Shown piece by piece: positions 1 to 64,000 of a stretch of DNA of 64,000 nucleotides. The notes under the pieces are model-generated. The model saw nothing but the letters and a program-made list of their open reading frames with translations, ran no database searches and was not told the origin of the DNA. The position numbers and the translations under genes were made by a program. Origin of the DNA: Paenibacillus sp. FSL H8-0548 (lineage in GTDB: Bacteria; Bacillota; Bacilli; Paenibacillales; Paenibacillaceae); NCBI RefSeq assembly GCF_038630985.1, contig NZ_CP152049.1, positions 3,987,501 to 4,051,500 of the forward strand, read 5' to 3'. How positions within the stretch are numbered: position 1 is the stretch's first letter; each line of letters opens with the position of its first letter.

Positions 1-628
1 TATCATAGTTTTGCTTAAGAAATGCATGATCTGGCTGATGAGGCGAAGCAGCAATGGCTGCTGCAAGGGGAACTAGCTTCGCACGCAATCCGCTAAACAC
101 ACGATCAAGCTCGGCTACCGTCATCCCAGGCTCATATTGATCAAGCAGCGTATCATAGCGAGTAGCCTTCACGCCCCATAGATCGATAAACTGATTCGTA
201 TAGGAGATTACCTTCTCCAAATAAGGCTGAAAGCTGGCATAATCGTTATTTCCCTTCGCTTCCTCCCATTTGGATTCCGACTGCGAAGCTATGACAACAT
301 ATTCTTGATAAAGCTGAGGTGGTATTTTTACACTTCGTTCGTATTCTTTGCGAGTTTCCGTAACGAGACGTTGATCAATTTCAGAAAGCTCAGCATATAC
401 TGTGCCTTCCGCAAGCTGTGATATCCATTCGCCTAATTCAGGCGAAGTTGCGAGCTTGAACTGATCAGCAGATAAGGAGCCAATGACCTCAGACCGATTA
501 TCCATTCCTTTACGCGGCGCCCCTGTGCGCAAATCCCAGTAAAGCACAGCAAGTGCTTCCTCATAGCTTTTTATTTTTCGTATCGTCTCTCTAAAGCTCT
601 GCAAAACCTCGTTGGATTTCGTTGACAT
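1..628 (-). CDS. M32 family metallocarboxypeptidase, N-terminal part (cut by window edge)
   Basis: Reading the minus strand from the ATG at 628 gives about 209 open codons that run off the left edge. The N-terminus contains YEEALAVLYWDLRTGAPRKG and SEVIGSLSADQF, which I recognise as the start of the thermostable carboxypeptidase 1 (Taq/YpwA) family of zinc carboxypeptidases. These enzymes remove C-terminal residues from peptides in the cytosol. The HEXXH zinc site lies beyond the edge and cannot be checked. The gene is divergent from the small gene at 766, with 137 bases between them. Family assignment is fairly sure; activity is inferred. Confidence 0.85.
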   Translation of the reverse strand, partial: MSTKSNEVLQSFRETIRKIKSYEEALAVLYWDLRTGAPRKGMDNRSEVIGSLSADQFKLATSPELGEWISQLAEGTVYAELSEIDQRLVTETRKEYERSVKIPPQLYQEYVVIASQSESKWEEAKGNNDYASFQPYLEKVISYTNQFIDLWGVKATRYDTLLDQYEPGMTVAELDRVFSGLRAKLVPLAAAIAASPHQPDHAFLKQNYD

Positions 629-765
629 CACACCTACCGCCTTCCAATTTCTTGTCGAATTTCACCACAATTCGCAACATGACTTGATCTTCATTATTTC
701 AATCCTTATAATCATCTTAAACCTGCTAGACATACTGCGCAATAGAGAGAAAGAGAGGAAGTCTT

Positions 766-1098
766 ATGCAAATTATTTTTTCGCAAGCAGCTAGTGATCG
801 AATAAAACCTTATTTGGAAGACGGGGAAAAGAAACTAAAGCTTCTTCATGACACCGAGGACTGCGGTTGTGTCGTTAGTGGAGTGCCAGCACTTCAGCTC
901 ATAAATGAACCCTCTGTCGACGACAAGCTTGCACATGGAGAATCCTTCGATTACTATTATGAGCCTCGCCATGAGATTTATTACGAGCCACAGCTCAAAA
1001 TCGATTTTGACGCGAAAAAATCCAGCTTTAGTCTGAAGAGCGATAGTCAAATCTATACGTTGCACCTTCGTTTCCTAACCAAAGGAAGTGCACAATGA
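766..1098 (+). CDS. Iron-sulfur cluster biosynthesis family protein (YqkB-like, HesB/IscA fold)
   Basis: This 110-residue protein resembles the small Bacillus YqkB group of the Fe-S biosynthesis (HesB/IscA-like) family: MQIIFSQAASDRIKPYL at the start, then LKLLHDTEDCGCVVSGVP and a C-terminal beta-rich part. The DCGC pair is present, but the three widely spaced cysteines of true A-type scaffolds are not, so a scaffold role is uncertain. The start follows GAGAGGAAG at good spacing. Its stop overlaps the start of the carbonic anhydrase gene (ATGA), so the two are probably translationally coupled. Confidence 0.75.
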   Translation: MQIIFSQAASDRIKPYLEDGEKKLKLLHDTEDCGCVVSGVPALQLINEPSVDDKLAHGESFDYYYEPRHEIYYEPQLKIDFDAKKSSFSLKSDSQIYTLHLRFLTKGSAQ

Positions 1099-1661
1099 GC
1101 AAAATAGACGACATTCTTGACTATAATAAACAATTTGTTGAGGTTAGAGAGTATGAGAAGTATTCCACAAGCAAATATCCGAACAAACGAATGGTTATCG
1201 TTACCTGCATGGATACTCGGCTTACAGAAATGCTTCCCAAAGCTATGAATCTTAAAAACGGCGATGCAAAAATTATTAAAAATGCAGGCGCTATCGTGAC
1301 CCAGCCTTTTGGCAATATTATGCGAAGTATCCTGGTTGCCCTTTATGAGCTGCAATCAGACGAGGTTTTTGTCATCGGCCATACGAACTGCGGCATGACC
1401 GGCATTAATCCAGAGCATATTATCCAGCATATGGAAGAGCGCGGTGTTACGACCGATACCATTACCACTTTAAAGCATTCCGGACTTAATTTAATGCGCT
1501 GGTTGACAGGCTTCGATAACGTACATGACAGTGTACATAACAGCGTAAGTATTATTCGCAACCATCCGCTACTCCCTGCGAACATCCTTGTTCATGGATT
1601 AATTATTGATTCAGAGACAGGGGAATTAGAACTCATTGATCCAGCCCCAGCACAGGCTTAA
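1095..1661 (+). CDS. Beta-class carbonic anhydrase
   Basis: The 188-residue product should interconvert CO2 and bicarbonate in the cytosol. The zinc ligands of the beta class are visible: C38 with the Asp-Arg dyad D40/R42 in VTCMDTR, and H96 and C99 in GHTNCG. KNAGAIV follows the first motif as usual. Length and motif spacing suit the short plant-type or Bacillus YtiB-like enzymes. It overlaps the upstream YqkB-like gene by four bases and is followed by a hairpin with a T run. Confidence in the family is high; the physiological role is inferred. Confidence 0.93.
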   Translation: MSKIDDILDYNKQFVEVREYEKYSTSKYPNKRMVIVTCMDTRLTEMLPKAMNLKNGDAKIIKNAGAIVTQPFGNIMRSILVALYELQSDEVFVIGHTNCGMTGINPEHIIQHMEERGVTTDTITTLKHSGLNLMRWLTGFDNVHDSVHNSVSIIRNHPLLPANILVHGLIIDSETGELELIDPAPAQA

Positions 1662-1669
1662 ACAAATAA

Positions 1670-1712
1670 GGGAGCACAACGGCTATTACAGTCCGCTGCG
1701 CTCCCGTTTTTT
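1670..1712. terminator. Intrinsic terminator between convergent genes
   Basis: GGGAGC at 1670-1675 pairs with GCTCCC at 1700-1705, followed by a T run at 1707-1712. It ends the carbonic anhydrase transcript and overlaps the last codons of the convergent DUF309 gene. The loop is long, so strength is uncertain. Confidence 0.55.
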
Positions 1713-2222
1713 CGCTTCAAAAGCTTTCAATCTTGCAGCAATGACCTCTGAGCGGTCTCTTCGCAAATGCCGATGGATAATGTTCTCATCAACTAAAGAG
1801 CTCGGCTTTTCCCATAATAAATTGCACTCCTCGCATAATTGCTGACATCGTGCTAGAAGCTCAGTGCTTGTAATGCGTAAATTGATATCCACATATACCG
1901 TTTCGTTATCTGATTGTAATTCAGAGAGTCTAGGCAGCAATTGCTTTAATAAATGATCCTTATCGATGCCAAGCTCTTCAAGGGGCGATGCAGCTAATTT
2001 TCGTTCTGCTTGTGAAAGCATCTTAATAGCGCCGCGCCTGTTCCCGCGCCTTTCATGATACAGCCCAACAGCCAGCTGAATAAAGCCTAACCAGGTTTCT
2101 GTGAGCGGGTCCTCGGGATACTCCTTCCAATACTCCTCAAGCAGCTCGTGGCATTCAAAAAAATCTCTAGTTGCATGGAACTCTATCAAATATAATAAAT
2201 ATGCATTAGGAAAAGCTTTCAT
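1686..2222 (-). CDS. DUF309 family protein (YpuF-like)
   Basis: The product carries the DUF309 signature: FFECHELLEEYWKEYPEDP, then a helical GFIQLAVGLYHERRGNRRGA segment. Members are small all-helical cytosolic proteins of unknown biochemical function. A longer reading from a TTG at 2279 exists, but I chose the ATG at 2222 because GAGGAG lies six bases upstream and the longer version has no ribosome site. That gives about 178 residues. It converges on the carbonic anhydrase gene and seems to be a single-gene unit. Confidence 0.82.
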   Translation of the reverse strand: MKAFPNAYLLYLIEFHATRDFFECHELLEEYWKEYPEDPLTETWLGFIQLAVGLYHERRGNRRGAIKMLSQAERKLAASPLEELGIDKDHLLKQLLPRLSELQSDNETVYVDINLRITSTELLARCQQLCEECNLLWEKPSSLVDENIIHRHLRRDRSEVIAARLKAFEAKKRERSGL

Positions 2223-2291
2223 ATCATACTCCTCACTAGGTCTGTCCTGTTCCTTTATATTAACATTCATTAGGATCAAATAAATAGGTGT

Positions 2292-2343
2292 AAAAAAACA
2301 ATGGACTGCTCCTGCAAGCAGATAGATGCTGCAGAAACAGTCC
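2292..2343 (-). terminator. Intrinsic terminator of the GH30 gene
   Basis: Reading the minus strand, GGACTG pairs with CAGTCC (2338-2343 with 2303-2308), with further inner pairing around TGCAGCA/TGCTTGCA, and ends in a run of seven T. It lies about 50 bases beyond the GH30 stop. Confidence 0.75.
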
Positions 2344-2390
2344 GTGCTTCAAAGAATTGACGCGCTATCGCCAGCTGTTAAACAGATCGG

Positions 2391-4769
2391 TTAAGCGTTT
2401 AGTATTAGTTTAGCAATATACACTAGATCTCGAATATCAATGATGCCATCTTTTACATAATCAAGACGAGAATACTGATTCCAATCCGCATCGCTTTGTT
2501 TTTTACCGTACGCTTTCGCTACCGTCGCCAAATCTCCAACAGACATATTGCCGGCTTCCGGCTGTTTAATTAATGATTTGAAAGTCTGTAACGCTCCATT
2601 TAATTGTTCGAATGCGCTCAGCAATTCTGCGTCTGTTGCATCTGTTTTTACATGCACAGCCTTCGCATTGTTAATCGCCGTTTGGAGTGTTAGCTTCGAG
2701 CCAACTGGATATTGACTAACGCGTGATCCTTCGGTTGCCGTATCGTGGAACGCTTGCGCCTCTCCAATCAGTGCTGACAACGCTCCGCGATCCACAGCTT
2801 GAATGCTAATTGAATAGTTTGCCTCTCTAAGCGAATATTCTTCCGTATCGGTAGCAACAGTCGTTTGGACAACAAATTTTGCCGTTTTTGCGTGCAGAGT
2901 CGGGCTCGCCTTGAATTTGAGTTCCACGAGCTCGCCGTTTTTATCCTCGTCTTGCAAATTGACCGCAATAAAACGCAGCTCACCGTTATCATCTACAGAT
3001 TCCAGCACTTTATAATTTGCATTTAAAGGAGGGTCAACGATACCGATAAATTGAACGGCATCCGCATCATATGCAACGGTCACGTCATGCGCCAGCACAT
3101 TTTGGCTGACACCCTCCAAGCCGTATTTCAGTATGAATGTTTCACCAGCCTGGATTTTATCTGGTCCGTTTACCACAGAAGATCCATTGCTAAAGCTTTC
3201 AGGATACCAGCGCAATGTAGCTGTTGAGCCCGCCGGTAAGGTTTGTACAAAGGCTTTGCCCATAAAGCTAACTTTCACAGTACGAGCGCCGCTGCCGCCT
3301 GTATTGCCATTTCTCACGATCATAACCATTTCACCATCAGGATTCTGAAAAGTTACGTTAGATACATTGCTCTGTGTGCCTGAAGAAGACACTCGGACAG
3401 CACCTTCACGTTTTCCAGCACCTTGATCCAAATATTTGGAGAACTGTCCCCAGGTGTAGAAATTACTATTGTAAGATACGACACCAGTATTATGGTTTGT
3501 AGTAATCAAGCGATTCGGCCATCTAGGATTTACTTTAGTCCAATCGAGGTTGTTATTTCTCTCTTCCGTCCAATGCAGCGTACCACCGTTCTGGTCAGTA
3601 ATGGCGACCCACCCCGTGTAGCTGTTCATATACTCTTTGAAATAATCAATAATTGTATTAGAGCCAAATATATTGGTCTCCGTCAAATGAATACTCTTTC
3701 CTGCAAACTCCAGCGCAGCATCCTTCATCACACTGGAACTGCCCCAATAGGGATGGAAAGCAATACCATCCATCGCATTCAAAACATCATTCCCTTTTAT
3801 ACTTCCGTCATTCGAATCTTTAAAAACTCTATAATAATTTTTGGTTTGTGTGCTTCCTGGATCTCTCCAATCATAGAAATTAAAATCGTGTGCCCACAGC
3901 TCAGTGTCAAGTCCGGCTAATGCAAATTCCTTCTTAATTTCTAGCGCTAATTTCTGCTGTTGTTCAATACTGATGTCCATTGCTGGATATACCACATCCA
4001 TACCCGGCTCATTCAATAATGTAATGGAAAATATATCAATCCCTTGCTCTGCATAGGCCTGAATAAACTTTACATAATATTTAGCAAAAACATTGATGCA
4101 TTCATCACGAAGCTTTGATGCTTGATAAGTCCCGCCACCTGGACTCGGAAGCACATAGCCTGTAAAGGTATTGGAGGTGGTCATCCATGCTGGCGCACTC
4201 CATGCTGAAGCAAAAAACTGTGCTTTTGGATTATACTTTTGAATTAATTTGATGACTTCAATAATATGGGCATCCATATCTTTTTGAATAGAGAAATACT
4301 CGAGATCGAAATCCTCCGTCACACCTTCCGGAAGCTCATTATGCGACCAAAAAGGCAGATGCTCTATTGCATCAGAGCTACCAATCGTAATTCGGAATAG
4401 CTCGATACCCGCTCCCTCTACAGGGTCAACAATCTTTTTAATTGCATCTTCACGCGCGCTCTCACTAAGTTTCCATAGGTTTGAAATACCGGTTTCCTCA
4501 ATTGAGATGCCGAGACCCTGATATTCCTGATAACGAATCGTAGGATCTACCGTAATGGAAACGCTTGCAGTTTGTCCCGTATCTTCTCCTAATACGACAG
4601 TATTCAAATCTGCCCATTGATTGTTAGTACCTGATGAGTACGTTCCGTACACTGGCGTTTCCTTTTCTGCTCCATAAACCTGTGTTCCAGTAGTGATAGG
4701 AAAACTGCCAAGTAAAAGTGCTACAGATGTCATTACCGATAAAATAACCTTCCGTCTAATTTTCTTCAA
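2391..4769 (-). CDS. Secreted GH30-family glycoside hydrolase with cohesin-like and dockerin-like modules
   Basis: The 792-residue protein has a signal peptide (about 1-34, cleavage after VYGA). A GH30 catalytic domain follows (about 70-530), with acid/base E254 in LLNEPG and nucleophile E364 in HLTETN, plus the usual C-terminal beta domain. Residues about 535-660 look like a cohesin-type beta sandwich (KIQAGETFILKYGL, DVTVAYDADAVQF). Residues 662-735 resemble a FIVAR-like helical module. The end (744-792) resembles one and a half dockerin repeats. GH30 enzymes cut glucuronoxylan or beta-1,6-glucan; substrate here is unproven. It starts at a TTG preceded by GGAGGAG. The araA gene and the sugar importer elsewhere in the window fit hemicellulose use. 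Confidence 0.88.
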   Translation of the reverse strand: MKKIRRKVILSVMTSVALLLGSFPITTGTQVYGAEKETPVYGTYSSGTNNQWADLNTVVLGEDTGQTASVSITVDPTIRYQEYQGLGISIEETGISNLWKLSESAREDAIKKIVDPVEGAGIELFRITIGSSDAIEHLPFWSHNELPEGVTEDFDLEYFSIQKDMDAHIIEVIKLIQKYNPKAQFFASAWSAPAWMTTSNTFTGYVLPSPGGGTYQASKLRDECINVFAKYYVKFIQAYAEQGIDIFSITLLNEPGMDVVYPAMDISIEQQQKLALEIKKEFALAGLDTELWAHDFNFYDWRDPGSTQTKNYYRVFKDSNDGSIKGNDVLNAMDGIAFHPYWGSSSVMKDAALEFAGKSIHLTETNIFGSNTIIDYFKEYMNSYTGWVAITDQNGGTLHWTEERNNNLDWTKVNPRWPNRLITTNHNTGVVSYNSNFYTWGQFSKYLDQGAGKREGAVRVSSSGTQSNVSNVTFQNPDGEMVMIVRNGNTGGSGARTVKVSFMGKAFVQTLPAGSTATLRWYPESFSNGSSVVNGPDKIQAGETFILKYGLEGVSQNVLAHDVTVAYDADAVQFIGIVDPPLNANYKVLESVDDNGELRFIAVNLQDEDKNGELVELKFKASPTLHAKTAKFVVQTTVATDTEEYSLREANYSISIQAVDRGALSALIGEAQAFHDTATEGSRVSQYPVGSKLTLQTAINNAKAVHVKTDATDAELLSAFEQLNGALQTFKSLIKQPEAGNMSVGDLATVAKAYGKKQSDADWNQYSRLDYVKDGIIDIRDLVYIAKLILNA

Positions 4770-5048
4770 TGCTACTCCTCCTCGATCTCGAAATTATTTT
4801 TTTTGCCCAAAAAAGAATACGCCCTTAAATCCCGGATGGTTAAGTAAATCAACGGATATGATTTCCCCCCTTTCAATATAATTCTATTAAAATAACGGCT
4901 ATAAATTTAGGATGGATAATTTAGATCACCCTATTCATTTTTGAGGAAATCACTATTCGATATGAAAAAATGAAACTCTATTTCCGATTATACGTATTTG
5001 GAAAGGTAAGTTATTTTGTATTAAGCATATCAGGAGGAGAACAGACAG

Positions 5049-5465
5049 ATGAAAAAAGGATTCATGGTCATGCTGGCATTAGCACTATTTTTCACATTAG
5101 GATTTGGTCAATATGCCGATGCAAAACCACGGGGAAGCATCAAATCACCAAAGCAAAGCGTCACGCAAAACACGAAAAAAACAGATAATGTAAGTCAAAG
5201 CAGTTCAACTGCAAAAACAAGCACAACGGCTAGTACAACAAAGCCTGGATTTTTTAGCGGCGGCGGGCTAATGAAGGGCATGATGATTGGCGGCTTGGCA
5301 GGCTTAATGTTCGGCAGTATGTTCGCTGGGATGGGTGCTTTCGGCAATATATTGGGCTTTATGGTTAACTTACTTGCCATATTTGCATTGATTATGCTTA
5401 TCCGCGTAGCGTTCGTTTACCTTCGCAGCAAGCGTAACCAGTCTGATCAACGGAGACCCTACTAG
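5049..5465 (+). CDS. Small secreted or membrane protein with glycine-rich Tim44-like segment
   Basis: This 138-residue protein has an N-terminal signal sequence (about 1-25, ending QYADA) and a Ser/Thr/Lys-rich linker (30-68). A glycine- and methionine-rich hydrophobic stretch follows (GGLMKGMMIGGLAGLMFGSM), then a second membrane helix (about 105-128) and a basic tail. The layout resembles the front part of bacterial Tim44-like membrane proteins, without the soluble Tim44 domain. Function is unknown. Two bases separate it from the next gene, so they form a pair. AGGAGGAG precedes the ATG. Confidence 0.7.
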   Translation: MKKGFMVMLALALFFTLGFGQYADAKPRGSIKSPKQSVTQNTKKTDNVSQSSSTAKTSTTASTTKPGFFSGGGLMKGMMIGGLAGLMFGSMFAGMGAFGNILGFMVNLLAIFALIMLIRVAFVYLRSKRNQSDQRRPY

Positions 5466-5467
5466 CC

Positions 5468-5746
5468 GTGCGTATATATACAGATGAAATAATAAACGCA
5501 ATCTGCCTTAACATGGCCGAGCGTCGCGGAGTAATGCCTACGGACGTGGAAGTGCAGCTCTCATGGGAAGAAGAATACGGGTATACAGCCGAAGTTTGGG
5601 TGAAAGGCCGCAGTCAGTTCATTATCGAGGCGAATATCCTTGAAGCTATCGAGCAGTATATTTTCAAACAATACAATCTTCGTGTGTTTCGTTCCAATAT
5701 CACGCTAGATGCGGATGAGGAATTTTGGGCGGACATCACTGAATAA
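5468..5746 (+). CDS. YxcD-like protein (DUF2653)
   Basis: A 92-residue acidic protein starting at GTG. The sequence MRIYTDEIINAICLNMAERR...VEVQLSWEEEYGYTAEVW matches my memory of the YxcD/DUF2653 family in Bacillus and Paenibacillus, which has no known function. It directly follows the membrane protein at 5049 and the two stops lead into a shared bidirectional terminator. Confidence 0.72.
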   Translation: MRIYTDEIINAICLNMAERRGVMPTDVEVQLSWEEEYGYTAEVWVKGRSQFIIEANILEAIEQYIFKQYNLRVFRSNITLDADEEFWADITE

Positions 5747-5753
5747 AAAGATA

Positions 5754-5813
5754 AAAAGCATCCGCAAGGCTTACTTTATCATTTCGATAAAGCAGCTAAG
5801 GATGCTTTTTTTT
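5754..5813. terminator. Bidirectional terminator between convergent genes
   Basis: AAAAAGCATCC pairs with GGATGCTTTTT, enclosing a second small stem (CTTTATC/GATAAAG). The A and T runs on the two sides allow it to work in both directions. It overlaps the 3' end of the sensor kinase gene. Confidence 0.8.
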
Positions 5814-7083
5814 CAAGCTCTGCCACAGGAAAACGAAGGGTGACCTTAGTCCCTCTCCCCTTTTCGCTCTCAAATCTAATTTCTCCATTCAATGCTTCGA
5901 CGATACGAATCGTTACCAAAATACCCAGGCCTGTTCCCGTATCCTTAGTCGTAAAGAAGGCTGTTCCGAGGTTATCCAAATTCTCCTTCGACATTCCTTT
6001 CCCATTATCCATAATTTCAATAGTAATAACGTCATGATGAGAATAAGCGTTAATCAACACTTCACCAGTATTCGGAATGGCTTCGACGCCATTTTTGATG
6101 AGATTCAACAGCACCTGAGAAAGCTTAGGCTTATCTGCAAGCAAATAGAGGTCCCTTTGATTACAGTTTAGTTTAATTTCCACGTTCTGGATTAAACTAT
6201 AGGAATTCATAATTTCCATTATACTTCCTAGAAATCCGGAAACCTCTATCAACTCAAGATGATCGGTCTGCGGCTTTGCTAAATTCAAATAATCGGTAAT
6301 GATATATTCCGCTCTTTCCAATTCCGATAAAGCAATGGTCAAATACTTTTTTTTCTTATCATCTGCAGATTCTAAGAGCAGCTGTAAAAACCCCTTGACG
6401 ACTGTCAATGGATTACGAACTTCATGTGCGACTGATGCTGCGATTTGACTAACGATCTTCAATTTCTCACTACGCTCCAGCTCCATCATTAGATAGTCTG
6501 TTTCAAAAATATGCTCTTTGAGCAATGTAGAAATGGTCATTCCAATTAACGAAGCAACAGCAAGCGCAATAAGGACAGCTATATTTTCATTATGATACAA
6601 AAGTGAATAATTATTTGCTTCTATGTATACTATCAAACTAATGTATATTAAAATAACAGAATTAGCACTTAATAATAAACAGGTAACCTTTCGCTTAATT
6701 GCAATATAACTTGGAAAGGCTTTCACAAAAAAGAAGCAGGGGCCCACGCCAAGCAGAAAAGCGATCACCGAATAGACAACAGAATCACCGCCTAAATAAA
6801 TCGTGTAAAATACTACAATGCTCATTGATATTATTCCAGGCAAATACTTGCCTGAGCTATACATAATTGCGATGATAATTGGAATGCTTCCAAGATCACT
6901 TAGAAAGCTGCCAACCACATGAAAAGGTACGGTCATACAAATAACAGCTGAAGTACCAAACAAACATCCATATAAGATCTGATAGCGCATGCTATCCGAA
7001 TTTTTTTTGCGTGAAAAAAAGAACTGTTGAATAAAAATCGGAAACAATATGATAATAAGATGGATGAGTAGTTGGTTTATCAT
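5779..7083 (-). CDS. Membrane sensor histidine kinase, KinB/sporulation-kinase-like
   Basis: Six or so hydrophobic helices fill the first 190 residues and resemble the 5TM-LYT sensor region. A HisKA domain follows with the phospho-acceptor H219 in SVAHEVRNPL, then a HATPase domain with N box LLNLIKNGVEAIP and G boxes DNGKGM and GTGLGI. There is no receiver domain, and no response regulator gene is adjacent, as is common for sporulation phosphorelay kinases. I chose the ATG at 7083 over a GTG at 7146: the latter has no ribosome site, although the GGAG before 7083 is close. About 434 residues. Signal and partner are unknown. Confidence 0.85.
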   Translation of the reverse strand: MINQLLIHLIIILFPIFIQQFFFSRKKNSDSMRYQILYGCLFGTSAVICMTVPFHVVGSFLSDLGSIPIIIAIMYSSGKYLPGIISMSIVVFYTIYLGGDSVVYSVIAFLLGVGPCFFFVKAFPSYIAIKRKVTCLLLSANSVILIYISLIVYIEANNYSLLYHNENIAVLIALAVASLIGMTISTLLKEHIFETDYLMMELERSEKLKIVSQIAASVAHEVRNPLTVVKGFLQLLLESADDKKKKYLTIALSELERAEYIITDYLNLAKPQTDHLELIEVSGFLGSIMEIMNSYSLIQNVEIKLNCNQRDLYLLADKPKLSQVLLNLIKNGVEAIPNTGEVLINAYSHHDVITIEIMDNGKGMSKENLDNLGTAFFTTKDTGTGLGILVTIRIVEALNGEIRFESEKGRGTKVTLRFPVAELEKKASLAALSK

Positions 7084-7265
7084 AGCTCCAGGTTGATTCA
7101 ACTCCCTTTTACAAAATTTGTAATGTTTTCGAGAAAACTTCGGCACAATTGTATAGTAACATATATTTTAGAAACATTTAACTACTATTTCGGGAAATAT
7201 CCAGTCGATACTATGAGTTTTTATTGATATTTTAATCCAGCTAACTACATGATTTCTCAATAAGG

Positions 7266-7306
7266 AAAAACCCTAGTTCTTGCAATAGTGCAAGAACTAG
7301 GGTTTT
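7266..7306 (-). terminator. Strong intrinsic terminator of the hybrid kinase gene
   Basis: AAACCCTAGTTCTTGCA pairs perfectly with TGCAAGAACTAGGGTTT around a four-base loop, with T runs on both sides. It lies about 95 bases past the stop of the large kinase. The rest of 7084-7401 shows no gene. Confidence 0.85.
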
Positions 7307-7401
7307 CAGCTTGTTCCTTGAAACACAACGTCATCCTCATAAACAATCCAAGAAAATGATACGAATAGCGCAGTCTTCCTATGGTACACAAGAGAGCCTA
7401 G

Positions 7402-10400
7402 TTAAACGACTCTCTTTGTCGACAATGGAATCGTGAACGATACCGTTGTACCTTCCCCCGGCTTGCTTTGAAAATGTAATCCTTGCCCATACAATTGGTT
7501 CAATCGACTGTGGGTGTTAAGTAGTCCAATTCCACGGTCCTTCTTATCTTCGGGACTTAACAGCTTGCTAATCTGCTCTTCATCCATGCCAATTCCCGTA
7601 TCAGCGACAACAAAATGGATGGCATCTGCTTGCTTCTGAATACGAATACGGAGCGTTCCACCCTCTGCCTTGCTTAAAATACCGTGACGGACCGCATTTT
7701 CTACTAGCGGCTGAATCGTAAGCGGAGGCATCTGGATTTCAATATTCGGGCCCAATTCCCATTCAATTTGCAATCTCTCTTCAAAACGCTGCTGCTCGAT
7801 AAATAAGTAGTTTTCCACAAGCTGGAGCTCCCGCGACAATGATACCAGCTTGCCTGCAGTTAAAAAGTCAAAGCTGATACGCAGATACGTAGTGAATGCG
7901 CCAGCAAGCTCCCTCATCTTGTCCGTGTCAATGTCACCGAGTGCTAGAATCGAATTCAACGTATTAAAAAGAAAATGCGGATGGATCTGAGCTTGCAGAT
8001 AGGCTGCCTCCATGCGCAAGCGATCATTGATCGCTTGCTTCATGGAAGAGAGCGACCAGACGCGATACTTTAATTCCAATGCATCAACAGGTTTAGTAAC
8101 ATAATCGTTCGCTCCGGCTAGAAAGCCTGCATAGATATCTTCTGGTTCACCACGAGCTGTCAGTAAAATAATGGGCAGCTCATACAGAGTAAAGCGTTCA
8201 CGAATTAACCTTGTTAATTCGTACCCCGATAAACCAGGCATCATCACATCAGAAATAACAAGATCCCACTGCTCAGCTTGCAGTTTCTCCAACGCTTCCC
8301 GTCCGGAATAGGCTGCCTCGATATGATAAGTCTCATTTGATAAAATATGAGTTAATACCTTTAAATTAACCGGATCATCATCGACTGCCAGTACACGAAA
8401 TCGATCGACGCTAGTTGAGATCGTCGAGATATGCTGAACTTCCTTCATTTGATAGCCAGCTGCCACCATAGCAATCGTGTCTATTGTCATTTGTGCGCTG
8501 GCAGACGCGAGTGGGTCCATCTGCTGCTCTGTATGATCAACCGAAAGCTGTGACTGCGTATTAACCTCCAACACAGACAATTTGAAGCTGAACACGCTGC
8601 CTACGCCTGGCTGAGATTGCAGCTTCAACTCATCTCCATGCAATTCAACCAGATCCTTGCAAATACTTAGTCCCAGGCCGATGCCTCCGCCGCCAAATGC
8701 CCCTTGCTCATATGGCTTAAATACACGCTTTTGCAAAACATCATCCATACCTACTCCCGTATCCTTAACATACAGCCATACATGTCCTTTATCTTGCTTC
8801 GCTGCCAGTTCAACGCTTCCTTCTTCTGTATACTTAAGCGCATTATGTACCAAATTAATTAAAATTTGCACTAAGCGCTCTTCATCTGCATAGACTTGCG
8901 GCAAATTATCCTCGATGCTCATGCGAAGCTCGACCTTGGTACCCTCAGTCAAAAATCTCAGCATATCCAAAACACCGATAGCCAAAGATTGCAGCTTCAC
9001 CGCCTTCATATTCACCGTAATACGCTTATCCTGTAATCTCACGACATCCAGCAGGTCATTCAGCATAAGCGACATCCGGCGACTGACCATAATAAGCAGC
9101 TCCATGTCGCGTTGACTTTCCCCATCGAGAACATGCTTTTGCTTGTTTAATACGCTTTGAGCAATGTTCATAATACCGTGCAGCGGCGTTCGTAGTTCAT
9201 GCGATGTATTGGCCAGGAAACGATCCTTTAATCGGTTAGCCTCAGCAAGCTGAGCGTTGAGCTGCTCATTTTGATGTGAATTATAATAATATCTTCTAAA
9301 CCAATGCGCACTGAAACTCGTAATTGCAGCAATCAGCTCTATGGGATAAAACATGAATTGCGAGGTTCCAGCGTAATACACATACGCCCACAAAATATTA
9401 CTAATGATACATATCACAGAGAATAATAGGAAAAAAGCACCATCGACCCTATTGAATACCATTTTCATAAAATAAAACGCTGTCCAGAACAAGGGAACGT
9501 AATAAAAGATCATGAAGAAACCATTCTCAATGGAATAGAGGATCATCTTTGCTGGACCTATGGCGACAAATAGAGAATAAGCGATGAGCGAGCACAAATA
9601 ACTATAAAAGGCAACGCCTTTACGTTGAGTACCAATAAGCACCCTACCCATTAGCAAAAGAAAAAAGGAAAACCATATGTATGAATAGGCCTTCAGCTTC
9701 AACGTCCATATGAAATCGGCATTAATCAACCGGAATAAAAGCCCATTATGTTCAACAGCAATCGTCACTGCTGATACGACCATTAGCAGGAAAAAAATAA
9801 TTAACTCTGTTTTTCTTACATTCATCAAATAAATAATAAATAAATATAATGCATGCAGCAGAAGAAAACCACATACGACAAGCTGCAAACCGATAGAATT
9901 CCAGTATATCTTATCTACTTCATCCTGAGGGCCAGCCAGTGTGGATCGAATGATGCCGCCTTTCATTGGAGTTTCATAGTTTGAAGCTCGAACAAAAAGT
10001 TTCAGCTCGTTTTGATCCATCTCTATATAACTAATCAGGAATGATTTATTCCCAGAAACATGCCCTTCTCTCCCCTCAGATAACTCACCGAATTGGGAAA
10101 GAATCGTGCCGTTAACCTCTACCTCAGAAGCGCTATAAATCGATTGAAACCAAAAACTAAGCGGCGTCGACAATGGCCGATCCAGCAAAATTCGCAAATA
10201 ATAGGTTCCGTAACCGTATGCCTCTTTGTCTCCAGTAGCAAATGCAGCTTTCCAGTTTCCTGGCACCTGCAGCATTTGTCCACCAGATGCATCGTCGATA
10301 TTAGAAGCACTCAACCATTGTCCGGGGTAAAACAGCCACTCCCCATCCAGCCGAAAAGCGCTTAGTTGTTCAACTTCCAACCCCCGCAAATCCAGCACGC

Positions 10401-10533
10401 CTTGCTGTACGGTTGGCGAATTAGTGAATGAAAACTGGTTATGCCAGTTCCATCGAATCACGACTAGCAAAAGGACGAGCACTATCAAGTAAATAACATG
10501 CATTAGCTTGAACTTATTCTTAGAAATTGTCAT
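7402..10533 (-). CDS. Hybrid histidine kinase: 7TMR-DISM sensor, HisKA/HATPase, receiver, LytS-type kinase end
   Basis: About 1043 residues when started at the ATG at 10533, which follows GAGG; the open frame reaches 10743 only by running through a repeat. Order: one membrane helix, an extracellular 7TMR-DISMED2-like beta domain, seven-helix 7TMR-DISM region (about 205-415), HisKA with H445 in TSHELRTPLHG, and HATPase. A receiver with D762 in VISDVMMPG follows, then a second LytS-like kinase module with H853 in HPHFLFN and a last HATPase. This design can both pass phosphate internally and act like LytS. No cognate regulator gene is adjacent. A paralogue of the same layout lies at 43551. Ligands are unknown; carbohydrate sensing is only a guess from DISM families. 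Confidence 0.9.
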   Translation of the reverse strand: MTISKNKFKLMHVIYLIVLVLLLVVIRWNWHNQFSFTNSPTVQQGVLDLRGLEVEQLSAFRLDGEWLFYPGQWLSASNIDDASGGQMLQVPGNWKAAFATGDKEAYGYGTYYLRILLDRPLSTPLSFWFQSIYSASEVEVNGTILSQFGELSEGREGHVSGNKSFLISYIEMDQNELKLFVRASNYETPMKGGIIRSTLAGPQDEVDKIYWNSIGLQLVVCGFLLLHALYLFIIYLMNVRKTELIIFFLLMVVSAVTIAVEHNGLLFRLINADFIWTLKLKAYSYIWFSFFLLLMGRVLIGTQRKGVAFYSYLCSLIAYSLFVAIGPAKMILYSIENGFFMIFYYVPLFWTAFYFMKMVFNRVDGAFFLLFSVICIISNILWAYVYYAGTSQFMFYPIELIAAITSFSAHWFRRYYYNSHQNEQLNAQLAEANRLKDRFLANTSHELRTPLHGIMNIAQSVLNKQKHVLDGESQRDMELLIMVSRRMSLMLNDLLDVVRLQDKRITVNMKAVKLQSLAIGVLDMLRFLTEGTKVELRMSIEDNLPQVYADEERLVQILINLVHNALKYTEEGSVELAAKQDKGHVWLYVKDTGVGMDDVLQKRVFKPYEQGAFGGGGIGLGLSICKDLVELHGDELKLQSQPGVGSVFSFKLSVLEVNTQSQLSVDHTEQQMDPLASASAQMTIDTIAMVAAGYQMKEVQHISTISTSVDRFRVLAVDDDPVNLKVLTHILSNETYHIEAAYSGREALEKLQAEQWDLVISDVMMPGLSGYELTRLIRERFTLYELPIILLTARGEPEDIYAGFLAGANDYVTKPVDALELKYRVWSLSSMKQAINDRLRMEAAYLQAQIHPHFLFNTLNSILALGDIDTDKMRELAGAFTTYLRISFDFLTAGKLVSLSRELQLVENYLFIEQQRFEERLQIEWELGPNIEIQMPPLTIQPLVENAVRHGILSKAEGGTLRIRIQKQADAIHFVVADTGIGMDEEQISKLLSPEDKKDRGIGLLNTHSRLNQLYGQGLHFQSKPGEGTTVSFTIPLSTKRVV

Positions 10534-10572
10534 GGACGCCTCATTCATCAATGATATATTTAATAAGCGATA

Positions 10573-10760
10573 TAAATTGAACTGAAAATTTACGTTTTGG
10601 GCGCTGCGCGAGTAGATCATTCTTACGATCGCGGTTGCAGCCAGATTCTTTGATTTTCTAAGACATTTAAAGGTAAGAATCCGGCTGCAAAGGCGAACAC
10701 TTTGTTTCTCCAGAACGATCTTCTCGCTTCGCTTAAACTTCATTTTTCAAGTTCAACTTA
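10573..10760 (-). repeat. Fold-back repeat, copy A
   Basis: On the minus strand the unit opens with TAAGTTGAACTTGAAAAATG and closes with a degenerate inverse of it (TCAGTTCAATTTA). Inside, GCGAGAAGATCGTTCT is mirrored by an imperfect AGAATGATCTACTCGC. TTGCAGCCGGATTCTT is mirrored by AAGAATCTGGCTGCAA. The whole 188 bases can fold into one long imperfect hairpin. Related copies are at 29313-29490 and 58437-58774. It looks like a MITE-type or structured intergenic element and lies just upstream of the hybrid kinase start. Confidence 0.8.
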
Positions 10761-11018
10761 TCTATACTTATTTTCCGCTTTACTCTTAGTCAAATCATAT
10801 AATCGTTGTAAGAGAGCTAGTGCAATGATCGTAGCGTGGGACTGATATAACTTTTTCAAAAATAGCATTTGTATTATTTATGATAGATATTACCATGATA
10901 CTACTCCAATAATAATTGTGGTATACAGCTCATTAAGTAAATTCAAATATAAGCAGTATATTATAATTATACTATATTGAAAATGTCTGTAAATAATTGC
11001 TAATTATTCGACATCAAA

Positions 11019-11050
11019 CAAAAACACCTGCAGTTCAAGACCAGCAGGCG
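11019..11050 (-). terminator. Probable intrinsic terminator
   Basis: On the minus strand CGCCTGC pairs with GCAGGTG (one G-T pair), followed by five T. It ends the short open frame at 11054. Confidence 0.5.
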
Positions 11051-11053
11051 CTT

Positions 11054-11218
11054 TTAAATTATTGAGTATAGGAAGATCCCATCAATGACAAGTACTTGTG
11101 GGTCAATAAGTGGATATCCATTAGATTTAGGACTAGACCACATTTTCATGAAACAAAAGTCCTTTTTTAAGTATGTACTCAAATACTCGACAAGTTGATG
11201 TCTTGTTAAACGAAAGCT
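11054..11218 (-). pseudogene. Short open frame, possible gene relic
   Basis: The minus strand has 54 open codons (starting SFRLTRHQLVEYLSTYLKK and ending VLVIDGIFLYSII) that close at TAA and run into a terminator hairpin. Only an internal ATG at 11149 offers a start and its ribosome site is weak. I do not recognise the family. It may be the tail of a lost gene or a small real gene with a non-ATG start. The rest of 10761-11458 shows nothing I can name. Confidence 0.3.
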
Positions 11219-11458
11219 CTAAATACTTTTATGATTTCGCAACGGCACAATATTAATGTTTTCCCATATTAGAGAATATTGTTTGCACTGGCGCCTGACG
11301 ATGGAGAAGTGCATCTCCGTCTGTGTATCGTCAAATTCAAGATTGAACAGAGAACTGGCAGATTCGCATGTATCACTTCATGTTTGAGAAATAGTCATCA
11401 ATTGAATAACTTTCAAAAAATACTCATAGTTGTTTTTAAGTACGGGTATATTTCTTGC

Positions 11459-11474
11459 TATAGCAGATGCTATA
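11459..11474. promoter_or_regulatory. Candidate operator palindrome before the HTH-ietA operon
   Basis: TATAGC-AGAT-GCTATA is a perfect inverted repeat 32 bases before the HTH gene start, overlapping or adjoining likely promoter boxes (TATACT, TATCAT). It is a natural candidate binding site for the HTH protein encoded next. This is inference. Confidence 0.4.
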
Positions 11475-11505
11475 CTCATATCATATCTGTTCGGAGGTGA
11501 ACAAC

Positions 11506-11715
11506 ATGTCACTGGGTTTTACTATAAAGAAAATTCGGGAAGAACTTAAAATAAGCCAAGAACAGCTGGCACGAGAATTAAATATAAGTTTCTCAACAAT
11601 TAATCGCTGGGAGAATAATAAGACTAATCCAAGTCGTCTCGCCAAGGATCGACTATGCACTTTCTGCGAAAATAAATTGATTTCCTCAGAAATAATTACA
11701 GAACTTACAAAATAA
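11506..11715 (+). CDS. Small XRE-type helix-turn-helix regulator
   Basis: A 69-residue protein, nearly all of it one HTH_3 domain: IRELLKISQEQLARELN-type helix pair, then FSTINRWENNKTNPS as the recognition helix region. I start it at the ATG at 11506, which follows GGAGGTG at six bases; the frame runs open upstream. It ends 20 bases before the ATPase gene and is the first gene of the HTH-ietA-ietS operon. It probably represses that operon, as small HTH partners of toxin-like modules often do. Known IetAS systems are usually described as two genes, so the regulator is a point of interest. Confidence 0.85.
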   Translation: MSLGFTIKKIREELKISQEQLARELNISFSTINRWENNKTNPSRLAKDRLCTFCENKLISSEIITELTK

Positions 11716-11735
11716 TTTATTGGTAGGTGGAAACA

Positions 11736-12752
11736 TTGGCAAGAGCTGATTTGCTTTTTGAAGTAATAAAACATGGGCTATCAGGAGACGGTCCTCATTT
11801 TAGGCGAGCAGTCGAAGCTATTTGTGCAGAAGAAAGAGCAAAACAACATACTATTGTTGCTAACCGAATAGAAGAATTATTGAAAAACAGCAAACCTGAA
11901 ATGAGAAATCAGCAAAATGGCTTTCCTCTAGTTAGACAAGTTCCAAACGAGCAAAATTTTTATTCTGAGATAGTTCCTAAAAAAAGACTTGAACATTTAA
12001 TACTTCCAGATACGGTTTTGCAGTCATGCAGAGAAGTAATTGAAGAACACAATCGTGCTGACCTGTTACGTTCTTATGGCTTAGAGCCACGAAACAGATT
12101 GCTATTTGTTGGCCCTCCCGGAAATGGAAAGACCTCTTTAGCAGAAGCCATTGCGGAGTCTTTAATGGTCCCTCTTTTAACAGTAAAGTATGAAAGTATA
12201 GTTGGAGCCTACTTGGGTGAGACAGCAATAAAATTGGCAAAATTATTTGATTACGCAAAAACCAGACAATGCGTTTTGTTTTTTGATGAATTTGAGACCT
12301 TAGGCAAAGAACGTGGAGATGTTCATGAAACCGGAGAAATAAAAAGAGTCGTTAGCTCTCTCCTTTTACATATTGACTCGTTACCAAGCTATGTAATAGT
12401 TATTGGAGCTACAAACCATGAAGGTTTATTGGACAAGGCAGCGTGGCGAAGGTTTCAACTACATTTGGAGCTACCATATCCAAGCAGGTCAAACCTTGAA
12501 CTGTGGTTCTCTTATTTTGAAAAACGTACAGGTTTCAAATTTGGTCTTGAGCCGAGCACCTTAGCTAAGAAAACATTAGGTTGTAGTTACGCAGAAGCAG
12601 AAGAATTCGCAACATCTATTTATAGAAAGTACATCCTACAACTTCCTAACCAAGATTCAAAAGGAGTAACATCAAGTACACTCAGATTATGGGATGCACA
12701 GAAGAAAGTAAAACAAGTGTCTAATAACTCAGAGGTGATTGATAATGGCTGA
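11736..12752 (+). CDS. ietA: AAA+ ATPase, IetA-like (anti-phage / plasmid-stability ATPase)
   Basis: About 338 residues with Walker A GPPGNGKT (126-133), Walker B VLFFDEFE (D184/E185 region), sensor-1 GATNHE and an arginine-rich segment near AAWRRFQ. The N-terminus MARADLLFEVIKHG and the AICAEERAKQH stretch resemble IetA ATPases, which pair with a subtilisin-like protease IetS. The pair was first described as a plasmid-stability toxin-antitoxin module and later reported as anti-phage. I chose TTG at 11736, five bases after AGGTGG; a GTG at 11727 lies inside that ribosome site. The stop overlaps the start region of the next gene. Symbol given by resemblance. Confidence 0.8.
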   Translation: MARADLLFEVIKHGLSGDGPHFRRAVEAICAEERAKQHTIVANRIEELLKNSKPEMRNQQNGFPLVRQVPNEQNFYSEIVPKKRLEHLILPDTVLQSCREVIEEHNRADLLRSYGLEPRNRLLFVGPPGNGKTSLAEAIAESLMVPLLTVKYESIVGAYLGETAIKLAKLFDYAKTRQCVLFFDEFETLGKERGDVHETGEIKRVVSSLLLHIDSLPSYVIVIGATNHEGLLDKAAWRRFQLHLELPYPSRSNLELWFSYFEKRTGFKFGLEPSTLAKKTLGCSYAEAEEFATSIYRKYILQLPNQDSKGVTSSTLRLWDAQKKVKQVSNNSEVIDNG

Positions 12753-13683
12753 AAGACCATTAATACTGTTTAAAAAATTTGAAGAAGCCACAAAAGCTAA
12801 AAGAAGTGGACGAGGCTCAAAATTTTCACAACCATCAATAGAAAAACAAATGTCTAAACTTTCTCCAAGATTTAAGCAATTACAAGCTGCGTTGGATAAA
12901 AAGAATATAGCTGTTCAAAACTCCCCTTCAGGTATTAATCCAGACAGTGCTTTAGTTCTTGAAACAGTAGGCACTGTCGATAGTTTTTATAGTGTGATAA
13001 AGAACATTAAAGAATTGGAGTTAGTGTTGGATATCACTATTGATGGTATCCCAATAGATGAAGACTTTTATCTGATTGACGATGACGGGAATTTCAAAGA
13101 AGGAGATCTGTCTGGCAAGTTATACTGTGTGATGACAAATAAAACTGCCTTAAATCAGTTGATCTCCTTATGGAAACAGTACGCTCAGAATCCTAAAATC
13201 AAATTCGATCTCGGTCTCAACGGAGTTAAAGAATTGTTTAATCAACTCAAAGAAATTAGATATTGGAATGCTCAAGATCGTATTGATGAAACAAGAGTTG
13301 TGGACTACTGGAAAGAAAATCTTGAGTTGAATGGAGAAAAGGAAGTTAATTTTGAAATCGAACTTTTCTTTAGAAACACTATTCAACATCGAATTAATTC
13401 TTATTCTATTGTATCTGAGGCAATTAATAATATGGGTGGGCGAGTACTTTCCCAATGTACCATTCCAGAAATTATGTACCATGCTCTCCTTGTTACTCTT
13501 CCTAGAAAACAAATTGAATCGCTAGTTAATAATTATGAACAAGTTGCACTTACGCGGGTAGATGACATTATGTTTTTTAGACCTGTTGGACAAATAGCAT
13601 TTCCTTTCCATCTTCCAGATACTGATCAAGAAACCATACCTATGATCCCTCACAAAACACCCGAAATCACTAGCATTGCATAA
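12745..13683 (+). pseudogene. ietS: IetS-like subtilase, N-terminal half, cut by IS insertion
   Basis: Starts at ATG 12745, seven bases after GAGGTG, overlapping the ietA stop. About 308 native codons run to 13667, then five codons of IS sequence and a TAA. The region has a long N-terminal domain (ILFKKFEEATKAKRSGRG; LPRKQIESLVNNYEQVAL; FFRPVGQIAFPF) of the type that precedes the protease domain in IetS proteins. It contains none of the catalytic residues. Deleting the IS and one target copy continues this frame directly into the protease half at 15275, giving one protein of about 865 residues. The fragment might still be made and bind IetA, but as a protease the gene is broken. Confidence 0.85.
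13659..13667. repeat. Target site duplication, left copy
   Basis: ACCCGAAAT directly abuts the left end of the IS. An identical copy abuts the right end at 15266-15274. Confidence 0.92.
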
Positions 13684-15265
13684 AAATCGTATAGTCTTGT
13701 CAAGCGCTTATCCAGGTTACAGTATTAGTAAAAGAAAGGAGACCTATGGTTAGTGAGAATTTTCAGAATATAAAATCATGACAGTTAGTGCCAAAAAGAC
13801 AAGGGGTGCTGTGATTCAGACAATCCATTATCCACATAATGTTAGATATTTAAATTACCGGATCATATGCCAGTTCGTCCAAGTGATCTTCTTCACCATT
13901 CTCGAATTGCTGTAGCGTCTCCGCAAATATGCGCTCATGATCGTAGGTCCGTCGCCCCTTGGATGTTCGGGTGCGGTCCCCGTACCATTTTCGGATCATC
14001 GCTATCAAGGGCTCGTCCCAGCAACGTTGCATCAGTTTATAGATGATTAATAAGTTACCCTGGAACGCAATCTTTCGCTTAAGAAGCAGAAGCAGACAAT
14101 ACGTGATGAGTGCAATGCGGATTTGCGTATAGACTGCATTGGCGCTGATACCATAGAACCGCTTAATGTGCAGATGCTGCTTGACCCACTTGAAGAACAA
14201 CTCGATGTGCCAGCGGCGACGGTAGAGCTCGCCAATCTCGATTGGCTCCATGGTCCTTTCATTCGTGATGATGGTAATGAGATTGCCCTTGCTATCATGT
14301 GTTTCGATTAACCGCAGCGTATGCTCCATTTGGTTTACACCAGGCTTGCCTAATCGCACGATGGCTTCTCTTAGAATGGGTCCCTCGGCATTCACAACCT
14401 TCTCTTCAAGGACCGTGACGACCGCATTAGCCTTCAAACGAGTGATGAATCGCGTACCATTTTCGCAATACTGGTCGAATAAGTCATAATCGAGATAAGC
14501 GCGGTCAAACAGATTCATCGCATCCGGTTCCTGCACGACAAGCTCGTTCATCTCTGTCTTGTCCGAGGCTTTTGCCGGTTTAAGGACGACTTTATCTGGA
14601 CTTACCATCTGTTCGTGATAGACTACGCGGGTATGCATCTTGATGCCAGCTTTCGTGTTGCGAAATTCTGCCCACCGATGCTTCGTTAGACAGAGAGAGA
14701 TCGTGGAAGAATCAATCAGATTCAACCGTCCAAGTGCTGCCGTTCCTTTCTGAAAGCCGTATTCCCTGTGAATCTGCTGAATGAGATGGCCAAGTGTCGC
14801 ATCGAATAGACCTGGATCCAAGTCTCGCAATTTTCGGGAAAGCTGCGAAGCACTGATCGATTCCAATGCCAGTTCTCGTTGCAGCTCTTCACTCATGCGA
14901 ACGTCCAAACTGATGTCAGCCAAACTCTTGACTTGGCACAACTGTGCAAAGATAAACAACTTACAGAATGTAACGGAATCCAGCTTCTTCGTGTACTTAT
15001 CCAGTCCAAGTTTTGCAATCTGGTTCAATAAAAATTCTCGATCAAGAGGAATAAGGTATTCCTTAAAAGTGGATTTTGTAGTATCCTTGTCCATGCGATC
15101 TCCTTATGAGTAGGGATTTGGACAGGACTGTCTTCTTCCCTAATCATAAGGTTTTTTCTTTGGGTAAAGCCACCTTAATTATTACATATTTAGAACAATT
15201 TTCTCATATAGGCTTTTCGGTGATCGCACTTGACAAATCTGATTTTTGTTTATGCAATGCTAGTG
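13668..15265. mobile_element. IS4-family insertion sequence, complete
   Basis: A 1598-base element bounded by perfect 17-base terminal inverted repeats: CACTAGCATTGCATAAA at the left and its complement at the right end. A 9-base direct duplication, ACCCGAAAT, flanks it. It carries one transposase gene on the minus strand. About 180 bases at the left end and 170 at the right are non-coding. Intact ends, intact transposase and identical target copies argue for a recent insertion into the subtilase gene. Confidence 0.95.
13850..15094 (-). CDS. IS4-family DDE transposase
   Basis: A 414-residue transposase. The DDE triad can be placed: first Asp in LNLIDSSTISL, second in NLFDRAYLDYDLFDQY, and Glu in the IS4 signature YRRRWHIELFFKWVKQHL, where Y-(2)-R-(3)-E-(6)-K is preserved. 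The N-terminal region resembles the DUF4372 domain found in this group. The ATG at 15094 follows AAGGAG. The frame is intact, so the element could be active. It is transcribed against the host gene it interrupts. Confidence 0.95.
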   Translation of the reverse strand: MDKDTTKSTFKEYLIPLDREFLLNQIAKLGLDKYTKKLDSVTFCKLFIFAQLCQVKSLADISLDVRMSEELQRELALESISASQLSRKLRDLDPGLFDATLGHLIQQIHREYGFQKGTAALGRLNLIDSSTISLCLTKHRWAEFRNTKAGIKMHTRVVYHEQMVSPDKVVLKPAKASDKTEMNELVVQEPDAMNLFDRAYLDYDLFDQYCENGTRFITRLKANAVVTVLEEKVVNAEGPILREAIVRLGKPGVNQMEHTLRLIETHDSKGNLITIITNERTMEPIEIGELYRRRWHIELFFKWVKQHLHIKRFYGISANAVYTQIRIALITYCLLLLLKRKIAFQGNLLIIYKLMQRCWDEPLIAMIRKWYGDRTRTSKGRRTYDHERIFAETLQQFENGEEDHLDELAYDPVI

Positions 15266-15274
15266 ACCCGAAAT
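15266..15274. repeat. Target site duplication, right copy
   Basis: ACCCGAAAT, identical to 13659-13667, immediately right of the IS. Confidence 0.92.
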
Positions 15275-16943
15275 ACATAAAATAAGCGAAGCCCCTATTG
15301 TGGCAGTTCTTGATGGTTTCCCTATGCAGAACCATTCTCTTTTATCTGACCGACTGATCATTGATGATCCCGATAATTGGGCAAGTGATTATGTTGTAAG
15401 AGATAGAGTACACGGTACAGCAATGACATCGCTAGTGATTCATGGAGACATAAACAGTAACAATTCTCCTATAAATAGCAAGGTTTATGTTAGACCTATC
15501 TTAAAACCCGTAAGAGATTTCAAAGATAAATTATCAGAATGCGCTCCGGATGATGTCTTACTGATTGATTTGATACATACTGCTGTCAGAAGAATTGTTG
15601 TAGGAGATGAACATAATATAGCCCTTTCATCTGTAAAAATAATAAATTTGTCTTTCGGTGATCCTTCCAGAGTGTTTATCAATATGATAAGCCCTCTCGC
15701 ACGTTTGCTTGATTGGCTAAGCTATACCTATAAGATATTATTTATTATCAGTGCAGGAAACCATAATCAGCACGGCATCGATGTCGGGGTCTCCTTTGAT
15801 GAGTTTAAGAAACTTACTCCCGCTATTAAAGAAGAGTTAGTATTAAAAAGTCTGAATAACAATAGCAGAAATACTAGATTACTATCGCCTGCAGAAAGTA
15901 TAAATAATATCACTGTAGGTGCCTTATTTAATGACTTCTCTAATGTAGTTGAGAACGAAAGATTTATTCTGCCTTACAACCAATCATTACCTAGCCCCGT
16001 TTCAGCTATCGGTCTGGGATATAACAGATCAATTAAGCCAGACATATTTTTTAATGGAGGAAGAAAGTTTATTAGAGAATTAATTGGTTCTACGATAATG
16101 GGTTGGATTCCAGCACCTACGAGACCACCCGGATGCTGCGTAGCTACACCAGGTCAAAATAATGAGATCAATGAAGTAGCATACTCCTTCGGGACAAGCG
16201 ATGCAGCAGCACAGGTTTCTCATAATGGCGTAAAGTGCCACTCAGTTATAGATGAGATTTTCCTTACTCAAACTGGCGAACATGTGCCAGATAAGTACTC
16301 TGCACTATTAATTAAGGCAATGCTTGTTCACGGGGCTTCATGGAGTAATAACAATATTATTGCAAATGCAATGAAGATTCCAGAAAATAGAATATTCAGG
16401 TGGTTGGGAAATGGAATTCCCGATATTGCTCGCGTCATGGAATGCGCCCAGAATAGAATGACTTTAATTGGATATGGAACATTACAGAAAGGAGCTGCGC
16501 ATGTATACGAATTGCCGATTCCATTTAACTTTACTTCAGAGAGGTTTTTTAGAAAACTCACTGTAACACTATCTTACTTTTCACCAGTTATACCTTCGAA
16601 GCAAAAATATCGTTCTGCTCATTTATGGTTCAATATAGAAAATAATAATCTCGTTCCTCAGCGTGTTAACACAGATCACAATGTAGTTCAAAGAGGAACA
16701 ATGCAACATGAGTCATTTTGTGGTGATAAGGCCACCACTTGGAATCCTACTGACTCAATAAAAATAAAAGTTAACTGCCGGGACGATGCCGAAACTAAAA
16801 TACCAGAGATTGAGTATGCCTTATTAGTATCTTTTGAACTAGCCGAAGAAGTATGTGCAAAGCTTGATATAGATGTCTATGAAATCATCTCAACTAAAAT
16901 TCGAGAGCTTGTTCCTATTCAGACTATCAACCCTACTATTTAA
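15275..16943 (+). pseudogene. ietS: IetS-like subtilase, C-terminal protease half, cut off from its start
   Basis: This half holds the S8 peptidase domain. Numbered from the GTG at 15300, the triad reads D5 in AVLDGFPMQNH, H38 in RVHGTAMTSL and S300 in SFGTSDAAAQ. The oxyanion-hole Asn is N154 in SAGNHN. Counting from the rejoined gene, the codons before 15300 read IHKISEAPIV, in frame with the left half. A C-terminal beta-rich domain follows the protease. No good ribosome site precedes the GTG, so expression after insertion is doubtful. The substrate of IetS-type proteases is not something the sequence tells. Confidence 0.88.
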
Positions 16944-16959
16944 TTTAATTTCATTCCTA

Positions 16960-17004
16960 AAAACAGAGGGCTTGGATGTAAAATCCAAGCCCTCTGTTTT
17001 TTTC
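16960..17004 (+). terminator. Strong intrinsic terminator of the ietAS operon
   Basis: AAACAGAGGGCTTGGAT pairs perfectly with ATCCAAGCCCTCTGTTT around a five-base loop, followed by a T run. It lies 17 bases past the subtilase stop. Confidence 0.92.
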
Positions 17005-17213
17005 ATTAATGATTTCGCAGTTTAGAATTATCATTACAATAATCTCCTATCATAATTATTGAAAATGTATTATGTATGAGAAGGAAATTAGGCGCTATGG
17101 CTAATATTTTTAAAGAAAATGAGTAATCACATTTTAAATCGCTTACATTTACATTTCACTGTCGTTTTCATTCACCATTTAGACACATTTTCGTTTTTTT
17201 GAGTTTCTCACAT

Positions 17214-17244
17214 AAAAACCGGCTTCTCTAATGAGAGCCGGCTT
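17214..17244 (-). terminator. Intrinsic terminator of the decayed stalk-protein operon
   Basis: On the minus strand AAGCCGGCTCTC pairs with GAGAAGCCGGTT (one bulge), then TTTT. It lies 15 bases past the pseudogene stop. The stretch 17005-17213 shows nothing recognisable. Confidence 0.75.
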
Positions 17245-17259
17245 GAATAGTTGCTACTT

Positions 17260-19017
17260 TTAGTTGTATTCGATAACCCCAAGATTATGAAGTGAAGCAA
17301 GATTTTTAATCCCAAACTCAAAATTGGAGTCCCATTTCAAATCTTGATGGTTCAATAGCTCAGTTACAAATGTTTTTGAAGCATTGAGATAACTATCCGT
17401 TCTATTTAAACCTTCACTTTGGTTTTTGTAGAAATTGTATGTGAAGTAATACAAAGTTGGTTTCATGTCTTCTAGGGAAGCAATATTATTTAGTCCACCT
17501 GGTAAAATCTTATTGATTCCTGCAATTACGCTAATTGCCTTACCATTTGCCATCATTTCATGAACCAAACTCTTGTTGCTAAGATTTTTAGCATCTTCCG
17601 ACTACATCATAATCATGGTGTAATAATTCTTTGATAGAACCTTGTTTACCGTTTCAAATGTCATAGTCTTTTCAGATGAGTCTGAACCATTAGACGGCGC
17701 TTCATCCCCTCTTTCAACTAGTTTGAATTTTTTTTTTGTGAAATTACCCGCTCCGTTAAAGAAAAAGTCAACAATTCCAGTTCCATTTTCTTTAGCAACG
17801 TTATCCTTTGTATAGTCTCCAGAGACATTTGTTTTGACTTTAATGTCACATTGTTGGTTGCCATACAAACGATAAAACTTCAGGATGTTAAATTCTTTAT
17901 CCAAACGCTGAAGGATATAGCTGTAATCATCTTTTTGGTAAAGAAGTCTACGTTCATCGTTTGGATCTCGGAAATCTTCTCCATCCTCTGGAGTTCCAGG
18001 GATATTTCCATAGGTAGGGCTTGAGAAGTTTACAACTGGAATAGATTCTTGAGCGTTACGTTTTGTGGTGTATTCATCAAATCGTTTTAAATAACCTTCA
18101 ATTTGACCTTTAGAAAGAGAAAGTCTAACTACTTTCCATTGAGGATCAAAATCAATTTTAACTGTCTTCTCATCAAATACTGCGTATGGGCTTATTTCTT
18201 TTTTTAGCTGAGTAGAATCATTGTTGAAATTTGAATAGAAATAGTCTGTAAGGAAAGGCTGTCCATTTAAAACTAAATCAAATCTGCTCATACTCCGATC
18301 TGGAAAAACGGTGGATGTTTTACTTAAATAATTGAATGCAGGAACATCTTCAGAAGCTCAGAAGATTTGAATACCCAATAGCTTACCTGATTGCTTTGTA
18401 GAATCGGATTGTAGTCTCTGGTAGATATCAACTGCATCCTTTGCCTCTGTCACATCCAGCAATATGTTGTTTGTGCTACGAAACTTTCCAATGTAGCTTT
18501 TAATCGCCGTCAAGTCAGCAGCAGAAATTCTTTTGCTATTATATAGGAAGTAATAGTAATCACTTACCATAGTTTCCCCTAGCATAATATTCACTGTGCT
18601 CGTCGTAGTATCCCATTTCACATCAGCTCCAAGACTTTCTGCAATAAAACGAACTGGAACCAAGGTACTGCCTTTGATGATTGTAGCCGGAGCATCCAAA
18701 GCAACCATTTTGCCGTTTATGTATGCATACTTTTGATTTATCGTTAACTTAACCGTTATTTCCCCTTTGGAGCCTGTAACAGTCTGTGTCTTCCCTTCTC
18801 ATTTGATTTCTGCGGCAAGAGCTTCAAATATCCCTCTCATAGGAACAAGTATCCTGCCATCAATAGATAGCGGATTCACATCGAAATACAGCTGTTTTCC
18901 GTTAATTGTAACTTTGATGTCGTTGTTGTTGGCTGCAAATGATCCTATAGGTATAGCGGTTACCGCTAATATTAGGACCAATACCAGCATTATCATTTTA
19001 TTTTTTATTTTCCACAT
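17260..19017 (-). pseudogene. Copper amine oxidase N-terminal (stalk) domain protein with three in-frame stops
   Basis: One continuous minus-strand frame runs from ATG 19017 (after GGAG) to the stop at 17260, but is broken by TGA (18797-18799 region), TGA (18358-18360) and TAG (17602-17604). Residues just after the signal peptide and around the first stop are typical stalk-domain text: VTINGKQLYFDVNPLSIDGR, LVPMRGIFEALAAEIK-stop-EGKTQTV and LVPVRFIAESLGADVKWD. At the first stop, Trp is the residue expected in this motif (TGG to TGA). Downstream about 370 residues are of no family I know. The product would be exported and cell-wall associated. The gene is probably dead, unless the stops are read through. 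Confidence 0.8.
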
Positions 19018-19072
19018 TTTTGATGTCTCCTTCATTTAAACATCACTTCGTAGGATACTTATTTAATAGTGT

Positions 19073-19591
19073 TTCTTTGCGAATAGCATATCTGAAATCG
19101 ATATAGATACAAGTTTTCCATTTTCCCTTTGAAATGAAATTTGATAAACCGTTAAATCCTGATTTTCTGCATATGCGTTTTCATTTTTTTGAAGCTGTTG
19201 TTTATTTTTCCAAAAATGTATGTATCCCAATCTTCACTTGATACAGTCGGTTTAAGTCCATATACCACCAGATGATCATTGGGGCCATTGTTGAGTCCAA
19301 TGTTCCTCATAGTTACATATCTATTCAATCCATCAGCAGTCACAATAATTTTCTCTATCTCGGGCTTTTCCATTCCGTAGCCGATTTACTTTTTCTTTTT
19401 CGTATCGAAGATAGATAAGTCCATTGCTGTAAATTGATCTGGTGAGTAGTAATAATTAGGTGTTGTAGAAGCACTACTTATCCAATTGTATTTGTCATTG
19501 AAAAACAGCCTACGACACCAACAAGCAAAATAAGGCCAACCAATGACACTATGAACCATTTACCTCGCATTTTCTTCTTTGTCTGTTCCAT
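19073..19591 (-). pseudogene. Small exported protein, broken by two frameshifts and one stop
   Basis: From ATG 19591 the frame gives a cytosolic start and a membrane helix (KWFIVSLVGLILLVGVVG), then shifts. The continuation NDKYNWISSASTTPNYYYSP lies in another frame, hits a TAA after DTKKKK and goes on as IGYGMEKPEIEKIIVTADG. A second shift at a T run near WDTYIF leads to the ending NENAYAENQDLTVYQISFQ...FAKKHY. All three pieces read like one protein of about 170 residues. The family is unknown. It sits between the zinc-ribbon gene and the stalk-domain pseudogene, with the same orientation and short gaps. Confidence 0.7.
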
Positions 19592-19608
19592 ATCAGTTCT
19601 TCACCACT

Positions 19609-19773
19609 CTAATTGAATTGATCTGTAACGATTTCTAAGATAACTCCACCGCTACCACATTGTGGGCAGCTATTGTTGCCACAACGAGAGCAATATACCT
19701 TAAAACAATTCGTACATTTGTACAAAGAATCCAGATGTTGCTTTTGATCTCCACAATTAGGACAATTTTTCAT
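19609..19773 (-). CDS. Small double zinc-ribbon protein
   Basis: About 54 residues with four CxxC pairs: CPNC, CTNC, CSRC and CPQC, enough for two zinc ribbons. I start at the third possible Met (MKNCPNCG); two upstream in-frame ATGs overlap the GGAG. The gene ends 17 bases before the broken membrane-protein gene and is probably the first gene of that decayed operon. It is the only one still intact. Function unknown. Confidence 0.6.
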   Translation of the reverse strand: MKNCPNCGDQKQHLDSLYKCTNCFKVYCSRCGNNSCPQCGSGGVILEIVTDQFN

Positions 19774-19924
19774 TTCATTCATACTCCTCATAGATTGGTA
19801 TATGTTACTACTTCCAGTCAGATCACATCACAAAAAAATAGAGATTCACACCATTTTGTAGAGTATACTCCGTGGAAATATGGTTATAAACACAAGGATA
19901 ATAAGTTCAAAAAGAGGTATCCCT

Positions 19925-20167
19925 TTGAACTCAGAAGCTATTTTTGGACAGATATTAAAAAGTATTCGCAAGAAGCAGAAGGTGAGCCAAGAAGAATTGG
20001 CATGCCGTAGTAATCTTGATAGAACATACATATCCATGCTGGAAAGAGGTATCCACCAGCCTACATTAAATTCATTACTTGCTATTGCTGCGGCGCTGGA
20101 TATGAAGGCTGCCTAGTTGGTAGGATTGGTTGAAAATGAAATCGACGAAATAAAAAGCAATAACTGA
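19925..20167 (+). pseudogene. XRE-family regulator with a premature stop near its end
   Basis: Starting at TTG 19925 after GAGG, the frame reads MNSEAIFGQILKSIRKKQKV and continues through a complete HTH_3 domain (SQEELACRSNLDRTYISMLE) to ALDMKAA, where TAG at 20114-20116 stops it at codon 64. The same frame then continues LVGLVENEIDEIKSNN to TGA at 20165, which fits the usual longer form of this family. The HTH domain is whole, so a shortened protein may still bind DNA. I list it as damaged. Confidence 0.65.
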
Positions 20168-20227
20168 CATCAAATAACAAAAGCGATCATGCTCAGTTTG
20201 GCATGATCGCTTTTGTTATTTGATGTC
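20166..20227. terminator. Perfect 27-base inverted repeat, bidirectional terminator
   Basis: GACATCAAATAACAAAAGCG and the following seven bases (20166-20192) are mirrored without mismatch at 20201-20227 around an eight-base loop. The 5' arm starts within the last codon of the XRE frame, and jetD converges from the other side. The length and perfection exceed an ordinary terminator. Confidence 0.8.
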
Positions 20228-20247
20228 CATTTTATTAAGTTTGATTA

Positions 20248-21501
20248 TTAAATAAGATCGGTCAACATAGCTTCCTGTTCCATTTTGACACGATTTTCTA
20301 TCATATGGTCAATGCAGGGTAAACAATCGGCAAGCTCGCTATGCCGCTTCAAGCTACATAGCTTTTCAATATATTGCGGCTGTACTGATGCCGTTAACAA
20401 AGAATATCTTATCAATTCCGATTTATCCATGCGGTATGGAATAACATCGTGCTTAATTTCCCGTCTTAGTCTTGCCAGCATAGAAAATCCACCAAAGTCG
20501 ATATCTCCCCAATGATACCAATGGCTAGTCGTAGGTATGGATGCAGCAACAGCCATTAAAAATTTCCGCTTAGCAGGGCTAAATTGCCCGCCGTGGAACA
20601 CAACTAATTCATGGTCATTTTTTTGCTTATAGATATACTCAATATAATTTGCCCGATTTTCTATTGAAATCACACGTTCTATTGTTGGAGATACTCTTAA
20701 CTGACCTCGTTGGAAATCTTTCGAGTTCACAACGCCCCCAAAAATCAAATGTGAAAAGTCAATGGTTCCGCTATCAAAGAACATGGTTACTTGCCCACAA
20801 AACTCCAATTGTTCGGGATACTTCGTAATACCTACTTGTCTAAGAATTTCCTCATCAGTATTATCATCTTCATAATCTAGATATTTGGACAATATGCCAA
20901 GCAGCCGTGCTCTTATCGCCTTCTCGAATCTCTTTGAATCTCCGAAACATTGAAGCGAAAATACACGCTCAAGCATTTCTAACTCACCCATTTGATCAAT
21001 ACAACATATTGCACGAAGGAGATCACTACGCTCGCTTCTATCTACTGGTAATCTGTTTCCAATAGATCGTTTTCTAGAAATGATGTCATATGCATCGCTC
21101 AGAAACTGTTTTGCCCATCCGCTACGAACTTTATCTATTGAATTCAACAGTTCTAAACAAACCTCATCCACCAAATCGCCTTTTGGTTGCCGCCCAATCA
21201 AGGAGTACGCAGAAGAGATATTCTCAAAATTCAGCCATACCTCTGCTATGATGTGATTTTCTTCACCTTTCATCCACCGATATGATAAGAGCTGCGCCTC
21301 ATACAAGGCCTGTACTGCAAAATTTATCACACTGCGCGTTTCATATTGCTCTATATCATATTGTGGGAACTCTGTTTGCCCTCCATCATATAATTTCAGC
21401 ATAATTCGACGTGTCGGACGTTTTTCCGTGTAAAAAAAACTGCTACGCTCATATTTATCAAGTAAAGCTGAAACTAATTGGCGCTTAAATCCTTCACTCA
21501 T
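20248..21501 (-). CDS. jetD: Wadjet component JetD (TOPRIM nuclease subunit)
   Basis: About 417 residues ending in a TOPRIM-like domain of the DUF2220 type. Candidate catalytic acids are E281 in ISIENRANY and D333/D335 in YHWGDIDFGG. The front part matches the helical arm region of JetD proteins only loosely. JetD is the DNA-cutting subunit that the SMC-like JetABC complex directs at small circular DNA. Start: ATG 21501, after GGAGGAGC; a TTG at 21507 is possible. It overlaps the jetC stop by eight bases. It is the last gene of the operon. Confidence 0.85.
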   Translation of the reverse strand: MSEGFKRQLVSALLDKYERSSFFYTEKRPTRRIMLKLYDGGQTEFPQYDIEQYETRSVINFAVQALYEAQLLSYRWMKGEENHIIAEVWLNFENISSAYSLIGRQPKGDLVDEVCLELLNSIDKVRSGWAKQFLSDAYDIISRKRSIGNRLPVDRSERSDLLRAICCIDQMGELEMLERVFSLQCFGDSKRFEKAIRARLLGILSKYLDYEDDNTDEEILRQVGITKYPEQLEFCGQVTMFFDSGTIDFSHLIFGGVVNSKDFQRGQLRVSPTIERVISIENRANYIEYIYKQKNDHELVVFHGGQFSPAKRKFLMAVAASIPTTSHWYHWGDIDFGGFSMLARLRREIKHDVIPYRMDKSELIRYSLLTASVQPQYIEKLCSLKRHSELADCLPCIDHMIENRVKMEQEAMLTDLI

Positions 21502-24500
21502 AGTCAAGCTCCTCCAACTTCCTAGGGTCGAAACTACGCACGCATGCCTGCTTTCCTACACGTAACACGCATAAATTCCTATCTACAAGAGTGGCAATAT
21601 CCCCAATTTTATCGGGTGGTGCTGAAAGTACCACTTGAAAGTTAAACTCACGTAACAGTTCAACACTACGCACAATTCGCTCGCCATCCATCTTGGAAAA
21701 TGCTTCATCAAACAGGATGATACGAGATGTATTAGCTGTCTTGTCCCGGCCAATGCGATACAATTGTGCAAATGATGCTAATACTGCAATATAAAATGGC
21801 GTCTGGGTTTCGCCACCAGATTTTTTTCCAAGTGTTTTAGAGAGTCTTTGTGATTCTCCCTCGCGGTTAATGACCTCTAAATCGAAGGAAAGATAAGTCC
21901 GATAATCCGTAAAAGCTTGTACTCGCTTTTCATAATCATCGCGTTCCTGTGCTTTCGATCCGGTTCCTTCATTCGTGATAATTGCAAACAGTTCTGCAAT
22001 CTCATCCTTGTATTTTGCATTAAACTGATCAGACAAAAGATTATACCCGCCTTCCAGCAGCATTGGATCTACGATCATATCATAATATCGTTTATATTCC
22101 TGTTTTGGAATAATCAGAAAACGATATGTATCCTCGCCAAAGGAACTTCCGCTTAATGCACTGTTTAGTCCATCAATCTGCCGTCTTGCATCCTTTATGT
22201 TATATTGTAGACGGCTTAAAAAATCCTCCTGAAACTGCTCAAAAGCTTTACTTCGGGCATCGGCGATACGAGTCAAATATTCCGGAAGTTTAATATCGCT
22301 AAGCTCAATCCACGCATTATCGTAAGCGTCATTACTCACGGCGTCAATATCATACCCCATGATATACTTATCATTATATTGGCGGCGCAAAGTTCTCAAC
22401 TCGTCCCACAAAGCGTTTTTAGCGTTTACGGAGCGGCTAAGTTCTCTCGGAAATGCCCGTTCAATATCAACTGCATTACCTCTACTTAAGAGCTCACGTT
22501 GATATCTTGTATTTCCTGTGCTCTGGAGCCATTCAGCTTCGTATTTTCTAGAAAGTTCTAATTCCATCGTTTCCAATTCTTTAGAAAGTCTTGGAATTGT
22601 TTCCTCTATGCATACACGCAAGCGTTCTTTGATGGTGCTAAATTCGTGCTTATATACGTCAATCTGTTTATAAAGAGCCCCCAGTTGTTGATCTAATGAC
22701 TCGATGCGTTCCTGTATTGCTTCAACAGTACTTTTATCAATAGACTCCATACTTTTATTCAGCAAAATGACTTCTTGTTCTATCGCTGGAATCTGTCCAA
22801 CGTTTACCGCTGCCGTAACAGTCTGCTTAGCGTCCGATTCACTTAGTATCATTAGAGCATTTCCCGATTGAAAGGCAATCTTTACCGATGCACAAACAGC
22901 TATTTTATCAGTTAACTCTTTAATCTCTCTTTTTACATCTTCCAAGCGTTGCTGAATTGCACCTTGGCCAATAGCAGGCTTAGCCCATCTATCTGGATTC
23001 ATCGCTCTTACAACAAAATTCTGATATAACATTCCATCGTCTGTAATCGCTGTTCGATGCCGGCGTAAATCACTGACGCGGTCACATTTCTTCACACGAC
23101 CAAGTGTAAAATCTAAAAATAGGCGCACATTGGGATCATCTGTTTCAAGTTCTTCAGCAAGGCTTCCAGGTTCTGCAATGGGATTTATTCTTTGAAGCTT
23201 TTCAATATCCACAATACCAGTGTTATAGATGTTTCGTTGTCTTTTAATATCATCATAAACACGAAGTGCAGTGTCAAAGTGCTCCGGTGGGACAATCAGA
23301 TAGAATTTTTGTGTATTAAGATATCCTTCAATAACATTACGCCAGCGTTTGTTCCTAAGTTCAGCTGCTTCCGACACTACTACTACCTTAACTGATGAAC
23401 CAGTTTGCGTATGCAAACGCCCTATAACAGCTTCCTTGAGATCAAGTACATCCTGTGGAAAGCGGTAGACACCACTTTCAAGGGACTGCTGCTCCGTCAG
23501 TAATCCTTTACGATTATCGGCAACCTTCTGTTGTTCTTCAGAGAATCGTGAAACGAGGCCGTTGCACTGCATTCGTATAACATCCGCTCTGGCTGAATAG
23601 TGAATGAGCCCTTTCTCCCCAACTGTTAAAATGGATGCTGCATCACTATTTCCGAGTGTTTCAAGCTTGGTATAAAACTGTTGTCCTTCATCAACCAAGT
23701 CATGAACACGAGTCGTCAATATCGGATCGAGAGAGCTAGTATCTGTCCCTTGAATTTTCTGAATGAACCCATTAATGTTCATCCTCCATGAAGCAATGCT
23801 TCTTGAAAGTAATGCAGAAGTCCTACCGAAATCCCCATGAAGCGTAGATATTAGTTGCTCTTTCTCTGAGATTTGAGACTGGAGATGTTCTAAAATTTGC
23901 GCTTCCTTGTTACTGAGCAGGTTGGCTTGCATGATATTACGTTCACCCTGCAGTTTGCTCTGCCGCTCAGTTTCCTTTGCTAAGGTATCGTTCAATACAG
24001 TTAGCTGGGCGGAATAAGCGGTTACTTTTTCTTTCTCACCTGCACTAGTAGTCAATTTGATATCTACTTGCGCGCGGTCAATCAGATAGGAATATAGAAT
24101 TTCATTTTGTCTGTGGCTTTCAAAGGTTTGATGATCCGTAACAATGTGTTCAAGCAACGTGATTCGATCCTTAAGCACATCAGCCTCTTGCTCCAGGCTT
24201 TTATAGCTTCTAATATTTTCCTGCATTCGGCTGACATCAACTGTTTGTTGCGTATCACAGACGAATTCCGAGATGAATTTTTGTATGTCAACATCGGGAT
24301 TAAACGAAACAGCTTTCCTCAATAACTGACCGAAGCGATCACGCAAGCCTCCAAGTTTCCCATATAAATCCTGCCTAAAATCTCGATTTACATCGGTAGT
24401 ATAACTACGTCCTATGGAATAGTGTTCCTTGATATATGCCCTCAAAGTTGTAATATCCATCGGCTTCCTATTAATAACGAACTCATTTGACGGCATGGCT

Positions 24501-24895
24501 CCGTCAAATCGAAAAAATAATTTTTGCATATCGTTTTCCGAATAAGTATCAAAGCAACACCCTGAGGTAAAATATTTTTTCTTCTCCTCATCAAAGAACT
24601 CTAAGGCGATATAGCTTGTAAAACGTCCATTACGTAGATATTTAAAACCTGAATCCTCATTGTCGCCTAATTCACCGCGTAAATATCCACTTAAGGTTCG
24701 ATTACCGCGTCCACTGGCAGCCTTGTTGAAGAAGCTACCACTAGTATCGGCAAGCAGTAACAACTGCAGAGCATCCATAACCGTTGACTTCCCTGAGGCA
24801 TTTTTTCCGGTCAGAAAATTCACTTTATCTAACTCAATAACTTCATGGACAAAGTAGTGCCAATGAATCAGCAAGAGTTTTGTCATCCGTTTCAT
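21494..24895 (-). CDS. jetC: Wadjet component JetC (SMC/MukB-like ATPase)
   Basis: The 1133-residue protein has Walker A TGKNASGKST (30-38), two long coiled coils with a hinge-like middle (about 470-700), signature SGGETQTPFY (from 1026) and Walker B RIILFDEAFS (D1063/E1064). That is a full SMC-type ATPase. JetC is the loop-extruding motor of Wadjet, which limits plasmid uptake. The ATG follows GGAGG at seven bases. It starts two bases after the jetB stop and overlaps jetD. Confidence 0.95.
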   Translation of the reverse strand: MKRMTKLLLIHWHYFVHEVIELDKVNFLTGKNASGKSTVMDALQLLLLADTSGSFFNKAASGRGNRTLSGYLRGELGDNEDSGFKYLRNGRFTSYIALEFFDEEKKKYFTSGCCFDTYSENDMQKLFFRFDGAMPSNEFVINRKPMDITTLRAYIKEHYSIGRSYTTDVNRDFRQDLYGKLGGLRDRFGQLLRKAVSFNPDVDIQKFISEFVCDTQQTVDVSRMQENIRSYKSLEQEADVLKDRITLLEHIVTDHQTFESHRQNEILYSYLIDRAQVDIKLTTSAGEKEKVTAYSAQLTVLNDTLAKETERQSKLQGERNIMQANLLSNKEAQILEHLQSQISEKEQLISTLHGDFGRTSALLSRSIASWRMNINGFIQKIQGTDTSSLDPILTTRVHDLVDEGQQFYTKLETLGNSDAASILTVGEKGLIHYSARADVIRMQCNGLVSRFSEEQQKVADNRKGLLTEQQSLESGVYRFPQDVLDLKEAVIGRLHTQTGSSVKVVVVSEAAELRNKRWRNVIEGYLNTQKFYLIVPPEHFDTALRVYDDIKRQRNIYNTGIVDIEKLQRINPIAEPGSLAEELETDDPNVRLFLDFTLGRVKKCDRVSDLRRHRTAITDDGMLYQNFVVRAMNPDRWAKPAIGQGAIQQRLEDVKREIKELTDKIAVCASVKIAFQSGNALMILSESDAKQTVTAAVNVGQIPAIEQEVILLNKSMESIDKSTVEAIQERIESLDQQLGALYKQIDVYKHEFSTIKERLRVCIEETIPRLSKELETMELELSRKYEAEWLQSTGNTRYQRELLSRGNAVDIERAFPRELSRSVNAKNALWDELRTLRRQYNDKYIMGYDIDAVSNDAYDNAWIELSDIKLPEYLTRIADARSKAFEQFQEDFLSRLQYNIKDARRQIDGLNSALSGSSFGEDTYRFLIIPKQEYKRYYDMIVDPMLLEGGYNLLSDQFNAKYKDEIAELFAIITNEGTGSKAQERDDYEKRVQAFTDYRTYLSFDLEVINREGESQRLSKTLGKKSGGETQTPFYIAVLASFAQLYRIGRDKTANTSRIILFDEAFSKMDGERIVRSVELLREFNFQVVLSAPPDKIGDIATLVDRNLCVLRVGKQACVRSFDPRKLEELDYE

Positions 24896-24897
24896 TT

Positions 24898-25539
24898 CTA
24901 ATCCTCCTGTTCTCCAGTTGTGCTAGTGTCGTCATCTACTCGAAGCTCATCTAATTCTGTTATCATATCGTTGATCCCTTGATTGGAAATAATAGATAAG
25001 ATGGATGGGAGAATGAGAATTTGATTACCTTCATTGTTCCATGCAGAAGATTCCATTTTTTGAATAATATTATGATGCGCAAGCGTTCTTTGGGCCTCAA
25101 TACGTTCTTTTTGTGTTGTTTTCCCCTTATCAAGAAGTCCAAGCATTCGCATTTTTTCAACAACTGCTTGAGTATCTGTTTTAACCGTATGGAAGCTATT
25201 TACTTGTTCTCTCTCTTCTTCGTATATGAGACGGCATGTATATAAAAATAATGTAGTGAATCGATCAATTCTCAAGCGATTATGGTCAAATATATTTATT
25301 AAGGACATGATTCCATAATTATCATCTTTTTCAAGCCGCCAGCCAGTGATCGCAAAATAATCATGTAAAATTCCAAATAGACGTGAAGCTATCTGATAGT
25401 CGTAGTTTGGCAAGGTCATTTGCTGTGAAGACTGATACTCATATCGCACCATATATGTATGAGATAACAGGTAATTCGCCAAACGTTTGAACTCGCCTTT
25501 CTCATAAGTAGTTAGTCCTATGTACTTCTCATTCCACAT
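24898..25539 (-). CDS. jetB: Wadjet component JetB (DUF4194, MukE-like)
   Basis: A 213-residue protein with winged-helix character, matching DUF4194: YLLSHTYMVRYEY, SRLFGILHDYFAITGWRLEKD and FTTLFLYTCRLIYEEER. JetB is the KITE-type bridge between the JetA kleisin and the JetC heads. The ATG follows AGAGGTGGGG. The frame overlaps the end of jetA by 11 bases and is followed by jetC after two bases. Confidence 0.92.
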   Translation of the reverse strand: MWNEKYIGLTTYEKGEFKRLANYLLSHTYMVRYEYQSSQQMTLPNYDYQIASRLFGILHDYFAITGWRLEKDDNYGIMSLINIFDHNRLRIDRFTTLFLYTCRLIYEEEREQVNSFHTVKTDTQAVVEKMRMLGLLDKGKTTQKERIEAQRTLAHHNIIQKMESSAWNNEGNQILILPSILSIISNQGINDMITELDELRVDDDTSTTGEQED

Positions 25540-26935
25540 GGTGCCCCACCTCTCTTTTGCTGAACGTCATATTAGGAATTATGTAACCATTTCTATCAAG
25601 TCGACCATTGTTCATTTGCACCTTGTAATTCATGCCTCGTTCATTAGCGCGAACCATAGCCAGTATCAGAAGTATAAAGTCCTCATCGTTATTAATCGCT
25701 ATTGTTTCACTATTAATAGAAGATGCATTTTCTTTAAAAAGACTGTTTACATATGTTCGAATTCTTGCCACGGGGTATCCATTTTTAATTTGTTGCAACA
25801 TATCGGTCATAGCCGCATTAGAAAACGTATTATCATCTTTGATTTCCAGCGGTTCAGAATTGACACGCTTACTACGTACATTTTTGTGATAGAGAGATTT
25901 CCCATCAATAAATTCTTGTCGATTGACTCGAATATTCTGTTCAAGCATCTCAACGATTACAGTGCGCTTGGTATCTGAAGATTTTGAGTATTCTTTCAAC
26001 AGCTCAACCAGTTTCCCCTTGATACTTTGGTCTGCAGTCATCAGGTATTGGATTTTTTCAATAGAGTTTTTTGTGTATGCGCTGTGCTTTCTATCAATTT
26101 CATTCACAATTCCTCCAATTGACTGATATACATCCAAAACATAATCAATTGAAGATATGATCTCCTGCCCCGCCTCATCGTCATTCTCATATTTTCGGAT
26201 CGTCATGGCTCTTGATCGCATCTCATCCATGAGTTCTTCATCCGCAAGAATATCTGACAGTATCTCCTGAATTGGTGCCATATAGCGATGAATAGAATCC
26301 ATTGTTTTGATCGGATGATAAATACTGTCGGACATCCTTTTGTATTCTTCAAAATGATTTTTCAGCAGCACATTCACTTCACTCTGCTCCTGTATTCGCC
26401 GCAAATAACTGCGAATTCCATGATAAAGCCTTTTTAGCTCGTAAGTAAGTTGCTCCGTGTTTGTCTTTGCGGACAAGACTGCCTCATACATTTGCCCTTG
26501 ATGTTCATTTTTGGCTTGCTTGAGACCAGAATAAGTCGCGAATACGAGGGAGTTATACTCGTGCAGGGTCTGATCACTTAGTTCACTCAAGAGCTTCATT
26601 ACTTTAATGGCATAATCACGTGGAGTAATAATTTCAATAAATGAACCATCCAGAAACTCCTTATCTACCCATCCCGTTTTAACCAGGCGGTTCAATATCA
26701 AACGCGCTTTAACATTAGATGTCAAGCTGACTTCGGTTACTTCGTCATCTTCTTCGAGCATAAAGGATTTATCCTCAATTTGGGCTATCAAAGACGAGAT
26801 ATAATCGTCTACCCGTATATTAAGTTCATACTTGAACATCTGATGTATCAGCATGAGCGCATCAACATATATTTCTTTGTTCCCCGATGCCAGCACAGAG
26901 AAAAATTTTTCAGGAACTGTGTCAAAAATGTTCAC
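25529..26935 (-). CDS. jetA: Wadjet component JetA (kleisin-like subunit, DUF5716-type)
   Basis: About 468 residues, mostly helical. The start MNIFDTVPEKFFSVLASGNKEIY looks like the JetA family whose Pfam entry was DUF5716. I use GTG at 26935, preceded by AGGTGG; the frame is open to a GTG at 26950. JetA is the kleisin that closes the JetC ring. The sequence is not of the DUF3375 kind found in the first-described type I systems, so a different Wadjet subtype is likely; I cannot fix which from sequence alone. First gene of the jetABCD operon. Confidence 0.88.
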   Translation of the reverse strand: MNIFDTVPEKFFSVLASGNKEIYVDALMLIHQMFKYELNIRVDDYISSLIAQIEDKSFMLEEDDEVTEVSLTSNVKARLILNRLVKTGWVDKEFLDGSFIEIITPRDYAIKVMKLLSELSDQTLHEYNSLVFATYSGLKQAKNEHQGQMYEAVLSAKTNTEQLTYELKRLYHGIRSYLRRIQEQSEVNVLLKNHFEEYKRMSDSIYHPIKTMDSIHRYMAPIQEILSDILADEELMDEMRSRAMTIRKYENDDEAGQEIISSIDYVLDVYQSIGGIVNEIDRKHSAYTKNSIEKIQYLMTADQSIKGKLVELLKEYSKSSDTKRTVIVEMLEQNIRVNRQEFIDGKSLYHKNVRSKRVNSEPLEIKDDNTFSNAAMTDMLQQIKNGYPVARIRTYVNSLFKENASSINSETIAINNDEDFILLILAMVRANERGMNYKVQMNNGRLDRNGYIIPNMTFSKREVGHHVE

Positions 26936-27003
26936 GTATCCACCTGCCAATCCATTTGGTATTATAATTCATTTGGTTACAATAGGTCTTTTAAAATAGT
27001 CTT

Positions 27004-27012
27004 ATTATACCA
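27004..27012 (-). promoter_or_regulatory. Extended -10 promoter for jetABCD
   Basis: On the minus strand TGGTATAAT is an extended -10 box (TGnTATAAT) about 65 bases before the jetA start. No convincing -35 is seen. It lies between the 3' end of the group II intron and jetA, so the intron does not separate it from the operon. Confidence 0.5.
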
Positions 27013-27047
27013 TGAATTGGAAGAATATGACGAATATTGTTCTTACT

Positions 27048-28965
27048 AGAGTAAAGGGCTGAACTTTTCAGCCCCTCCTCATCAAACCGTACGTGAGGTT
27101 TTCCCTCATACGGCTTTCCGATGTTCGTCATTCATCGGCATGCAGATTACAAGAGCGTCTTTAATCCGTGAAGCTTGATCAGGTGTTTTACTTCTTGAAA
27201 GGAACTCTTCCATCTCGCTCGCTGACGTTTCTTCGCATACCATCTCATGAACCGTTGCATAATATACCAATCCAATTTCGCCAATTTCTGCTGGCTATAG
27301 GCGGTATAGTAATAGTTCCGCCACCCTTGGATTTTCGGGTTTAACCATGCCACATGTTCTTCGACTGATTTTTGTCGCATCCCTGGCGGGGCAAGTCGTT
27401 CTTTGACCACTTCCCGTATACGTTCCTCCGCCTTCCGGGTTAGCCACTGCTGGGTCGTGTAGTAAACGCGTCCTTGCGACGTTTCCGCTTTCGTCTTCCT
27501 GTGATGCATGCCTAGAAAGTCGAAACCCTCCTCACCTGTCCACAATCCTACGATTCGCGTTTTCTCAGGATGCAAGGTGAGCTCAAGCCGTTCCATGATC
27601 GCTTGGATCAGCGCATAGGCTCGGTCTGCCTCTTTCTTCGTCTTGCAAACGACCACCAGATCGTCTGCATAGCGCGTCAATTCTCCCAAACTCTTACCGT
27701 GGCGTTCCCACAACAGATCGAAGTAGTTCAGATAAATATTCGCGAGCAGCGGCGAAATGACTCCGCCCTGCGGCGTGCCTAAATCTGAGCGCCGTACTTG
27801 ACCTTCTTCCATAACCCCCGCACCTAGCCACTTTCGCACTAGCTTCAATATCCGCCGATCACTGATTCGCATCGCCACCAGTTTCATCAGCTTCTCTTGA
27901 TTAATGGCATCAAAGTAGCCTTGGATGTCGACGTCGATCACCCAATTCCCTTTGCGGTTGCAGGCTTTCCGAATGCGTTCTAGCGCTTGTTTGGCACTGC
28001 GTTTTGGCCGAAAGCCGAACGAGACTTCCTGAAAATCCATTTCAAAGATGGGTTCCATGATCATTTTCGTTGCCATTTGGATGACGCGGTCACGTACCGT
28101 TGGGATACCTAATGGTCTTTGCTTGCCATCTTTCTTCGGAATGTATTGTCTTCTGACCGGCGCTGGATGATACGTGCCTTCTTTCAGTAAGCGATGACAC
28201 TCTTCGATGAAGTTGAAATCTCCTTGCTTTTCAATTTCTGCAAGGGTTTGGCCATCAACGCCTGCTGCGCCTTTATTGGCACGTACTCGGCGCCATGCTT
28301 CCCAGAGCATATCTCTTCGGTACACCTTGTCATACAAGGCATGGAATCTGCGCTTCTTGTTTTCCTTGACCGCTTGACCTAGTTTCTCTTGGAGTTGTTG
28401 AACGTTTTCCTTTGGTGTTGTTAGCCTCTCGGCATTCACTGACTCGTACCTCCTTATGAAACATGAACAAAGCAGGGCTCCTTCCCTCCCGCAGGTTGTG
28501 TTGTCCTGCGTTCTTCGGTACTATGAGCCCCTCGGACTCCCTTCCTGCAGGCTACTCATTTCACCCCATGGCTTATAGAGCGTCTCTTTACGGGCTTCAA
28601 AAAAAAATTTCCGTGCAGGGGAGGGTCTCCCCAGTTCACTGCATCCTCTTTCCTACCATGCCGCTCCCTTTACGCCGGAGGATTCTTCGCTATTGTTCCA
28701 AGTTCTCCATAGCTTCCTTGGCCTTCGTCTAATTGCACAAGACTCGGCTTCCTCTTTTCCCTCTTGCGAGGCCTTTTTGACGACGCGGCAAGATTCACTT
28801 CATGTTACGGCCTGGTAGGTTGCTTGCCCTGTCTCTGACAGGTACTTTTGTCGATACGCTTCTACGCACAGATTTCGCCATACGTAGGTATCCTAGCTAC
28901 GAAGGTGGCTTGGCCCCTCCTTCGGTTGGACTTTCACCAACTAGACGATACGCGCCTCTGGGCAC
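27048..28965 (-). mobile_element. Group II intron (IIC-like), copy 1
   Basis: On the minus strand the 5' end reads GTGCCCAGAGGCG at 28965, eight or so bases past the T run of a terminator. The 3' part after the maturase gene holds a domain V-like hairpin (AAGCCGTATGAGGG...CCTCACGTACGGTT) and a domain VI-like hairpin (GGGCTG...CAGCCC), ending near TTTACTCTA. Size about 1.92 kb. The 3' boundary may be off by a few bases because both copies share the next bases. Insertion after a hairpin and T run is the habit of class C introns. Confidence 0.85.
27147..28439 (-). CDS. ltrA: Group II intron reverse transcriptase/maturase, copy 1
   Basis: 430 residues: reverse transcriptase domain with YADD at 257-260 in LTRYADDLVVV, RT motifs RPLGIPTVRDRVIQ and GTPQGGVISPLLANIYLNYF. 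A maturase (X) domain follows, ending in IQGWRNYY and a basic tail. There is no HNH endonuclease, as usual for class IIC. Starts at GTG after AAGGAGG. The frame is complete. It shares the same layout and length with the copy at 58885 but differs at many residues, so the two introns came separately or are old. Confidence 0.95.
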   Translation of the reverse strand: MNAERLTTPKENVQQLQEKLGQAVKENKKRRFHALYDKVYRRDMLWEAWRRVRANKGAAGVDGQTLAEIEKQGDFNFIEECHRLLKEGTYHPAPVRRQYIPKKDGKQRPLGIPTVRDRVIQMATKMIMEPIFEMDFQEVSFGFRPKRSAKQALERIRKACNRKGNWVIDVDIQGYFDAINQEKLMKLVAMRISDRRILKLVRKWLGAGVMEEGQVRRSDLGTPQGGVISPLLANIYLNYFDLLWERHGKSLGELTRYADDLVVVCKTKKEADRAYALIQAIMERLELTLHPEKTRIVGLWTGEEGFDFLGMHHRKTKAETSQGRVYYTTQQWLTRKAEERIREVVKERLAPPGMRQKSVEEHVAWLNPKIQGWRNYYYTAYSQQKLAKLDWYIMQRFMRWYAKKRQRARWKSSFQEVKHLIKLHGLKTLL

Positions 28966-28974
28966 GCTACAAAC

Positions 28975-29007
28975 AAAAAACTCCCGCCAATTCCAATGGC
29001 AGAAGTT
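28975..29007 (-). terminator. Terminator hairpin serving as intron 1 insertion site
   Basis: On the minus strand AACTTCTGCCA pairs with TGGCGGGAGTT (two G-T pairs), followed by six T. The intron begins about ten bases later. The gene it once terminated is not clear; the 29008-29280 stretch has no sure gene. Confidence 0.7.
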
Positions 29008-29280
29008 CCTAACTATTGATTCACGCAAACATCCAATCAATAACAGGTACGTGAAGGGCAATAATTAGCTATACCCATGAGGTAACTGCATTGGTCCAAC
29101 CACTTGCACATGATGCTATTTCAAAGCTTATCCCTATTATTGAAATATCTTTGATGTAATTCTTTCTTCTCTCGTTATATATCTCTAGCAAATTCAACGT
29201 TATTCTGCCACAGTTCAATTCCAAGTAAACGTTCCCTCATTCCCTGAATACAATCAGAGCTTGCAATGTTAATTGAGAAA

Positions 29281-29305
29281 AGGCTGCCAATCGGCAGCCT
29301 TTTTC
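29281..29305. terminator. Intrinsic terminator-like hairpin
   Basis: AGGCTGCC-AATC-GGCAGCCT, flanked by A and T runs. It lies between the intron 1 site and repeat copy B. No adjacent gene clearly ends here. Confidence 0.6.
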
Positions 29306-29312
29306 CTAGTAT

Positions 29313-29490
29313 ATAACTTGAATATAAAAAATGAAGTATAAGCGAAGCGAGAAGATCGTTCTGGAGAAACGAAGTGTTCGCCTTTGCAGCCGGATTCTCA
29401 CCTTTAAATGTCTTAGGAAATCAAAGAATCTGGCTGCAACAGCGATCGTAGGAATGATCTTCTCGCGCAGCGCCCAAAACGTAAATTTCT
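29313..29490 (+). repeat. Fold-back repeat, copy B
   Basis: About 178 bases closely matching copy A (10573-10760) in opposite orientation: GCGAAGCGAGAAGATCGTTC, TTTGCAGCCGGATTCTCACC, AATCTGGCTGCAAC and CTCGCGCAGCGCCCAAAACG all recur. The outer TAAGTTGAACTTGA-type ends are worn here. Copies A and B bracket the defence segment. Confidence 0.85.
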
Positions 29491-29519
29491 ACAAAATTTT
29501 TCCATTTTATTTTTCTATT

Positions 29520-30092
29520 TCAACAACAATCCAGTCTCGCTAGCAACTGTTTCATTTGTTTGATGCCTTCGCATTGAGAGGTTATGATCGCATTAAGAAT
29601 CGGCTTTAGCATTGGACAGATATTGAATTGAAGTGCGTTGTGTGACATGCGTACAGCACCCTCGTGATGCGGAATCATTTCTCTCACAAAATTTGCATTT
29701 ATACCATTTGTAATAGGGGCTGATCCCATTTCATAAAACATCGTTTTAGATATTTCTCCAAATCTATTCATGTATTGAGAGCGTTCATAATCAGTATTTG
29801 TTATTAAGCTGCACTTCTGCTGTATGTCTCGCATATTCATAATACTTTTTGTTTGTTCAGCAATAATGTGCAGTGCAATGCTTTGCAATTCCAGATTTGT
29901 AGTGTATCTCAAAATATTTTTAGACATTTCAATGGCTGCTGCGTGATGTGGAATCATCTGTCTAATAAAAATATCAGAAATACTATTGGTGAGCTGTACA
30001 CTTGTCATTTCCCGAATCATGTTATTAAGTATGTTGAAGAAAGAATCTAGATAGGCTTTCGTCACAAGACTCAGTTCGTTATGACTACCCAT
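29520..30092 (-). CDS. DUF305-like protein with two MIPHH motifs
   Basis: About 190 residues carrying two DUF305-type units: FIRQMIPHHAAAIEMSKNIL and FVREMIPHHEGAVRMSHNAL. DUF305 proteins are four-helix, ferritin-like and often exported and metal-linked; their function is not settled. No signal peptide is seen here. I start at the ATG at 30092, after AAAGGAGC, which avoids a 23-base overlap with the anti-sigma gene that the longer frame (to 30170) would give. Confidence 0.82.
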   Translation of the reverse strand: MGSHNELSLVTKAYLDSFFNILNNMIREMTSVQLTNSISDIFIRQMIPHHAAAIEMSKNILRYTTNLELQSIALHIIAEQTKSIMNMRDIQQKCSLITNTDYERSQYMNRFGEISKTMFYEMGSAPITNGINANFVREMIPHHEGAVRMSHNALQFNICPMLKPILNAIITSQCEGIKQMKQLLARLDCC

Positions 30093-30147
30093 TAGGCTAA
30101 AAGCTCCTTTTTTGAATAGTGTATTCTGCTCATTAGCAAATGTGCCC

Positions 30148-31440
30148 TTAATCTGAAACAGGGATCTCAATCACCCCATTGTATTCGGACATATAGTGCA
30201 TCCCTTCGATTAGAAGATATTCCGGCTCATTTATCGTGTCAAATAACAGTGTACGTTCCTTCAGCCATCTGCCATCTGCTTGCATCGTAGAGTTTTGATT
30301 TACTGTCGTTTTCAACGGAGTAATCCCCGCTTGCGAATCAATAGATACGCCTTCCAGCCTCACATCTTCATCTGTGACGATCGTTACTTCAACTCCGTCT
30401 GCTGTCGTTGATACATCCTTCACCCTTAACTCTTTCCCATTAAGACTAATCGCTTCATCACCAAAGGATGCTAATGAAATCTTTTCTTCTAGCTTTTGAT
30501 ATCCAGCAAACTCTTTTATGACGAGCTCTAACTTATCCAGCTGTTCTGGCAATGAATCGAAGTGAATATAAAATTCAGTTCCACCAAAAGAAGATTGAGT
30601 GCCGCTTCCTAAATATGCTATTGGATGTCCATTGGCCTTTAATTCTATTCCACCTAACGCATTATCAACTTTATAAAGGTTCTCTACATTCAGCTTTCCA
30701 TTGATTACTGTCATCATCGGCGTAGCCGTTATTGATTGGAATGTAATCGTGCCTTTATTGACTTTAAATTTCTTATTTATCGACTGTTTAATCTCTGTTT
30801 GCATCGCTTTATTGGGATCATAGGGAAAAGAAACCGTGCTTTCTTTTCTTACACCATTCTGGAAGGATTGCCAGAAGTGCAGCGTTAATTCTTTTGAAAA
30901 AGGACTAACATTATCAAACGACATCGAACCTTTAATCTCCGTTTGATTTTCATTCATGACTGACATGCCGCTTCTGGTGCTTGATTTCGTCAAAAAGCCA
31001 GTTATGTTTCTAGGACTAAAAAAACCACCATAATGATCATCTAGTCCATTTGGATTGTTTAAAGTGTAATACATTACCAGCTGATTCGCATCCGACATTA
31101 TACCGTTAATGATAAGTTCTGTCCCATCTTCCAGCTTCGTCGTTTTTTCTACCATTTGTCCCATGCCTTTATCGTTCAATTGCTTTAACGTTCCCTCAAT
31201 TAAATCATCAAAACCAAATAGCTGTTTTCCATAATAGGCAAAAGCATTGTAATTATTTCCGGATACAACTAAAGCAAATACAATAACTGCTGCGATCTTC
31301 CAAATTGGTGCGATTCGTTTCTTTCTTTTCGGAGCAGCCGCATTTAGAGCATCTCTTAATCTCATTTCCAGCTCTTCTGGTGCTGTTATAGACTCCATAA
31401 GCTGTTTCTCTTCAACTAATCTCTTCTCGACGTTATTCAT
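30148..31440 (-). CDS. DUF4179-type anti-sigma factor
   Basis: About 430 residues: an N-terminal cytosolic region (MNNVEKRLVEEKQLMESI, PEELEMRLRDAL), one membrane helix (IWKIAAVIVFALVV) and a large external beta-rich region resembling DUF4179 plus DUF5643. Such proteins hold a sigma factor at the membrane until a signal arrives. The start at ATG 31440 follows GGGGTGATG and overlaps the stop of the sigma gene, as expected for a sigma/anti-sigma pair. Confidence 0.85.
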   Translation of the reverse strand: MNNVEKRLVEEKQLMESITAPEELEMRLRDALNAAAPKRKKRIAPIWKIAAVIVFALVVSGNNYNAFAYYGKQLFGFDDLIEGTLKQLNDKGMGQMVEKTTKLEDGTELIINGIMSDANQLVMYYTLNNPNGLDDHYGGFFSPRNITGFLTKSSTRSGMSVMNENQTEIKGSMSFDNVSPFSKELTLHFWQSFQNGVRKESTVSFPYDPNKAMQTEIKQSINKKFKVNKGTITFQSITATPMMTVINGKLNVENLYKVDNALGGIELKANGHPIAYLGSGTQSSFGGTEFYIHFDSLPEQLDKLELVIKEFAGYQKLEEKISLASFGDEAISLNGKELRVKDVSTTADGVEVTIVTDEDVRLEGVSIDSQAGITPLKTTVNQNSTMQADGRWLKERTLLFDTINEPEYLLIEGMHYMSEYNGVIEIPVSD

Positions 31441-31978
31441 CCACATCACCCCTATAATGATCTCTTAGCCTTTTCAATCCTTCAAATATTCTTGATTTTA
31501 CGGTCCCAATTGAGACCTTAGTAATGTCAGCTATGGATTGGTAATCGAGATCATGAAAATATTTTAATTGTATCGCTTCTTTTTGATGCTCATTTATATG
31601 TAATAACAAAGCTTGAATGTCCATCTGTTGATCACTGCTGCAATATGGATCGTTAGTCGAAGCATGACCTAATTCCTTCTCATTGGTCTCATCCCAATCT
31701 TCTACTAACACCAGCTTTTTCTGCTTAAGAAGCAAGCTCTTACAACTATTTACCAAAATAGTCTTGCTCCAGCTGTAAAAGAACTCCTCCTTCCTGAGCT
31801 GATCAATCTTCTCATACACACTAACAATCATTTCCTCCATCGCATCCATTGCATCATGCTTATTTCCCATATAGGTGAAAGCAAGCTTATAATAGGCATC
31901 TTTTTCAGACATAATTAATTGAAGCAATGCTTCTTTATTTCCTTTCTTCGCTTTTTTCACCAAACGAATGACATCCAT
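31433..31978 (-). CDS. ECF-type RNA polymerase sigma factor
   Basis: 181 residues with sigma-70 region 2 (LIMSEKDAYYKLAFTYMGNKHDAMDAMEE) and region 4 (LKYFHDLDYQSIADITKVSIGTVKSRIFEGLKRLRDHY). This resembles SigV/SigX-like stress sigma factors of Bacillus. The start follows GAGAGGTG. The anti-sigma gene overlaps its end by eight bases. The promoter class it reads cannot be told from here. Confidence 0.92.
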   Translation of the reverse strand: MDVIRLVKKAKKGNKEALLQLIMSEKDAYYKLAFTYMGNKHDAMDAMEEMIVSVYEKIDQLRKEEFFYSWSKTILVNSCKSLLLKQKKLVLVEDWDETNEKELGHASTNDPYCSSDQQMDIQALLLHINEHQKEAIQLKYFHDLDYQSIADITKVSIGTVKSRIFEGLKRLRDHYRGDVDE

Positions 31979-32042
31979 GCTTTCACCTCTCTCCCCTATA
32001 AGAGTATTGAGCTTGGTAAAAAGTTCATTTTAGCAGAAAATC

Positions 32043-32079
32043 AAATAGCCCACATCTTATTACCAAGTTGAGGGCTATT
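32043..32079 (-). terminator. Intrinsic terminator of the glycosyltransferase pair
   Basis: On the minus strand AATAGCCC pairs with GGGCTATT, followed by TTGATTTTC. It lies just past the stop of the GT4 gene. Confidence 0.6.
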
Positions 32080-32085
32080 CAACAC

Positions 32086-33207
32086 CTATTTCTTAATCCT
32101 AATTACTTTTTCTATCGCTTTCTTTAATGCATAGCCCGCACGGTTCCACGAAAGCTTTAGCGCGTCATGCCTCCCCCGCCTTCCTTTCATCTTGCACAAG
32201 TGAGGATTTTCATATGCTTTTCTCATCTGCCTTCGCAAGCTTACAAGACTCGGTTCTGCCCACAACTGCCCTTTTTCGGAGAACAATTGACGGAATTTCC
32301 GAGAAATAGATGATTTTCTGTTCATACTCATGATCGGGGGCTGCAATTGATATTGAACTAGGAACGAATTATATTTGGTTAAGAAGTCCATATGTCCACC
32401 CCAACCTGTAGCAATGACAGGGACACCGCTGGCCAGCGATTCTAGAAATGGCAAGCCAACGCCTTCTCCTCGTGTAGGAAGAACAAAGGCATGCCCCTGC
32501 GCATAAATGCGACGTAAACGGTTAGCATTTAAACGTCGAGTAATGATTTGAATGGGAGCGGTACTCTTGCTGATGTTCAAACTAGCTTTGTAGGCTTGTA
32601 TTCGGCTGCGAATCCAGGGTTCATTTTCCCGGGAGCCATATCCGTTTGTTTTGATGATAAGACGAACATTATCGTTTGAAGAAAACTCCTCCCAATATGC
32701 TCTTAGCAAGGCTTCGGGATTTTTCCGGTGCTGAAATCCGAAAATAGATATAAAAGTAAATGTTTTATTCGATTTTTTTGAAGGCCATATTTTATTTTTA
32801 GGAGTAAACTTACGGGCATGCACGCCATGAGGAGCGATGATGATAGGAATTCTAATTCCGCTATTTCGCATAGCTTGCTTGTTATGGAGTGAAGGGACGC
32901 ATACGGCATCGGCTTGATTGATCGGAGTACGCCAACGCTTAGGAATACGGGTCGTCTCCCAGACGGTATTGATTATAATCGTCTTGAAATGCTTCCTTTC
33001 CCTTCGTATGTTAAGCGTATTAGGGGCGTAATGATATATGAGCACGTTGCGCTTCTTTGAATATCTGGTCATTCGGCTTCTTTTGGTTCCGACCGCAGTA
33101 CTCACCCCCTGCCGCCTTAATGCACGTACGTATTCTCTACTTGCAATTCCAAGACCAGAGGCTGACTTCAATGGCCCCTTCCATACCACTCGATAGGCGC
33201 TCGTCAC
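32086..33207 (-). CDS. GT4-type glycosyltransferase
   Basis: 373 residues with a GT-B layout. An N-terminal half binds the acceptor (VVWKGPLKSASGLGIASREYVRAL). The C-terminal half has the donor-binding loop FIFGFQHRKNPEAL-like segment and the E-X7-E motif GEGVGLPFLESLASGVPVIAT. It should transfer a sugar from a nucleotide donor to a glycan or surface polymer; the sugar is unknown. The start overlaps the stop of the DUF6492 gene by four bases, so the two act together. Confidence 0.85.
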   Translation of the reverse strand: MTSAYRVVWKGPLKSASGLGIASREYVRALRRQGVSTAVGTKRSRMTRYSKKRNVLIYHYAPNTLNIRRERKHFKTIIINTVWETTRIPKRWRTPINQADAVCVPSLHNKQAMRNSGIRIPIIIAPHGVHARKFTPKNKIWPSKKSNKTFTFISIFGFQHRKNPEALLRAYWEEFSSNDNVRLIIKTNGYGSRENEPWIRSRIQAYKASLNISKSTAPIQIITRRLNANRLRRIYAQGHAFVLPTRGEGVGLPFLESLASGVPVIATGWGGHMDFLTKYNSFLVQYQLQPPIMSMNRKSSISRKFRQLFSEKGQLWAEPSLVSLRRQMRKAYENPHLCKMKGRRGRHDALKLSWNRAGYALKKAIEKVIRIKK

Positions 33208-34025
33208 TGACTCTTCATTCCTTGTTTTCGTACATAGCCTTTACGTTTATGAAATGAGATCGACCTATATCTTTGCGAGAGCACCTTAATTTTTTTCTTT
33301 GAAACCTGACCAATATTAGTATTTAACCCTTTATTCAATGCTTTCTTCAGAACTACTCCGCTGGGGTTATTGGAATATAGAAAATTGCCATACGTTTCGA
33401 ATTCAGAAAAAGCGAATTGCTTCGATTTGTCCATCTTTCTTAAGATCGCAGAATACCAGCTTGATTGATGATTCGCTGAAATTTTTCTTTTTAGCTGTGC
33501 CAGCTTCGCCTTATTAATGAGCATGTAGTGGGTAACAAATGAGGTTGGTGCGGAAGCTTTTTTCCCTAGAAGTCTTCTGTACGTTTTGAAGTACTCAGGC
33601 TGGCTCCAATTGCGACAATAAAACACGGTCTTATTACCTGCTTTAAAAACATGAGGACGTATCAATACCGTATCAGCATCAATGACCAGGAAGTAATCGG
33701 AGCTGCACAACGTATCCCCGCTCATTTTCAACAATTGCTGAAACAGCCAACCGGATCTTTCCCATTTCTTAGTGCCGTAATGAATGTCTTTTTTGGTAAT
33801 CGGAAGTACCGTGTTTTCATCGACAAATCTACAATTTTTTCTTCTGCAAAGCTCGATCATTTTTTTTCGCTTCGGAGCAACGATCAGTATTTGGCCAATT
33901 GGATGCTTCACTTGTTTTCTGGCGGCATCAATAACGTAAGGAAGTGTCTCTAAATCTTTCTCAATAGCTGGTATTAGAATATCTATTCTTTTTCTGCTAG
34001 ATTGGCCCTTTATTACAGGAGGCAT
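33204..34025 (-). CDS. DUF6492 glycosyltransferase-like protein
   Basis: 273 residues with a GT-A-like start (RIDILIPAIEKDLETLPYVID), a DxD-type motif in YFLVIDADTVLIRP, and the EFETYGNFL segment seen in DUF6492 proteins. These look like metal-dependent sugar transferases. It overlaps the GT4 gene, and the pair ends in a terminator. The basic C-terminal tail is unusual but may be family-typical. Confidence 0.78.
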   Translation of the reverse strand: MPPVIKGQSSRKRIDILIPAIEKDLETLPYVIDAARKQVKHPIGQILIVAPKRKKMIELCRRKNCRFVDENTVLPITKKDIHYGTKKWERSGWLFQQLLKMSGDTLCSSDYFLVIDADTVLIRPHVFKAGNKTVFYCRNWSQPEYFKTYRRLLGKKASAPTSFVTHYMLINKAKLAQLKRKISANHQSSWYSAILRKMDKSKQFAFSEFETYGNFLYSNNPSGVVLKKALNKGLNTNIGQVSKKKIKVLSQRYRSISFHKRKGYVRKQGMKSQ

Positions 34026-34167
34026 ACCTTCAACTCCATTTTCAAGATGATTTGAATTATGATATGCCAGTATGGAACAAAAGAAATGGGCATCTATCTG
34101 TAAGAAAAATTCTGATCATTTATTTCTTTTCTATTACGTATTAACTACCACCGGCAACGCCGATTGC

Positions 34168-35031
34168 TTATTGCTCTAACTCATCAATTCCTGAGCATAT
34201 CGCAGCCTTTGCCCATATTGGATTAGCATAGCCCGCTGGAGCATTCAAGTAAGGCAGCCAAGCATCATCATAGCCAGCAGCTTTCTTTACTGAAGCACAA
34301 GCATTTTCCATGCTATTTCCTTCTACCCATTCGCCATCAAAAATGAAATTATACTCTTTGTATGAGGCAGCTTTCATAACTGCTGCTTCTGTATAGTACT
34401 GCAAAGCCCGATCTGAGTGACCATGAACCTCCGACCATAGACCGTCTATAAACCGATGATATGGGGTTGACGCGGCTGCAAATACTCGGTCAATTCGCTT
34501 AATCATATCACCCTGGATCTTGTAAGTATCTGTATATTCCCGTTGCCATGGACCAGCACCAACAGAGCCAATTAACCCTCCGGTGAGTATCAATTTCCCG
34601 TCCTGAATTTCTGTATTGGACACGTTTGCGATTTCTACACCATTTTCCAACATATTCAGCTTTTCATCTGACCAGGTAGAAATGGTATATGTCGCAATAG
34701 TAGTGTGTGCACCGCTGTTAAATGAAACCCACACCACTTCAGGTCTGCCGTCACCGGTAAGATCCTCTACAGCTTTCACATCTGCCCTGCCGAAGCTTTC
34801 ATCCGGAAAATCAAAGCTCTGAATATCGAATTCCCCATTCCTAAAGGCGATATATATTCCGTAAGCCACACGATGCTCGAACTTTCCTGATTGCTTATCT
34901 ACTACATTCTCACGTAAAACGGTAACCCACTCTTCGGAAACCCCATCCTGATCAAAGTCCGCCTTCAAGACATTTATCGTTTCATTCCTATTGTCATAAC
35001 CTGCTGTCTTGGATTCAAGCCACTCTGTCAT
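34168..35031 (-). CDS. FG-GAP/VCBS-like protein, possibly missing its N-terminus
   Basis: 287 residues: a beta-propeller-like front with calcium-type repeats (LKADFDQDGVSEEWVTVL, EDLTGDGRPEVVWV) and a helical tail with a tetratricopeptide look (FIDGLWSEVHGHSDRALQYY). Such proteins are usually exported lipoproteins, but no signal peptide is present. The frame is open upstream of the ATG for about 15 codons (NLELSKQSEPVGN), and a terminator hairpin is close by, so the 5' end may have been lost. Family of unknown function. Confidence 0.6.
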   Translation of the reverse strand: MTEWLESKTAGYDNRNETINVLKADFDQDGVSEEWVTVLRENVVDKQSGKFEHRVAYGIYIAFRNGEFDIQSFDFPDESFGRADVKAVEDLTGDGRPEVVWVSFNSGAHTTIATYTISTWSDEKLNMLENGVEIANVSNTEIQDGKLILTGGLIGSVGAGPWQREYTDTYKIQGDMIKRIDRVFAAASTPYHRFIDGLWSEVHGHSDRALQYYTEAAVMKAASYKEYNFIFDGEWVEGNSMENACASVKKAAGYDDAWLPYLNAPAGYANPIWAKAAICSGIDELEQ

Positions 35032-35101
35032 ATTACCTACAGGTTCACTTTGCTTACTGAGCTCCAGATTAATCTTGTGAATGATTCACACTCAACACAA
35101 A

Positions 35102-35138
35102 GAGAGATAGACAGCCTTTTTCAAGGAGTCTATCTCTC
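35102..35138 (-). terminator. Hairpin past the mgtC-like gene
   Basis: GAGAGATAGAC pairs with GTCTATCTCTC; the loop holds a smaller CCTT/AAGG pair. The tail TTTGTGTTG is a modest T run. Probable terminator of the gene at 35176. Confidence 0.6.
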
Positions 35139-35175
35139 GGATGGAGAGCTATGAAGTGATCAGTAACCATTAAGC

Positions 35176-35679
35176 TCAAAGCGATAAATCAATATCATCC
35201 TTCGCTTGTGCCTTGTCATGCTCCCGTTTCTCGATCCAGCCACCAAGCCGGATGAAGAAGAATGCTGTAATGATCGTGAAAATAACTATGCCGTAAAAGC
35301 CCGCGCCAATTCCAATACCAACTCCACCAGCAAACAGAATCATCGCAGCCGAGGTTAAGCCTTTTACTTCAAATCCTGTTTTCATAATAAGCCCCGCACC
35401 AAGAAAGCCTAGGCCAGACACAATTTGAGCTGTTAAGCGCATCGGGTCCATCATGGTATTGTCGTACAATTGACCGTATACTCCCACGCTTTCAATCGAA
35501 ATAATCGTGATAAGGGCCGAAGCAACCGTAACAAACGTATAGGTTTTTACGCCAGCAGGCTTGTTTTTGTGTGTTCTATCGAACCCTATTAATAATCCTA
35601 GAAAAGCACTGATAAAAACTCGGAAATAAATTTCATAATCAAAAAAGAATCCCGATAAAAATGACATAATATGCTGCAT
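35176..35679 (-). CDS. MgtC/SapB family membrane protein
   Basis: 167 residues with four or five membrane helices and the family text FISAFLGLLIGFDRTHK, VKTYTFVTVASALITIIS and IVSGLGFLGAGLIMKTGFEVKGLTSAA. MgtC proteins aid growth under low magnesium and in stress; the Paenibacillus forms are little studied. There is no long cytosolic C-terminal domain. The start follows GGAAGG. Confidence 0.88.
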   Translation of the reverse strand: MQHIMSFLSGFFFDYEIYFRVFISAFLGLLIGFDRTHKNKPAGVKTYTFVTVASALITIISIESVGVYGQLYDNTMMDPMRLTAQIVSGLGFLGAGLIMKTGFEVKGLTSAAMILFAGGVGIGIGAGFYGIVIFTIITAFFFIRLGGWIEKREHDKAQAKDDIDLSL

Positions 35680-35796
35680 TACTATCCTTCCTTACATCTT
35701 TATTCTCTGTTTTTTGCATTCTCTTCATCCAATACTACATGAAATAGGCTCAGAAGTGAAATCAATAACTGTAGATGGCACAATTTGGGTCAATAA

Positions 35797-35839
35797 TAAA
35801 AAACGTTCATCAAGTAAGGTTTCTACTTAATGAACGTTC
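35797..35839 (-). terminator. Intrinsic terminator of the azoreductase gene
   Basis: On the minus strand AACGTTCATTAAGTAG pairs with TTACTTGATGAACGTT with one or two mismatches, followed by six T. Confidence 0.8.
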
Positions 35840-35872
35840 TCTATATTGAATCAAGATACTATTAGAGCCAAG

Positions 35873-35914
35873 GTGAAACGGTTGTCGCCATCCTTATGGC
35901 GGTGGCGCGTTTCA
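35873..35914. repeat. REP-like palindromic repeat, copy 1
   Basis: GTGAAACGGTTGTCGCCATC at the start and GGCGGTGGCGCGTTTCA at the end, with GAAACG facing CGTTTC and an inner TCGCCAT/ATGGCGG stem. Nearly identical to 37149-37190 and related to 58342-58385. Confidence 0.75.
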
Positions 35915-35982
35915 TTCCGGAGAAATATAGGCGGAGTATAAATGTGAAACTTATACATTCTTATATTTTATAAAAATATTAA

Positions 35983-36624
35983 TTAAGCAGGTTGATATGC
36001 AAGGTTTTTTGCAAGCTCAGTCACTTTAACCAAACCTTCTTCGATAATAGCAGCTGCTTTGTCAGGCATTGCGTTGTGACCTTCAATAATAACTTCACCA
36101 ATGATTTCCATACCGAATACACCGCCAAATACGTTGCGCATATAATTAACGGACATTTCCATTGGTGCAGCTTCAGGGCTTGAATAAACACCGCCGCGTG
36201 CATTTAGGAATACCGCTTTTTTATCAGTCATTAATTGAAGCATATTGCCTTGTGCATCATATTTAAATGCAAAACCTGCAGCGTAAACATAATCAACGAA
36301 TGTTTGCAGTTTTGCTGGAATAGTCAAGTTCCAAAGCGGGAATGCAAATACAACTACATCTGTTGCAGTTAAAGCATCCATTGCTTTTTGTTTTGCAGCT
36401 AGAAGACGTTGTTCACCGTCTGTAAGCTCGCCGCCACTTTGAAGTTTACCAAATGCGCTGAATAGCTCTTGGCTTAGGTAAGGCATATCTTCTTCAAAAA
36501 TATCGTACGTAGTTACGTTAAGGTTTTTTGCATCTTTTACAGCTTCCATAAATGTTTCGTACATTCTGCTTGATACGCCTTCTGCTGCTGGACGGTTGTT
36601 TGCTTTGATGACTAATACGTTCAT
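35983..36624 (-). CDS. azoR: FMN-dependent NADH-azoreductase
   Basis: 213 residues of the AcpD/AzoR flavodoxin-fold family: NVLVIKANNRPAAEGVSSRMYE, DVVVFAFPLWNLTIPAKLQTFVDYV and AVFLNARGGVY. It reduces azo bonds and quinones with NADH and is cytosolic. Start ATG 36624 after GGAGG (the strand reads ACATCGGAGGAATATTAAC). It stands alone with its own terminator. Confidence 0.9.
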   Translation of the reverse strand: MNVLVIKANNRPAAEGVSSRMYETFMEAVKDAKNLNVTTYDIFEEDMPYLSQELFSAFGKLQSGGELTDGEQRLLAAKQKAMDALTATDVVVFAFPLWNLTIPAKLQTFVDYVYAAGFAFKYDAQGNMLQLMTDKKAVFLNARGGVYSSPEAAPMEMSVNYMRNVFGGVFGMEIIGEVIIEGHNAMPDKAAAIIEEGLVKVTELAKNLAYQPA

Positions 36625-36820
36625 GTTAATATTCCTCCGATGTGTTTTATAAATATTGTTTTGATCACTCTACTTTGTTTAGTATACATAGTTTTTAAAG
36701 TAACTGCAACTTCATTTCAAATGACATTTATAAAATGCATACGGTACAAATATCCAATCGCTGCTAGCACCCTCCGCATACTATACATGGTACACAAGAA
36801 ACACGGGAGGTGAATGTCTC

Positions 36821-36931
36821 ATGTCAGGATTAGTCGGTGGTGCAAACCATAGTATTGGCTTCATTCTCGTACTTTTCATTTTGCTCGTTATTATCTCATG
36901 CAGCTGCGGTATTTTCGGTGGCGGCTACTAA
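36821..36931 (+). CDS. YjcZ-type small sporulation-like membrane peptide
   Basis: 36 residues, MSGLVGGANHSIGFILVLFI then LLVIISCSCGIFGGGY. A GG-type start, one membrane helix and a Cys-rich Gly tail mark the YjcZ/YvrJ-like sporulation peptide family. GGGAGGTG precedes the start. Too short for most gene callers. Next to a close relative at 37024. Confidence 0.8.
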   Translation: MSGLVGGANHSIGFILVLFILLVIISCSCGIFGGGY

Positions 36932-37023
36932 TAATTTAAATTTATTTTCTCAATGACATATAGTCATTCACAGTAAAAGATGACGCTCATATGTATTTAA
37001 TACGTAAGGAGGTTAGATGAACG

Positions 37024-37143
37024 ATGTCCGGATTTGTTGGCGGTGCTTTCACAAATACTGGGACTATTTTAGTTCTTTTCATTTTATTGGTTATTATTGC
37101 GTGCAGCTGTGGGATTGTTGGCGGCAGCGGTAAAGGCTACTGA
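37024..37143 (+). CDS. Second YjcZ-type small peptide
   Basis: 39 residues, MSGFVGGAFTNTGTILVLFI then LLVIIACSCGIVGGSGKGY. About half its residues match the peptide at 36821, so the two are a local duplication. GGAGG lies 11 bases upstream of ATG 37024. A REP-like repeat starts six bases past its stop. Confidence 0.78.
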   Translation: MSGFVGGAFTNTGTILVLFILLVIIACSCGIVGGSGKGY

Positions 37144-37148
37144 GCAAT

Positions 37149-37190
37149 GTGAAACGGCTGTCGCTATCTTTATGGCGGTGGCGCGTTTCA
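37149..37190. repeat. REP-like palindromic repeat, copy 2
   Basis: GTGAAACGGCTGTCGCTATC...GGCGGTGGCGCGTTTCA. Differs from copy 1 at about four positions, of which most keep the hairpin pairing. Confidence 0.75.
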
Positions 37191-37204
37191 ATAACCTCCT
37201 CTAC

Positions 37205-37235
37205 AAAAAAAAGCCCATTCGATGGGCTTTTTTTT
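37205..37235. terminator. Intrinsic terminator after the YjcZ pair
   Basis: AAAAAAAAGCCCA pairs with TGGGCTTTTTTTT around a five-base loop. Works in either direction. Confidence 0.85.
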
Positions 37236-37406
37236 GTCATTTCTTCCGCTTCAATGCCATTTCCGCAAAATTCGTCAAATGTTCCTATAAACTGCGACGA
37301 GCATCTGACAACCTTTTTCTTTAATATAAGCTATTCTTGATTTGTCCCTATGCAAGAGAATACTTAGATATTCCAATTATTTTCTAAAAGAAAGAGGAGA
37401 TCAAAC

Positions 37407-37700
37407 ATGCTGATAAAAAAGAAAACGGACATTACGTTTATTTTAGAAAACTTTAACGATCTAGCACAATGGGATGCCATAGGAAATAAATATTATTTTG
37501 TATTCTCCGATCGCAAGCGCGGTGGCCAGTGGACTTTAATGAGCTATGGTGAGGATCGCTACAGCATACATGGACTTGGAGAAGCGTATATGGATGAGTC
37601 TGAGTTTTTCTTTGAGAAGGAGAGCCAAATTCACTCTTTTCTGTGGGAAAATCGTTCTGCTTTCAACGCCGCATTAAAGCCTTCCTCCATGTGCAGTTAA
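37407..37700 (+). CDS. Conserved-looking hypothetical protein
   Basis: 97 residues, rich in aromatic amino acids: FILENFNDLAQWDAIGNKYYF, RGGQWTLMSYGEDRYSIHGLG, FFFEKESQIHSFLWENR. I do not recognise the family. AAAGAGGAG precedes the ATG and a terminator follows, so it is a good single-gene unit. No signal peptide or membrane helix. Confidence 0.65.
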   Translation: MLIKKKTDITFILENFNDLAQWDAIGNKYYFVFSDRKRGGQWTLMSYGEDRYSIHGLGEAYMDESEFFFEKESQIHSFLWENRSAFNAALKPSSMCS

Positions 37701-37729
37701 TTTACGTTAGTATACTATCCTATATTTCA

Positions 37730-37757
37730 AAAAAACACATAAAAATGTGTTTTTTTG
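37730..37757. terminator. Intrinsic terminator
   Basis: AAAAAACACAT-AAAA-ATGTGTTTTTT, between the convergent genes at 37407 and 37797. Confidence 0.75.
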
Positions 37758-37796
37758 TTGTCATTCCCGTAGGAACTGATTTATCAATCAGCCATA

Positions 37797-38705
37797 TTAC
37801 AAGCTTATCCCTTTATAGCTTATTTTCTGCTGCAGCATTGCTGCCAGATCCTCTGCTTTATCCCATACGAATGGACGTATCGGATGAGATTGAATAGAAA
37901 GCTGATCAATTGAGCTTCGTTTGATCGTCCATGTAACAGGCATATTTTTACTAATCGCGTAGCCTGCTGCAAAATAAACCTCCGGTGAATGATTCGTTAG
38001 ATCCGCAATAATGAAATTGCCATCCAAAATCTGCTCGATGGAATGATTATTATGGGTGCCCCATTTCGTCTGACAAAACAATTTTGGAATATAACCGCAC
38101 TGCTCCATTTTAGGAAAAACAACCTCTTCCCATTCATTTCGCAAGTCAACATCCTCAGCTAGCAAAATAAAGCAATCCTTCGCCTTACCTCCGCCAATAC
38201 TAGCAGCAGCTTCGCTCCAGCCTTTTTCCGTTAGCTTGAAGTTCATTCCTTCTCGGATGATCAGTCGAGCTTCCTTTAGCTTCTCAATAATATAAACAAG
38301 CTCCTGCAGATTAGGAGAATAAGTTAAGTTGTAGCTTTGAGATAGCGGGTGAATAAGGACCGGCTCACCTGGTCCTTCCGAATGTCTGTATAAATATTGC
38401 AGCAATCGAGCTTCCTTCTGTTCAATCGTTATAGGAATGGTAGGCGAATTGCCAATCTCCACTAGCTTCTCTGTTGATAACGCGACAACCTCGCCTAGCT
38501 CTGAGCGCTCTCGTATATATGCCGATACAATCGGAAATTGTTTACTCTTGGCTAAATAGGAGAAAGCGTTAATCGCAGCATAGCTTTCACTTTCCAGGCG
38601 ATAAGAGCCTTTAGGTGCGCAATGACAGCCCAAGTACAGATCATAGCCGCTTTCTTCTTCAAATGGTACAATCTCCGAGCAAAACAAACATCGTTTTTTT
38701 TCCAT
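37797..38705 (-). CDS. Zinc-ribbon protein with deoxyribosyltransferase/TIR-like C-terminus
   Basis: 302 residues. The N-terminus holds CLFC and a C-x-C pair (LGCHCAP), like a zinc ribbon. The middle (about 95-175) looks like a winged helix (LLQYLYRHSEGPGEPVLIHPLSQS...LVYIIEKLKEARLI). The end reads CFILLAEDVDLRNEWEEVVFP and IEQILDGNFIIADLTNHSPEVYFAAGYAISKNMPV. That pattern is typical of nucleoside 2-deoxyribosyltransferase-like and TIR-like folds. Such domains can act on nucleotides or NAD and occur in defence proteins. Function here is unknown; no partner gene is adjacent. Confidence 0.6.
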   Translation of the reverse strand: MEKKRCLFCSEIVPFEEESGYDLYLGCHCAPKGSYRLESESYAAINAFSYLAKSKQFPIVSAYIRERSELGEVVALSTEKLVEIGNSPTIPITIEQKEARLLQYLYRHSEGPGEPVLIHPLSQSYNLTYSPNLQELVYIIEKLKEARLIIREGMNFKLTEKGWSEAAASIGGGKAKDCFILLAEDVDLRNEWEEVVFPKMEQCGYIPKLFCQTKWGTHNNHSIEQILDGNFIIADLTNHSPEVYFAAGYAISKNMPVTWTIKRSSIDQLSIQSHPIRPFVWDKAEDLAAMLQQKISYKGISL

Positions 38706-38887
38706 TATCGATAACCCCCAATACGTATAGCATTCGCTAATCTTAACGAATATTAGGGCGATACAGTCATTAATAATTTTTAATGCGCATGGTATTAATT
38801 ACCGTTTGTAGTTATTTTTCTTAAAATGCTGTGATGAGATGGATATTATCTATAAACGAATCCACAATAACAGAAATAGCTAACTCC

Positions 38888-39502
38888 CTACCACTCCGAA
38901 ACCCATGCGGATTCATATCCTTTATTTAACAAATTCAGAGATGACGCTGGAGTCTTCGATTCCATAAATGCATATTCCGTTCCCATAAAATTAGCAAAAT
39001 GCTTGCTTTCCTGACGACGAATCCTCCGTGCTTCTTTCCGTTCAGGCGCTGTTTGAAATAACAGCCGCTCTTCCGCAGTTTCTGCTAATACGCCTGGAAC
39101 AGTCGTTGGTTTGTCATCCTCGCCGAGTGCTACGAAGGTTAAGAATGAAGTAGCACATACCTTGCGACCGCCCGTCAGCAAATCCTCTGTTACTACTCGT
39201 ACAAACACCTCCATCGAGGTTTTGTGGGACCAAGTAACGAAAGCAGATAAGCTTACAGCATCACCCTTTTTAACGGGATGCAGGAAGTCAACAGAATCGG
39301 TCGAAGCTGTTACAACAGGACGACGTGAATGCTTAGTTGCAGCGATCGTTGCTACATCATCTATATAGGCCATAAGCTTGCCTCCAAAAATCGTTCCGTG
39401 ATGATTGGTATCTGGAGGCAATACGATTGATTCTTTAATTGTCAGTGAAGCGGACGCTGGTCTTGATGATAATGGTATATTAAGCTTTTCCATCATTTTC
39501 AT
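38888..39502 (-). CDS. Acyl-CoA thioesterase, hotdog fold (YkhA-like)
   Basis: 204 residues with hotdog text: PPDTNHHGTIFGGKLMAYIDDVATIAATKH, VDFLHPVKKGDAVSL, TSMEVFVRVVTEDLLTGG. It should hydrolyse acyl-CoA in the cytosol, as YkhA-type proteins do. The tail (about 150-204) is longer than the core hotdog domain and rich in Arg/Glu. The start follows AAAGGTG. It diverges from the LysR gene at 39667. Confidence 0.87.
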   Translation of the reverse strand: MKMMEKLNIPLSSRPASASLTIKESIVLPPDTNHHGTIFGGKLMAYIDDVATIAATKHSRRPVVTASTDSVDFLHPVKKGDAVSLSAFVTWSHKTSMEVFVRVVTEDLLTGGRKVCATSFLTFVALGEDDKPTTVPGVLAETAEERLLFQTAPERKEARRIRRQESKHFANFMGTEYAFMESKTPASSLNLLNKGYESAWVSEW

Positions 39503-39666
39503 GGTACACCTTTTTTCTTCATAAATTTTTGATACTCATAAGTTTACACCCGTACAACCTATAGGTAAAATACATATATCGAATAGTTTTCATTCCTTTT
39601 CACTATACTTCCTTTGTATACAGCACCCGCGTTGATTACTGCAAGCACCTTAAAGGAGCTCATCTG

Positions 39667-40563
39667 ATGGACTTAAAACATTTAAATTATTTTGTTGCTG
39701 TAGCAGAAGCCGGAAGCTTCACGCTTGCAGCACGCAAGCTGCATATCACACAGCCTTCTTTATCCAAAATGGTACGTCTGCTTGAGGAAGATTTAGGTGT
39801 ACAGCTCATTGACCGGTCCTCAAAGCAAATTGAGCTCACTGATGCTGGTATGACTATTCTTCGTTCAGCGAAGCAAATCATACAGTCCTTCGAGCATATG
39901 TCGAGTGAATTGGAGGAGGTTGTATCCTTAAAGAAAGGAACGCTTCGTCTTGGCATTCCACCTATGGTTGGAAGTTATTTCTTACCTGCTATTATTGAGA
40001 AATTTTTAACTAGCTTTCCACACATCAAGCTGCAAGTAATCGAACAAGGAGGCAAAAGCTTAGAGCAGGATTTATTGCAAGGGGAGCTTGATTTCAGCAT
40101 GGTTATTCTTCCCGTAAAGGATATCGAGAAGTATCATATTTTTCCCTGCATTAATGAAAACTTGCGACTAGTTGTTCATTCCAATCATCGACTCGCTTCA
40201 TGCTCATCCATTGCAATGAAACAACTGGCAGATGAATCTTTTATTATGTTCCGTAAAGATTTCACTATTCATCACCTCATTGCTGAGCAGTGCGAGGCAG
40301 CGGGCTTTGAACCGAGGATCGTATTTGAGAGCTCCCAGTGGGATTTTATGACAGAAATGGTTGCTGCTCGGTATGGCATAACTCTTTTGCCTGAAGGGAT
40401 ATGCAAGCAGCTCGACACGGAGCGTTTTACAACGATCCCCATCATTCAACCTGAAATCCCTTGGAAATTATCGATGATATGGCGCAAAGACAAATATCTT
40501 TCGTTCGCCTCCCGTGAATGGATTCGAATGATTGAATCAGAGCTCGAACCATTCTTACCATAA
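39667..40563 (+). CDS. LysR-family regulator, CidR-like
   Basis: 298 residues, full length: HTH (MDLKHLNYFVAVAEAGSFTL, ITQPSLSKMVRLLEEDLGVQ) and effector domain (GTLRLGIPPMVGSYFLPAI). CidR-type LysR proteins govern the cidAB murein-hydrolase control genes, and a lrgB/cidB-like gene lies tail to tail here, overlapping by nine bases. A second, headless LysR of the same subfamily is at 41200. Confidence 0.88.
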   Translation: MDLKHLNYFVAVAEAGSFTLAARKLHITQPSLSKMVRLLEEDLGVQLIDRSSKQIELTDAGMTILRSAKQIIQSFEHMSSELEEVVSLKKGTLRLGIPPMVGSYFLPAIIEKFLTSFPHIKLQVIEQGGKSLEQDLLQGELDFSMVILPVKDIEKYHIFPCINENLRLVVHSNHRLASCSSIAMKQLADESFIMFRKDFTIHHLIAEQCEAAGFEPRIVFESSQWDFMTEMVAARYGITLLPEGICKQLDTERFTTIPIIQPEIPWKLSMIWRKDKYLSFASREWIRMIESELEPFLP

Positions 40564-41142
40564 TCCCATGAGCCATGGCGTCGCGAGCAGCGTGACGAAT
40601 GCGGTTACCATCATAGCGATGCTAGCGACTGATCCCGTGACCGCATCATATTCGAGCGCTTTACTAATTCCAGCAGAATGTGCACTCGTTCCAAATAATA
40701 TGCCGCGAGCTACTGCACTTTTAATACCAAACCATTTTATAATAAGCGGACCTGCTATTAAGCCGATCAATCCGGTTATGAGCGTGGCGACTGCCGTTAT
40801 CGTCGGAACTCCTCCGATGGAGCCAGAGATGGATACCGCGATCGGGGTTGTAGCGGATCGCGGCGCAAGACTTTCAATCACTTCGGTATCTAGCCCGAAT
40901 AAATAAGCAGCGCCGACTGAAGTAATAATAGCGATTACTGCGCCTGCCGTAACGCTGATCGCAATAACCCAAACGTTTTTCCGCAAAATATCCATATGTC
41001 GATATAAAGTGATTGCAAGCGCAATCGTAGCTGGCTCTACTAGCAGCGGTGTCAAATAAACCTTAGGAAATAAGCCATAAAGCCTTTTTGCTGCCAAATA
41101 AATGACAACTGTGATTATTAACCACAAAGCAGCTTGAATCAT
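40555..41142 (-). CDS. LrgB/CidB-family membrane protein with internal deletion
   Basis: 195 residues of the LrgB family (usually about 230). The front ALWLIITVVIYLAAKRLYGL and the back GSIGGVPTITAVATLITGLIG are normal. At LTPLLV-EPATIALAI about 35 residues that normally carry one helix and a loop (between LTPLL and the GPATVALA motif) are missing. The reading frame is kept. Missing a helix should disturb topology, so function is doubtful. Its ATG overlaps the stop of a cidA remnant (ATGA). Confidence 0.75.
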   Translation of the reverse strand: MIQAALWLIITVVIYLAAKRLYGLFPKVYLTPLLVEPATIALAITLYRHMDILRKNVWVIAISVTAGAVIAIITSVGAAYLFGLDTEVIESLAPRSATTPIAVSISGSIGGVPTITAVATLITGLIGLIAGPLIIKWFGIKSAVARGILFGTSAHSAGISKALEYDAVTGSVASIAMMVTAFVTLLATPWLMGLW

Positions 41143-41220
41143 CGCACGTCACCCTCTCGCTTTCTTGTCATACGCTGACTCAATATTCCAGCTAGAATCA
41201 TGACAAGAACTGTAAAGAAA
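41139..41220 (-). pseudogene. cidA/lrgA 3' remnant
   Basis: Minus-strand codons TVLVMILAGILSQRMTRKRE and GDVR end in TGA that overlaps the ATG of the LrgB-like gene. This is how a holin-like CidA tail ends before cidB. Upstream of about 41215 the frame runs into the opposite-strand lysR sequence, so the front of cidA is gone. Confidence 0.6.
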
Positions 41221-41853
41221 GGCAGTATCCGTATTGGGCTCCCGCCTATGGCAGGCTCCAGCTTTTTCCCAAGTGTTATTAAGAGCTTTCAGGATCAATA
41301 TCCTGGAATTTCGATTAAGCTAATGGAGTATGGAGCCAAAAAAGTAGAAGAGCATGTCTCACAAGGATTGTTGGATGTAGGAGTTGTATTGTGGCCAATC
41401 GATAACGATGTTTTTGATTCATTCCAGCTCGTGGAAGACCACATGAGAGTTGTTATGCATCCTTCGCACCCGCTTGCTGCAAGCAAGCAAATCAGCCTAA
41501 ACGAGCTATCAAGCGAGCGGTTCATATTGTTTAATAGTGAATTTGCACTTCATGATCGAATTATAGACGAATGCCAAACGATAGGCTTCATTCCCCACAT
41601 CGTATATGAAAGTTCGCAATGGGATTTTATCGGAAAAATGGTCGCTGAAAACCTCGGCATTGCCATGCTCCCTGCTCGCATCTGTCAATTGCTTGATTCA
41701 GGAGAGGTGTGTACAGCAGCGCTATGCGAGCCCATTATCCCTTGGCGGCTTGCCATGGTATGGAAACGCTCTGGCTATCTCTCTTTAGCGACCAGAGAAT
41801 GGATTGCTTTTAATAAGCAGCGGTTTGCACAAAAAGAAGAACAGCTTGATTAG
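41200..41853 (+). pseudogene. LysR-family effector domain lacking its HTH
   Basis: 217 residues starting at an ATG with no ribosome site. From KKGSIRIGLPPMAG onward it aligns with residue 89 onward of the LysR at 39667 and ends in its own C-terminus (REWIAFNKQRFAQ). The DNA-binding domain and about 89 residues are absent; the left end joins the cidA remnant. It is the product of a deletion and cannot bind DNA as a normal LysR. Confidence 0.82.
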
Positions 41854-41872
41854 CAAAGCTGTTCTTCTTTTT
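41831..41872. terminator. Bidirectional terminator
   Basis: AAAAAGAAGAACAGCTT pairs with AAGCTGTTCTTCTTTTT around an eight-base loop, overlapping the last codons of the truncated LysR and facing the diguanylate cyclase gene. Confidence 0.88.
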
Positions 41873-41880
41873 GTCTTTAT

Positions 41881-42795
41881 TCAGTTAACTCCACGATTTA
41901 CCCGTTTTTCAGGCTTTTTATTTTTATCTATATAACATAAATAGTTGTTCTTTCCGTTCTTTTTCACCTCATACATTGCTTTATCAGCGTTTCTCATAAG
42001 CTCAATTGTATCCTTGCCATGGTCTGGGTATACCGCAATACCGATGCTGGCCGTGACCGTATATTCCTTCCTATTGAAATGAATTGGCATTTGAATCAGC
42101 TTAATAATCCGCTTCGCTAGCTCAGCTATATCATCATATTCATTTACATTATTTAAGATAACGGTAAGCTCGTCGCCGCCAAAACGTGAAACCTCCACCT
42201 GTTCATCGTTAATATTTTCAAGTAATCGGTTGCCAATTTCCTTCAACACGAGATCACCATAATAATGTCCAAGCTTATCATTAATCCGTTTAAAACCATC
42301 AATATCAATCATCATGAGTACAAAAGATTTATTTTCGTTCGAACATACTGCTAACGACTGTTCAAAATCTTTATTAAATTTATGGCGGTTAGGTAAGCCT
42401 GTCAATTCATCATAAAAGGCTAGTTTATATAAATTTTCAGTGGCACGCTTCTCTTCGGTTATATTTCTTGCTATAAAATAGCTGCCGATTTGCTTTCCAT
42501 CTTCGGTATAAGGAATTTGAGAAACTGACAATTCAACACGGTTGCCTTTCTGATGAATGATCGCCGTGTCAAAGCTGGTTATTCCATGGGCGATTACCCG
42601 AAGAATAGTTCGGCGCTCATCTGCAGCAATACTTTTGAGCATAAAAAATAATGGCTGTTTATTTAATTGGTTATGGGTATAGCCCGTTAGTGTGCTAAAT
42701 GCAAAATTACTTCCAATGATTTGACAAGTTTTATCTACAAGCAGCACACCATCACGATTATTCTCAAAGAGGGCCTGATGCCCTGTTTTCTTCAT
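41881..42795 (-). CDS. PAS-GGDEF diguanylate cyclase
   Basis: About 304 residues starting at ATG 42795 after AGGA; the frame also opens at 42840 without a ribosome site. One PAS domain (ALFENNRDGVLLVDKTCQII) with a PAC end (YFIARNITEEKRATE), then GGDEF (YDELTGLPNRHKFNKDF, MMIDIDGFKRINDKLGH). The active-site motif is GGDEL (about 206-210) in SRFGGDELTVIL rather than GGDEF. No EAL domain. It is cytosolic. It likely makes c-di-GMP on a signal sensed by PAS; activity with GGDEL needs proof. Confidence 0.88.
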   Translation of the reverse strand: MKKTGHQALFENNRDGVLLVDKTCQIIGSNFAFSTLTGYTHNQLNKQPLFFMLKSIAADERRTILRVIAHGITSFDTAIIHQKGNRVELSVSQIPYTEDGKQIGSYFIARNITEEKRATENLYKLAFYDELTGLPNRHKFNKDFEQSLAVCSNENKSFVLMMIDIDGFKRINDKLGHYYGDLVLKEIGNRLLENINDEQVEVSRFGGDELTVILNNVNEYDDIAELAKRIIKLIQMPIHFNRKEYTVTASIGIAVYPDHGKDTIELMRNADKAMYEVKKNGKNNYLCYIDKNKKPEKRVNRGVN

Positions 42796-43090
42796 ATGAT
42801 CATCCTGTTTAATAACAAAGCTCCGTTTTAAAGATAACATTCTGAGAATTTCACATTCCTTTCATAGGTTTTAAGTCGTAGTCTCTTCATTATAAATATC
42901 TCTTTTGAAATTTTTTTGAAACTTCGTCTTAAAGTTACTTAAAAACTGTATAACCCCCTCCTAAAGAACCACTCCTAAATATCCAAACATTTCTATTTCA
43001 TTCATTTACAAAAGGACTAATCTATTATAAAATTCTTTATAACGAACATTTTAGTTCGTCAATAATGTACGGTTGGGAGGTGTCGATGTC

Positions 43091-43423
43091 ATGTCCAGAG
43101 TGAAAAAAGTATGTTTACTCGTCTTGCTTATCACTGTATGTGCTTTTCCAGCCTCTGCATTTGCAGCAAGTAGCAATAATCATTCGAGTAAAGAAAGCAG
43201 CTTTTTTTCCAGCTTCTTTTCTATTTTCAGCGGATCCAAAAGTGATCAATCTCAATCAAAACAACCGAAGCCTATAGATACATATAAGGTTGTTAATTAT
43301 TGGGAGTCGAAAAACTGGTTTAGTTGGTTTGATAAAAAAGATAACTGGTACGATGACAAACATTGGGGAGATGATAAATCGATAGATTCTTATAAAATCT
43401 GGGAGTTTTACTATTGCTATTAG
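43091..43423 (+). CDS. Small secreted Trp/Asp/Ser-rich protein
   Basis: About 110 residues with a clear signal peptide (VCLLVLLITVCAFPASAFA), a Ser-rich linker and a tail dense in Trp, Asp and Lys (WFDKKDNWYDDKHWGDDK). I start at ATG 43091 after GGGAGGTG. No family is recognised. It lies just before the second hybrid kinase, with a terminator between, so a link to that kinase is only suggestive. Confidence 0.65.
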   Translation: MSRVKKVCLLVLLITVCAFPASAFAASSNNHSSKESSFFSSFFSIFSGSKSDQSQSKQPKPIDTYKVVNYWESKNWFSWFDKKDNWYDDKHWGDDKSIDSYKIWEFYYCY

Positions 43424-43469
43424 TCTATTCTTGTAAGTTGTAAGTGAATAATCTCTTATATTTGTTGTG

Positions 43470-43497
43470 AACCGTTGGCACTGGCCAGCGGTTTTTT
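43470..43497 (+). terminator. Intrinsic terminator
   Basis: AACCGTTGGC pairs with GCCAGCGGTT (one G-T pair), then six T. Confidence 0.8.
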
Positions 43498-43550
43498 AAT
43501 ATTTATGAAAAATCAAAAGGTTTAACGTATTATTTGTCGAAATAAAAAAC

Positions 43551-46500
43551 ATGAAAACTTCTAAGCGAAATATTATTCTAATTACATTATTATTTCTCAC
43601 TATCCTTACTGGATTTCGATTAATTTGGAATTCTATACACACGATTTCTAGCCATACAAAAGCCTCACAAGGCGTCCTTGATCTACGCTCTTACGGATCT
43701 CTAGCAAACGCTACTTTTTTACTTCATGGTGAATGGGAGTTTTATCCTAACCAATTCGTCATGCCTGACTCTGCTAACTTGTCAGATCATGTAAATAATA
43801 AGAAGTATATACAAGTACCTGGAAATTGGTCAGATCAGTTCGACGAAGACTCTTCCGACTATCAATTTGGAACTTATCGTTTACGAATTATGACTAGCCA
43901 GAATATCGACCGTTCATATGGCCTATGGTTCACAGAAGTAGCTAGCGCTTCCAGTGTATTTGCCAATGGTAAGCTACTAGCAACATCGGGAACTCCCGCT
44001 GAGGATTATGAAAGCTTCATACCTCGGAAGATTCCTTACTCCGTATCCTTTTTACCTGAATCGAATGAGTTTGAAATTATAATCCAAGTTTCTAATTCTA
44101 GTACATATAGTATGGGAGGCATCACCAGCTCGATTAAATTTGGCGATAAAGCGGCTATTGAGAAGAAACGCTTATTCGCATTAGCTTTGCAACTGATGGT
44201 CTGTGTTATTTTTCTGCTGAATGGCTTCTATGCTGGCATCATCTATTTCATTGACCGAACGCAGAAGGTCATGATTTATTTTTTTCTACTCGTTGTCAGC
44301 GCAGGCATAGGCATTTTAATGGATGATGATAAAATATTACTTACCTGGCTGCCTTTAGATTATGATTTGTCTATTCGATTAGTAATCTTATTATATACAG
44401 CAAACGCAGCATTTTTAATGCAGGTTGTCAGAGAGCTATTTCCAGAATATAAACGAATCACGCCTTTAAAATGGTTTTTGTGGCTATGTATTTTATACTC
44501 GCTATTTAACATCATAGCTCCTATACAGAGTGTACTTTCAGTAAAGTTTCTTCTTGGTCTATTGATGGCCGTATCTTCAATAACGGTACTCTTCCTTATT
44601 ATGAAGCTCGTTTTTACGAAGAGCGGTCATATGATTTATTTATTGCTTTCCGCTGCAGGTATCGCCTCAAGCATCTTTTGGGGACAAATTAAATCGTATG
44701 GGAATTTCGATGTCGGCTATTATCCATTTGACATGATCGTTGCTATGCTCGGCTTTGCTGCCTATTGGTTTAAACTTTATTTCCAAAACGCCAATCAAAT
44801 GATCAAGCTAGCGCAAAAGCTGCAAAAAGCAGACAAAACGAAGGATGAATTTCTAGCAACTACATCTCATGAATTACGCACTCCGCTTCATGGCATTATT
44901 TCAATTGCACAAACAGTTCTCGAGAGCACCGATCAAACGGTAAAAGCAAATCATAAAAAAGATTTAATGCTTCTTATAACCATTGGTAGACGAATGTCCT
45001 ATCTCATAAATGATTTACTTGATTTGACTCAACTTCGTGAAAATCGAATTCGACTGCATGCTAGAAACGTGAATATTAATTCGATTGCTAATGGTGTGTT
45101 AGAAATGCTTCAAGCTCTGACTGATGGAAAACCAATCCGCTTCTTACTCCAAGTGCCGGATACATTCCCTGAGGTACTGGCTGACGAGAAACGATTAATG
45201 CAAATATTGTTCAATATCTTATATAACGCTGTTAAGTTTACCGACAAAGGAACGATTACGTTACACGCGGAGCTAATTGACGGCATGGCACATATTCATA
45301 TATCAGATCCAGGCATTGGAATGGATGAAGAAACGTTAAGTCGTATATTCATGGCTTATGAGCAAGGTGATCCTACCGCTTCAATATCAGCCGGAGGTAT
45401 TGGGCTTGGACTCAATATTTCACAAAAGCTGGTTCATCTACACGGTGGTGAGCTGTACGCTCACTCTTCACCGGGAAAAGGATCTACATTCTCCTTTAGC
45501 CTGCCGCTATTTCATCCAGCATCAGAGGAACATTCTGCTGTGGAGCATCCGATATTCCATGAGCTATTCGTAGTCCCTGCTATACGTGGCATGGAAGAGG
45601 ATATTGTGATAGAGTCTTCGACCTTGCCATCAGCGAGAAGACCTAAAATATTAGCAGTTGATGATGATCCGATAAATTTAAAAATATTAACTAAAATATT
45701 ATCGAATGACTATTTTGAATTAGAGCTTGTAAACAGCGGCAGTGAAGCGCTTGCCAAATTGACCGATCAGCAATGGGACTTAATTATTGCGGATGTGATG
45801 ATGCCAAACATGTCAGGCTATCAATTGACGCAATTGGTTAGAAAACGCTTCTCGATTTCAGAGCTGCCTATCCTGCTCTTAACTGCGCGCAGCAATGCTG
45901 ATGATATTTATTATGGCTTCCAATCTGGAGCTAACGATTATGTCACAAAGCCAATAGATGCGACTGAGCTTCGTGTCCGGGTACGCTCTTTAACCGATCT
46001 CAAAAAATCGGTTACTGAACGATTAAGCATGGAGGCAGCCTATCTACAAGCACAGATTCAGCCGCACTTTCTATTTAATACATTGAACTCCATTAGCGCG
46101 CTGAGTGATATCGATACGATCAAAATGCAAAAGCTGATCCATGCATTCTCCAACTATTTGAGGATAAGCTACGATTTCCTAAATGCCACACCACTTGTAA
46201 ACATCAACCATGAGCTCGATCTTGTCAAAGCTTACTTGTATATTGAGCAAGAGCGTTTTGAAGATCGTTTAACGATCATTTGGGAGATAGAAAGTGATCT
46301 TAATTTCAAGCTGCCTCCGCTTTCCGTTCAGCCGCTTGTAGAAAATGCGGTTAAGCATGGTATTTTGAGCCGATATAAAGGCGGTACATTATGGATTAGG
46401 GTGATTACGCACTCTAATTTTACAGAAGTAACGATAAAGGACAATGGAATTGGCATGAGTGAAGAGAAGCTATCAGCACTTCTGGATGGACCTTTTCTAG

Positions 46501-46634
46501 AGCAAAGAGGAATTGGCTTACTAAATACGGATAGGCGCTTGAAGAAGCAATATGGCAATGGGCTTACCATTTTAAGCATTCTTAATGAAGGAACAAGCAT
46601 TTCCTTCTCCATTCCGAACGAAATGCCGACTTGA
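43551..46634 (+). CDS. Second 7TMR-DISM hybrid histidine kinase (paralogue)
   Basis: 1027 residues with the same order as the kinase at 7402: N-terminal helix, DISMED2-like domain, seven helices (about 205-410), HisKA with H440 in TSHELRTPLHG, HATPase, receiver with D748 in LIIADVMMPN, and LytS-type end with H839 in QPHFLFN. The text is similar throughout (YEQG, GIGLGL, GANDYVTKP, LRISYDFLNA). The two are old paralogues, not recent copies. The ATG has only a weak ribosome site. Location: membrane. Ligand unknown. Confidence 0.9.
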   Translation: MKTSKRNIILITLLFLTILTGFRLIWNSIHTISSHTKASQGVLDLRSYGSLANATFLLHGEWEFYPNQFVMPDSANLSDHVNNKKYIQVPGNWSDQFDEDSSDYQFGTYRLRIMTSQNIDRSYGLWFTEVASASSVFANGKLLATSGTPAEDYESFIPRKIPYSVSFLPESNEFEIIIQVSNSSTYSMGGITSSIKFGDKAAIEKKRLFALALQLMVCVIFLLNGFYAGIIYFIDRTQKVMIYFFLLVVSAGIGILMDDDKILLTWLPLDYDLSIRLVILLYTANAAFLMQVVRELFPEYKRITPLKWFLWLCILYSLFNIIAPIQSVLSVKFLLGLLMAVSSITVLFLIMKLVFTKSGHMIYLLLSAAGIASSIFWGQIKSYGNFDVGYYPFDMIVAMLGFAAYWFKLYFQNANQMIKLAQKLQKADKTKDEFLATTSHELRTPLHGIISIAQTVLESTDQTVKANHKKDLMLLITIGRRMSYLINDLLDLTQLRENRIRLHARNVNINSIANGVLEMLQALTDGKPIRFLLQVPDTFPEVLADEKRLMQILFNILYNAVKFTDKGTITLHAELIDGMAHIHISDPGIGMDEETLSRIFMAYEQGDPTASISAGGIGLGLNISQKLVHLHGGELYAHSSPGKGSTFSFSLPLFHPASEEHSAVEHPIFHELFVVPAIRGMEEDIVIESSTLPSARRPKILAVDDDPINLKILTKILSNDYFELELVNSGSEALAKLTDQQWDLIIADVMMPNMSGYQLTQLVRKRFSISELPILLLTARSNADDIYYGFQSGANDYVTKPIDATELRVRVRSLTDLKKSVTERLSMEAAYLQAQIQPHFLFNTLNSISALSDIDTIKMQKLIHAFSNYLRISYDFLNATPLVNINHELDLVKAYLYIEQERFEDRLTIIWEIESDLNFKLPPLSVQPLVENAVKHGILSRYKGGTLWIRVITHSNFTEVTIKDNGIGMSEEKLSALLDGPFLEQRGIGLLNTDRRLKKQYGNGLTILSILNEGTSISFSIPNEMPT

Positions 46635-46686
46635 ACGTTAAAAAATGATAATATAAATACGTACAAACTTGAAAGGCGGAGATTAC

Positions 46687-47460
46687 ATGGTACATAACTT
46701 CATCATTGCGCCCCAAACCTATATTTCCTTCGAAAACGAAGCAGAGCAAATAGAAAAATGCAAGGAATGGAGCTTGCTGTCAGAGAAAGCAGCTAAATCG
46801 AAAGCGTTCTTCTACAAGCGCAATGGAATATCTCTTCCTTGCAGCATCGTCGGATATGTCGATAAGCTGACTGCGGTCATTTCATTCGAAAACGATCAAA
46901 AGCACTGCATTCACCCCTCTTATCTTAAGGAGATGCAAGCTGCCAATTATGGTCAAAGGGCTGCGGCCGCTATTGAAGAAGCTATAATTTTAGAGAGTGA
47001 AGCAGCTCCTGAGCTTGAGAATAATGCAGCTGCCGAGTTTTTAGCCACCGACGAGCCGGCGGAGCAATCATTGCCTGCTGCGGCTGAAGAACCAGTTATT
47101 GAGCCTAAAGTCGAAGCAGCATCAAAAGCAAAAACGAAAAAAGAGAAGAAGCCAAAGCTTGAGCTTCCAGAGGCAAAGGTGAAACTGGTCGCCACGGTTA
47201 AGGAATTTACAACCGTTCCGAACAATTTTTCCGATACCGAGGATGAAGTCGTTATCTATGAAGCCGTTGCTATTTCCGATCCTGATTTAACGATTGGCGA
47301 CGCCTGGTCCAGCCATAGCGCTACGCTCAAAAAATTCGAGCTCGAAATTGGAGACATCCTGAATTTTGAAGGAAAAGTGGTCGCGAAGAAGCTCTCTAAG
47401 CACCCTATTCCGTACAAGATTAACAATCCAGCTAAAATTCAAAAAGAAAAATTGGAATAA
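46687..47460 (+). CDS. Hypothetical protein with Ala/Glu/Lys-rich linker
   Basis: About 257 residues starting at ATG 46687 after GGCGGAG. A folded front (FIIAPQTYISFENEAEQIEK...GYVDKLTAVISFENDQKHCIHPSYLKEM), a long Ala/Glu/Pro/Lys linker (about 90-165) and a folded end (KLVATVKEFTTVPNNFSDTEDE...GDILNFEGKVVAKKLSKHPI), perhaps OB-like. I do not know the family. It follows the hybrid kinase by about 50 bases on the same strand. Confidence 0.6.
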   Translation: MVHNFIIAPQTYISFENEAEQIEKCKEWSLLSEKAAKSKAFFYKRNGISLPCSIVGYVDKLTAVISFENDQKHCIHPSYLKEMQAANYGQRAAAAIEEAIILESEAAPELENNAAAEFLATDEPAEQSLPAAAEEPVIEPKVEAASKAKTKKEKKPKLELPEAKVKLVATVKEFTTVPNNFSDTEDEVVIYEAVAISDPDLTIGDAWSSHSATLKKFELEIGDILNFEGKVVAKKLSKHPIPYKINNPAKIQKEKLE

Positions 47461-47491
47461 CAATGAAATAAGAGCTGCACAAAAAAGAAAA

Positions 47492-47538
47492 AGAGGCTGT
47501 TGCTTTTAACCCTTGCGGGAATTAAAGCAACAGCCTCT
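47492..47538. terminator. Bidirectional terminator at the araA 3' end
   Basis: AGAGGCTGTTGCTTTAATTC-type stem pairs with its complement around a short CGCAAGGG loop; T runs on the minus-strand side. Confidence 0.88.
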
Positions 47539-47569
47539 GCTATTTACGAGCGATCAACTGAATGAATGA

Positions 47570-49060
47570 TTAGCGAATACGGTAGCTGAGTTCATTCCAG
47601 CGAAGCTCATTGCGAACGCTGCGTACTGACGAGTTTTTATCAATAACGACGGTTTCGATACCGACCAGATCAGCCCAATCTACCAGTTGCTCCGTTGTTA
47701 CTACATAGGAGAATACGGTATGATGCGCCCCGCCAGCATAGATCCAGCTCTCTGCTGCATCACGAAGGGATGGCTGCGGCTTCCACAATACACGCGCAAC
47801 TGGAAGCTTTGGCATTTCGTGCATTGGTTTAACTGCGTCTACTTTGTTGATAATCAAACGGAAGCGATTACCGAGATCTACAAGTGAAGCATTAAGCGCT
47901 GCACCCGCGCGTCCGTCAAATACGATACGAGCTGGATCAGCTTTACCGCCGATTCCTAGTGGATGAACCTCAATTTTCGGACGGTTATCTGCAATCGTAG
48001 GACAAACCTCAAGCATATGAGAGCCGAGTACAAGCTCATTGCCTTCTTCAAGATGGTAGGTGTAATCCTCCATGAAGGAAGTGCCTTTGTTGTTTGCAAT
48101 CAGCTTCATCAGACGAGTAAGAGCAGAAGTTTTCCAGTCCCCTTCGCCGCCGAAGCCATAGCCTTGCTCCATCAGACGCTGTACCGCTAGACCTGGAAGC
48201 TGCTTCATACCGTGCAGATCTTCAAAGGAAGTCGTGAACGCGGAGAAGCCGCCCTCTTGCAGGAATGCTTTGAGTCCAAGCTCGATGCGAGCTTGCTCGC
48301 CAATGGCTGCCCAAGATGCCGAGTTGCCGCGAGTCTCGGATGAAATAACGTATTGCTCGTTGTATTCCTCAAGAAGCTGCTTCACCTCTGATTCGGATAC
48401 TTCATTCATTCGAGCAACTAGATCGCCGATGCCGTAGCCGTTTATCGACCAGCCCAATTTAATTTGCGCTTCAACCTTGTCGCCTTCTGTAACGGAAACT
48501 TGACGCATATTGTCACCGAAGCGGGCTACTTTCAAATGGCGGCCTTCGTTAACTGCAATTGCAGTCCCCATCCAGCTGCCGATACGCGAACGCGTCTCGC
48601 CATCTTCCCAGTGTCCAGTAACTACTTTGCGTTCAATGTTCAGACGGGAGAAAATATGTCCATACTCACGATCGCCATGCGCCGATTGATTCGTATTCAT
48701 GAAATCCATATCAATCGTTTCCCAAGGAATATCGCGGTTAAATTGTGTATGAAGGTGCAGAAGCGGCTTACGAAGCTCCGACAAGCCATGAATCCACATT
48801 TTAGCTGGAGAGAAGGTGTGCATCCAAGTAATAATGCCCGCACAGTTCTCGTCTGCCTTAGCTTCAATACAAAGCTTATAAATTTCTTCAGGAGTTGTTA
48901 CTACAGGTTTAAATACGATCTCAGAAGCAATAATAGAATCATCGTTCAACGCAGCAGTAATAATACGTGAATGCTGTGCTACTTCCTCTAGCGTCTCAGG
49001 TCCGTACAAGTGCTGGCTTCCGGTAACAAACCAAAATTGATAAGGTTTTACTTGCAACAT
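47570..49060 (-). CDS. araA: L-arabinose isomerase
   Basis: 496 residues, full length. Recognised from MLQVKPYQFWFVTGSQHLYG, ITWMHTFSPAKMWIHGL, HTQFNRDIPWETIDMDFMN, GYGFGGEGDWKTSALTRL and SHMLEVCPTIA. It turns L-arabinose into L-ribulose in the cytosol with Mn2+ and opens the Bacillus-type pathway. The start follows GAGGAGG. It is transcribed alone here from a promoter with AraR-like operators; araB and araD are not in the window. Confidence 0.97.
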   Translation of the reverse strand: MLQVKPYQFWFVTGSQHLYGPETLEEVAQHSRIITAALNDDSIIASEIVFKPVVTTPEEIYKLCIEAKADENCAGIITWMHTFSPAKMWIHGLSELRKPLLHLHTQFNRDIPWETIDMDFMNTNQSAHGDREYGHIFSRLNIERKVVTGHWEDGETRSRIGSWMGTAIAVNEGRHLKVARFGDNMRQVSVTEGDKVEAQIKLGWSINGYGIGDLVARMNEVSESEVKQLLEEYNEQYVISSETRGNSASWAAIGEQARIELGLKAFLQEGGFSAFTTSFEDLHGMKQLPGLAVQRLMEQGYGFGGEGDWKTSALTRLMKLIANNKGTSFMEDYTYHLEEGNELVLGSHMLEVCPTIADNRPKIEVHPLGIGGKADPARIVFDGRAGAALNASLVDLGNRFRLIINKVDAVKPMHEMPKLPVARVLWKPQPSLRDAAESWIYAGGAHHTVFSYVVTTEQLVDWADLVGIETVVIDKNSSVRSVRNELRWNELSYRIR

Positions 49061-49075
49061 TTTAATGGTTCCTCC

Positions 49076-49187
49076 TCAAGTTTTGCGAATGCAAAACAGC
49101 TTCGTAAGCATTCACTTAAGTTTTGCGAATGCAAAACAGCTTCGTAAGCATTCACTCAAGTTTTGCGAATGCAAAACAGCTTCGTAA
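49076..49187. repeat. Three 40-base tandem repeats in the araA leader
   Basis: Units start at 49076, 49116 and 49156 (the last about 32 bases). Each has AAGTTTTGCGAATGCAAAAC and AGCTTCGTAAGCATTCAC. Inside, TTTTGC-GAAT-GCAAAA is a perfect palindrome. They lie between the promoter and the ribosome site, so they would be transcribed. Confidence 0.92.
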
Positions 49188-49192
49188 ATTTA

Positions 49193-49207
49193 ACTTGTAC
49201 GGACATT
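49193..49207. promoter_or_regulatory. AraR-like operator, distal
   Basis: ACTTGTACGGACATT resembles the AraR consensus (ATTTGTACGTACAAAT) with a worn right half. Confidence 0.55.
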
Positions 49208-49236
49208 AGGGAGCATTCATTACGTCCATACCCCCA

Positions 49237-49251
49237 ACTTGTACATACAAG
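49237..49251. promoter_or_regulatory. AraR-like operator, near the transcription start
   Basis: ACTTGTACATACAAG is close to the Bacillus AraR box ATTTGTACGTACAAAT and sits a few bases past the predicted transcription start, where a repressor would block RNA polymerase. Confidence 0.75.
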
Positions 49252-49264
49252 CAACTCTACGTTT

Positions 49265-49293
49265 ATCATACTCTGAACAGGAGAGGTTTTCAA
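49265..49293 (-). promoter_or_regulatory. Sigma-A promoter of araA
   Basis: On the minus strand TTGAAA (-35) and TATGAT (-10) are 17 bases apart. Transcription should start near 49258, about 200 bases before araA. Confidence 0.75.
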
Positions 49294-49325
49294 TAACATT
49301 CCTCTATAAAAATGAAAATTCCTCG

Positions 49326-49511
49326 TTAAATTTGTTCCAACCGATAGGTATAGCCGCAGAAGGAGCAGCGGAATAAAACACTTTTATCGCCAATGGTAAA
49401 CGTCAGCCTCTCATCATCTTCAATTTCAATAAACTCTCTTCCCTGCTCGTCCCGATCTCCAGTTGCAAACATAGACGTCTTGTTCCCGCACTCACACTCA
49501 AAGCTCATCAT
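49326..49511 (-). CDS. Small zinc-ribbon-like protein
   Basis: 61 residues with CEC and a CSFC pair (RCSFCGYTYRLEQI), enough for one zinc site, around an acidic middle. GAGGAG precedes the start region. It diverges from the methyltransferase at 49649. Function unknown. Confidence 0.6.
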   Translation of the reverse strand: MMSFECECGNKTSMFATGDRDEQGREFIEIEDDERLTFTIGDKSVLFRCSFCGYTYRLEQI

Positions 49512-49564
49512 AATTATGTACTCCTCTTTTTTTGAATTACCAGCCGATAATTGTTATGCTTTCA

Positions 49565-49593
49565 TTGCTTCATTGTGTTAGCTTCGATATAAT
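49565..49593 (+). promoter_or_regulatory. Sigma-A promoter of the methyltransferase operon
   Basis: TTGCTT and TATAAT separated by 17 bases, about 55 bases before ATG 49649. Confidence 0.65.
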
Positions 49594-49648
49594 TAGCGAT
49601 GACATTATTATATTACAAAAACAACGTCAAGGAAGGGTTACGAATAAC

Positions 49649-50515
49649 ATGTACATAGCAGATAAATGGGTCGATTACGAGGTTATAGATACAGGAGACG
49701 GAGACAAGCTGGAGCGCTGGGGCAATTATACGCTGCGCCGTCCTGATCCGCAAATTATTTGGCCGATTACTAATGAAACAGGACTTTGGAAACATGCAGA
49801 TGGACACTATCATCGCAGCAACGCCGGCGGCGGTCAATGGTCAATGAAAGAATCACTCCCTGAGCGCTGGACCATCTCCTACGGAGAGCTGAACTTTCAT
49901 ATCAAACCAACCAACTTTAAGCATACTGGGTTATTTCCTGAGCAAGCGGTCAATTGGAGCTGGATGATGGACAAAATCAGATCCGCAGGCCGTCCTATTC
50001 GTGTCTTGAATCTGTTTGCTTATTCCGGAGGAGCAACAGTCGCTGCAGCAGCTGCAGGAGCCGAGGTGTGTCACGTAGACGCTGCCAAAGGCATGGTTCA
50101 ATGGGCGAAGGATAATGCAAAGCTATCTGGGCTGGAATCCGCGCCAATCCGTTATATAACCGATGATGTCTTTAAGTTCGTTCAACGCGAGCAGCGCCGC
50201 GGCAAGCAATATGACGCGATCATTATGGACCCACCCTCTTACGGCCGAGGTCCAAACGGCGAAACCTGGAAGCTTGAAGAAAACCTGTTTCCGTTTCTTC
50301 AATCCTGCACCAGTATTTTGTCAGACAATCCGTTATTTCTATTAATTAATTCCTATACAACTGGACTCTCCCCTTCTGTGCTGCACAATTTACTGCATAT
50401 GACGATGAATGACAAGTTCGGCGGCGAAATTAATTGCGGTGAAATTGGATTGCCCATTACGAAATCCGGTCTGAATTTGCCCTGCGGCATTCTGGGACGC
50501 TGGGAGTCTAAGTAA
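49649..50515 (+). CDS. Class I SAM-dependent methyltransferase, RlmI/RlmK-like
   Basis: About 288 residues from ATG 49649, after AAGGAAGG. SAM-binding motif VLNLFAYSGGATVAAAAAGA with CHVDAAKGM, and the catalytic-type motif IIMDPPSYGRGP. This is the 23S rRNA large-subunit methyltransferase (C5-cytosine or N2-guanine) type, lacking a PUA domain. Which base is modified is not clear. Its stop shares one base with the start of the pseudouridine synthase gene (TAATG), so the two rRNA-modification genes are coupled. Confidence 0.82.
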   Translation: MYIADKWVDYEVIDTGDGDKLERWGNYTLRRPDPQIIWPITNETGLWKHADGHYHRSNAGGGQWSMKESLPERWTISYGELNFHIKPTNFKHTGLFPEQAVNWSWMMDKIRSAGRPIRVLNLFAYSGGATVAAAAAGAEVCHVDAAKGMVQWAKDNAKLSGLESAPIRYITDDVFKFVQREQRRGKQYDAIIMDPPSYGRGPNGETWKLEENLFPFLQSCTSILSDNPLFLLINSYTTGLSPSVLHNLLHMTMNDKFGGEINCGEIGLPITKSGLNLPCGILGRWESK

Positions 50516-51228
50516 TGCCGATCACCGTATTATTTGAAGATAATCATCTGCTGGCTGTCGTCAAGCCTCCTGGCGTTCTCTCGCAAGAGGATGATACTGG
50601 CGACGCTGATATGCTAACACTGCTTAAACAGGATTTAAAGGAAAGACATAATAAGCCGGGAAATGTATTTCTCGGCCTTGTTCATCGTCTGGATCGAATG
50701 GTTGGCGGAGCTATGGTTTTTGCAAAAACCTCGAAAGCAGCCTCAAGATTATCTGCATCTGTTCGAAATAGGGAATTTGGCAAAACCTATATATGTATTG
50801 TGCAAGGAACTCCAGCGAAGCCTGAGGCTCGTTTGACGCACTATATCCTGAAGGATAACAAGCATAATCAGGTTACTGTTTATAACAAGCCTACTGCGGA
50901 TGCAAAAGAAGCTGTTATGGATTATGAGGTAGCAGCTGCAAGCGGACGTTACTCACTGATAGCTGTGAGGCTGCATACAGGAAGACCACATCAAATTCGT
51001 GCACAGATGTCTCATATCGGCTGTCCTCTCGTCGGGGACCTTAAATACGGCGCGAAGCCAACTGGCGGCATTAATGAAATTGCTTTGTGGTCTACCTCTG
51101 TATCCGCCCCTCATCCTGTCACTAAGGAATGGATGAGCTTTCGTTCTATTCCATTTGGCTCGGATGCGTGGACCTGGTGGTCCTCCGAGCAGCTTGAAAC
51201 AGCCTCGAGCTTGCTGAGCAATAGGTAA
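50515..51228 (+). CDS. RluA-family pseudouridine synthase
   Basis: 237 residues with the family motif GLVHRLDRMVGGAMVFAKTS, where the Asp of HRLD is catalytic, plus GRPHQIRAQMSHIGCPLVGD. It makes pseudouridine in rRNA or tRNA. There is no S4 domain. It is coupled to the methyltransferase upstream and followed 17 bases later by capA-like. Confidence 0.9.
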   Translation: MPITVLFEDNHLLAVVKPPGVLSQEDDTGDADMLTLLKQDLKERHNKPGNVFLGLVHRLDRMVGGAMVFAKTSKAASRLSASVRNREFGKTYICIVQGTPAKPEARLTHYILKDNKHNQVTVYNKPTADAKEAVMDYEVAAASGRYSLIAVRLHTGRPHQIRAQMSHIGCPLVGDLKYGAKPTGGINEIALWSTSVSAPHPVTKEWMSFRSIPFGSDAWTWWSSEQLETASSLLSNR

Positions 51229-51245
51229 ACAGGAAGGACGAAATC

Positions 51246-52505
51246 ATGATACGCGGCAAGAGTCATCGTAAGTTTCAAGCGATATTATTAATTCTCAGCT
51301 TCATCGGTTTATTATTTATTTTCTTTATGCCCTCCCTCTTTGAGAGGGCTTCCGCTCCAGCAGCTTTGAATAATCCAGTCTCAACCCAGCCAACTCCAAA
51401 TGAACAGGCTATCGTTGCACCTTCCCCATCCCCTATCATCGTAGAGCCCACACCACCGCCTGAGCCTGTTTATGCTGAAGCTGTCTGGATGGCAGTAGGC
51501 GATGTAATGATGCATAAGCCACAGCTTCCTGGAGCGTATAACAAGGCGACAAAGAGCTATAACTTCGATTCTTTTTTCACAGAGGTTAAGCCAATCTTAG
51601 AGCAAGGGGACTGGGTCATAGCGAATTTGGAGACACCCATTGCAGGGAATGAGGTTGGCTTCCCAGGTTATCCTCGCTTTAACGCTCCTACGGAGCTTGC
51701 AGATGCGCTTAAGAACGCAGGGTTTAACCTTATTACGAACGCGAACAATCATTCTCTCGATCAAGGCGAATCCGGAATTTTACACACGCTGGAGAAGCTA
51801 AAGGAGCTTGAACTTCCTACGAAGGGAACCGCAGCATCGCAGGTAGAAGCAGACAGCAACGTAATATCCGAGAAGAATGGTATCCGCATGGGGCTGCTGG
51901 CATACACATACGGTACAAATGGCATTCCGATCCCTGAAGGTAAGTCATATCTCATATCATTAATCGACGAGAAACAAATAATCGAAGATATTTCTAAGCT
52001 GAGAGAAGCAGGAGCTGATCTCATTACAGTCTCCTTGCACTTTGGAACCGAGTATCAAACCGTTCCGAACGATGAACAAAAACGACTAGCCCGTGTACTC
52101 ATTGCTTCAGGAGCCGATATTATTGCGGGCTCACACCCCCATGTTGTTCAGCCCTATGAGGTGCTTGAAACAACGGATGAATTAGGAAATACAAGAAATG
52201 GACTTATTATCTATTCTATGGGTAACTTTATTTCTAATCAGCGGGGCGACACGAAGGATTACGGAGTTATTTTTAAAGTGAATGTTCGCAAAAATATGAC
52301 TGACGGCACCATTGAACTAACCGAAATCGAATCAATTCCAACCTGGGTGCATCGGTATAAGCCCGATACTGCTTATCGATACCGGATATTGCCGGTTGAG
52401 GAAACGCTTGCTGCTTCCAGTGACACGTTATTATCAAAAGCCGACTACCGTGAACTTCAAGAAAATTATAACCTGCTGCGCAATCGGCTTGATTCTATGA
52501 AATAA
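51246..52505 (+). CDS. CapA-family protein (PGA capsule-type metallophosphatase)
   Basis: 419 residues: an N-terminal membrane anchor (about 10-32), a Pro-rich linker and a CapA domain with WMAVGDVMMHKPQ, WVIANLETPIAG, NANNHSLDQGESG and GSHPHVVQPYE. CapA proteins act in poly-gamma-glutamate capsule or related envelope work. They are anchored outside. It has the same strand and short spacing as the two upstream genes, but its job looks unrelated. Confidence 0.88.
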   Translation: MIRGKSHRKFQAILLILSFIGLLFIFFMPSLFERASAPAALNNPVSTQPTPNEQAIVAPSPSPIIVEPTPPPEPVYAEAVWMAVGDVMMHKPQLPGAYNKATKSYNFDSFFTEVKPILEQGDWVIANLETPIAGNEVGFPGYPRFNAPTELADALKNAGFNLITNANNHSLDQGESGILHTLEKLKELELPTKGTAASQVEADSNVISEKNGIRMGLLAYTYGTNGIPIPEGKSYLISLIDEKQIIEDISKLREAGADLITVSLHFGTEYQTVPNDEQKRLARVLIASGADIIAGSHPHVVQPYEVLETTDELGNTRNGLIIYSMGNFISNQRGDTKDYGVIFKVNVRKNMTDGTIELTEIESIPTWVHRYKPDTAYRYRILPVEETLAASSDTLLSKADYRELQENYNLLRNRLDSMK

Positions 52506-52526
52506 GCGAATGAATTAGTGCATTGC

Positions 52527-52931
52527 TTACAAGTTAGCTACTTTGCCTAATAAATAAACAAGCAGCTGCTGATTATGGGAAGAAATGCGGTCCAACGATT
52601 GCCCGATCATTTCGGTCCGAATTGTTGAACCGCGATTTGCTTCCGCTTTCCCCTTCTCCGATACGGATACCCATACGATTCTCCGATCATTATTATCCCG
52701 CGAACGTTCAATCAATTCATTCCGTTCCATACGATCCAGCAGCGTAGTAATCGCAGCAGGCGTAGTCGCTAAATACTGAATTAAATCTGACGGCTTCATC
52801 GGCTGATGCGCTATTAAAAGCTCAAGTACATTAAGCTGTCCTTCTGTTAAAGGAGCAAGTGACTGTTCCAAGTTGTTTTTCCATTCTCGCGATAGCTTCG
52901 TCCATAATTGAGTAAATTCTCCAGACACCAT
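52527..52931 (-). CDS. MarR-family transcriptional regulator
   Basis: About 134 residues: winged HTH MKPSDLIQYLATTPAAITTLLDRMERN, and the wing ELIERSRDNNDRRIVWVSVSEKG. I start at ATG 52931 after AGGTG; an upstream ATG at 52955 has no clear site. It converges on capA. Ligand and targets unknown. Confidence 0.85.
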   Translation of the reverse strand: MVSGEFTQLWTKLSREWKNNLEQSLAPLTEGQLNVLELLIAHQPMKPSDLIQYLATTPAAITTLLDRMERNELIERSRDNNDRRIVWVSVSEKGKAEANRGSTIRTEMIGQSLDRISSHNQQLLVYLLGKVANL

Positions 52932-53135
52932 TAATCCACACCTGCCCTTTGTCATTTTCCAACTATTTACTCATTATTATAACAGTCTTTGTTGTCGTTT
53001 TAAAGATTAACCCAATTAATAATTTGCGCTATTAAACGATACAATCATGAACATTATGACAGCGTTTGACATACAATGTGGCAAAAGCCTATGGCTATGT
53101 CTACTTTTGCTTAAGATCAAGGAGCGTGAACCAGA

Positions 53136-53303
53136 GTGGAAGAACGGAAAGCTGTCATTATACAGAAAATAAAAAAATATGGCATCATAAAAGACCCACA
53201 ATGGCTAGACCGCCCGGATGAGCTGGTACCATTGTGGGTCATGCTTGAAGCAATATTAGAAGTCATTGAACGGTTTGATCCGCCTAATCGTCCTTATGAT
53301 TAG
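53136..53303 (+). CDS. Small hypothetical protein overlapping the parC 3' end
   Basis: 55 residues from GTG 53136 (GGAG 11 bases upstream): [20 protein letters not shown], then [20 protein letters not shown] and [15 protein letters not shown]. It looks like a real, helical small protein. It ends inside the last 20 bases of parC on the other strand. No family is recognised. Confidence 0.5.
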
Positions 53304-55746
53304 CTTCCAATATGGAGCGTGCGAGCGTATACGATATAACATCATTTTTCTCTAGCGGGAATAGAAGCTTGCCAATCGCTTTACGCTCTTCAATTGGTGC
53401 TTTCTCTGAGATGGCACTCAGCTTCGCTCCAGATGATGTAATTGCGACGATATTCATCGCTTCCTTGCAATAATAGGCTGTGACCAATGCCGCGCCGTTT
53501 GGACGCACCCGCTTGCCTTCTTTAAACTCAAACGTTTGGACGCCCTTGCCGCCTCTTCCTTGAATTGGATAGTCGAGCAGCAGCGTACGCTTGGCAAAAC
53601 CGATATCAGTGATGACGAGTACTTCGCCCTCATCCTCAGCAACCCATTCTGCCGCGATAAGCTCGTCTCCATCCTTTAGCTGGATGCCCCGAACACCTGA
53701 AGCTACTCTGCCCATCGAATTCACTTCAGTTTCAGCGAATCGAATACTCATACCGAGCTTAGTGATGAGCATAATTTGCTTCGAGCTGTCACTCAGTACA
53801 ACCCGAATAATTTCATCGCCGTCTGATACTTTGCAGGCCGCTACAGCCGTTGATCGCGTTGTCGCATATTCCTTAAGCTCTGTTCGTTTCACCTGGCCGC
53901 GCTTCGTCACAAAGACTAGAGAGGCGGTAGAAGCTAAAATATCTTTAATTGGAATGACACTTACAATCGCATCATCCTTCGGTATAGCTACTACGTTTAC
54001 GATAGCGGTTCCGGTATCCTTCCACTTAAATTCTGGAATTTGATGGACAGGCAATAAATAATATTGACCTTTGCGCGTAAACAAAAGCAAGTTATCTATC
54101 GTATTTACAGACAGAAGATCCGTTACAAAATCGCCGTCCTTCACACCTGCATTTTGAAGCTCTCCACCAGATCTTGTGAACGACAGCATGCTTGTACGCT
54201 TCACGTACCCATCTCTACTCAGGGTAACGAGAACATCCTCAGGCGTAACAAGCACCTCAAGATTGACTTTCAGCTCCTCAACCTCACCGCGAAGATCAGA
54301 ACGGCGATCTATGCCATATTTCGTCTGAATCTCAAGCAGTTCGTCCTTTATGACACCTAATAGTTTTTTTTCACTTGCTAAAATCGATTTGAAGTAAGCG
54401 ATTTTCTTCATCGCTTCCTTAAGCTCTTTCTCAAGCGTATTAATTTCTAGATTCGTTAAGCGATAAAGCTGTAACGTAAGTATCGCGTCGGCCTGGCGCG
54501 CAGTAAAGCCAAATTTGGCTACCAAATTGTCTTGTGCGTCCGCACGATTTTTGGACGCTTTAATCGCTGCAATTACTTCATCGAGTATATTAAGCGCCTT
54601 TACGAGCCCTTCTACAACATGAGCACGGTCCTCAGCCTTTTCCAAATCATATTTGGTACGGAAGGTTACAACTTCCTTCTGATGCTCAATATAAGCCGAT
54701 AGAATTTGCTTCAATCCAAGCTGCATAGGCGTTTTGTTTACAATCGCGACCATATTAAAGCTGTAAGCGACCTGTAAATCCGTTTTCTTGAATAAATAAG
54801 CTAATATGCCTTGCGCATCAGCATCCTTCTTAAATTCAACAACGATACGCAAACCATTGCGTCCGCTTTCGTCGCGAACTTCAGCGATACCCTCAACCTT
54901 TTTCTCAAGACGGATATTTTCCATTGCTGTAACGAGCCTGGATTTCACAACCTGATAAGGAATTTCCGTAATAACAAGCTGCGTCTTGCCTCCGCGCATA
55001 TCCTCAATTGCCGTTTTAGCACGTATATAAATACGTCCCTTACCTGTTGCGTAAGCATCTTTTATGCCTTCTTCGCCCATAATAATGCCGCCTGTTGGAA
55101 AATCCGGTCCTTTGACATACGTCATAAGCTCTTCGAGCGTGAGGTCTGGGCTTCCCATAAGGGCGATACAAGCGTTGATGACCTCGCGCAGATTATGGGG
55201 CGGTATTTCCGTGGCAAAGCCGGCAGAGATGCCGCTGGTCCCGTTTACGAGCAGATTAGGGTACCGCGACGGCAGCACAACCGGCTCCTTCGTCGTATTG
55301 TCGAAATTATCCTTGAACTGCACCGTTCTTTTTTCTATATCACGAAGCAGCTCCATCGCGATAGGCGACAAGCGTGCTTCTGTATATCGCATAGCTGCTG
55401 CAGGGTCATCATCCTGAGAGCCCCAATTGCCATGACCGTCAACGAGCGGATGCCCCATCTTCCAAGGCTGCGCCATACGAACCATACCCTCATAAATTGA
55501 CGAATCTCCATGCGGGTGATAGTTACCCATGACGTCACCGACGGTTTTCGCCGATTTCCGATACTGCTTGTCCGGCGTATTGCCTGAATCGTACATCGCA
55601 TATAGAATACGACGCTGCACCGGCTTCAAACCATCGCGAACGTCAGGAATAGCTCGGTCCTGAATTATATACTTTGAATAGCGTCCGAAGCGGTCTCCCA
55701 CTATCTCTTCCAAAAACGCCGGTAAAAACTGTTCCAGCATACTCAT
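53284..55746 (-). CDS. parC: DNA topoisomerase IV subunit A
   Basis: 820 residues. The catalytic Tyr is Y121 in [10 protein letters not shown]. The quinolone region [12 protein letters not shown] has the sensitive Ser/Glu pattern. A C-terminal beta-pinwheel follows with repeats such as [14 protein letters not shown] and [16 protein letters not shown] GyrA-box-like QGRGGKG is present late, but pairing with parE and the short C-terminus favour ParC over GyrA. It cuts and rejoins DNA to separate daughter chromosomes. It lies 12 bases after parE. Confidence 0.93.
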
Positions 55747-55758
55747 GCAGAAATCCCC

Positions 55759-57729
55759 CTATTCCTCATATTCCATAAAATCGACATTTTCAACGATCCA
55801 GCGCTTACGTGGATCAACCTTGTCACCCATCAACGTCGATACTCTGCGCTCCGCCTTCGCGGCATCCTCAATTTGCACCTTCAGCAGTGTCCGTTTCTCA
55901 GGGTCCATCGTCGTTTCCCACAGCTGATCAGGGTTCATCTCACCCAATCCTTTATAACGCTGCAGCTCATAATTCTTCCCATATTCCTTCAAATAGTTTT
56001 GAAGCTGCTCATCTGTCCACGCATACCGTATCGTTTCCAGCTTTCCTGACTTTTTGGTAATTTTGTACAATGGCGGCTGAGCGATATATACACGTCCCAA
56101 ATCGATTAATGGCTTCATATAACGATAGAAAAAAGTAAGAAGCAGTACTTGGATATGAGCACCGTCGGTATCCGCATCCGTCATAATAATAATTTTATTA
56201 TAGTTGCATTCCTCGGCTGCAAATTCTGAGCCTACGCCTGCGCCAATAGCGGAAATAATCGCTTTATACTCATCATTTTTCAAAATATCGATCAGCTTTG
56301 CCTTCTCAGGGTTCATTGGCTTTCCCTTAAGCGGCAGCAGCGCTTGATATTTCGAGTCACGTCCCTGCTTTGCAGAGCCGCCAGCGGAATCTCCTTCCAC
56401 AATAAAAAGCTCAGTACGCGTGTAATCCTTAGACTGCGCTGGAGTCAGCTTGCCATTAAGGTTGGAGCTTTCGCTTCGTTTCTTGCCGCTGCGAATTTCC
56501 TCCCGCGCTTTGCGCGCTGCTTCACGAGCTTTGGAGGCTTGCAACGATTTCTTAAGCAGCATTTGTGCGATTTGAGGATTTTCTTCAAGAAAAACCTGCA
56601 TTTTTTCTGTAACAATTGCATCTACCGCACTGCGTGCCGATGAGCTGCCAAGCTGGTCCTTCGTTTGACCTACAAATTCCACCTCGGACATTTTGATGTT
56701 AATAACGACCATCATACCCTCGCGCAAATCATTGCCTTCAAGGTTTTTGTCCTTTTCCTTCAACATGACAGCTTTGCGGGCGTAATCATTCATTACTCGC
56801 GTATAAGCCGTTTTAAAACCGGTTTCATGCGTACCGCCGCCGCGTGTAGGAATCGAGTTCACGAAGGATGCAATAGTCTCTGTATAACCATCGTTATACT
56901 GCAAGGCAACCTCAACCTCTATTTCATCACGTTCGCTGGCAAAATGAATCACATCATGCAGTACGGTTTTGTCCTCGTTCAAAAACTGAACAAACTGACG
57001 CGCCCCGCCCTCATAATGAAATGAATCCTGCTTCCCGCTGCGGTCATCTCGAATGGTAACCTTTAGTCCTGAGTTCAAAAAAGCGATCTCTTGAAGCCGC
57101 TCAGCAAGTGTGTCGTAGCTTAAATTCGTACCGTTTTGAAAAACACGGCTATCCGGCTTAAAGGTTACCTTCGTGCCTGTCCGGTTCGTAGTTCCGATGA
57201 TTTCAAGACCGCGTACAGGTTCCCCTACATGCTCACGGCCAGCCTCATCTACCCAATATTCGAAGCGCTGTCTATGGATTTTGCCATCGCGGTAAATATC
57301 AACCTCCAGCCACTCTGACAAGGCGTTCGTAACCGAGGCGCCTACACCGTGCAAGCCTCCGGATTTTTTATATCCCCCGCCGCCAAACTTGCCTCCAGCA
57401 TGCAGGATCGTAAAAACTACCTGCGGCGTTGGAATACCGGTCTTGTGCATTCCCGTTGGAATCCCCCGTCCATTATCATGAACAGTAACCGAGCCGTTCT
57501 TATGCAGCGTTATATCAATGGCTGAGCAAAATTTAGCTAAATGCTCGTCTACCGAGTTATCAACGATCTCCCAAACGAGATGATGCAGCCCAGAGCTGCT
57601 CGTACTGCCAATGTACATACCTGGTCTTTTGCGTACTGCGGTTAAGCCCTCAAGTACCTGTATATCATCGGCCTCATAATTACGATCTGCGGCCGCTGTA
57701 TTTTCAAAAAGATCTGTTTGCTCTGACAT
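55759..57729 (-). CDS. parE: DNA topoisomerase IV subunit B
   Basis: About 656 residues from ATG 57729, after GGGGGG. GHKL ATPase (VWEIVDNSVDEHLAKFC, VHDNGRGIPTGMH, GGLHGVGASVTNALS), transducer, TOPRIM (EGDSAGGSAKQGRD, MTDADTDGAHI) and the tail PEKRTLLKVQIEDA. Supplies ATP-driven strand passage for ParC. First gene of the parE-parC operon. Confidence 0.95.
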   Translation of the reverse strand: MSEQTDLFENTAAADRNYEADDIQVLEGLTAVRKRPGMYIGSTSSSGLHHLVWEIVDNSVDEHLAKFCSAIDITLHKNGSVTVHDNGRGIPTGMHKTGIPTPQVVFTILHAGGKFGGGGYKKSGGLHGVGASVTNALSEWLEVDIYRDGKIHRQRFEYWVDEAGREHVGEPVRGLEIIGTTNRTGTKVTFKPDSRVFQNGTNLSYDTLAERLQEIAFLNSGLKVTIRDDRSGKQDSFHYEGGARQFVQFLNEDKTVLHDVIHFASERDEIEVEVALQYNDGYTETIASFVNSIPTRGGGTHETGFKTAYTRVMNDYARKAVMLKEKDKNLEGNDLREGMMVVINIKMSEVEFVGQTKDQLGSSSARSAVDAIVTEKMQVFLEENPQIAQMLLKKSLQASKAREAARKAREEIRSGKKRSESSNLNGKLTPAQSKDYTRTELFIVEGDSAGGSAKQGRDSKYQALLPLKGKPMNPEKAKLIDILKNDEYKAIISAIGAGVGSEFAAEECNYNKIIIMTDADTDGAHIQVLLLTFFYRYMKPLIDLGRVYIAQPPLYKITKKSGKLETIRYAWTDEQLQNYLKEYGKNYELQRYKGLGEMNPDQLWETTMDPEKRTLLKVQIEDAAKAERRVSTLMGDKVDPRKRWIVENVDFMEYEE

Positions 57730-58097
57730 GATTGCCCCCCAATCCGTAGTCACGTTTCCGTATCTTCAAGCTATTTTAATTCAAAGTGTGCTATTTCGTA
57801 AAGACTAATAAGAAGACAAACCGTATATGAATCCCTCAAACTGTCAGCATGATAAGGGAAATAAAACGAAAATTCGTCTAACACAGCAGGTCATAAAGGA
57901 AAGCCTTTCATTTCCAAACTACCCGTTGCTGCTGAATATTAATCATGAAGGATAATCATATACCTAATGCCACCCTTGTTCCAACTTTTTTTAAATAAAG
58001 ATTTATTTGCTCAGAAACAACACACGGCTCACCTTATTGATTGATGTTAGCATGGTTTGCAGATAAATTGAAATTATGTATAGCTTCCCTAGAAATA

Positions 58098-58126
58098 TTG
58101 CCACAAAATTAACTTCGTTATAAGAT
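58098..58126 (+). promoter_or_regulatory. Possible promoter of the 4-Cys protein gene
   Basis: TTGCCA and TAAGAT with 17 bases between, 35 bases before ATG 58161. In the rest of 57730-58097 I see nothing but a short hairpin near 57895-57916. Confidence 0.4.
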
Positions 58127-58160
58127 AAACATAATGAATGACAACGATTGAGAGGATATT

Positions 58161-58346
58161 ATGACGGAGAATAAGCGTATTGATTGCACAAAATGCAAAT
58201 ATTATTATATAACATGGGATTCTCGTTCACCAAAAGGCTGCAAAGCCTTTGGGTTTAAATCGAGCACAATGCCTAGTATGACGGTACTCGCTAGCTCGGG
58301 AAAGCCCTGTCTGCATTTTGATTCCAAAATTAAAACACAAGCGTAA
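58161..58346 (+). CDS. Small 4-Cys protein of a conserved Bacillota type
   Basis: 61 residues, DCTKCKYYYITWDSRSPKGCKAFG and FKSSTMPSMTVLASSGKPCLHF. Four Cys at C-x2-C...C...C should bind one metal. Family members are sometimes labelled uracil-DNA glycosylase, without evidence. GAGAGG precedes the ATG. It is divergent from parE. A REP-like repeat begins at its stop codon. Confidence 0.75.
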   Translation: MTENKRIDCTKCKYYYITWDSRSPKGCKAFGFKSSTMPSMTVLASSGKPCLHFDSKIKTQA

Positions 58347-58385
58347 ACGGCTATCGCCGTCCTTTAAAGGCAAAGCTCGTTTCGC
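58342..58385. repeat. REP-like palindromic repeat, copy 3 (diverged)
   Basis: GTAAACGGCTATCGCCGTCC at the start and GCTCGTTTCGCA at the end, related to the copies at 35873 and 37149 but worn in the middle. It includes the stop codon of the preceding gene. Confidence 0.55.
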
Positions 58386-58436
58386 AGTGATAGATAATCC
58401 TATTTATAATTGAAAAGTTATAAATTATTTTATATA

Positions 58437-58774
58437 TAAGTTGAACTAGAAAAATGTAGTTTAAGCGACGCGAGAAGAACGTTCTGGAGAAATGAATTTA
58501 GATGGAATTCCTCCTGCTAAAATAACGTTGTTCGCTTCGGAGTATAAACTAGATGGAATTTGTCCCGTTAATTTTACTTTTTCTTATGAATTTCGGCTAA
58601 TTCCTTGGAATTAGATGGAGAAATTCCATTTAAACGCAAAAAAAAAGCCGAAATCCCTTAAATAGATGGAGAAATTCCATCTATTTAAGTTGAGCTTAAA
58701 AAATGATGTGATAGCACCCCTTCAGAATCTTCTACTCGCGCAGCGCCCAAAACGCAAATCTCAAGTTCAACTTA
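58437..58774 (+). repeat. Fold-back repeat, copy C, with a different interior
   Basis: Opens with TAAGTTGAACTAGAAAAATG and closes with CAAATCTCAAGTTCAACTTA, so the 14-base ends are inverted copies of each other. The flanks (GCGAGAAGAACGTTCTGGAG; CTACTCGCGCAGCGCCCAAA) match copies A and B. The interior is replaced by four AGATGGA-type motifs and two palindromes, TTTCGGCT/AGCCGAAA and TTAAATAGATGGA/TCCATCTATTTAA. Adjoins the 3' end of intron 2. Confidence 0.8.
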
Positions 58775-58777
58775 CTA

Positions 58778-60697
58778 GAGTAAAAGGCTGAAAGATTTTT
58801 TTTCTTCAGCCTCTCCTCATCAAACCGTACGTGAGGTTTTCCCTCATACGGCTTTCCGATGTTCGTCTTTCATACGCATGCGGATTACAGTAACGTTTTA
58901 AGTCCACATTGCTTTGCCATGTGTTTTACCTCTTGCATGGAGCTCATCCATCTTCTACGTTGTCTTTTCTTGGCATACCATCGAGTCAAGCGTTGCACAA
59001 TGTACCAGTCTAACTTCGCTAACTTCAATTGGCTGTAGTTAGTAGCATAGTAGTTTCTCCATCCTTGGATCTTTGGATTGAGCCACTTCACATGTTCCTC
59101 AATAGAGCTTGAACGCATGCTTGGCGGTGCTAATCGTTCTTTCACCACTTCTCGTATACGTTCTTCCGCTTTCTTCGTTAGCCATTGTTGCGTCGTATAG
59201 TACACTTTTCCATGCGACGTTTCCGCTTTCGTCTTTCGGTGATGCATACCTAGAAAGTCGAATCCTTCTTCCCCCGTCCATAATCCTACAATTCGAGTTT
59301 TCGTCGGATGTAGGGTCAGTTCAAGGCGTTCCATTATGGCCGTTATGAGTTTGTAGGCGTGATCTGCGTCTTTCTTCGTTTTACATACCACAACAAAGTC
59401 ATCTGCGTACCTCGTTAACTCGCCTACTGTTTCTCCATGTTTCTCCCACATCTGGTCGAAGTAATTCAGATAGATGTTAGCAAGTAGAGGGGAAATAACA
59501 CCGCCTTGCGGTGTACCTAGATCGGAGCGTCTTACCTTTCCATCTTCCATGACTCCCGCCTGTAACCACTTCCTGATTAACTTGAGAACTCGTCTGTCGT
59601 TGATGCGCATGAGCACTAATTTCATCAGCTTCTCTTGATTAATGTTATCGAAGTAGCCTTGGATATCGACGTCGACTATCCAATTCCCTTTACGGTTGCA
59701 GGCTTTACGGATTCGCTCTAACGCTCCCTTGGCTCCCCTTTTCGGACGAAATCCAAAAGATACTTCCTTGAAATCCGCTTCAAATACAGGCTCAATGACT
59801 AGTTTTGTCGCCATTTGGATGACTCGGTCGCGAACCGCAGGAATACCAAGCGGTCTTAGCTTACCGTCTTTCTTTGGGATATAGTGTCTGCGAACAGGCT
59901 GTGGTTGGTAGTTTCCGTCTTTCAGCAGTTGCTGACACTCTTTAAGAAACGAGATGACTCCCTCTTTCTCGATGTCTGCAATCGTTAAGGCATCTACTCC
60001 CGCCGAGCCTTTATTGGCACGTACACGATTCCATGCTTCGCACAGGATGTCCCACCGATAGACCTTGTCATATAAGGCGTGGAATTTGCGTTTCTTGTTT
60101 TCCTTGGCAGCATGACCTAGCTTTTCTTGGAGTTGTTGAACTTTTTCCTTTGGTGTCGTTAGCCGTATGGCATTCACTCACTCGTACCTCCTCCAAAAGC
60201 TTGAACAAAGCAGGGCTCCTTCCCTCCCGCAGGTTATGTTGTCCTACGGTTCTTCGGTACTATGAGCCCCTCGGACTCCCTTCCTGCAGATGTCTCACTT
60301 CACCTTTCGGGCTTATAGAGCATCTCGCTACGAAAAAAAAAATCGTGCAGGGGAGGGTCTCCCCAGTTCACTGCATTATCTTTCAATCCATGTCGCTCCC
60401 TTTACACCGGAGGATTCTTCACTGTTGCTCCAAGTTCTTCACAGTTTCCATGGCCTTCGTCCATATACACGAGACTCGGCTTCCTCTTACCCCTCTTGCG
60501 AGGCCTTTTTGACGATGCGGCAGGATTCACTTCATGTTACAACCTGGATTGTTGCTCGCCCTGTCTCAGACAGGTACTTTCGTCGATGCGCTTTTACGCA
60601 CAGATTTCGCCATACGCAAGCATCCTAGCTACAAGAGTGGCTTGGTCCCTCTCTTGGTTGGACTTTCACCAACTAGATAATGCGTGCCTCTGGGCAC
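58778..60697 (-). mobile_element. Group II intron (IIC-like), copy 2
   Basis: Same structure as copy 1: 5' end GTGCCCAGAGGC at 60697, eight bases after a terminator T run. The maturase gene follows, then domain V-like AAGCCGTATGAGGG...CCTCACGTACGGTT and a domain VI-like hairpin with GAGGCTGAAG...CTTTCAGCC. The 3' end is near 58778. About 1.92 kb. Inserted just past the terminator of the sugar ABC operon, in the same direction. Confidence 0.87.
58885..60177 (-). CDS. ltrA: Group II intron reverse transcriptase/maturase, copy 2
   Basis: 430 residues. YADD at 257-260 in LTRYADDFVVVC, GTPQGGVISPLLANIYLNYF and the maturase text IQGWRNYYATNYSQLKLAKLDWYI. No endonuclease domain. Starts at GTG after GGAGGAGG. 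Differs from the copy at 27147 in many positions (for example EKEGVISFLKEC against EKQGDFNFIEEC), so neither is a fresh duplicate of the other. Complete frame. Confidence 0.95.
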   Translation of the reverse strand: MNAIRLTTPKEKVQQLQEKLGHAAKENKKRKFHALYDKVYRWDILCEAWNRVRANKGSAGVDALTIADIEKEGVISFLKECQQLLKDGNYQPQPVRRHYIPKKDGKLRPLGIPAVRDRVIQMATKLVIEPVFEADFKEVSFGFRPKRGAKGALERIRKACNRKGNWIVDVDIQGYFDNINQEKLMKLVLMRINDRRVLKLIRKWLQAGVMEDGKVRRSDLGTPQGGVISPLLANIYLNYFDQMWEKHGETVGELTRYADDFVVVCKTKKDADHAYKLITAIMERLELTLHPTKTRIVGLWTGEEGFDFLGMHHRKTKAETSHGKVYYTTQQWLTKKAEERIREVVKERLAPPSMRSSSIEEHVKWLNPKIQGWRNYYATNYSQLKLAKLDWYIVQRLTRWYAKKRQRRRWMSSMQEVKHMAKQCGLKTLL

Positions 60698-60704
60698 GCT
60701 ATAT

Positions 60705-60750
60705 TAAAAAAGAGACTTTCCCAGGTCTTGCTAAGACCGTTTGGGAAAGC
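60705..60750 (-). terminator. Terminator of the sugar ABC operon and insertion site of intron 2
   Basis: On the minus strand CTTTCCCA pairs with TGGGAAAG, with an inner GGTCTT/AAGACC stem, then a T run. It lies 37 bases past the substrate-binding protein gene. Confidence 0.85.
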
Positions 60751-60786
60751 CCCTTCACTTCTCGAATTCCGCATTGACTTGCAGGA

Positions 60787-61839
60787 TCAGTACTTTCGAT
60801 TGGCGACCTCTTTCTCTGCCATTTGCTGTGTGAACACGCTCTCGGAAGGGAAAATATGCTTGGGCAGCGTTCTTCCAGCAATAATTTCCTGTACGGCTTG
60901 CATAAGGTTAGGCCCAAGCAATGGATTACATTCTACTACACAATTAATTTTACCTTCAGCAAGCTTCTCGAAAGCTTTGCGGGTGCCATCGACAGAAATA
61001 ATAACGATATCAATGCCCGGCTTTAAGCCATACTCCTCAATCGCTTCAATTGCACCGAGCGCCATGTCATCGTTATGAGAAAAGAGAACTTTAATGTCGC
61101 TCCCCTGATTACGAAGAAATGCGCGCATCGTTTCCTTGCCCTGTTCATAAGTGAAATTAGCCGATTCGCTTCTAAGCACTCGAATTTGGGTGTGCTCTTT
61201 AATGGAATCCGCAAACCCTTGCCCTCTCTGGATCGAAGGTGATGAGCCCTCCGTACCGCGAAGCTCAACGATCCCGATCTCTCCTTCAGTCTTACTCATT
61301 TTATCAAGCAAATATTTGCCCGCTTTACGGCCCTCCTCGTAAAAATTGGACCCAATATGTGTAACAAACAAGGATGAGTCAGTTACATCAACGGAGCGAT
61401 CTGAAATAATGACCGGTATTCCCGCATGCTTAGCCGCCTTCAAAATATCCTCCCAACCCGAATGAACCACCGGTGCCAAGGCGATGACATCGACCTGCTT
61501 ATCAATAAAGGATTGAATCGCTTCAATCTGTTTCGCTTGTGATTGCTCCGCATTCTCAAAGAGCAGCTCAATGCCTGCCTCCTCGGCCGCTTCAATAATC
61601 GAAGCTGTATTTGCTTTGCGCCAGTCGCTCTCCGACCCAACCTGTGAGAAGCCGAGTACAATAGGACGGGCGGGAGGATAGGCTTCAGAGGTCTGTTCTG
61701 CTTCTTCGGATACAGGTGAATGAATAATAACCTCAGGCACCTCTTCAGCCGTACAGCCTTGAAGCAGCAATACCATGAGGATCAGTGCTATTGCTGCAGC
61801 TGTCAGCTTTGATCGCTTCTGTCGCATGAGCTTTCCCAA
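60787..61839 (-). CDS. Sugar ABC transporter substrate-binding lipoprotein, YtfQ-like
   Basis: 350 residues. Lipobox LLLQGC with C29 as lipid anchor, then PIVLGFSQVGSESDWRKANTAS, the start of YtfQ-type binding proteins, and DVIALAPVVHSGWEDILKAAK and SRQ-like sugar contacts. YtfQ of E. coli binds galactofuranose; relatives bind other pentose or hexose furanoses. It is the last gene of an operon with two permeases and an ATPase, and probably feeds the importer. Confidence 0.88.
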   Translation of the reverse strand: MGKLMRQKRSKLTAAAIALILMVLLLQGCTAEEVPEVIIHSPVSEEAEQTSEAYPPARPIVLGFSQVGSESDWRKANTASIIEAAEEAGIELLFENAEQSQAKQIEAIQSFIDKQVDVIALAPVVHSGWEDILKAAKHAGIPVIISDRSVDVTDSSLFVTHIGSNFYEEGRKAGKYLLDKMSKTEGEIGIVELRGTEGSSPSIQRGQGFADSIKEHTQIRVLRSESANFTYEQGKETMRAFLRNQGSDIKVLFSHNDDMALGAIEAIEEYGLKPGIDIVIISVDGTRKAFEKLAEGKINCVVECNPLLGPNLMQAVQEIIAGRTLPKHIFPSESVFTQQMAEKEVANRKY

Positions 61840-61915
61840 CCTTTCAAAAAAATGATAAAAAAGAGCCCAACTGATTGTATTTTATCCGATTTTTGGAAGA
61901 TTGTCATGCGATTCC

Positions 61916-62881
61916 TCAAGCTTTATGAGTCGTCCTTCGTGTGCTGAACAGCTTTTGGAGAACAATAAATAAAAATAGCAGCAAGCCAATTACGATCTTA
62001 GTCCACCATGAGCTTAATGTGCCTTCAAAGCTGATGATCGTTTGAATAACGCCTTGAATCAATACCCCAAAAAATGTACCTGCTACATAACCTACACCGC
62101 CTGTGAGCAGCGTCCCCCCAATGACGACCGCTGCGATTGCATCAAGCTCAAGCCCAACCGCATGCAGTCCATAGCCGGACAGCATATAGAACGTGAACAC
62201 GACTCCAGCCATCGCTGAGCATAATCCGCTAAAGGCATAAACAAGTATTTTGGTCCGCGCTACAGGCAGCCCCATAAGCAGTGCAGATTGCTCGCTGCCG
62301 CCTAAGGCGTACGTATTGCGGCCGAAACGCGTGTAATGGGCCAAATAACTTGCACCGACGACAACAAACAGCGCGATAATGACACTTATGGAAATAAAAT
62401 ACCCGCCTGGAAAATAGATCTTCGTCTGCGCGGCACTCGTATAAAAAGCATTATCAATAGTAATCGTGTTAATACTAATCACATAACAAAGCCCTCTCGC
62501 CAGAAACATTCCCGCCAGCGTAACAATAAAGGGCTGAATTTTGAAATAATGAATAATGGCCCCCATCATCCAGCCAAAGCAAGAGCCGATAAGCAGCACA
62601 AGTGGAATAACTACGAAAGGAGGCCAGCCGAGATGCTGAACTAGTGTAGCAGAGATCATCGTTGTTAGAGCAATCATAGAGCCTACGGAGAGATCTATGC
62701 CGCCAGAGACGATGACAAAGGTCATCCCTACGGCAACAATGATCAGAAAAGCATTGTCGATGAGCAAGTTTAGCAGCACTTGCGGTGAGAAAAAACCGGT
62801 GTACCGGAACGAGCCTGCTGCAAACATAACTATCAGCAAACAGATCGTTACAAATACAGGCAGATGCTGTCGTTTAAGCAT
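61916..62881 (-). CDS. Sugar ABC transporter permease, YjfF-like
   Basis: 321 residues, about eight to ten helices, with VGMTFVIVSGGIDLSVGSMIAL typical of ribose-type permeases (BPD_transp_2) and GYVAGTFFGVLIQGVIQTII. GGAGGTG precedes the ATG. It overlaps the first permease gene by eight bases. One of two permeases that form the membrane channel. Confidence 0.92.
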   Translation of the reverse strand: MLKRQHLPVFVTICLLIVMFAAGSFRYTGFFSPQVLLNLLIDNAFLIIVAVGMTFVIVSGGIDLSVGSMIALTTMISATLVQHLGWPPFVVIPLVLLIGSCFGWMMGAIIHYFKIQPFIVTLAGMFLARGLCYVISINTITIDNAFYTSAAQTKIYFPGGYFISISVIIALFVVVGASYLAHYTRFGRNTYALGGSEQSALLMGLPVARTKILVYAFSGLCSAMAGVVFTFYMLSGYGLHAVGLELDAIAAVVIGGTLLTGGVGYVAGTFFGVLIQGVIQTIISFEGTLSSWWTKIVIGLLLFLFIVLQKLFSTRRTTHKA

Positions 62882-63902
62882 GTCGCTTCACCTCCCGCTC
62901 CAGCGGATAACGTCTCGTTCGCCATCGATGAACGATCGCTTTCCGGAACGCTTCCGACTGAACAAGACAAACGATCAAAACGACAAAGGCTTTAACGACA
63001 AGCGTAATTTCCGGCCGTACACCGATAACGTAAATAGTGGTTGTGAGGGTCTGTATAATCAGTGCGCCGATCACGGTTCCCATTAGATAAAAACGACCGC
63101 CATTTAACGAAGTCCCCCCGATAACAACAGCTAATATGGCATCCAGCTCATACCATAGGCCGGCATTGTTCCCGTCTGCGCTGGACACATTCGAGCTAAG
63201 GATAAGACCTGCAATGCCTGCACACAATCCGCAAAACATATAAACGGCGAGCATCACGATTTTCGAGCGAATTCCAGTTAAGCGACTAGCCTCCGGATTG
63301 CAGCCCACCGATTCTATAAACAAGCCTAGCGCTGTTTTGCGTGTTATAAATAACGCGATGAGCAGCATCGCCGCTACAATAAAAATCGAAAACGGCAATA
63401 AGGCAAGCGAGCCTGCTCCAATATATTTATAGGATGAACTTGAGACCGTTATAATTTGACCGCCAGTAATGAGCTGCGCAATTCCGCGCCCTGCAACCAT
63501 TAATATCAGCGTCGCAATAATCGGTTGTATTCCAAATCCCGACACTAACAGCCCATTCCACAATCCGAACGCAACCGATATGATGAGTGATATAAATACA
63601 ACGAACAATACGAGTTGAAGTGCGCTTTGATCAGCGCTTCTGCTAATGGTTAAGCATGCAATCGCTCCCGAAATCGCAACGATCGAGCCAACCGATAAAT
63701 CAATGCCTTTTGTTGCAATGACAAGCGTCATGCCTATGGATACCAAAATAAGCGGAGCTCCGAAATTCAAAATGTCGATTAAGCTCCCGTAAAGCTGTCC
63801 GTTGCGCATTTGAATCGAGAAAAAATCTGGTGAATAAATTAAATTAAACAAAAGCAATGCCGCCAGCATGACAAGCGGATAAAACAAATGATGCTTGGTC
63901 AT
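62874..63902 (-). CDS. Sugar ABC transporter permease, YtfT-like
   Basis: About 342 residues from ATG 63902, which overlaps the stop of the ATPase gene (ATGA). Family text VSIGMTLVIATKGIDLSVGSI, GRGIAQLITGGQ and ELDAILAVVIGGTSLNGGRFYLMGT. Forms the channel with the permease at 61916. A longer reading to 63962 is less likely as it runs inside the ATPase gene. Confidence 0.92.
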   Translation of the reverse strand: MTKHHLFYPLVMLAALLLFNLIYSPDFFSIQMRNGQLYGSLIDILNFGAPLILVSIGMTLVIATKGIDLSVGSIVAISGAIACLTISRSADQSALQLVLFVVFISLIISVAFGLWNGLLVSGFGIQPIIATLILMVAGRGIAQLITGGQIITVSSSSYKYIGAGSLALLPFSIFIVAAMLLIALFITRKTALGLFIESVGCNPEASRLTGIRSKIVMLAVYMFCGLCAGIAGLILSSNVSSADGNNAGLWYELDAILAVVIGGTSLNGGRFYLMGTVIGALIIQTLTTTIYVIGVRPEITLVVKAFVVLIVCLVQSEAFRKAIVHRWRTRRYPLEREVKRHA

Positions 63903-64000
63903 TTCTCTGTCCCTCCCGCAATGGCCTGCATGACCAGCTTTTGATTCATATCTGAATCCCACATTTCCTTTACCTTTCGGCGATCTCGCAATACAGCGAT
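63899..64000 (-). CDS. Sugar ABC transporter ATPase, YtfR-like, C-terminal end (cut by window edge)
   Basis: 34 codons at the right edge read IAVLRDRRKVKEMWDSDMNQ then KLVMQAIAGGTEK and stop. This matches the end of RbsA/YtfR-type twin ATPases (VLRDR...I..IAGG). The stop overlaps the start of the YtfT-like gene by four bases, giving an operon R-T-F-Q, with the binding protein last. Confidence 0.8.
   Translation of the reverse strand: MAVLRDRRKVKEMWDSDMNQKLVMQAIAGGTEK

Follow-up and report, generated by a model that had tools for sequence, protein, structure and literature searches.

Subtilisin-like proteases paired with an AAA-ATPase make up a family of two-gene systems in which the protease is the dangerous partner, and ietAS is listed among defence systems (PMC11811056, PMC10286901, in the portions of these papers at hand). 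In SgiAT of Salmonella genomic island 1 and in IetAS of pTiC58 the two genes form one operon, with the ATPase as antitoxin and the protease as toxin; both pairs are intact and reside on mobile elements, and the accessible part of the report mentions no HTH gene in them (PMC5006074). SgiT alone shows its toxicity in under 30 min and is neutralised by SgiA; with the pair under its own promoter, however, plasmid-free cells were not killed, as that same part of the report has it (PMC5006074). A pair of the same type, TA132/3, is found in another bacterium, Mycoplasma mycoides, with a toxin of 757 aa. According to the available portion of the source, the toxin or both genes of the mycoplasma pair can be deleted, but deletion of the antitoxin only is lethal (PMC8562856, citing earlier work).

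The locus that we describe here, in Paenibacillus sp. FSL H8-0548, is very probably a defence or toxin–antitoxin operon of this kind, HTH–IetA–IetS, the effector gene of which was knocked out by recent transposition of an IS4-family element. It lies in the window, i.e. the whole stretch of 64,000 nucleotides that was analysed, within a 7.35-Mb genome made of a single contig (Table 1). The roles of toxin and antitoxin would be those of distant homologues. As the first-pass annotation had proposed, the operon is of the IetAS type (PADLOC models PDLC04232 for IetA and PDLC04233/04234 for IetS; NCBIfam models IteA and IteS), which it resembles in gene order, in its AAA+ partner and in the association of an N-terminal domain with an S8 protease. 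It differs in that, where IetAS has one continuous IetS, both parts are present with an IS between them, and in that an HTH gene stands ahead of ietA, a trait shared with two of six relatives. Both halves of IetS match PDLC04233 and, counted jointly, cover nearly the whole profile; to judge from its sequence, the locus is a disrupted member of IetAS. Because its scores fall under the NCBIfam cut-offs (218 of 510 for IteA; 80 of 900 for IteS, with the right half alone), it probably represents a subfamily apart from those behind the IteA and IteS models. The literature on ietAS, IetS/IetA and SgiT/SgiA, in its accessible portions, yielded no IS-split IetS and no statement on a prodomain.

Table 1. 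Positions of the operon, of the inserted element and of the neighbouring Wadjet genes, counted from the first letter of the window.
Feature	Position	Strand	Remarks
HTH gene, Cro/CI type	11506-11715	+	69 aa; Pfam HTH_3 E 1.9e-14
ietA, AAA+ ATPase	11736-12752	+	PADLOC PDLC04232 E 2.3e-141
ietS left fragment, N-terminal domain	12745-13683	+	312 codons; PDLC04233 positions 1-291
Target duplication, left copy	13659-13667		9 bp, ACCCGAAAT
IS4-family insertion sequence	13668-15265		1598 bp; six identical genomic copies
Left inverted repeat	13668-13684	+	17 bp
IS4-family DDE transposase	13850-15094	-	414 aa; antisense to ietS; NF033592 E 2.7e-68; DDE_Tnp_1 match
Right inverted repeat	15249-15265	-	17 bp
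Target duplication, right copy	15266-15274		9 bp, ACCCGAAAT
ietS right fragment, S8 protease and C-terminal domain	15300-16943	+	PDLC04233 positions 306-851 of 855
Hairpin	16961-17003	+	perfect 17 bp, 5-base loop, T run; just 3' of ietS
Wadjet type I operon	20248-26950	-	
JetD	20248-21507	-	
JetC	21494-24895	-	
JetB	24898-25539	-	
JetA	25529-26950	-	

The three genes are consecutive, in the order HTH, ietA, ietS, and form one operon. The first, a probable regulator of the whole, has a GGAGGTGA site before its ATG at 11506. Homologues lie directly upstream of ietA at L008 (55% identity) and L069 (60%), which are the loci with the closest IetA (72–73% identity), and none was found beside ietA in the other four loci inspected, which are more distant. 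Operons preceded by such a gene form an IetAS variant, with a probable regulator of its own. ietA itself is intact and free of stops; its open frame begins at GTG 11727, and the sequence makes TTG 11736 the most likely start, because relatives read MARADLLF at this point and a GGTAGGTGG site lies ahead of it. The solved structures closest to IetA by sequence are those of Cdc48/VCP. ietA stands directly upstream of ietS and overlaps it by 8 bp. The hairpin at the other end of the operon is its probable terminator; a sequence scan does not list it.

The most likely start of ietS is ATG 12745. The last five codons of its left fragment lie within the IS, which thus brings a stop five codons in, together with a shift of frame, and therefore this copy makes no full IetS; no other IetS, as a possible compensating second copy, was found in the genome. 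The right fragment opens at GTG 15300 without a visible ribosome site and runs for 547 codons. The two match consecutive stretches of PDLC04233, and joining them gives 16943 − 12745 + 1 − 1607 = 2592 = 3 × 864 codons including the stop, that is, a protein of 863 residues from ATG 12745: the continuity of frame announced in the first-pass annotation stands, while its length of about 865 needs this small correction. The right fragment matches Peptidase_S8 (E 7.6e-16) and carries the catalytic Asp (15312), His (15411), Asn (15759) and Ser (16197), residues that are invariant in 48 of 48 homologues. It contains the whole protease, the left fragment being the N-terminal domain, so that the two were indeed parted as claimed; and because the Asp codon (15312–15314) lies 38 bases past the second duplication, it is also correct that the cut falls just before this residue.

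The place of the break deserves attention. It corresponds to residues 307–308 of P0002, an 864-aa protein which is the closest intact relative among the matches listed, and in the predicted structure of P0002 residues 304–308 have a pLDDT below 50. Conservation at the break is 0.29 for positions 281–300 and 0.37 for 301–320, making this the least conserved stretch except for the C-terminal tip. Structure prediction thus puts the break in a flexible linker between the N-terminal domain and a complete protease, which is a new observation. The prediction for the left half, with a mean pLDDT of about 90 over residues 31–280, is that it folds by itself.

As to the element itself, base-by-base inspection bore out an IS4-family insertion of 1598 bases with perfect 17-base ends and the duplication ACCCGAAAT; the ends match at exactly 17 bases, with a mismatch at base 18. 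With NF033592, the NCBIfam IS4_1 model, its transposase reaches 230.5 bits, above the cut-off of 115. IS4-family transposases bear a YREK motif, Y-x2-R-x3-E-x6-K, present in the translation as YRRRWHIELFFKWVK. A DDE transposase, inverted ends and a short target duplication are what it shares with IS4-family insertion sequences, among which it is placed at the level of the family, without assignment to a named element. Genome-wide there are six copies, identical over 1598 of 1598 bases, each with 17-bp ends and its own, different, perfect 9-bp duplication, a coincidence that far exceeds chance. No full-length copy occurs in the 50 other genomes of the genus that were searched; matches of any length at E 0.001 are met in 9 of 51 (that of the window included), the best outside its own genome being 81% identical over 400 bases. 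Six identical copies with perfect duplications, and no full-length copy in those 50 genomes, argue that the insertion is recent, as had been suspected, and fit a recent arrival followed by a burst in this genome. Four of the five other copies also interrupt open frames that continue in the same phase beyond (L002, L003, L005 and L006), so the element strikes genes at large. At L002 a 185-residue part of the split frame matches Cytochrom_C_asm, and its position among haem genes leads us to read the gene as hemX-like; L005 matches Acetyltransf_2 (an N-acetyltransferase), L006 HAMP and His_kinase (a histidine kinase), and L003 is an open frame of unknown kind. None of these four genes is recognisable as a defence gene, and L004, the fifth copy, shows no split open frame by the same test.

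Relatives of IetS were sought with each half. With the right half, 3437 proteins were found at E ≤ 1e-10 among 8000 candidates scored, and among the best 120 of these 3437, which were examined, 112 are single proteins of 842–871 aa; the 8 shorter ones are that of the window and seven of 599–724 aa, which start upstream of the break. In the comparison with known and uninterrupted IetS proteins advised in the first-pass annotation, identity with P0002 is 260/312 (83%) for the left half and 464/547 (85%) for the right, and two intact relatives, 864 and 862 aa long (85% and 78% identity in the right-half search), align straight through the gap between the halves; Paenibacillus aurantius is one species with an intact operon of this kind. 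The reverse outcome that it had envisaged, a left half unlike the N-termini of IetS, did not materialise, this half matching the start of PDLC04233. The left-half search, its candidates restricted to 0.55–1.75 times the query length, yielded 33 proteins with identities of at most 49%, which indicates that N-terminal pieces exist elsewhere too, perhaps from broken genes or contig ends. Among the matches listed the best plasmid relative reaches 36.2% identity over the protease. No IetS match was found in phages at E 1e-5, and none to the Klebsiella plasmid pair in E. coli genomes. On a Klebsiella michiganensis plasmid (L071, 2234–5661) an IetS-like protease gene is short, at 511 codons, and has a hypothetical gene of 151 codons and a short ATP-binding protein ahead of it; going by its sequence, this may be another damaged pair.

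How often is such damage met? Matches to PDLC04233 occur in 16 of the 392 genomes drawn from the order (E 1e-30) and, at E 1e-20, in 12 of the 398 drawn from the class and 10 of the 398 drawn from the phylum; the three draws overlap, each including the genome of the window, and total 36 genomes and 38 loci, all found through IetS. The IetS frame is open in 32 of the 38 (779–896 aa), and in every one of these 32 an open IetA lies no more than about 1.4 kb from the match. IetS is damaged in the other six, four of which retain an intact IetA alongside: the window (by the IS), G130 and G1020 (two frames each) and G825 (539 aa). In G1043:C6, where IetS is 680 aa with a stop, and in G274, where a 125-aa C-terminal relic is left, 74% identical to P0002, IetA was not found on the contig. 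Inspection by eye of the G274 locus (L096, 5315–5692; same order) shows the final 130 or so IetS residues beside an nrdR-like gene; from its sequence this fragment would be a relic of the same IetS subfamily. A broken IetA beside an open IetS was seen in 0 of 32 cases. This is suggestive of an asymmetric decay, in which the toxin is broken more than the antitoxin, but a count of four to none falls short of significance (sign test, p 0.125), and gene length alone would give 0.72^4 = 0.27.

These counts bear on the idea, already put forward in the first-pass annotation, that the loss was selected, an active IetS being costly and an IS knock-out of the toxin gene favoured. We regard it as unlikely, though some points are in its favour. 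Since in homologous systems it is IetS that acts as toxin, with IetA as its antitoxin, loss of IetS is the tolerated side, and the idea fits toxin–antitoxin logic as the available parts of the sources present it (PMC5006074, PMC8562856), a homologue surviving loss of its toxin while loss of the antitoxin is lethal (PMC8562856). Intact IetA in four of six damaged loci, and open IetA at all 32 loci where IetS is open, point the same way. Against this, the excess lacks statistical significance and it was IetS that led to the loci; of the five other IS copies, four split open frames as well, in genes not recognisable as defence genes; and the Wadjet operon, 3.3 kb off, remains open.

We keep to a recent transposition that knocked out the effector of an HTH–IetA–IetS operon. 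By analogy with the described pairs, the intact system would comprise in IetS a subtilisin-like protease, toxic alone, that IetA, as the AAA+ partner, restrains; on infection by phage IetS would be set free, and the cell would stop or die before the phage spreads. Insertion between N-terminal domain and protease deprives this copy of full IetS. The protease fragment is presumably produced in small amounts, if at all; what would remain to the cell is an IetA that does no harm, along with an N-terminal domain on its own, and the defence of the module would be abolished. Some protease fragment could still come from the right half, for it is open over 547 codons with its catalytic residues, and a TTGACA box lies at the right IS end (15230–15258), with a partial −10, TGCAAT, 17 bases on. 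An outward promoter at this place is absent from the sequence scan output; the TTGACA is perfect and the −10 weak. A knock-out by itself is ordinary genome decay, here of a known kind of module by a known route. What the locus offers is a clean case, at the level of single bases, of a defence module turned off via its toxin with the antitoxin kept, in the direction foreseen by toxin–antitoxin logic.

A more speculative matter is how IetS is silenced. In the predicted structure the last 85 or so residues of the left half resemble a subtilisin prodomain, but no better than they resemble generic ferredoxin-like folds. IetS differs from the KP-43/SubHal subtilases by its 280-residue N-terminal part, which has no Inhibitor_I9 sequence match; a search of solved structures by sequence gave none for the right half at E 0.001 and 12 matches for the left half, the best at E 0.11. 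The propeptide of mesophilic prosubtilases serves as both chaperone and inhibitor, in the portion of the paper at hand (PMC10580911). Tentatively, and with the odds rather against it, IetS might be a pro-protease, the 280 N-terminal residues forming a double ferredoxin-like unit with a prodomain-like second copy, through which the Cdc48-like IetA would control the toxin. A prodomain-like N-terminal unit is a testable idea on the silencing of IetS; were it true, the IS would have cut at the natural boundary of prodomain and protease, leaving a free and possibly inhibitory prodomain.

One might then wonder whether the split gene still works, the left product acting in trans as chaperone or inhibitor of a separately translated protease domain. 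Free subtilisin propeptides can chaperone in trans. There is precedent for inhibition by a free subtilisin propeptide too, in the available part of the source (PMC10580911). We nevertheless hold a split but working IetS to be very improbable. Nor do we give much credit to a reversible switch, in which precise excision between the 9-bp repeats would restore ietS in some cells and make the defence phase-variable: the duplication and the ends of the IS are perfect, and each half of IetS still has an open frame, but perfect ends and duplication are expected of any recent insertion, and precise excision of such elements is rare. Finally, a natural two-gene arrangement, with a separate protease gene starting from VAVLDG, has no instance among the best 120 of 3437 relatives, 112 of which are single proteins, and is ruled out by the target duplication, which shows insertion.

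A word must be added on the setting of this knocked-out operon. A topoisomerase subunit (53287–55746) is 93% identical to its counterparts in Paenibacillus endophyticus and P. sinopodophylli, which places the host among the Paenibacillus of this group. The Wadjet type I operon is complete, with all frames open, and, 3.3 kb from the broken IetAS, forms with it a small defence island. Flanking genes in 16 genomes gave no indication of island boundaries. Between IetAS and Wadjet, on the reverse strand (17602–19035), short pieces in differing frames resemble, by eye, a secreted protein whose N-terminal repeats are of the copper amine oxidase type; the gene has probably decayed. Two similar reverse transcriptases of 430 aa, both on the reverse strand (27147–28439, which adjoins the Wadjet operon, and 58885–60177), are probably of group II intron origin.
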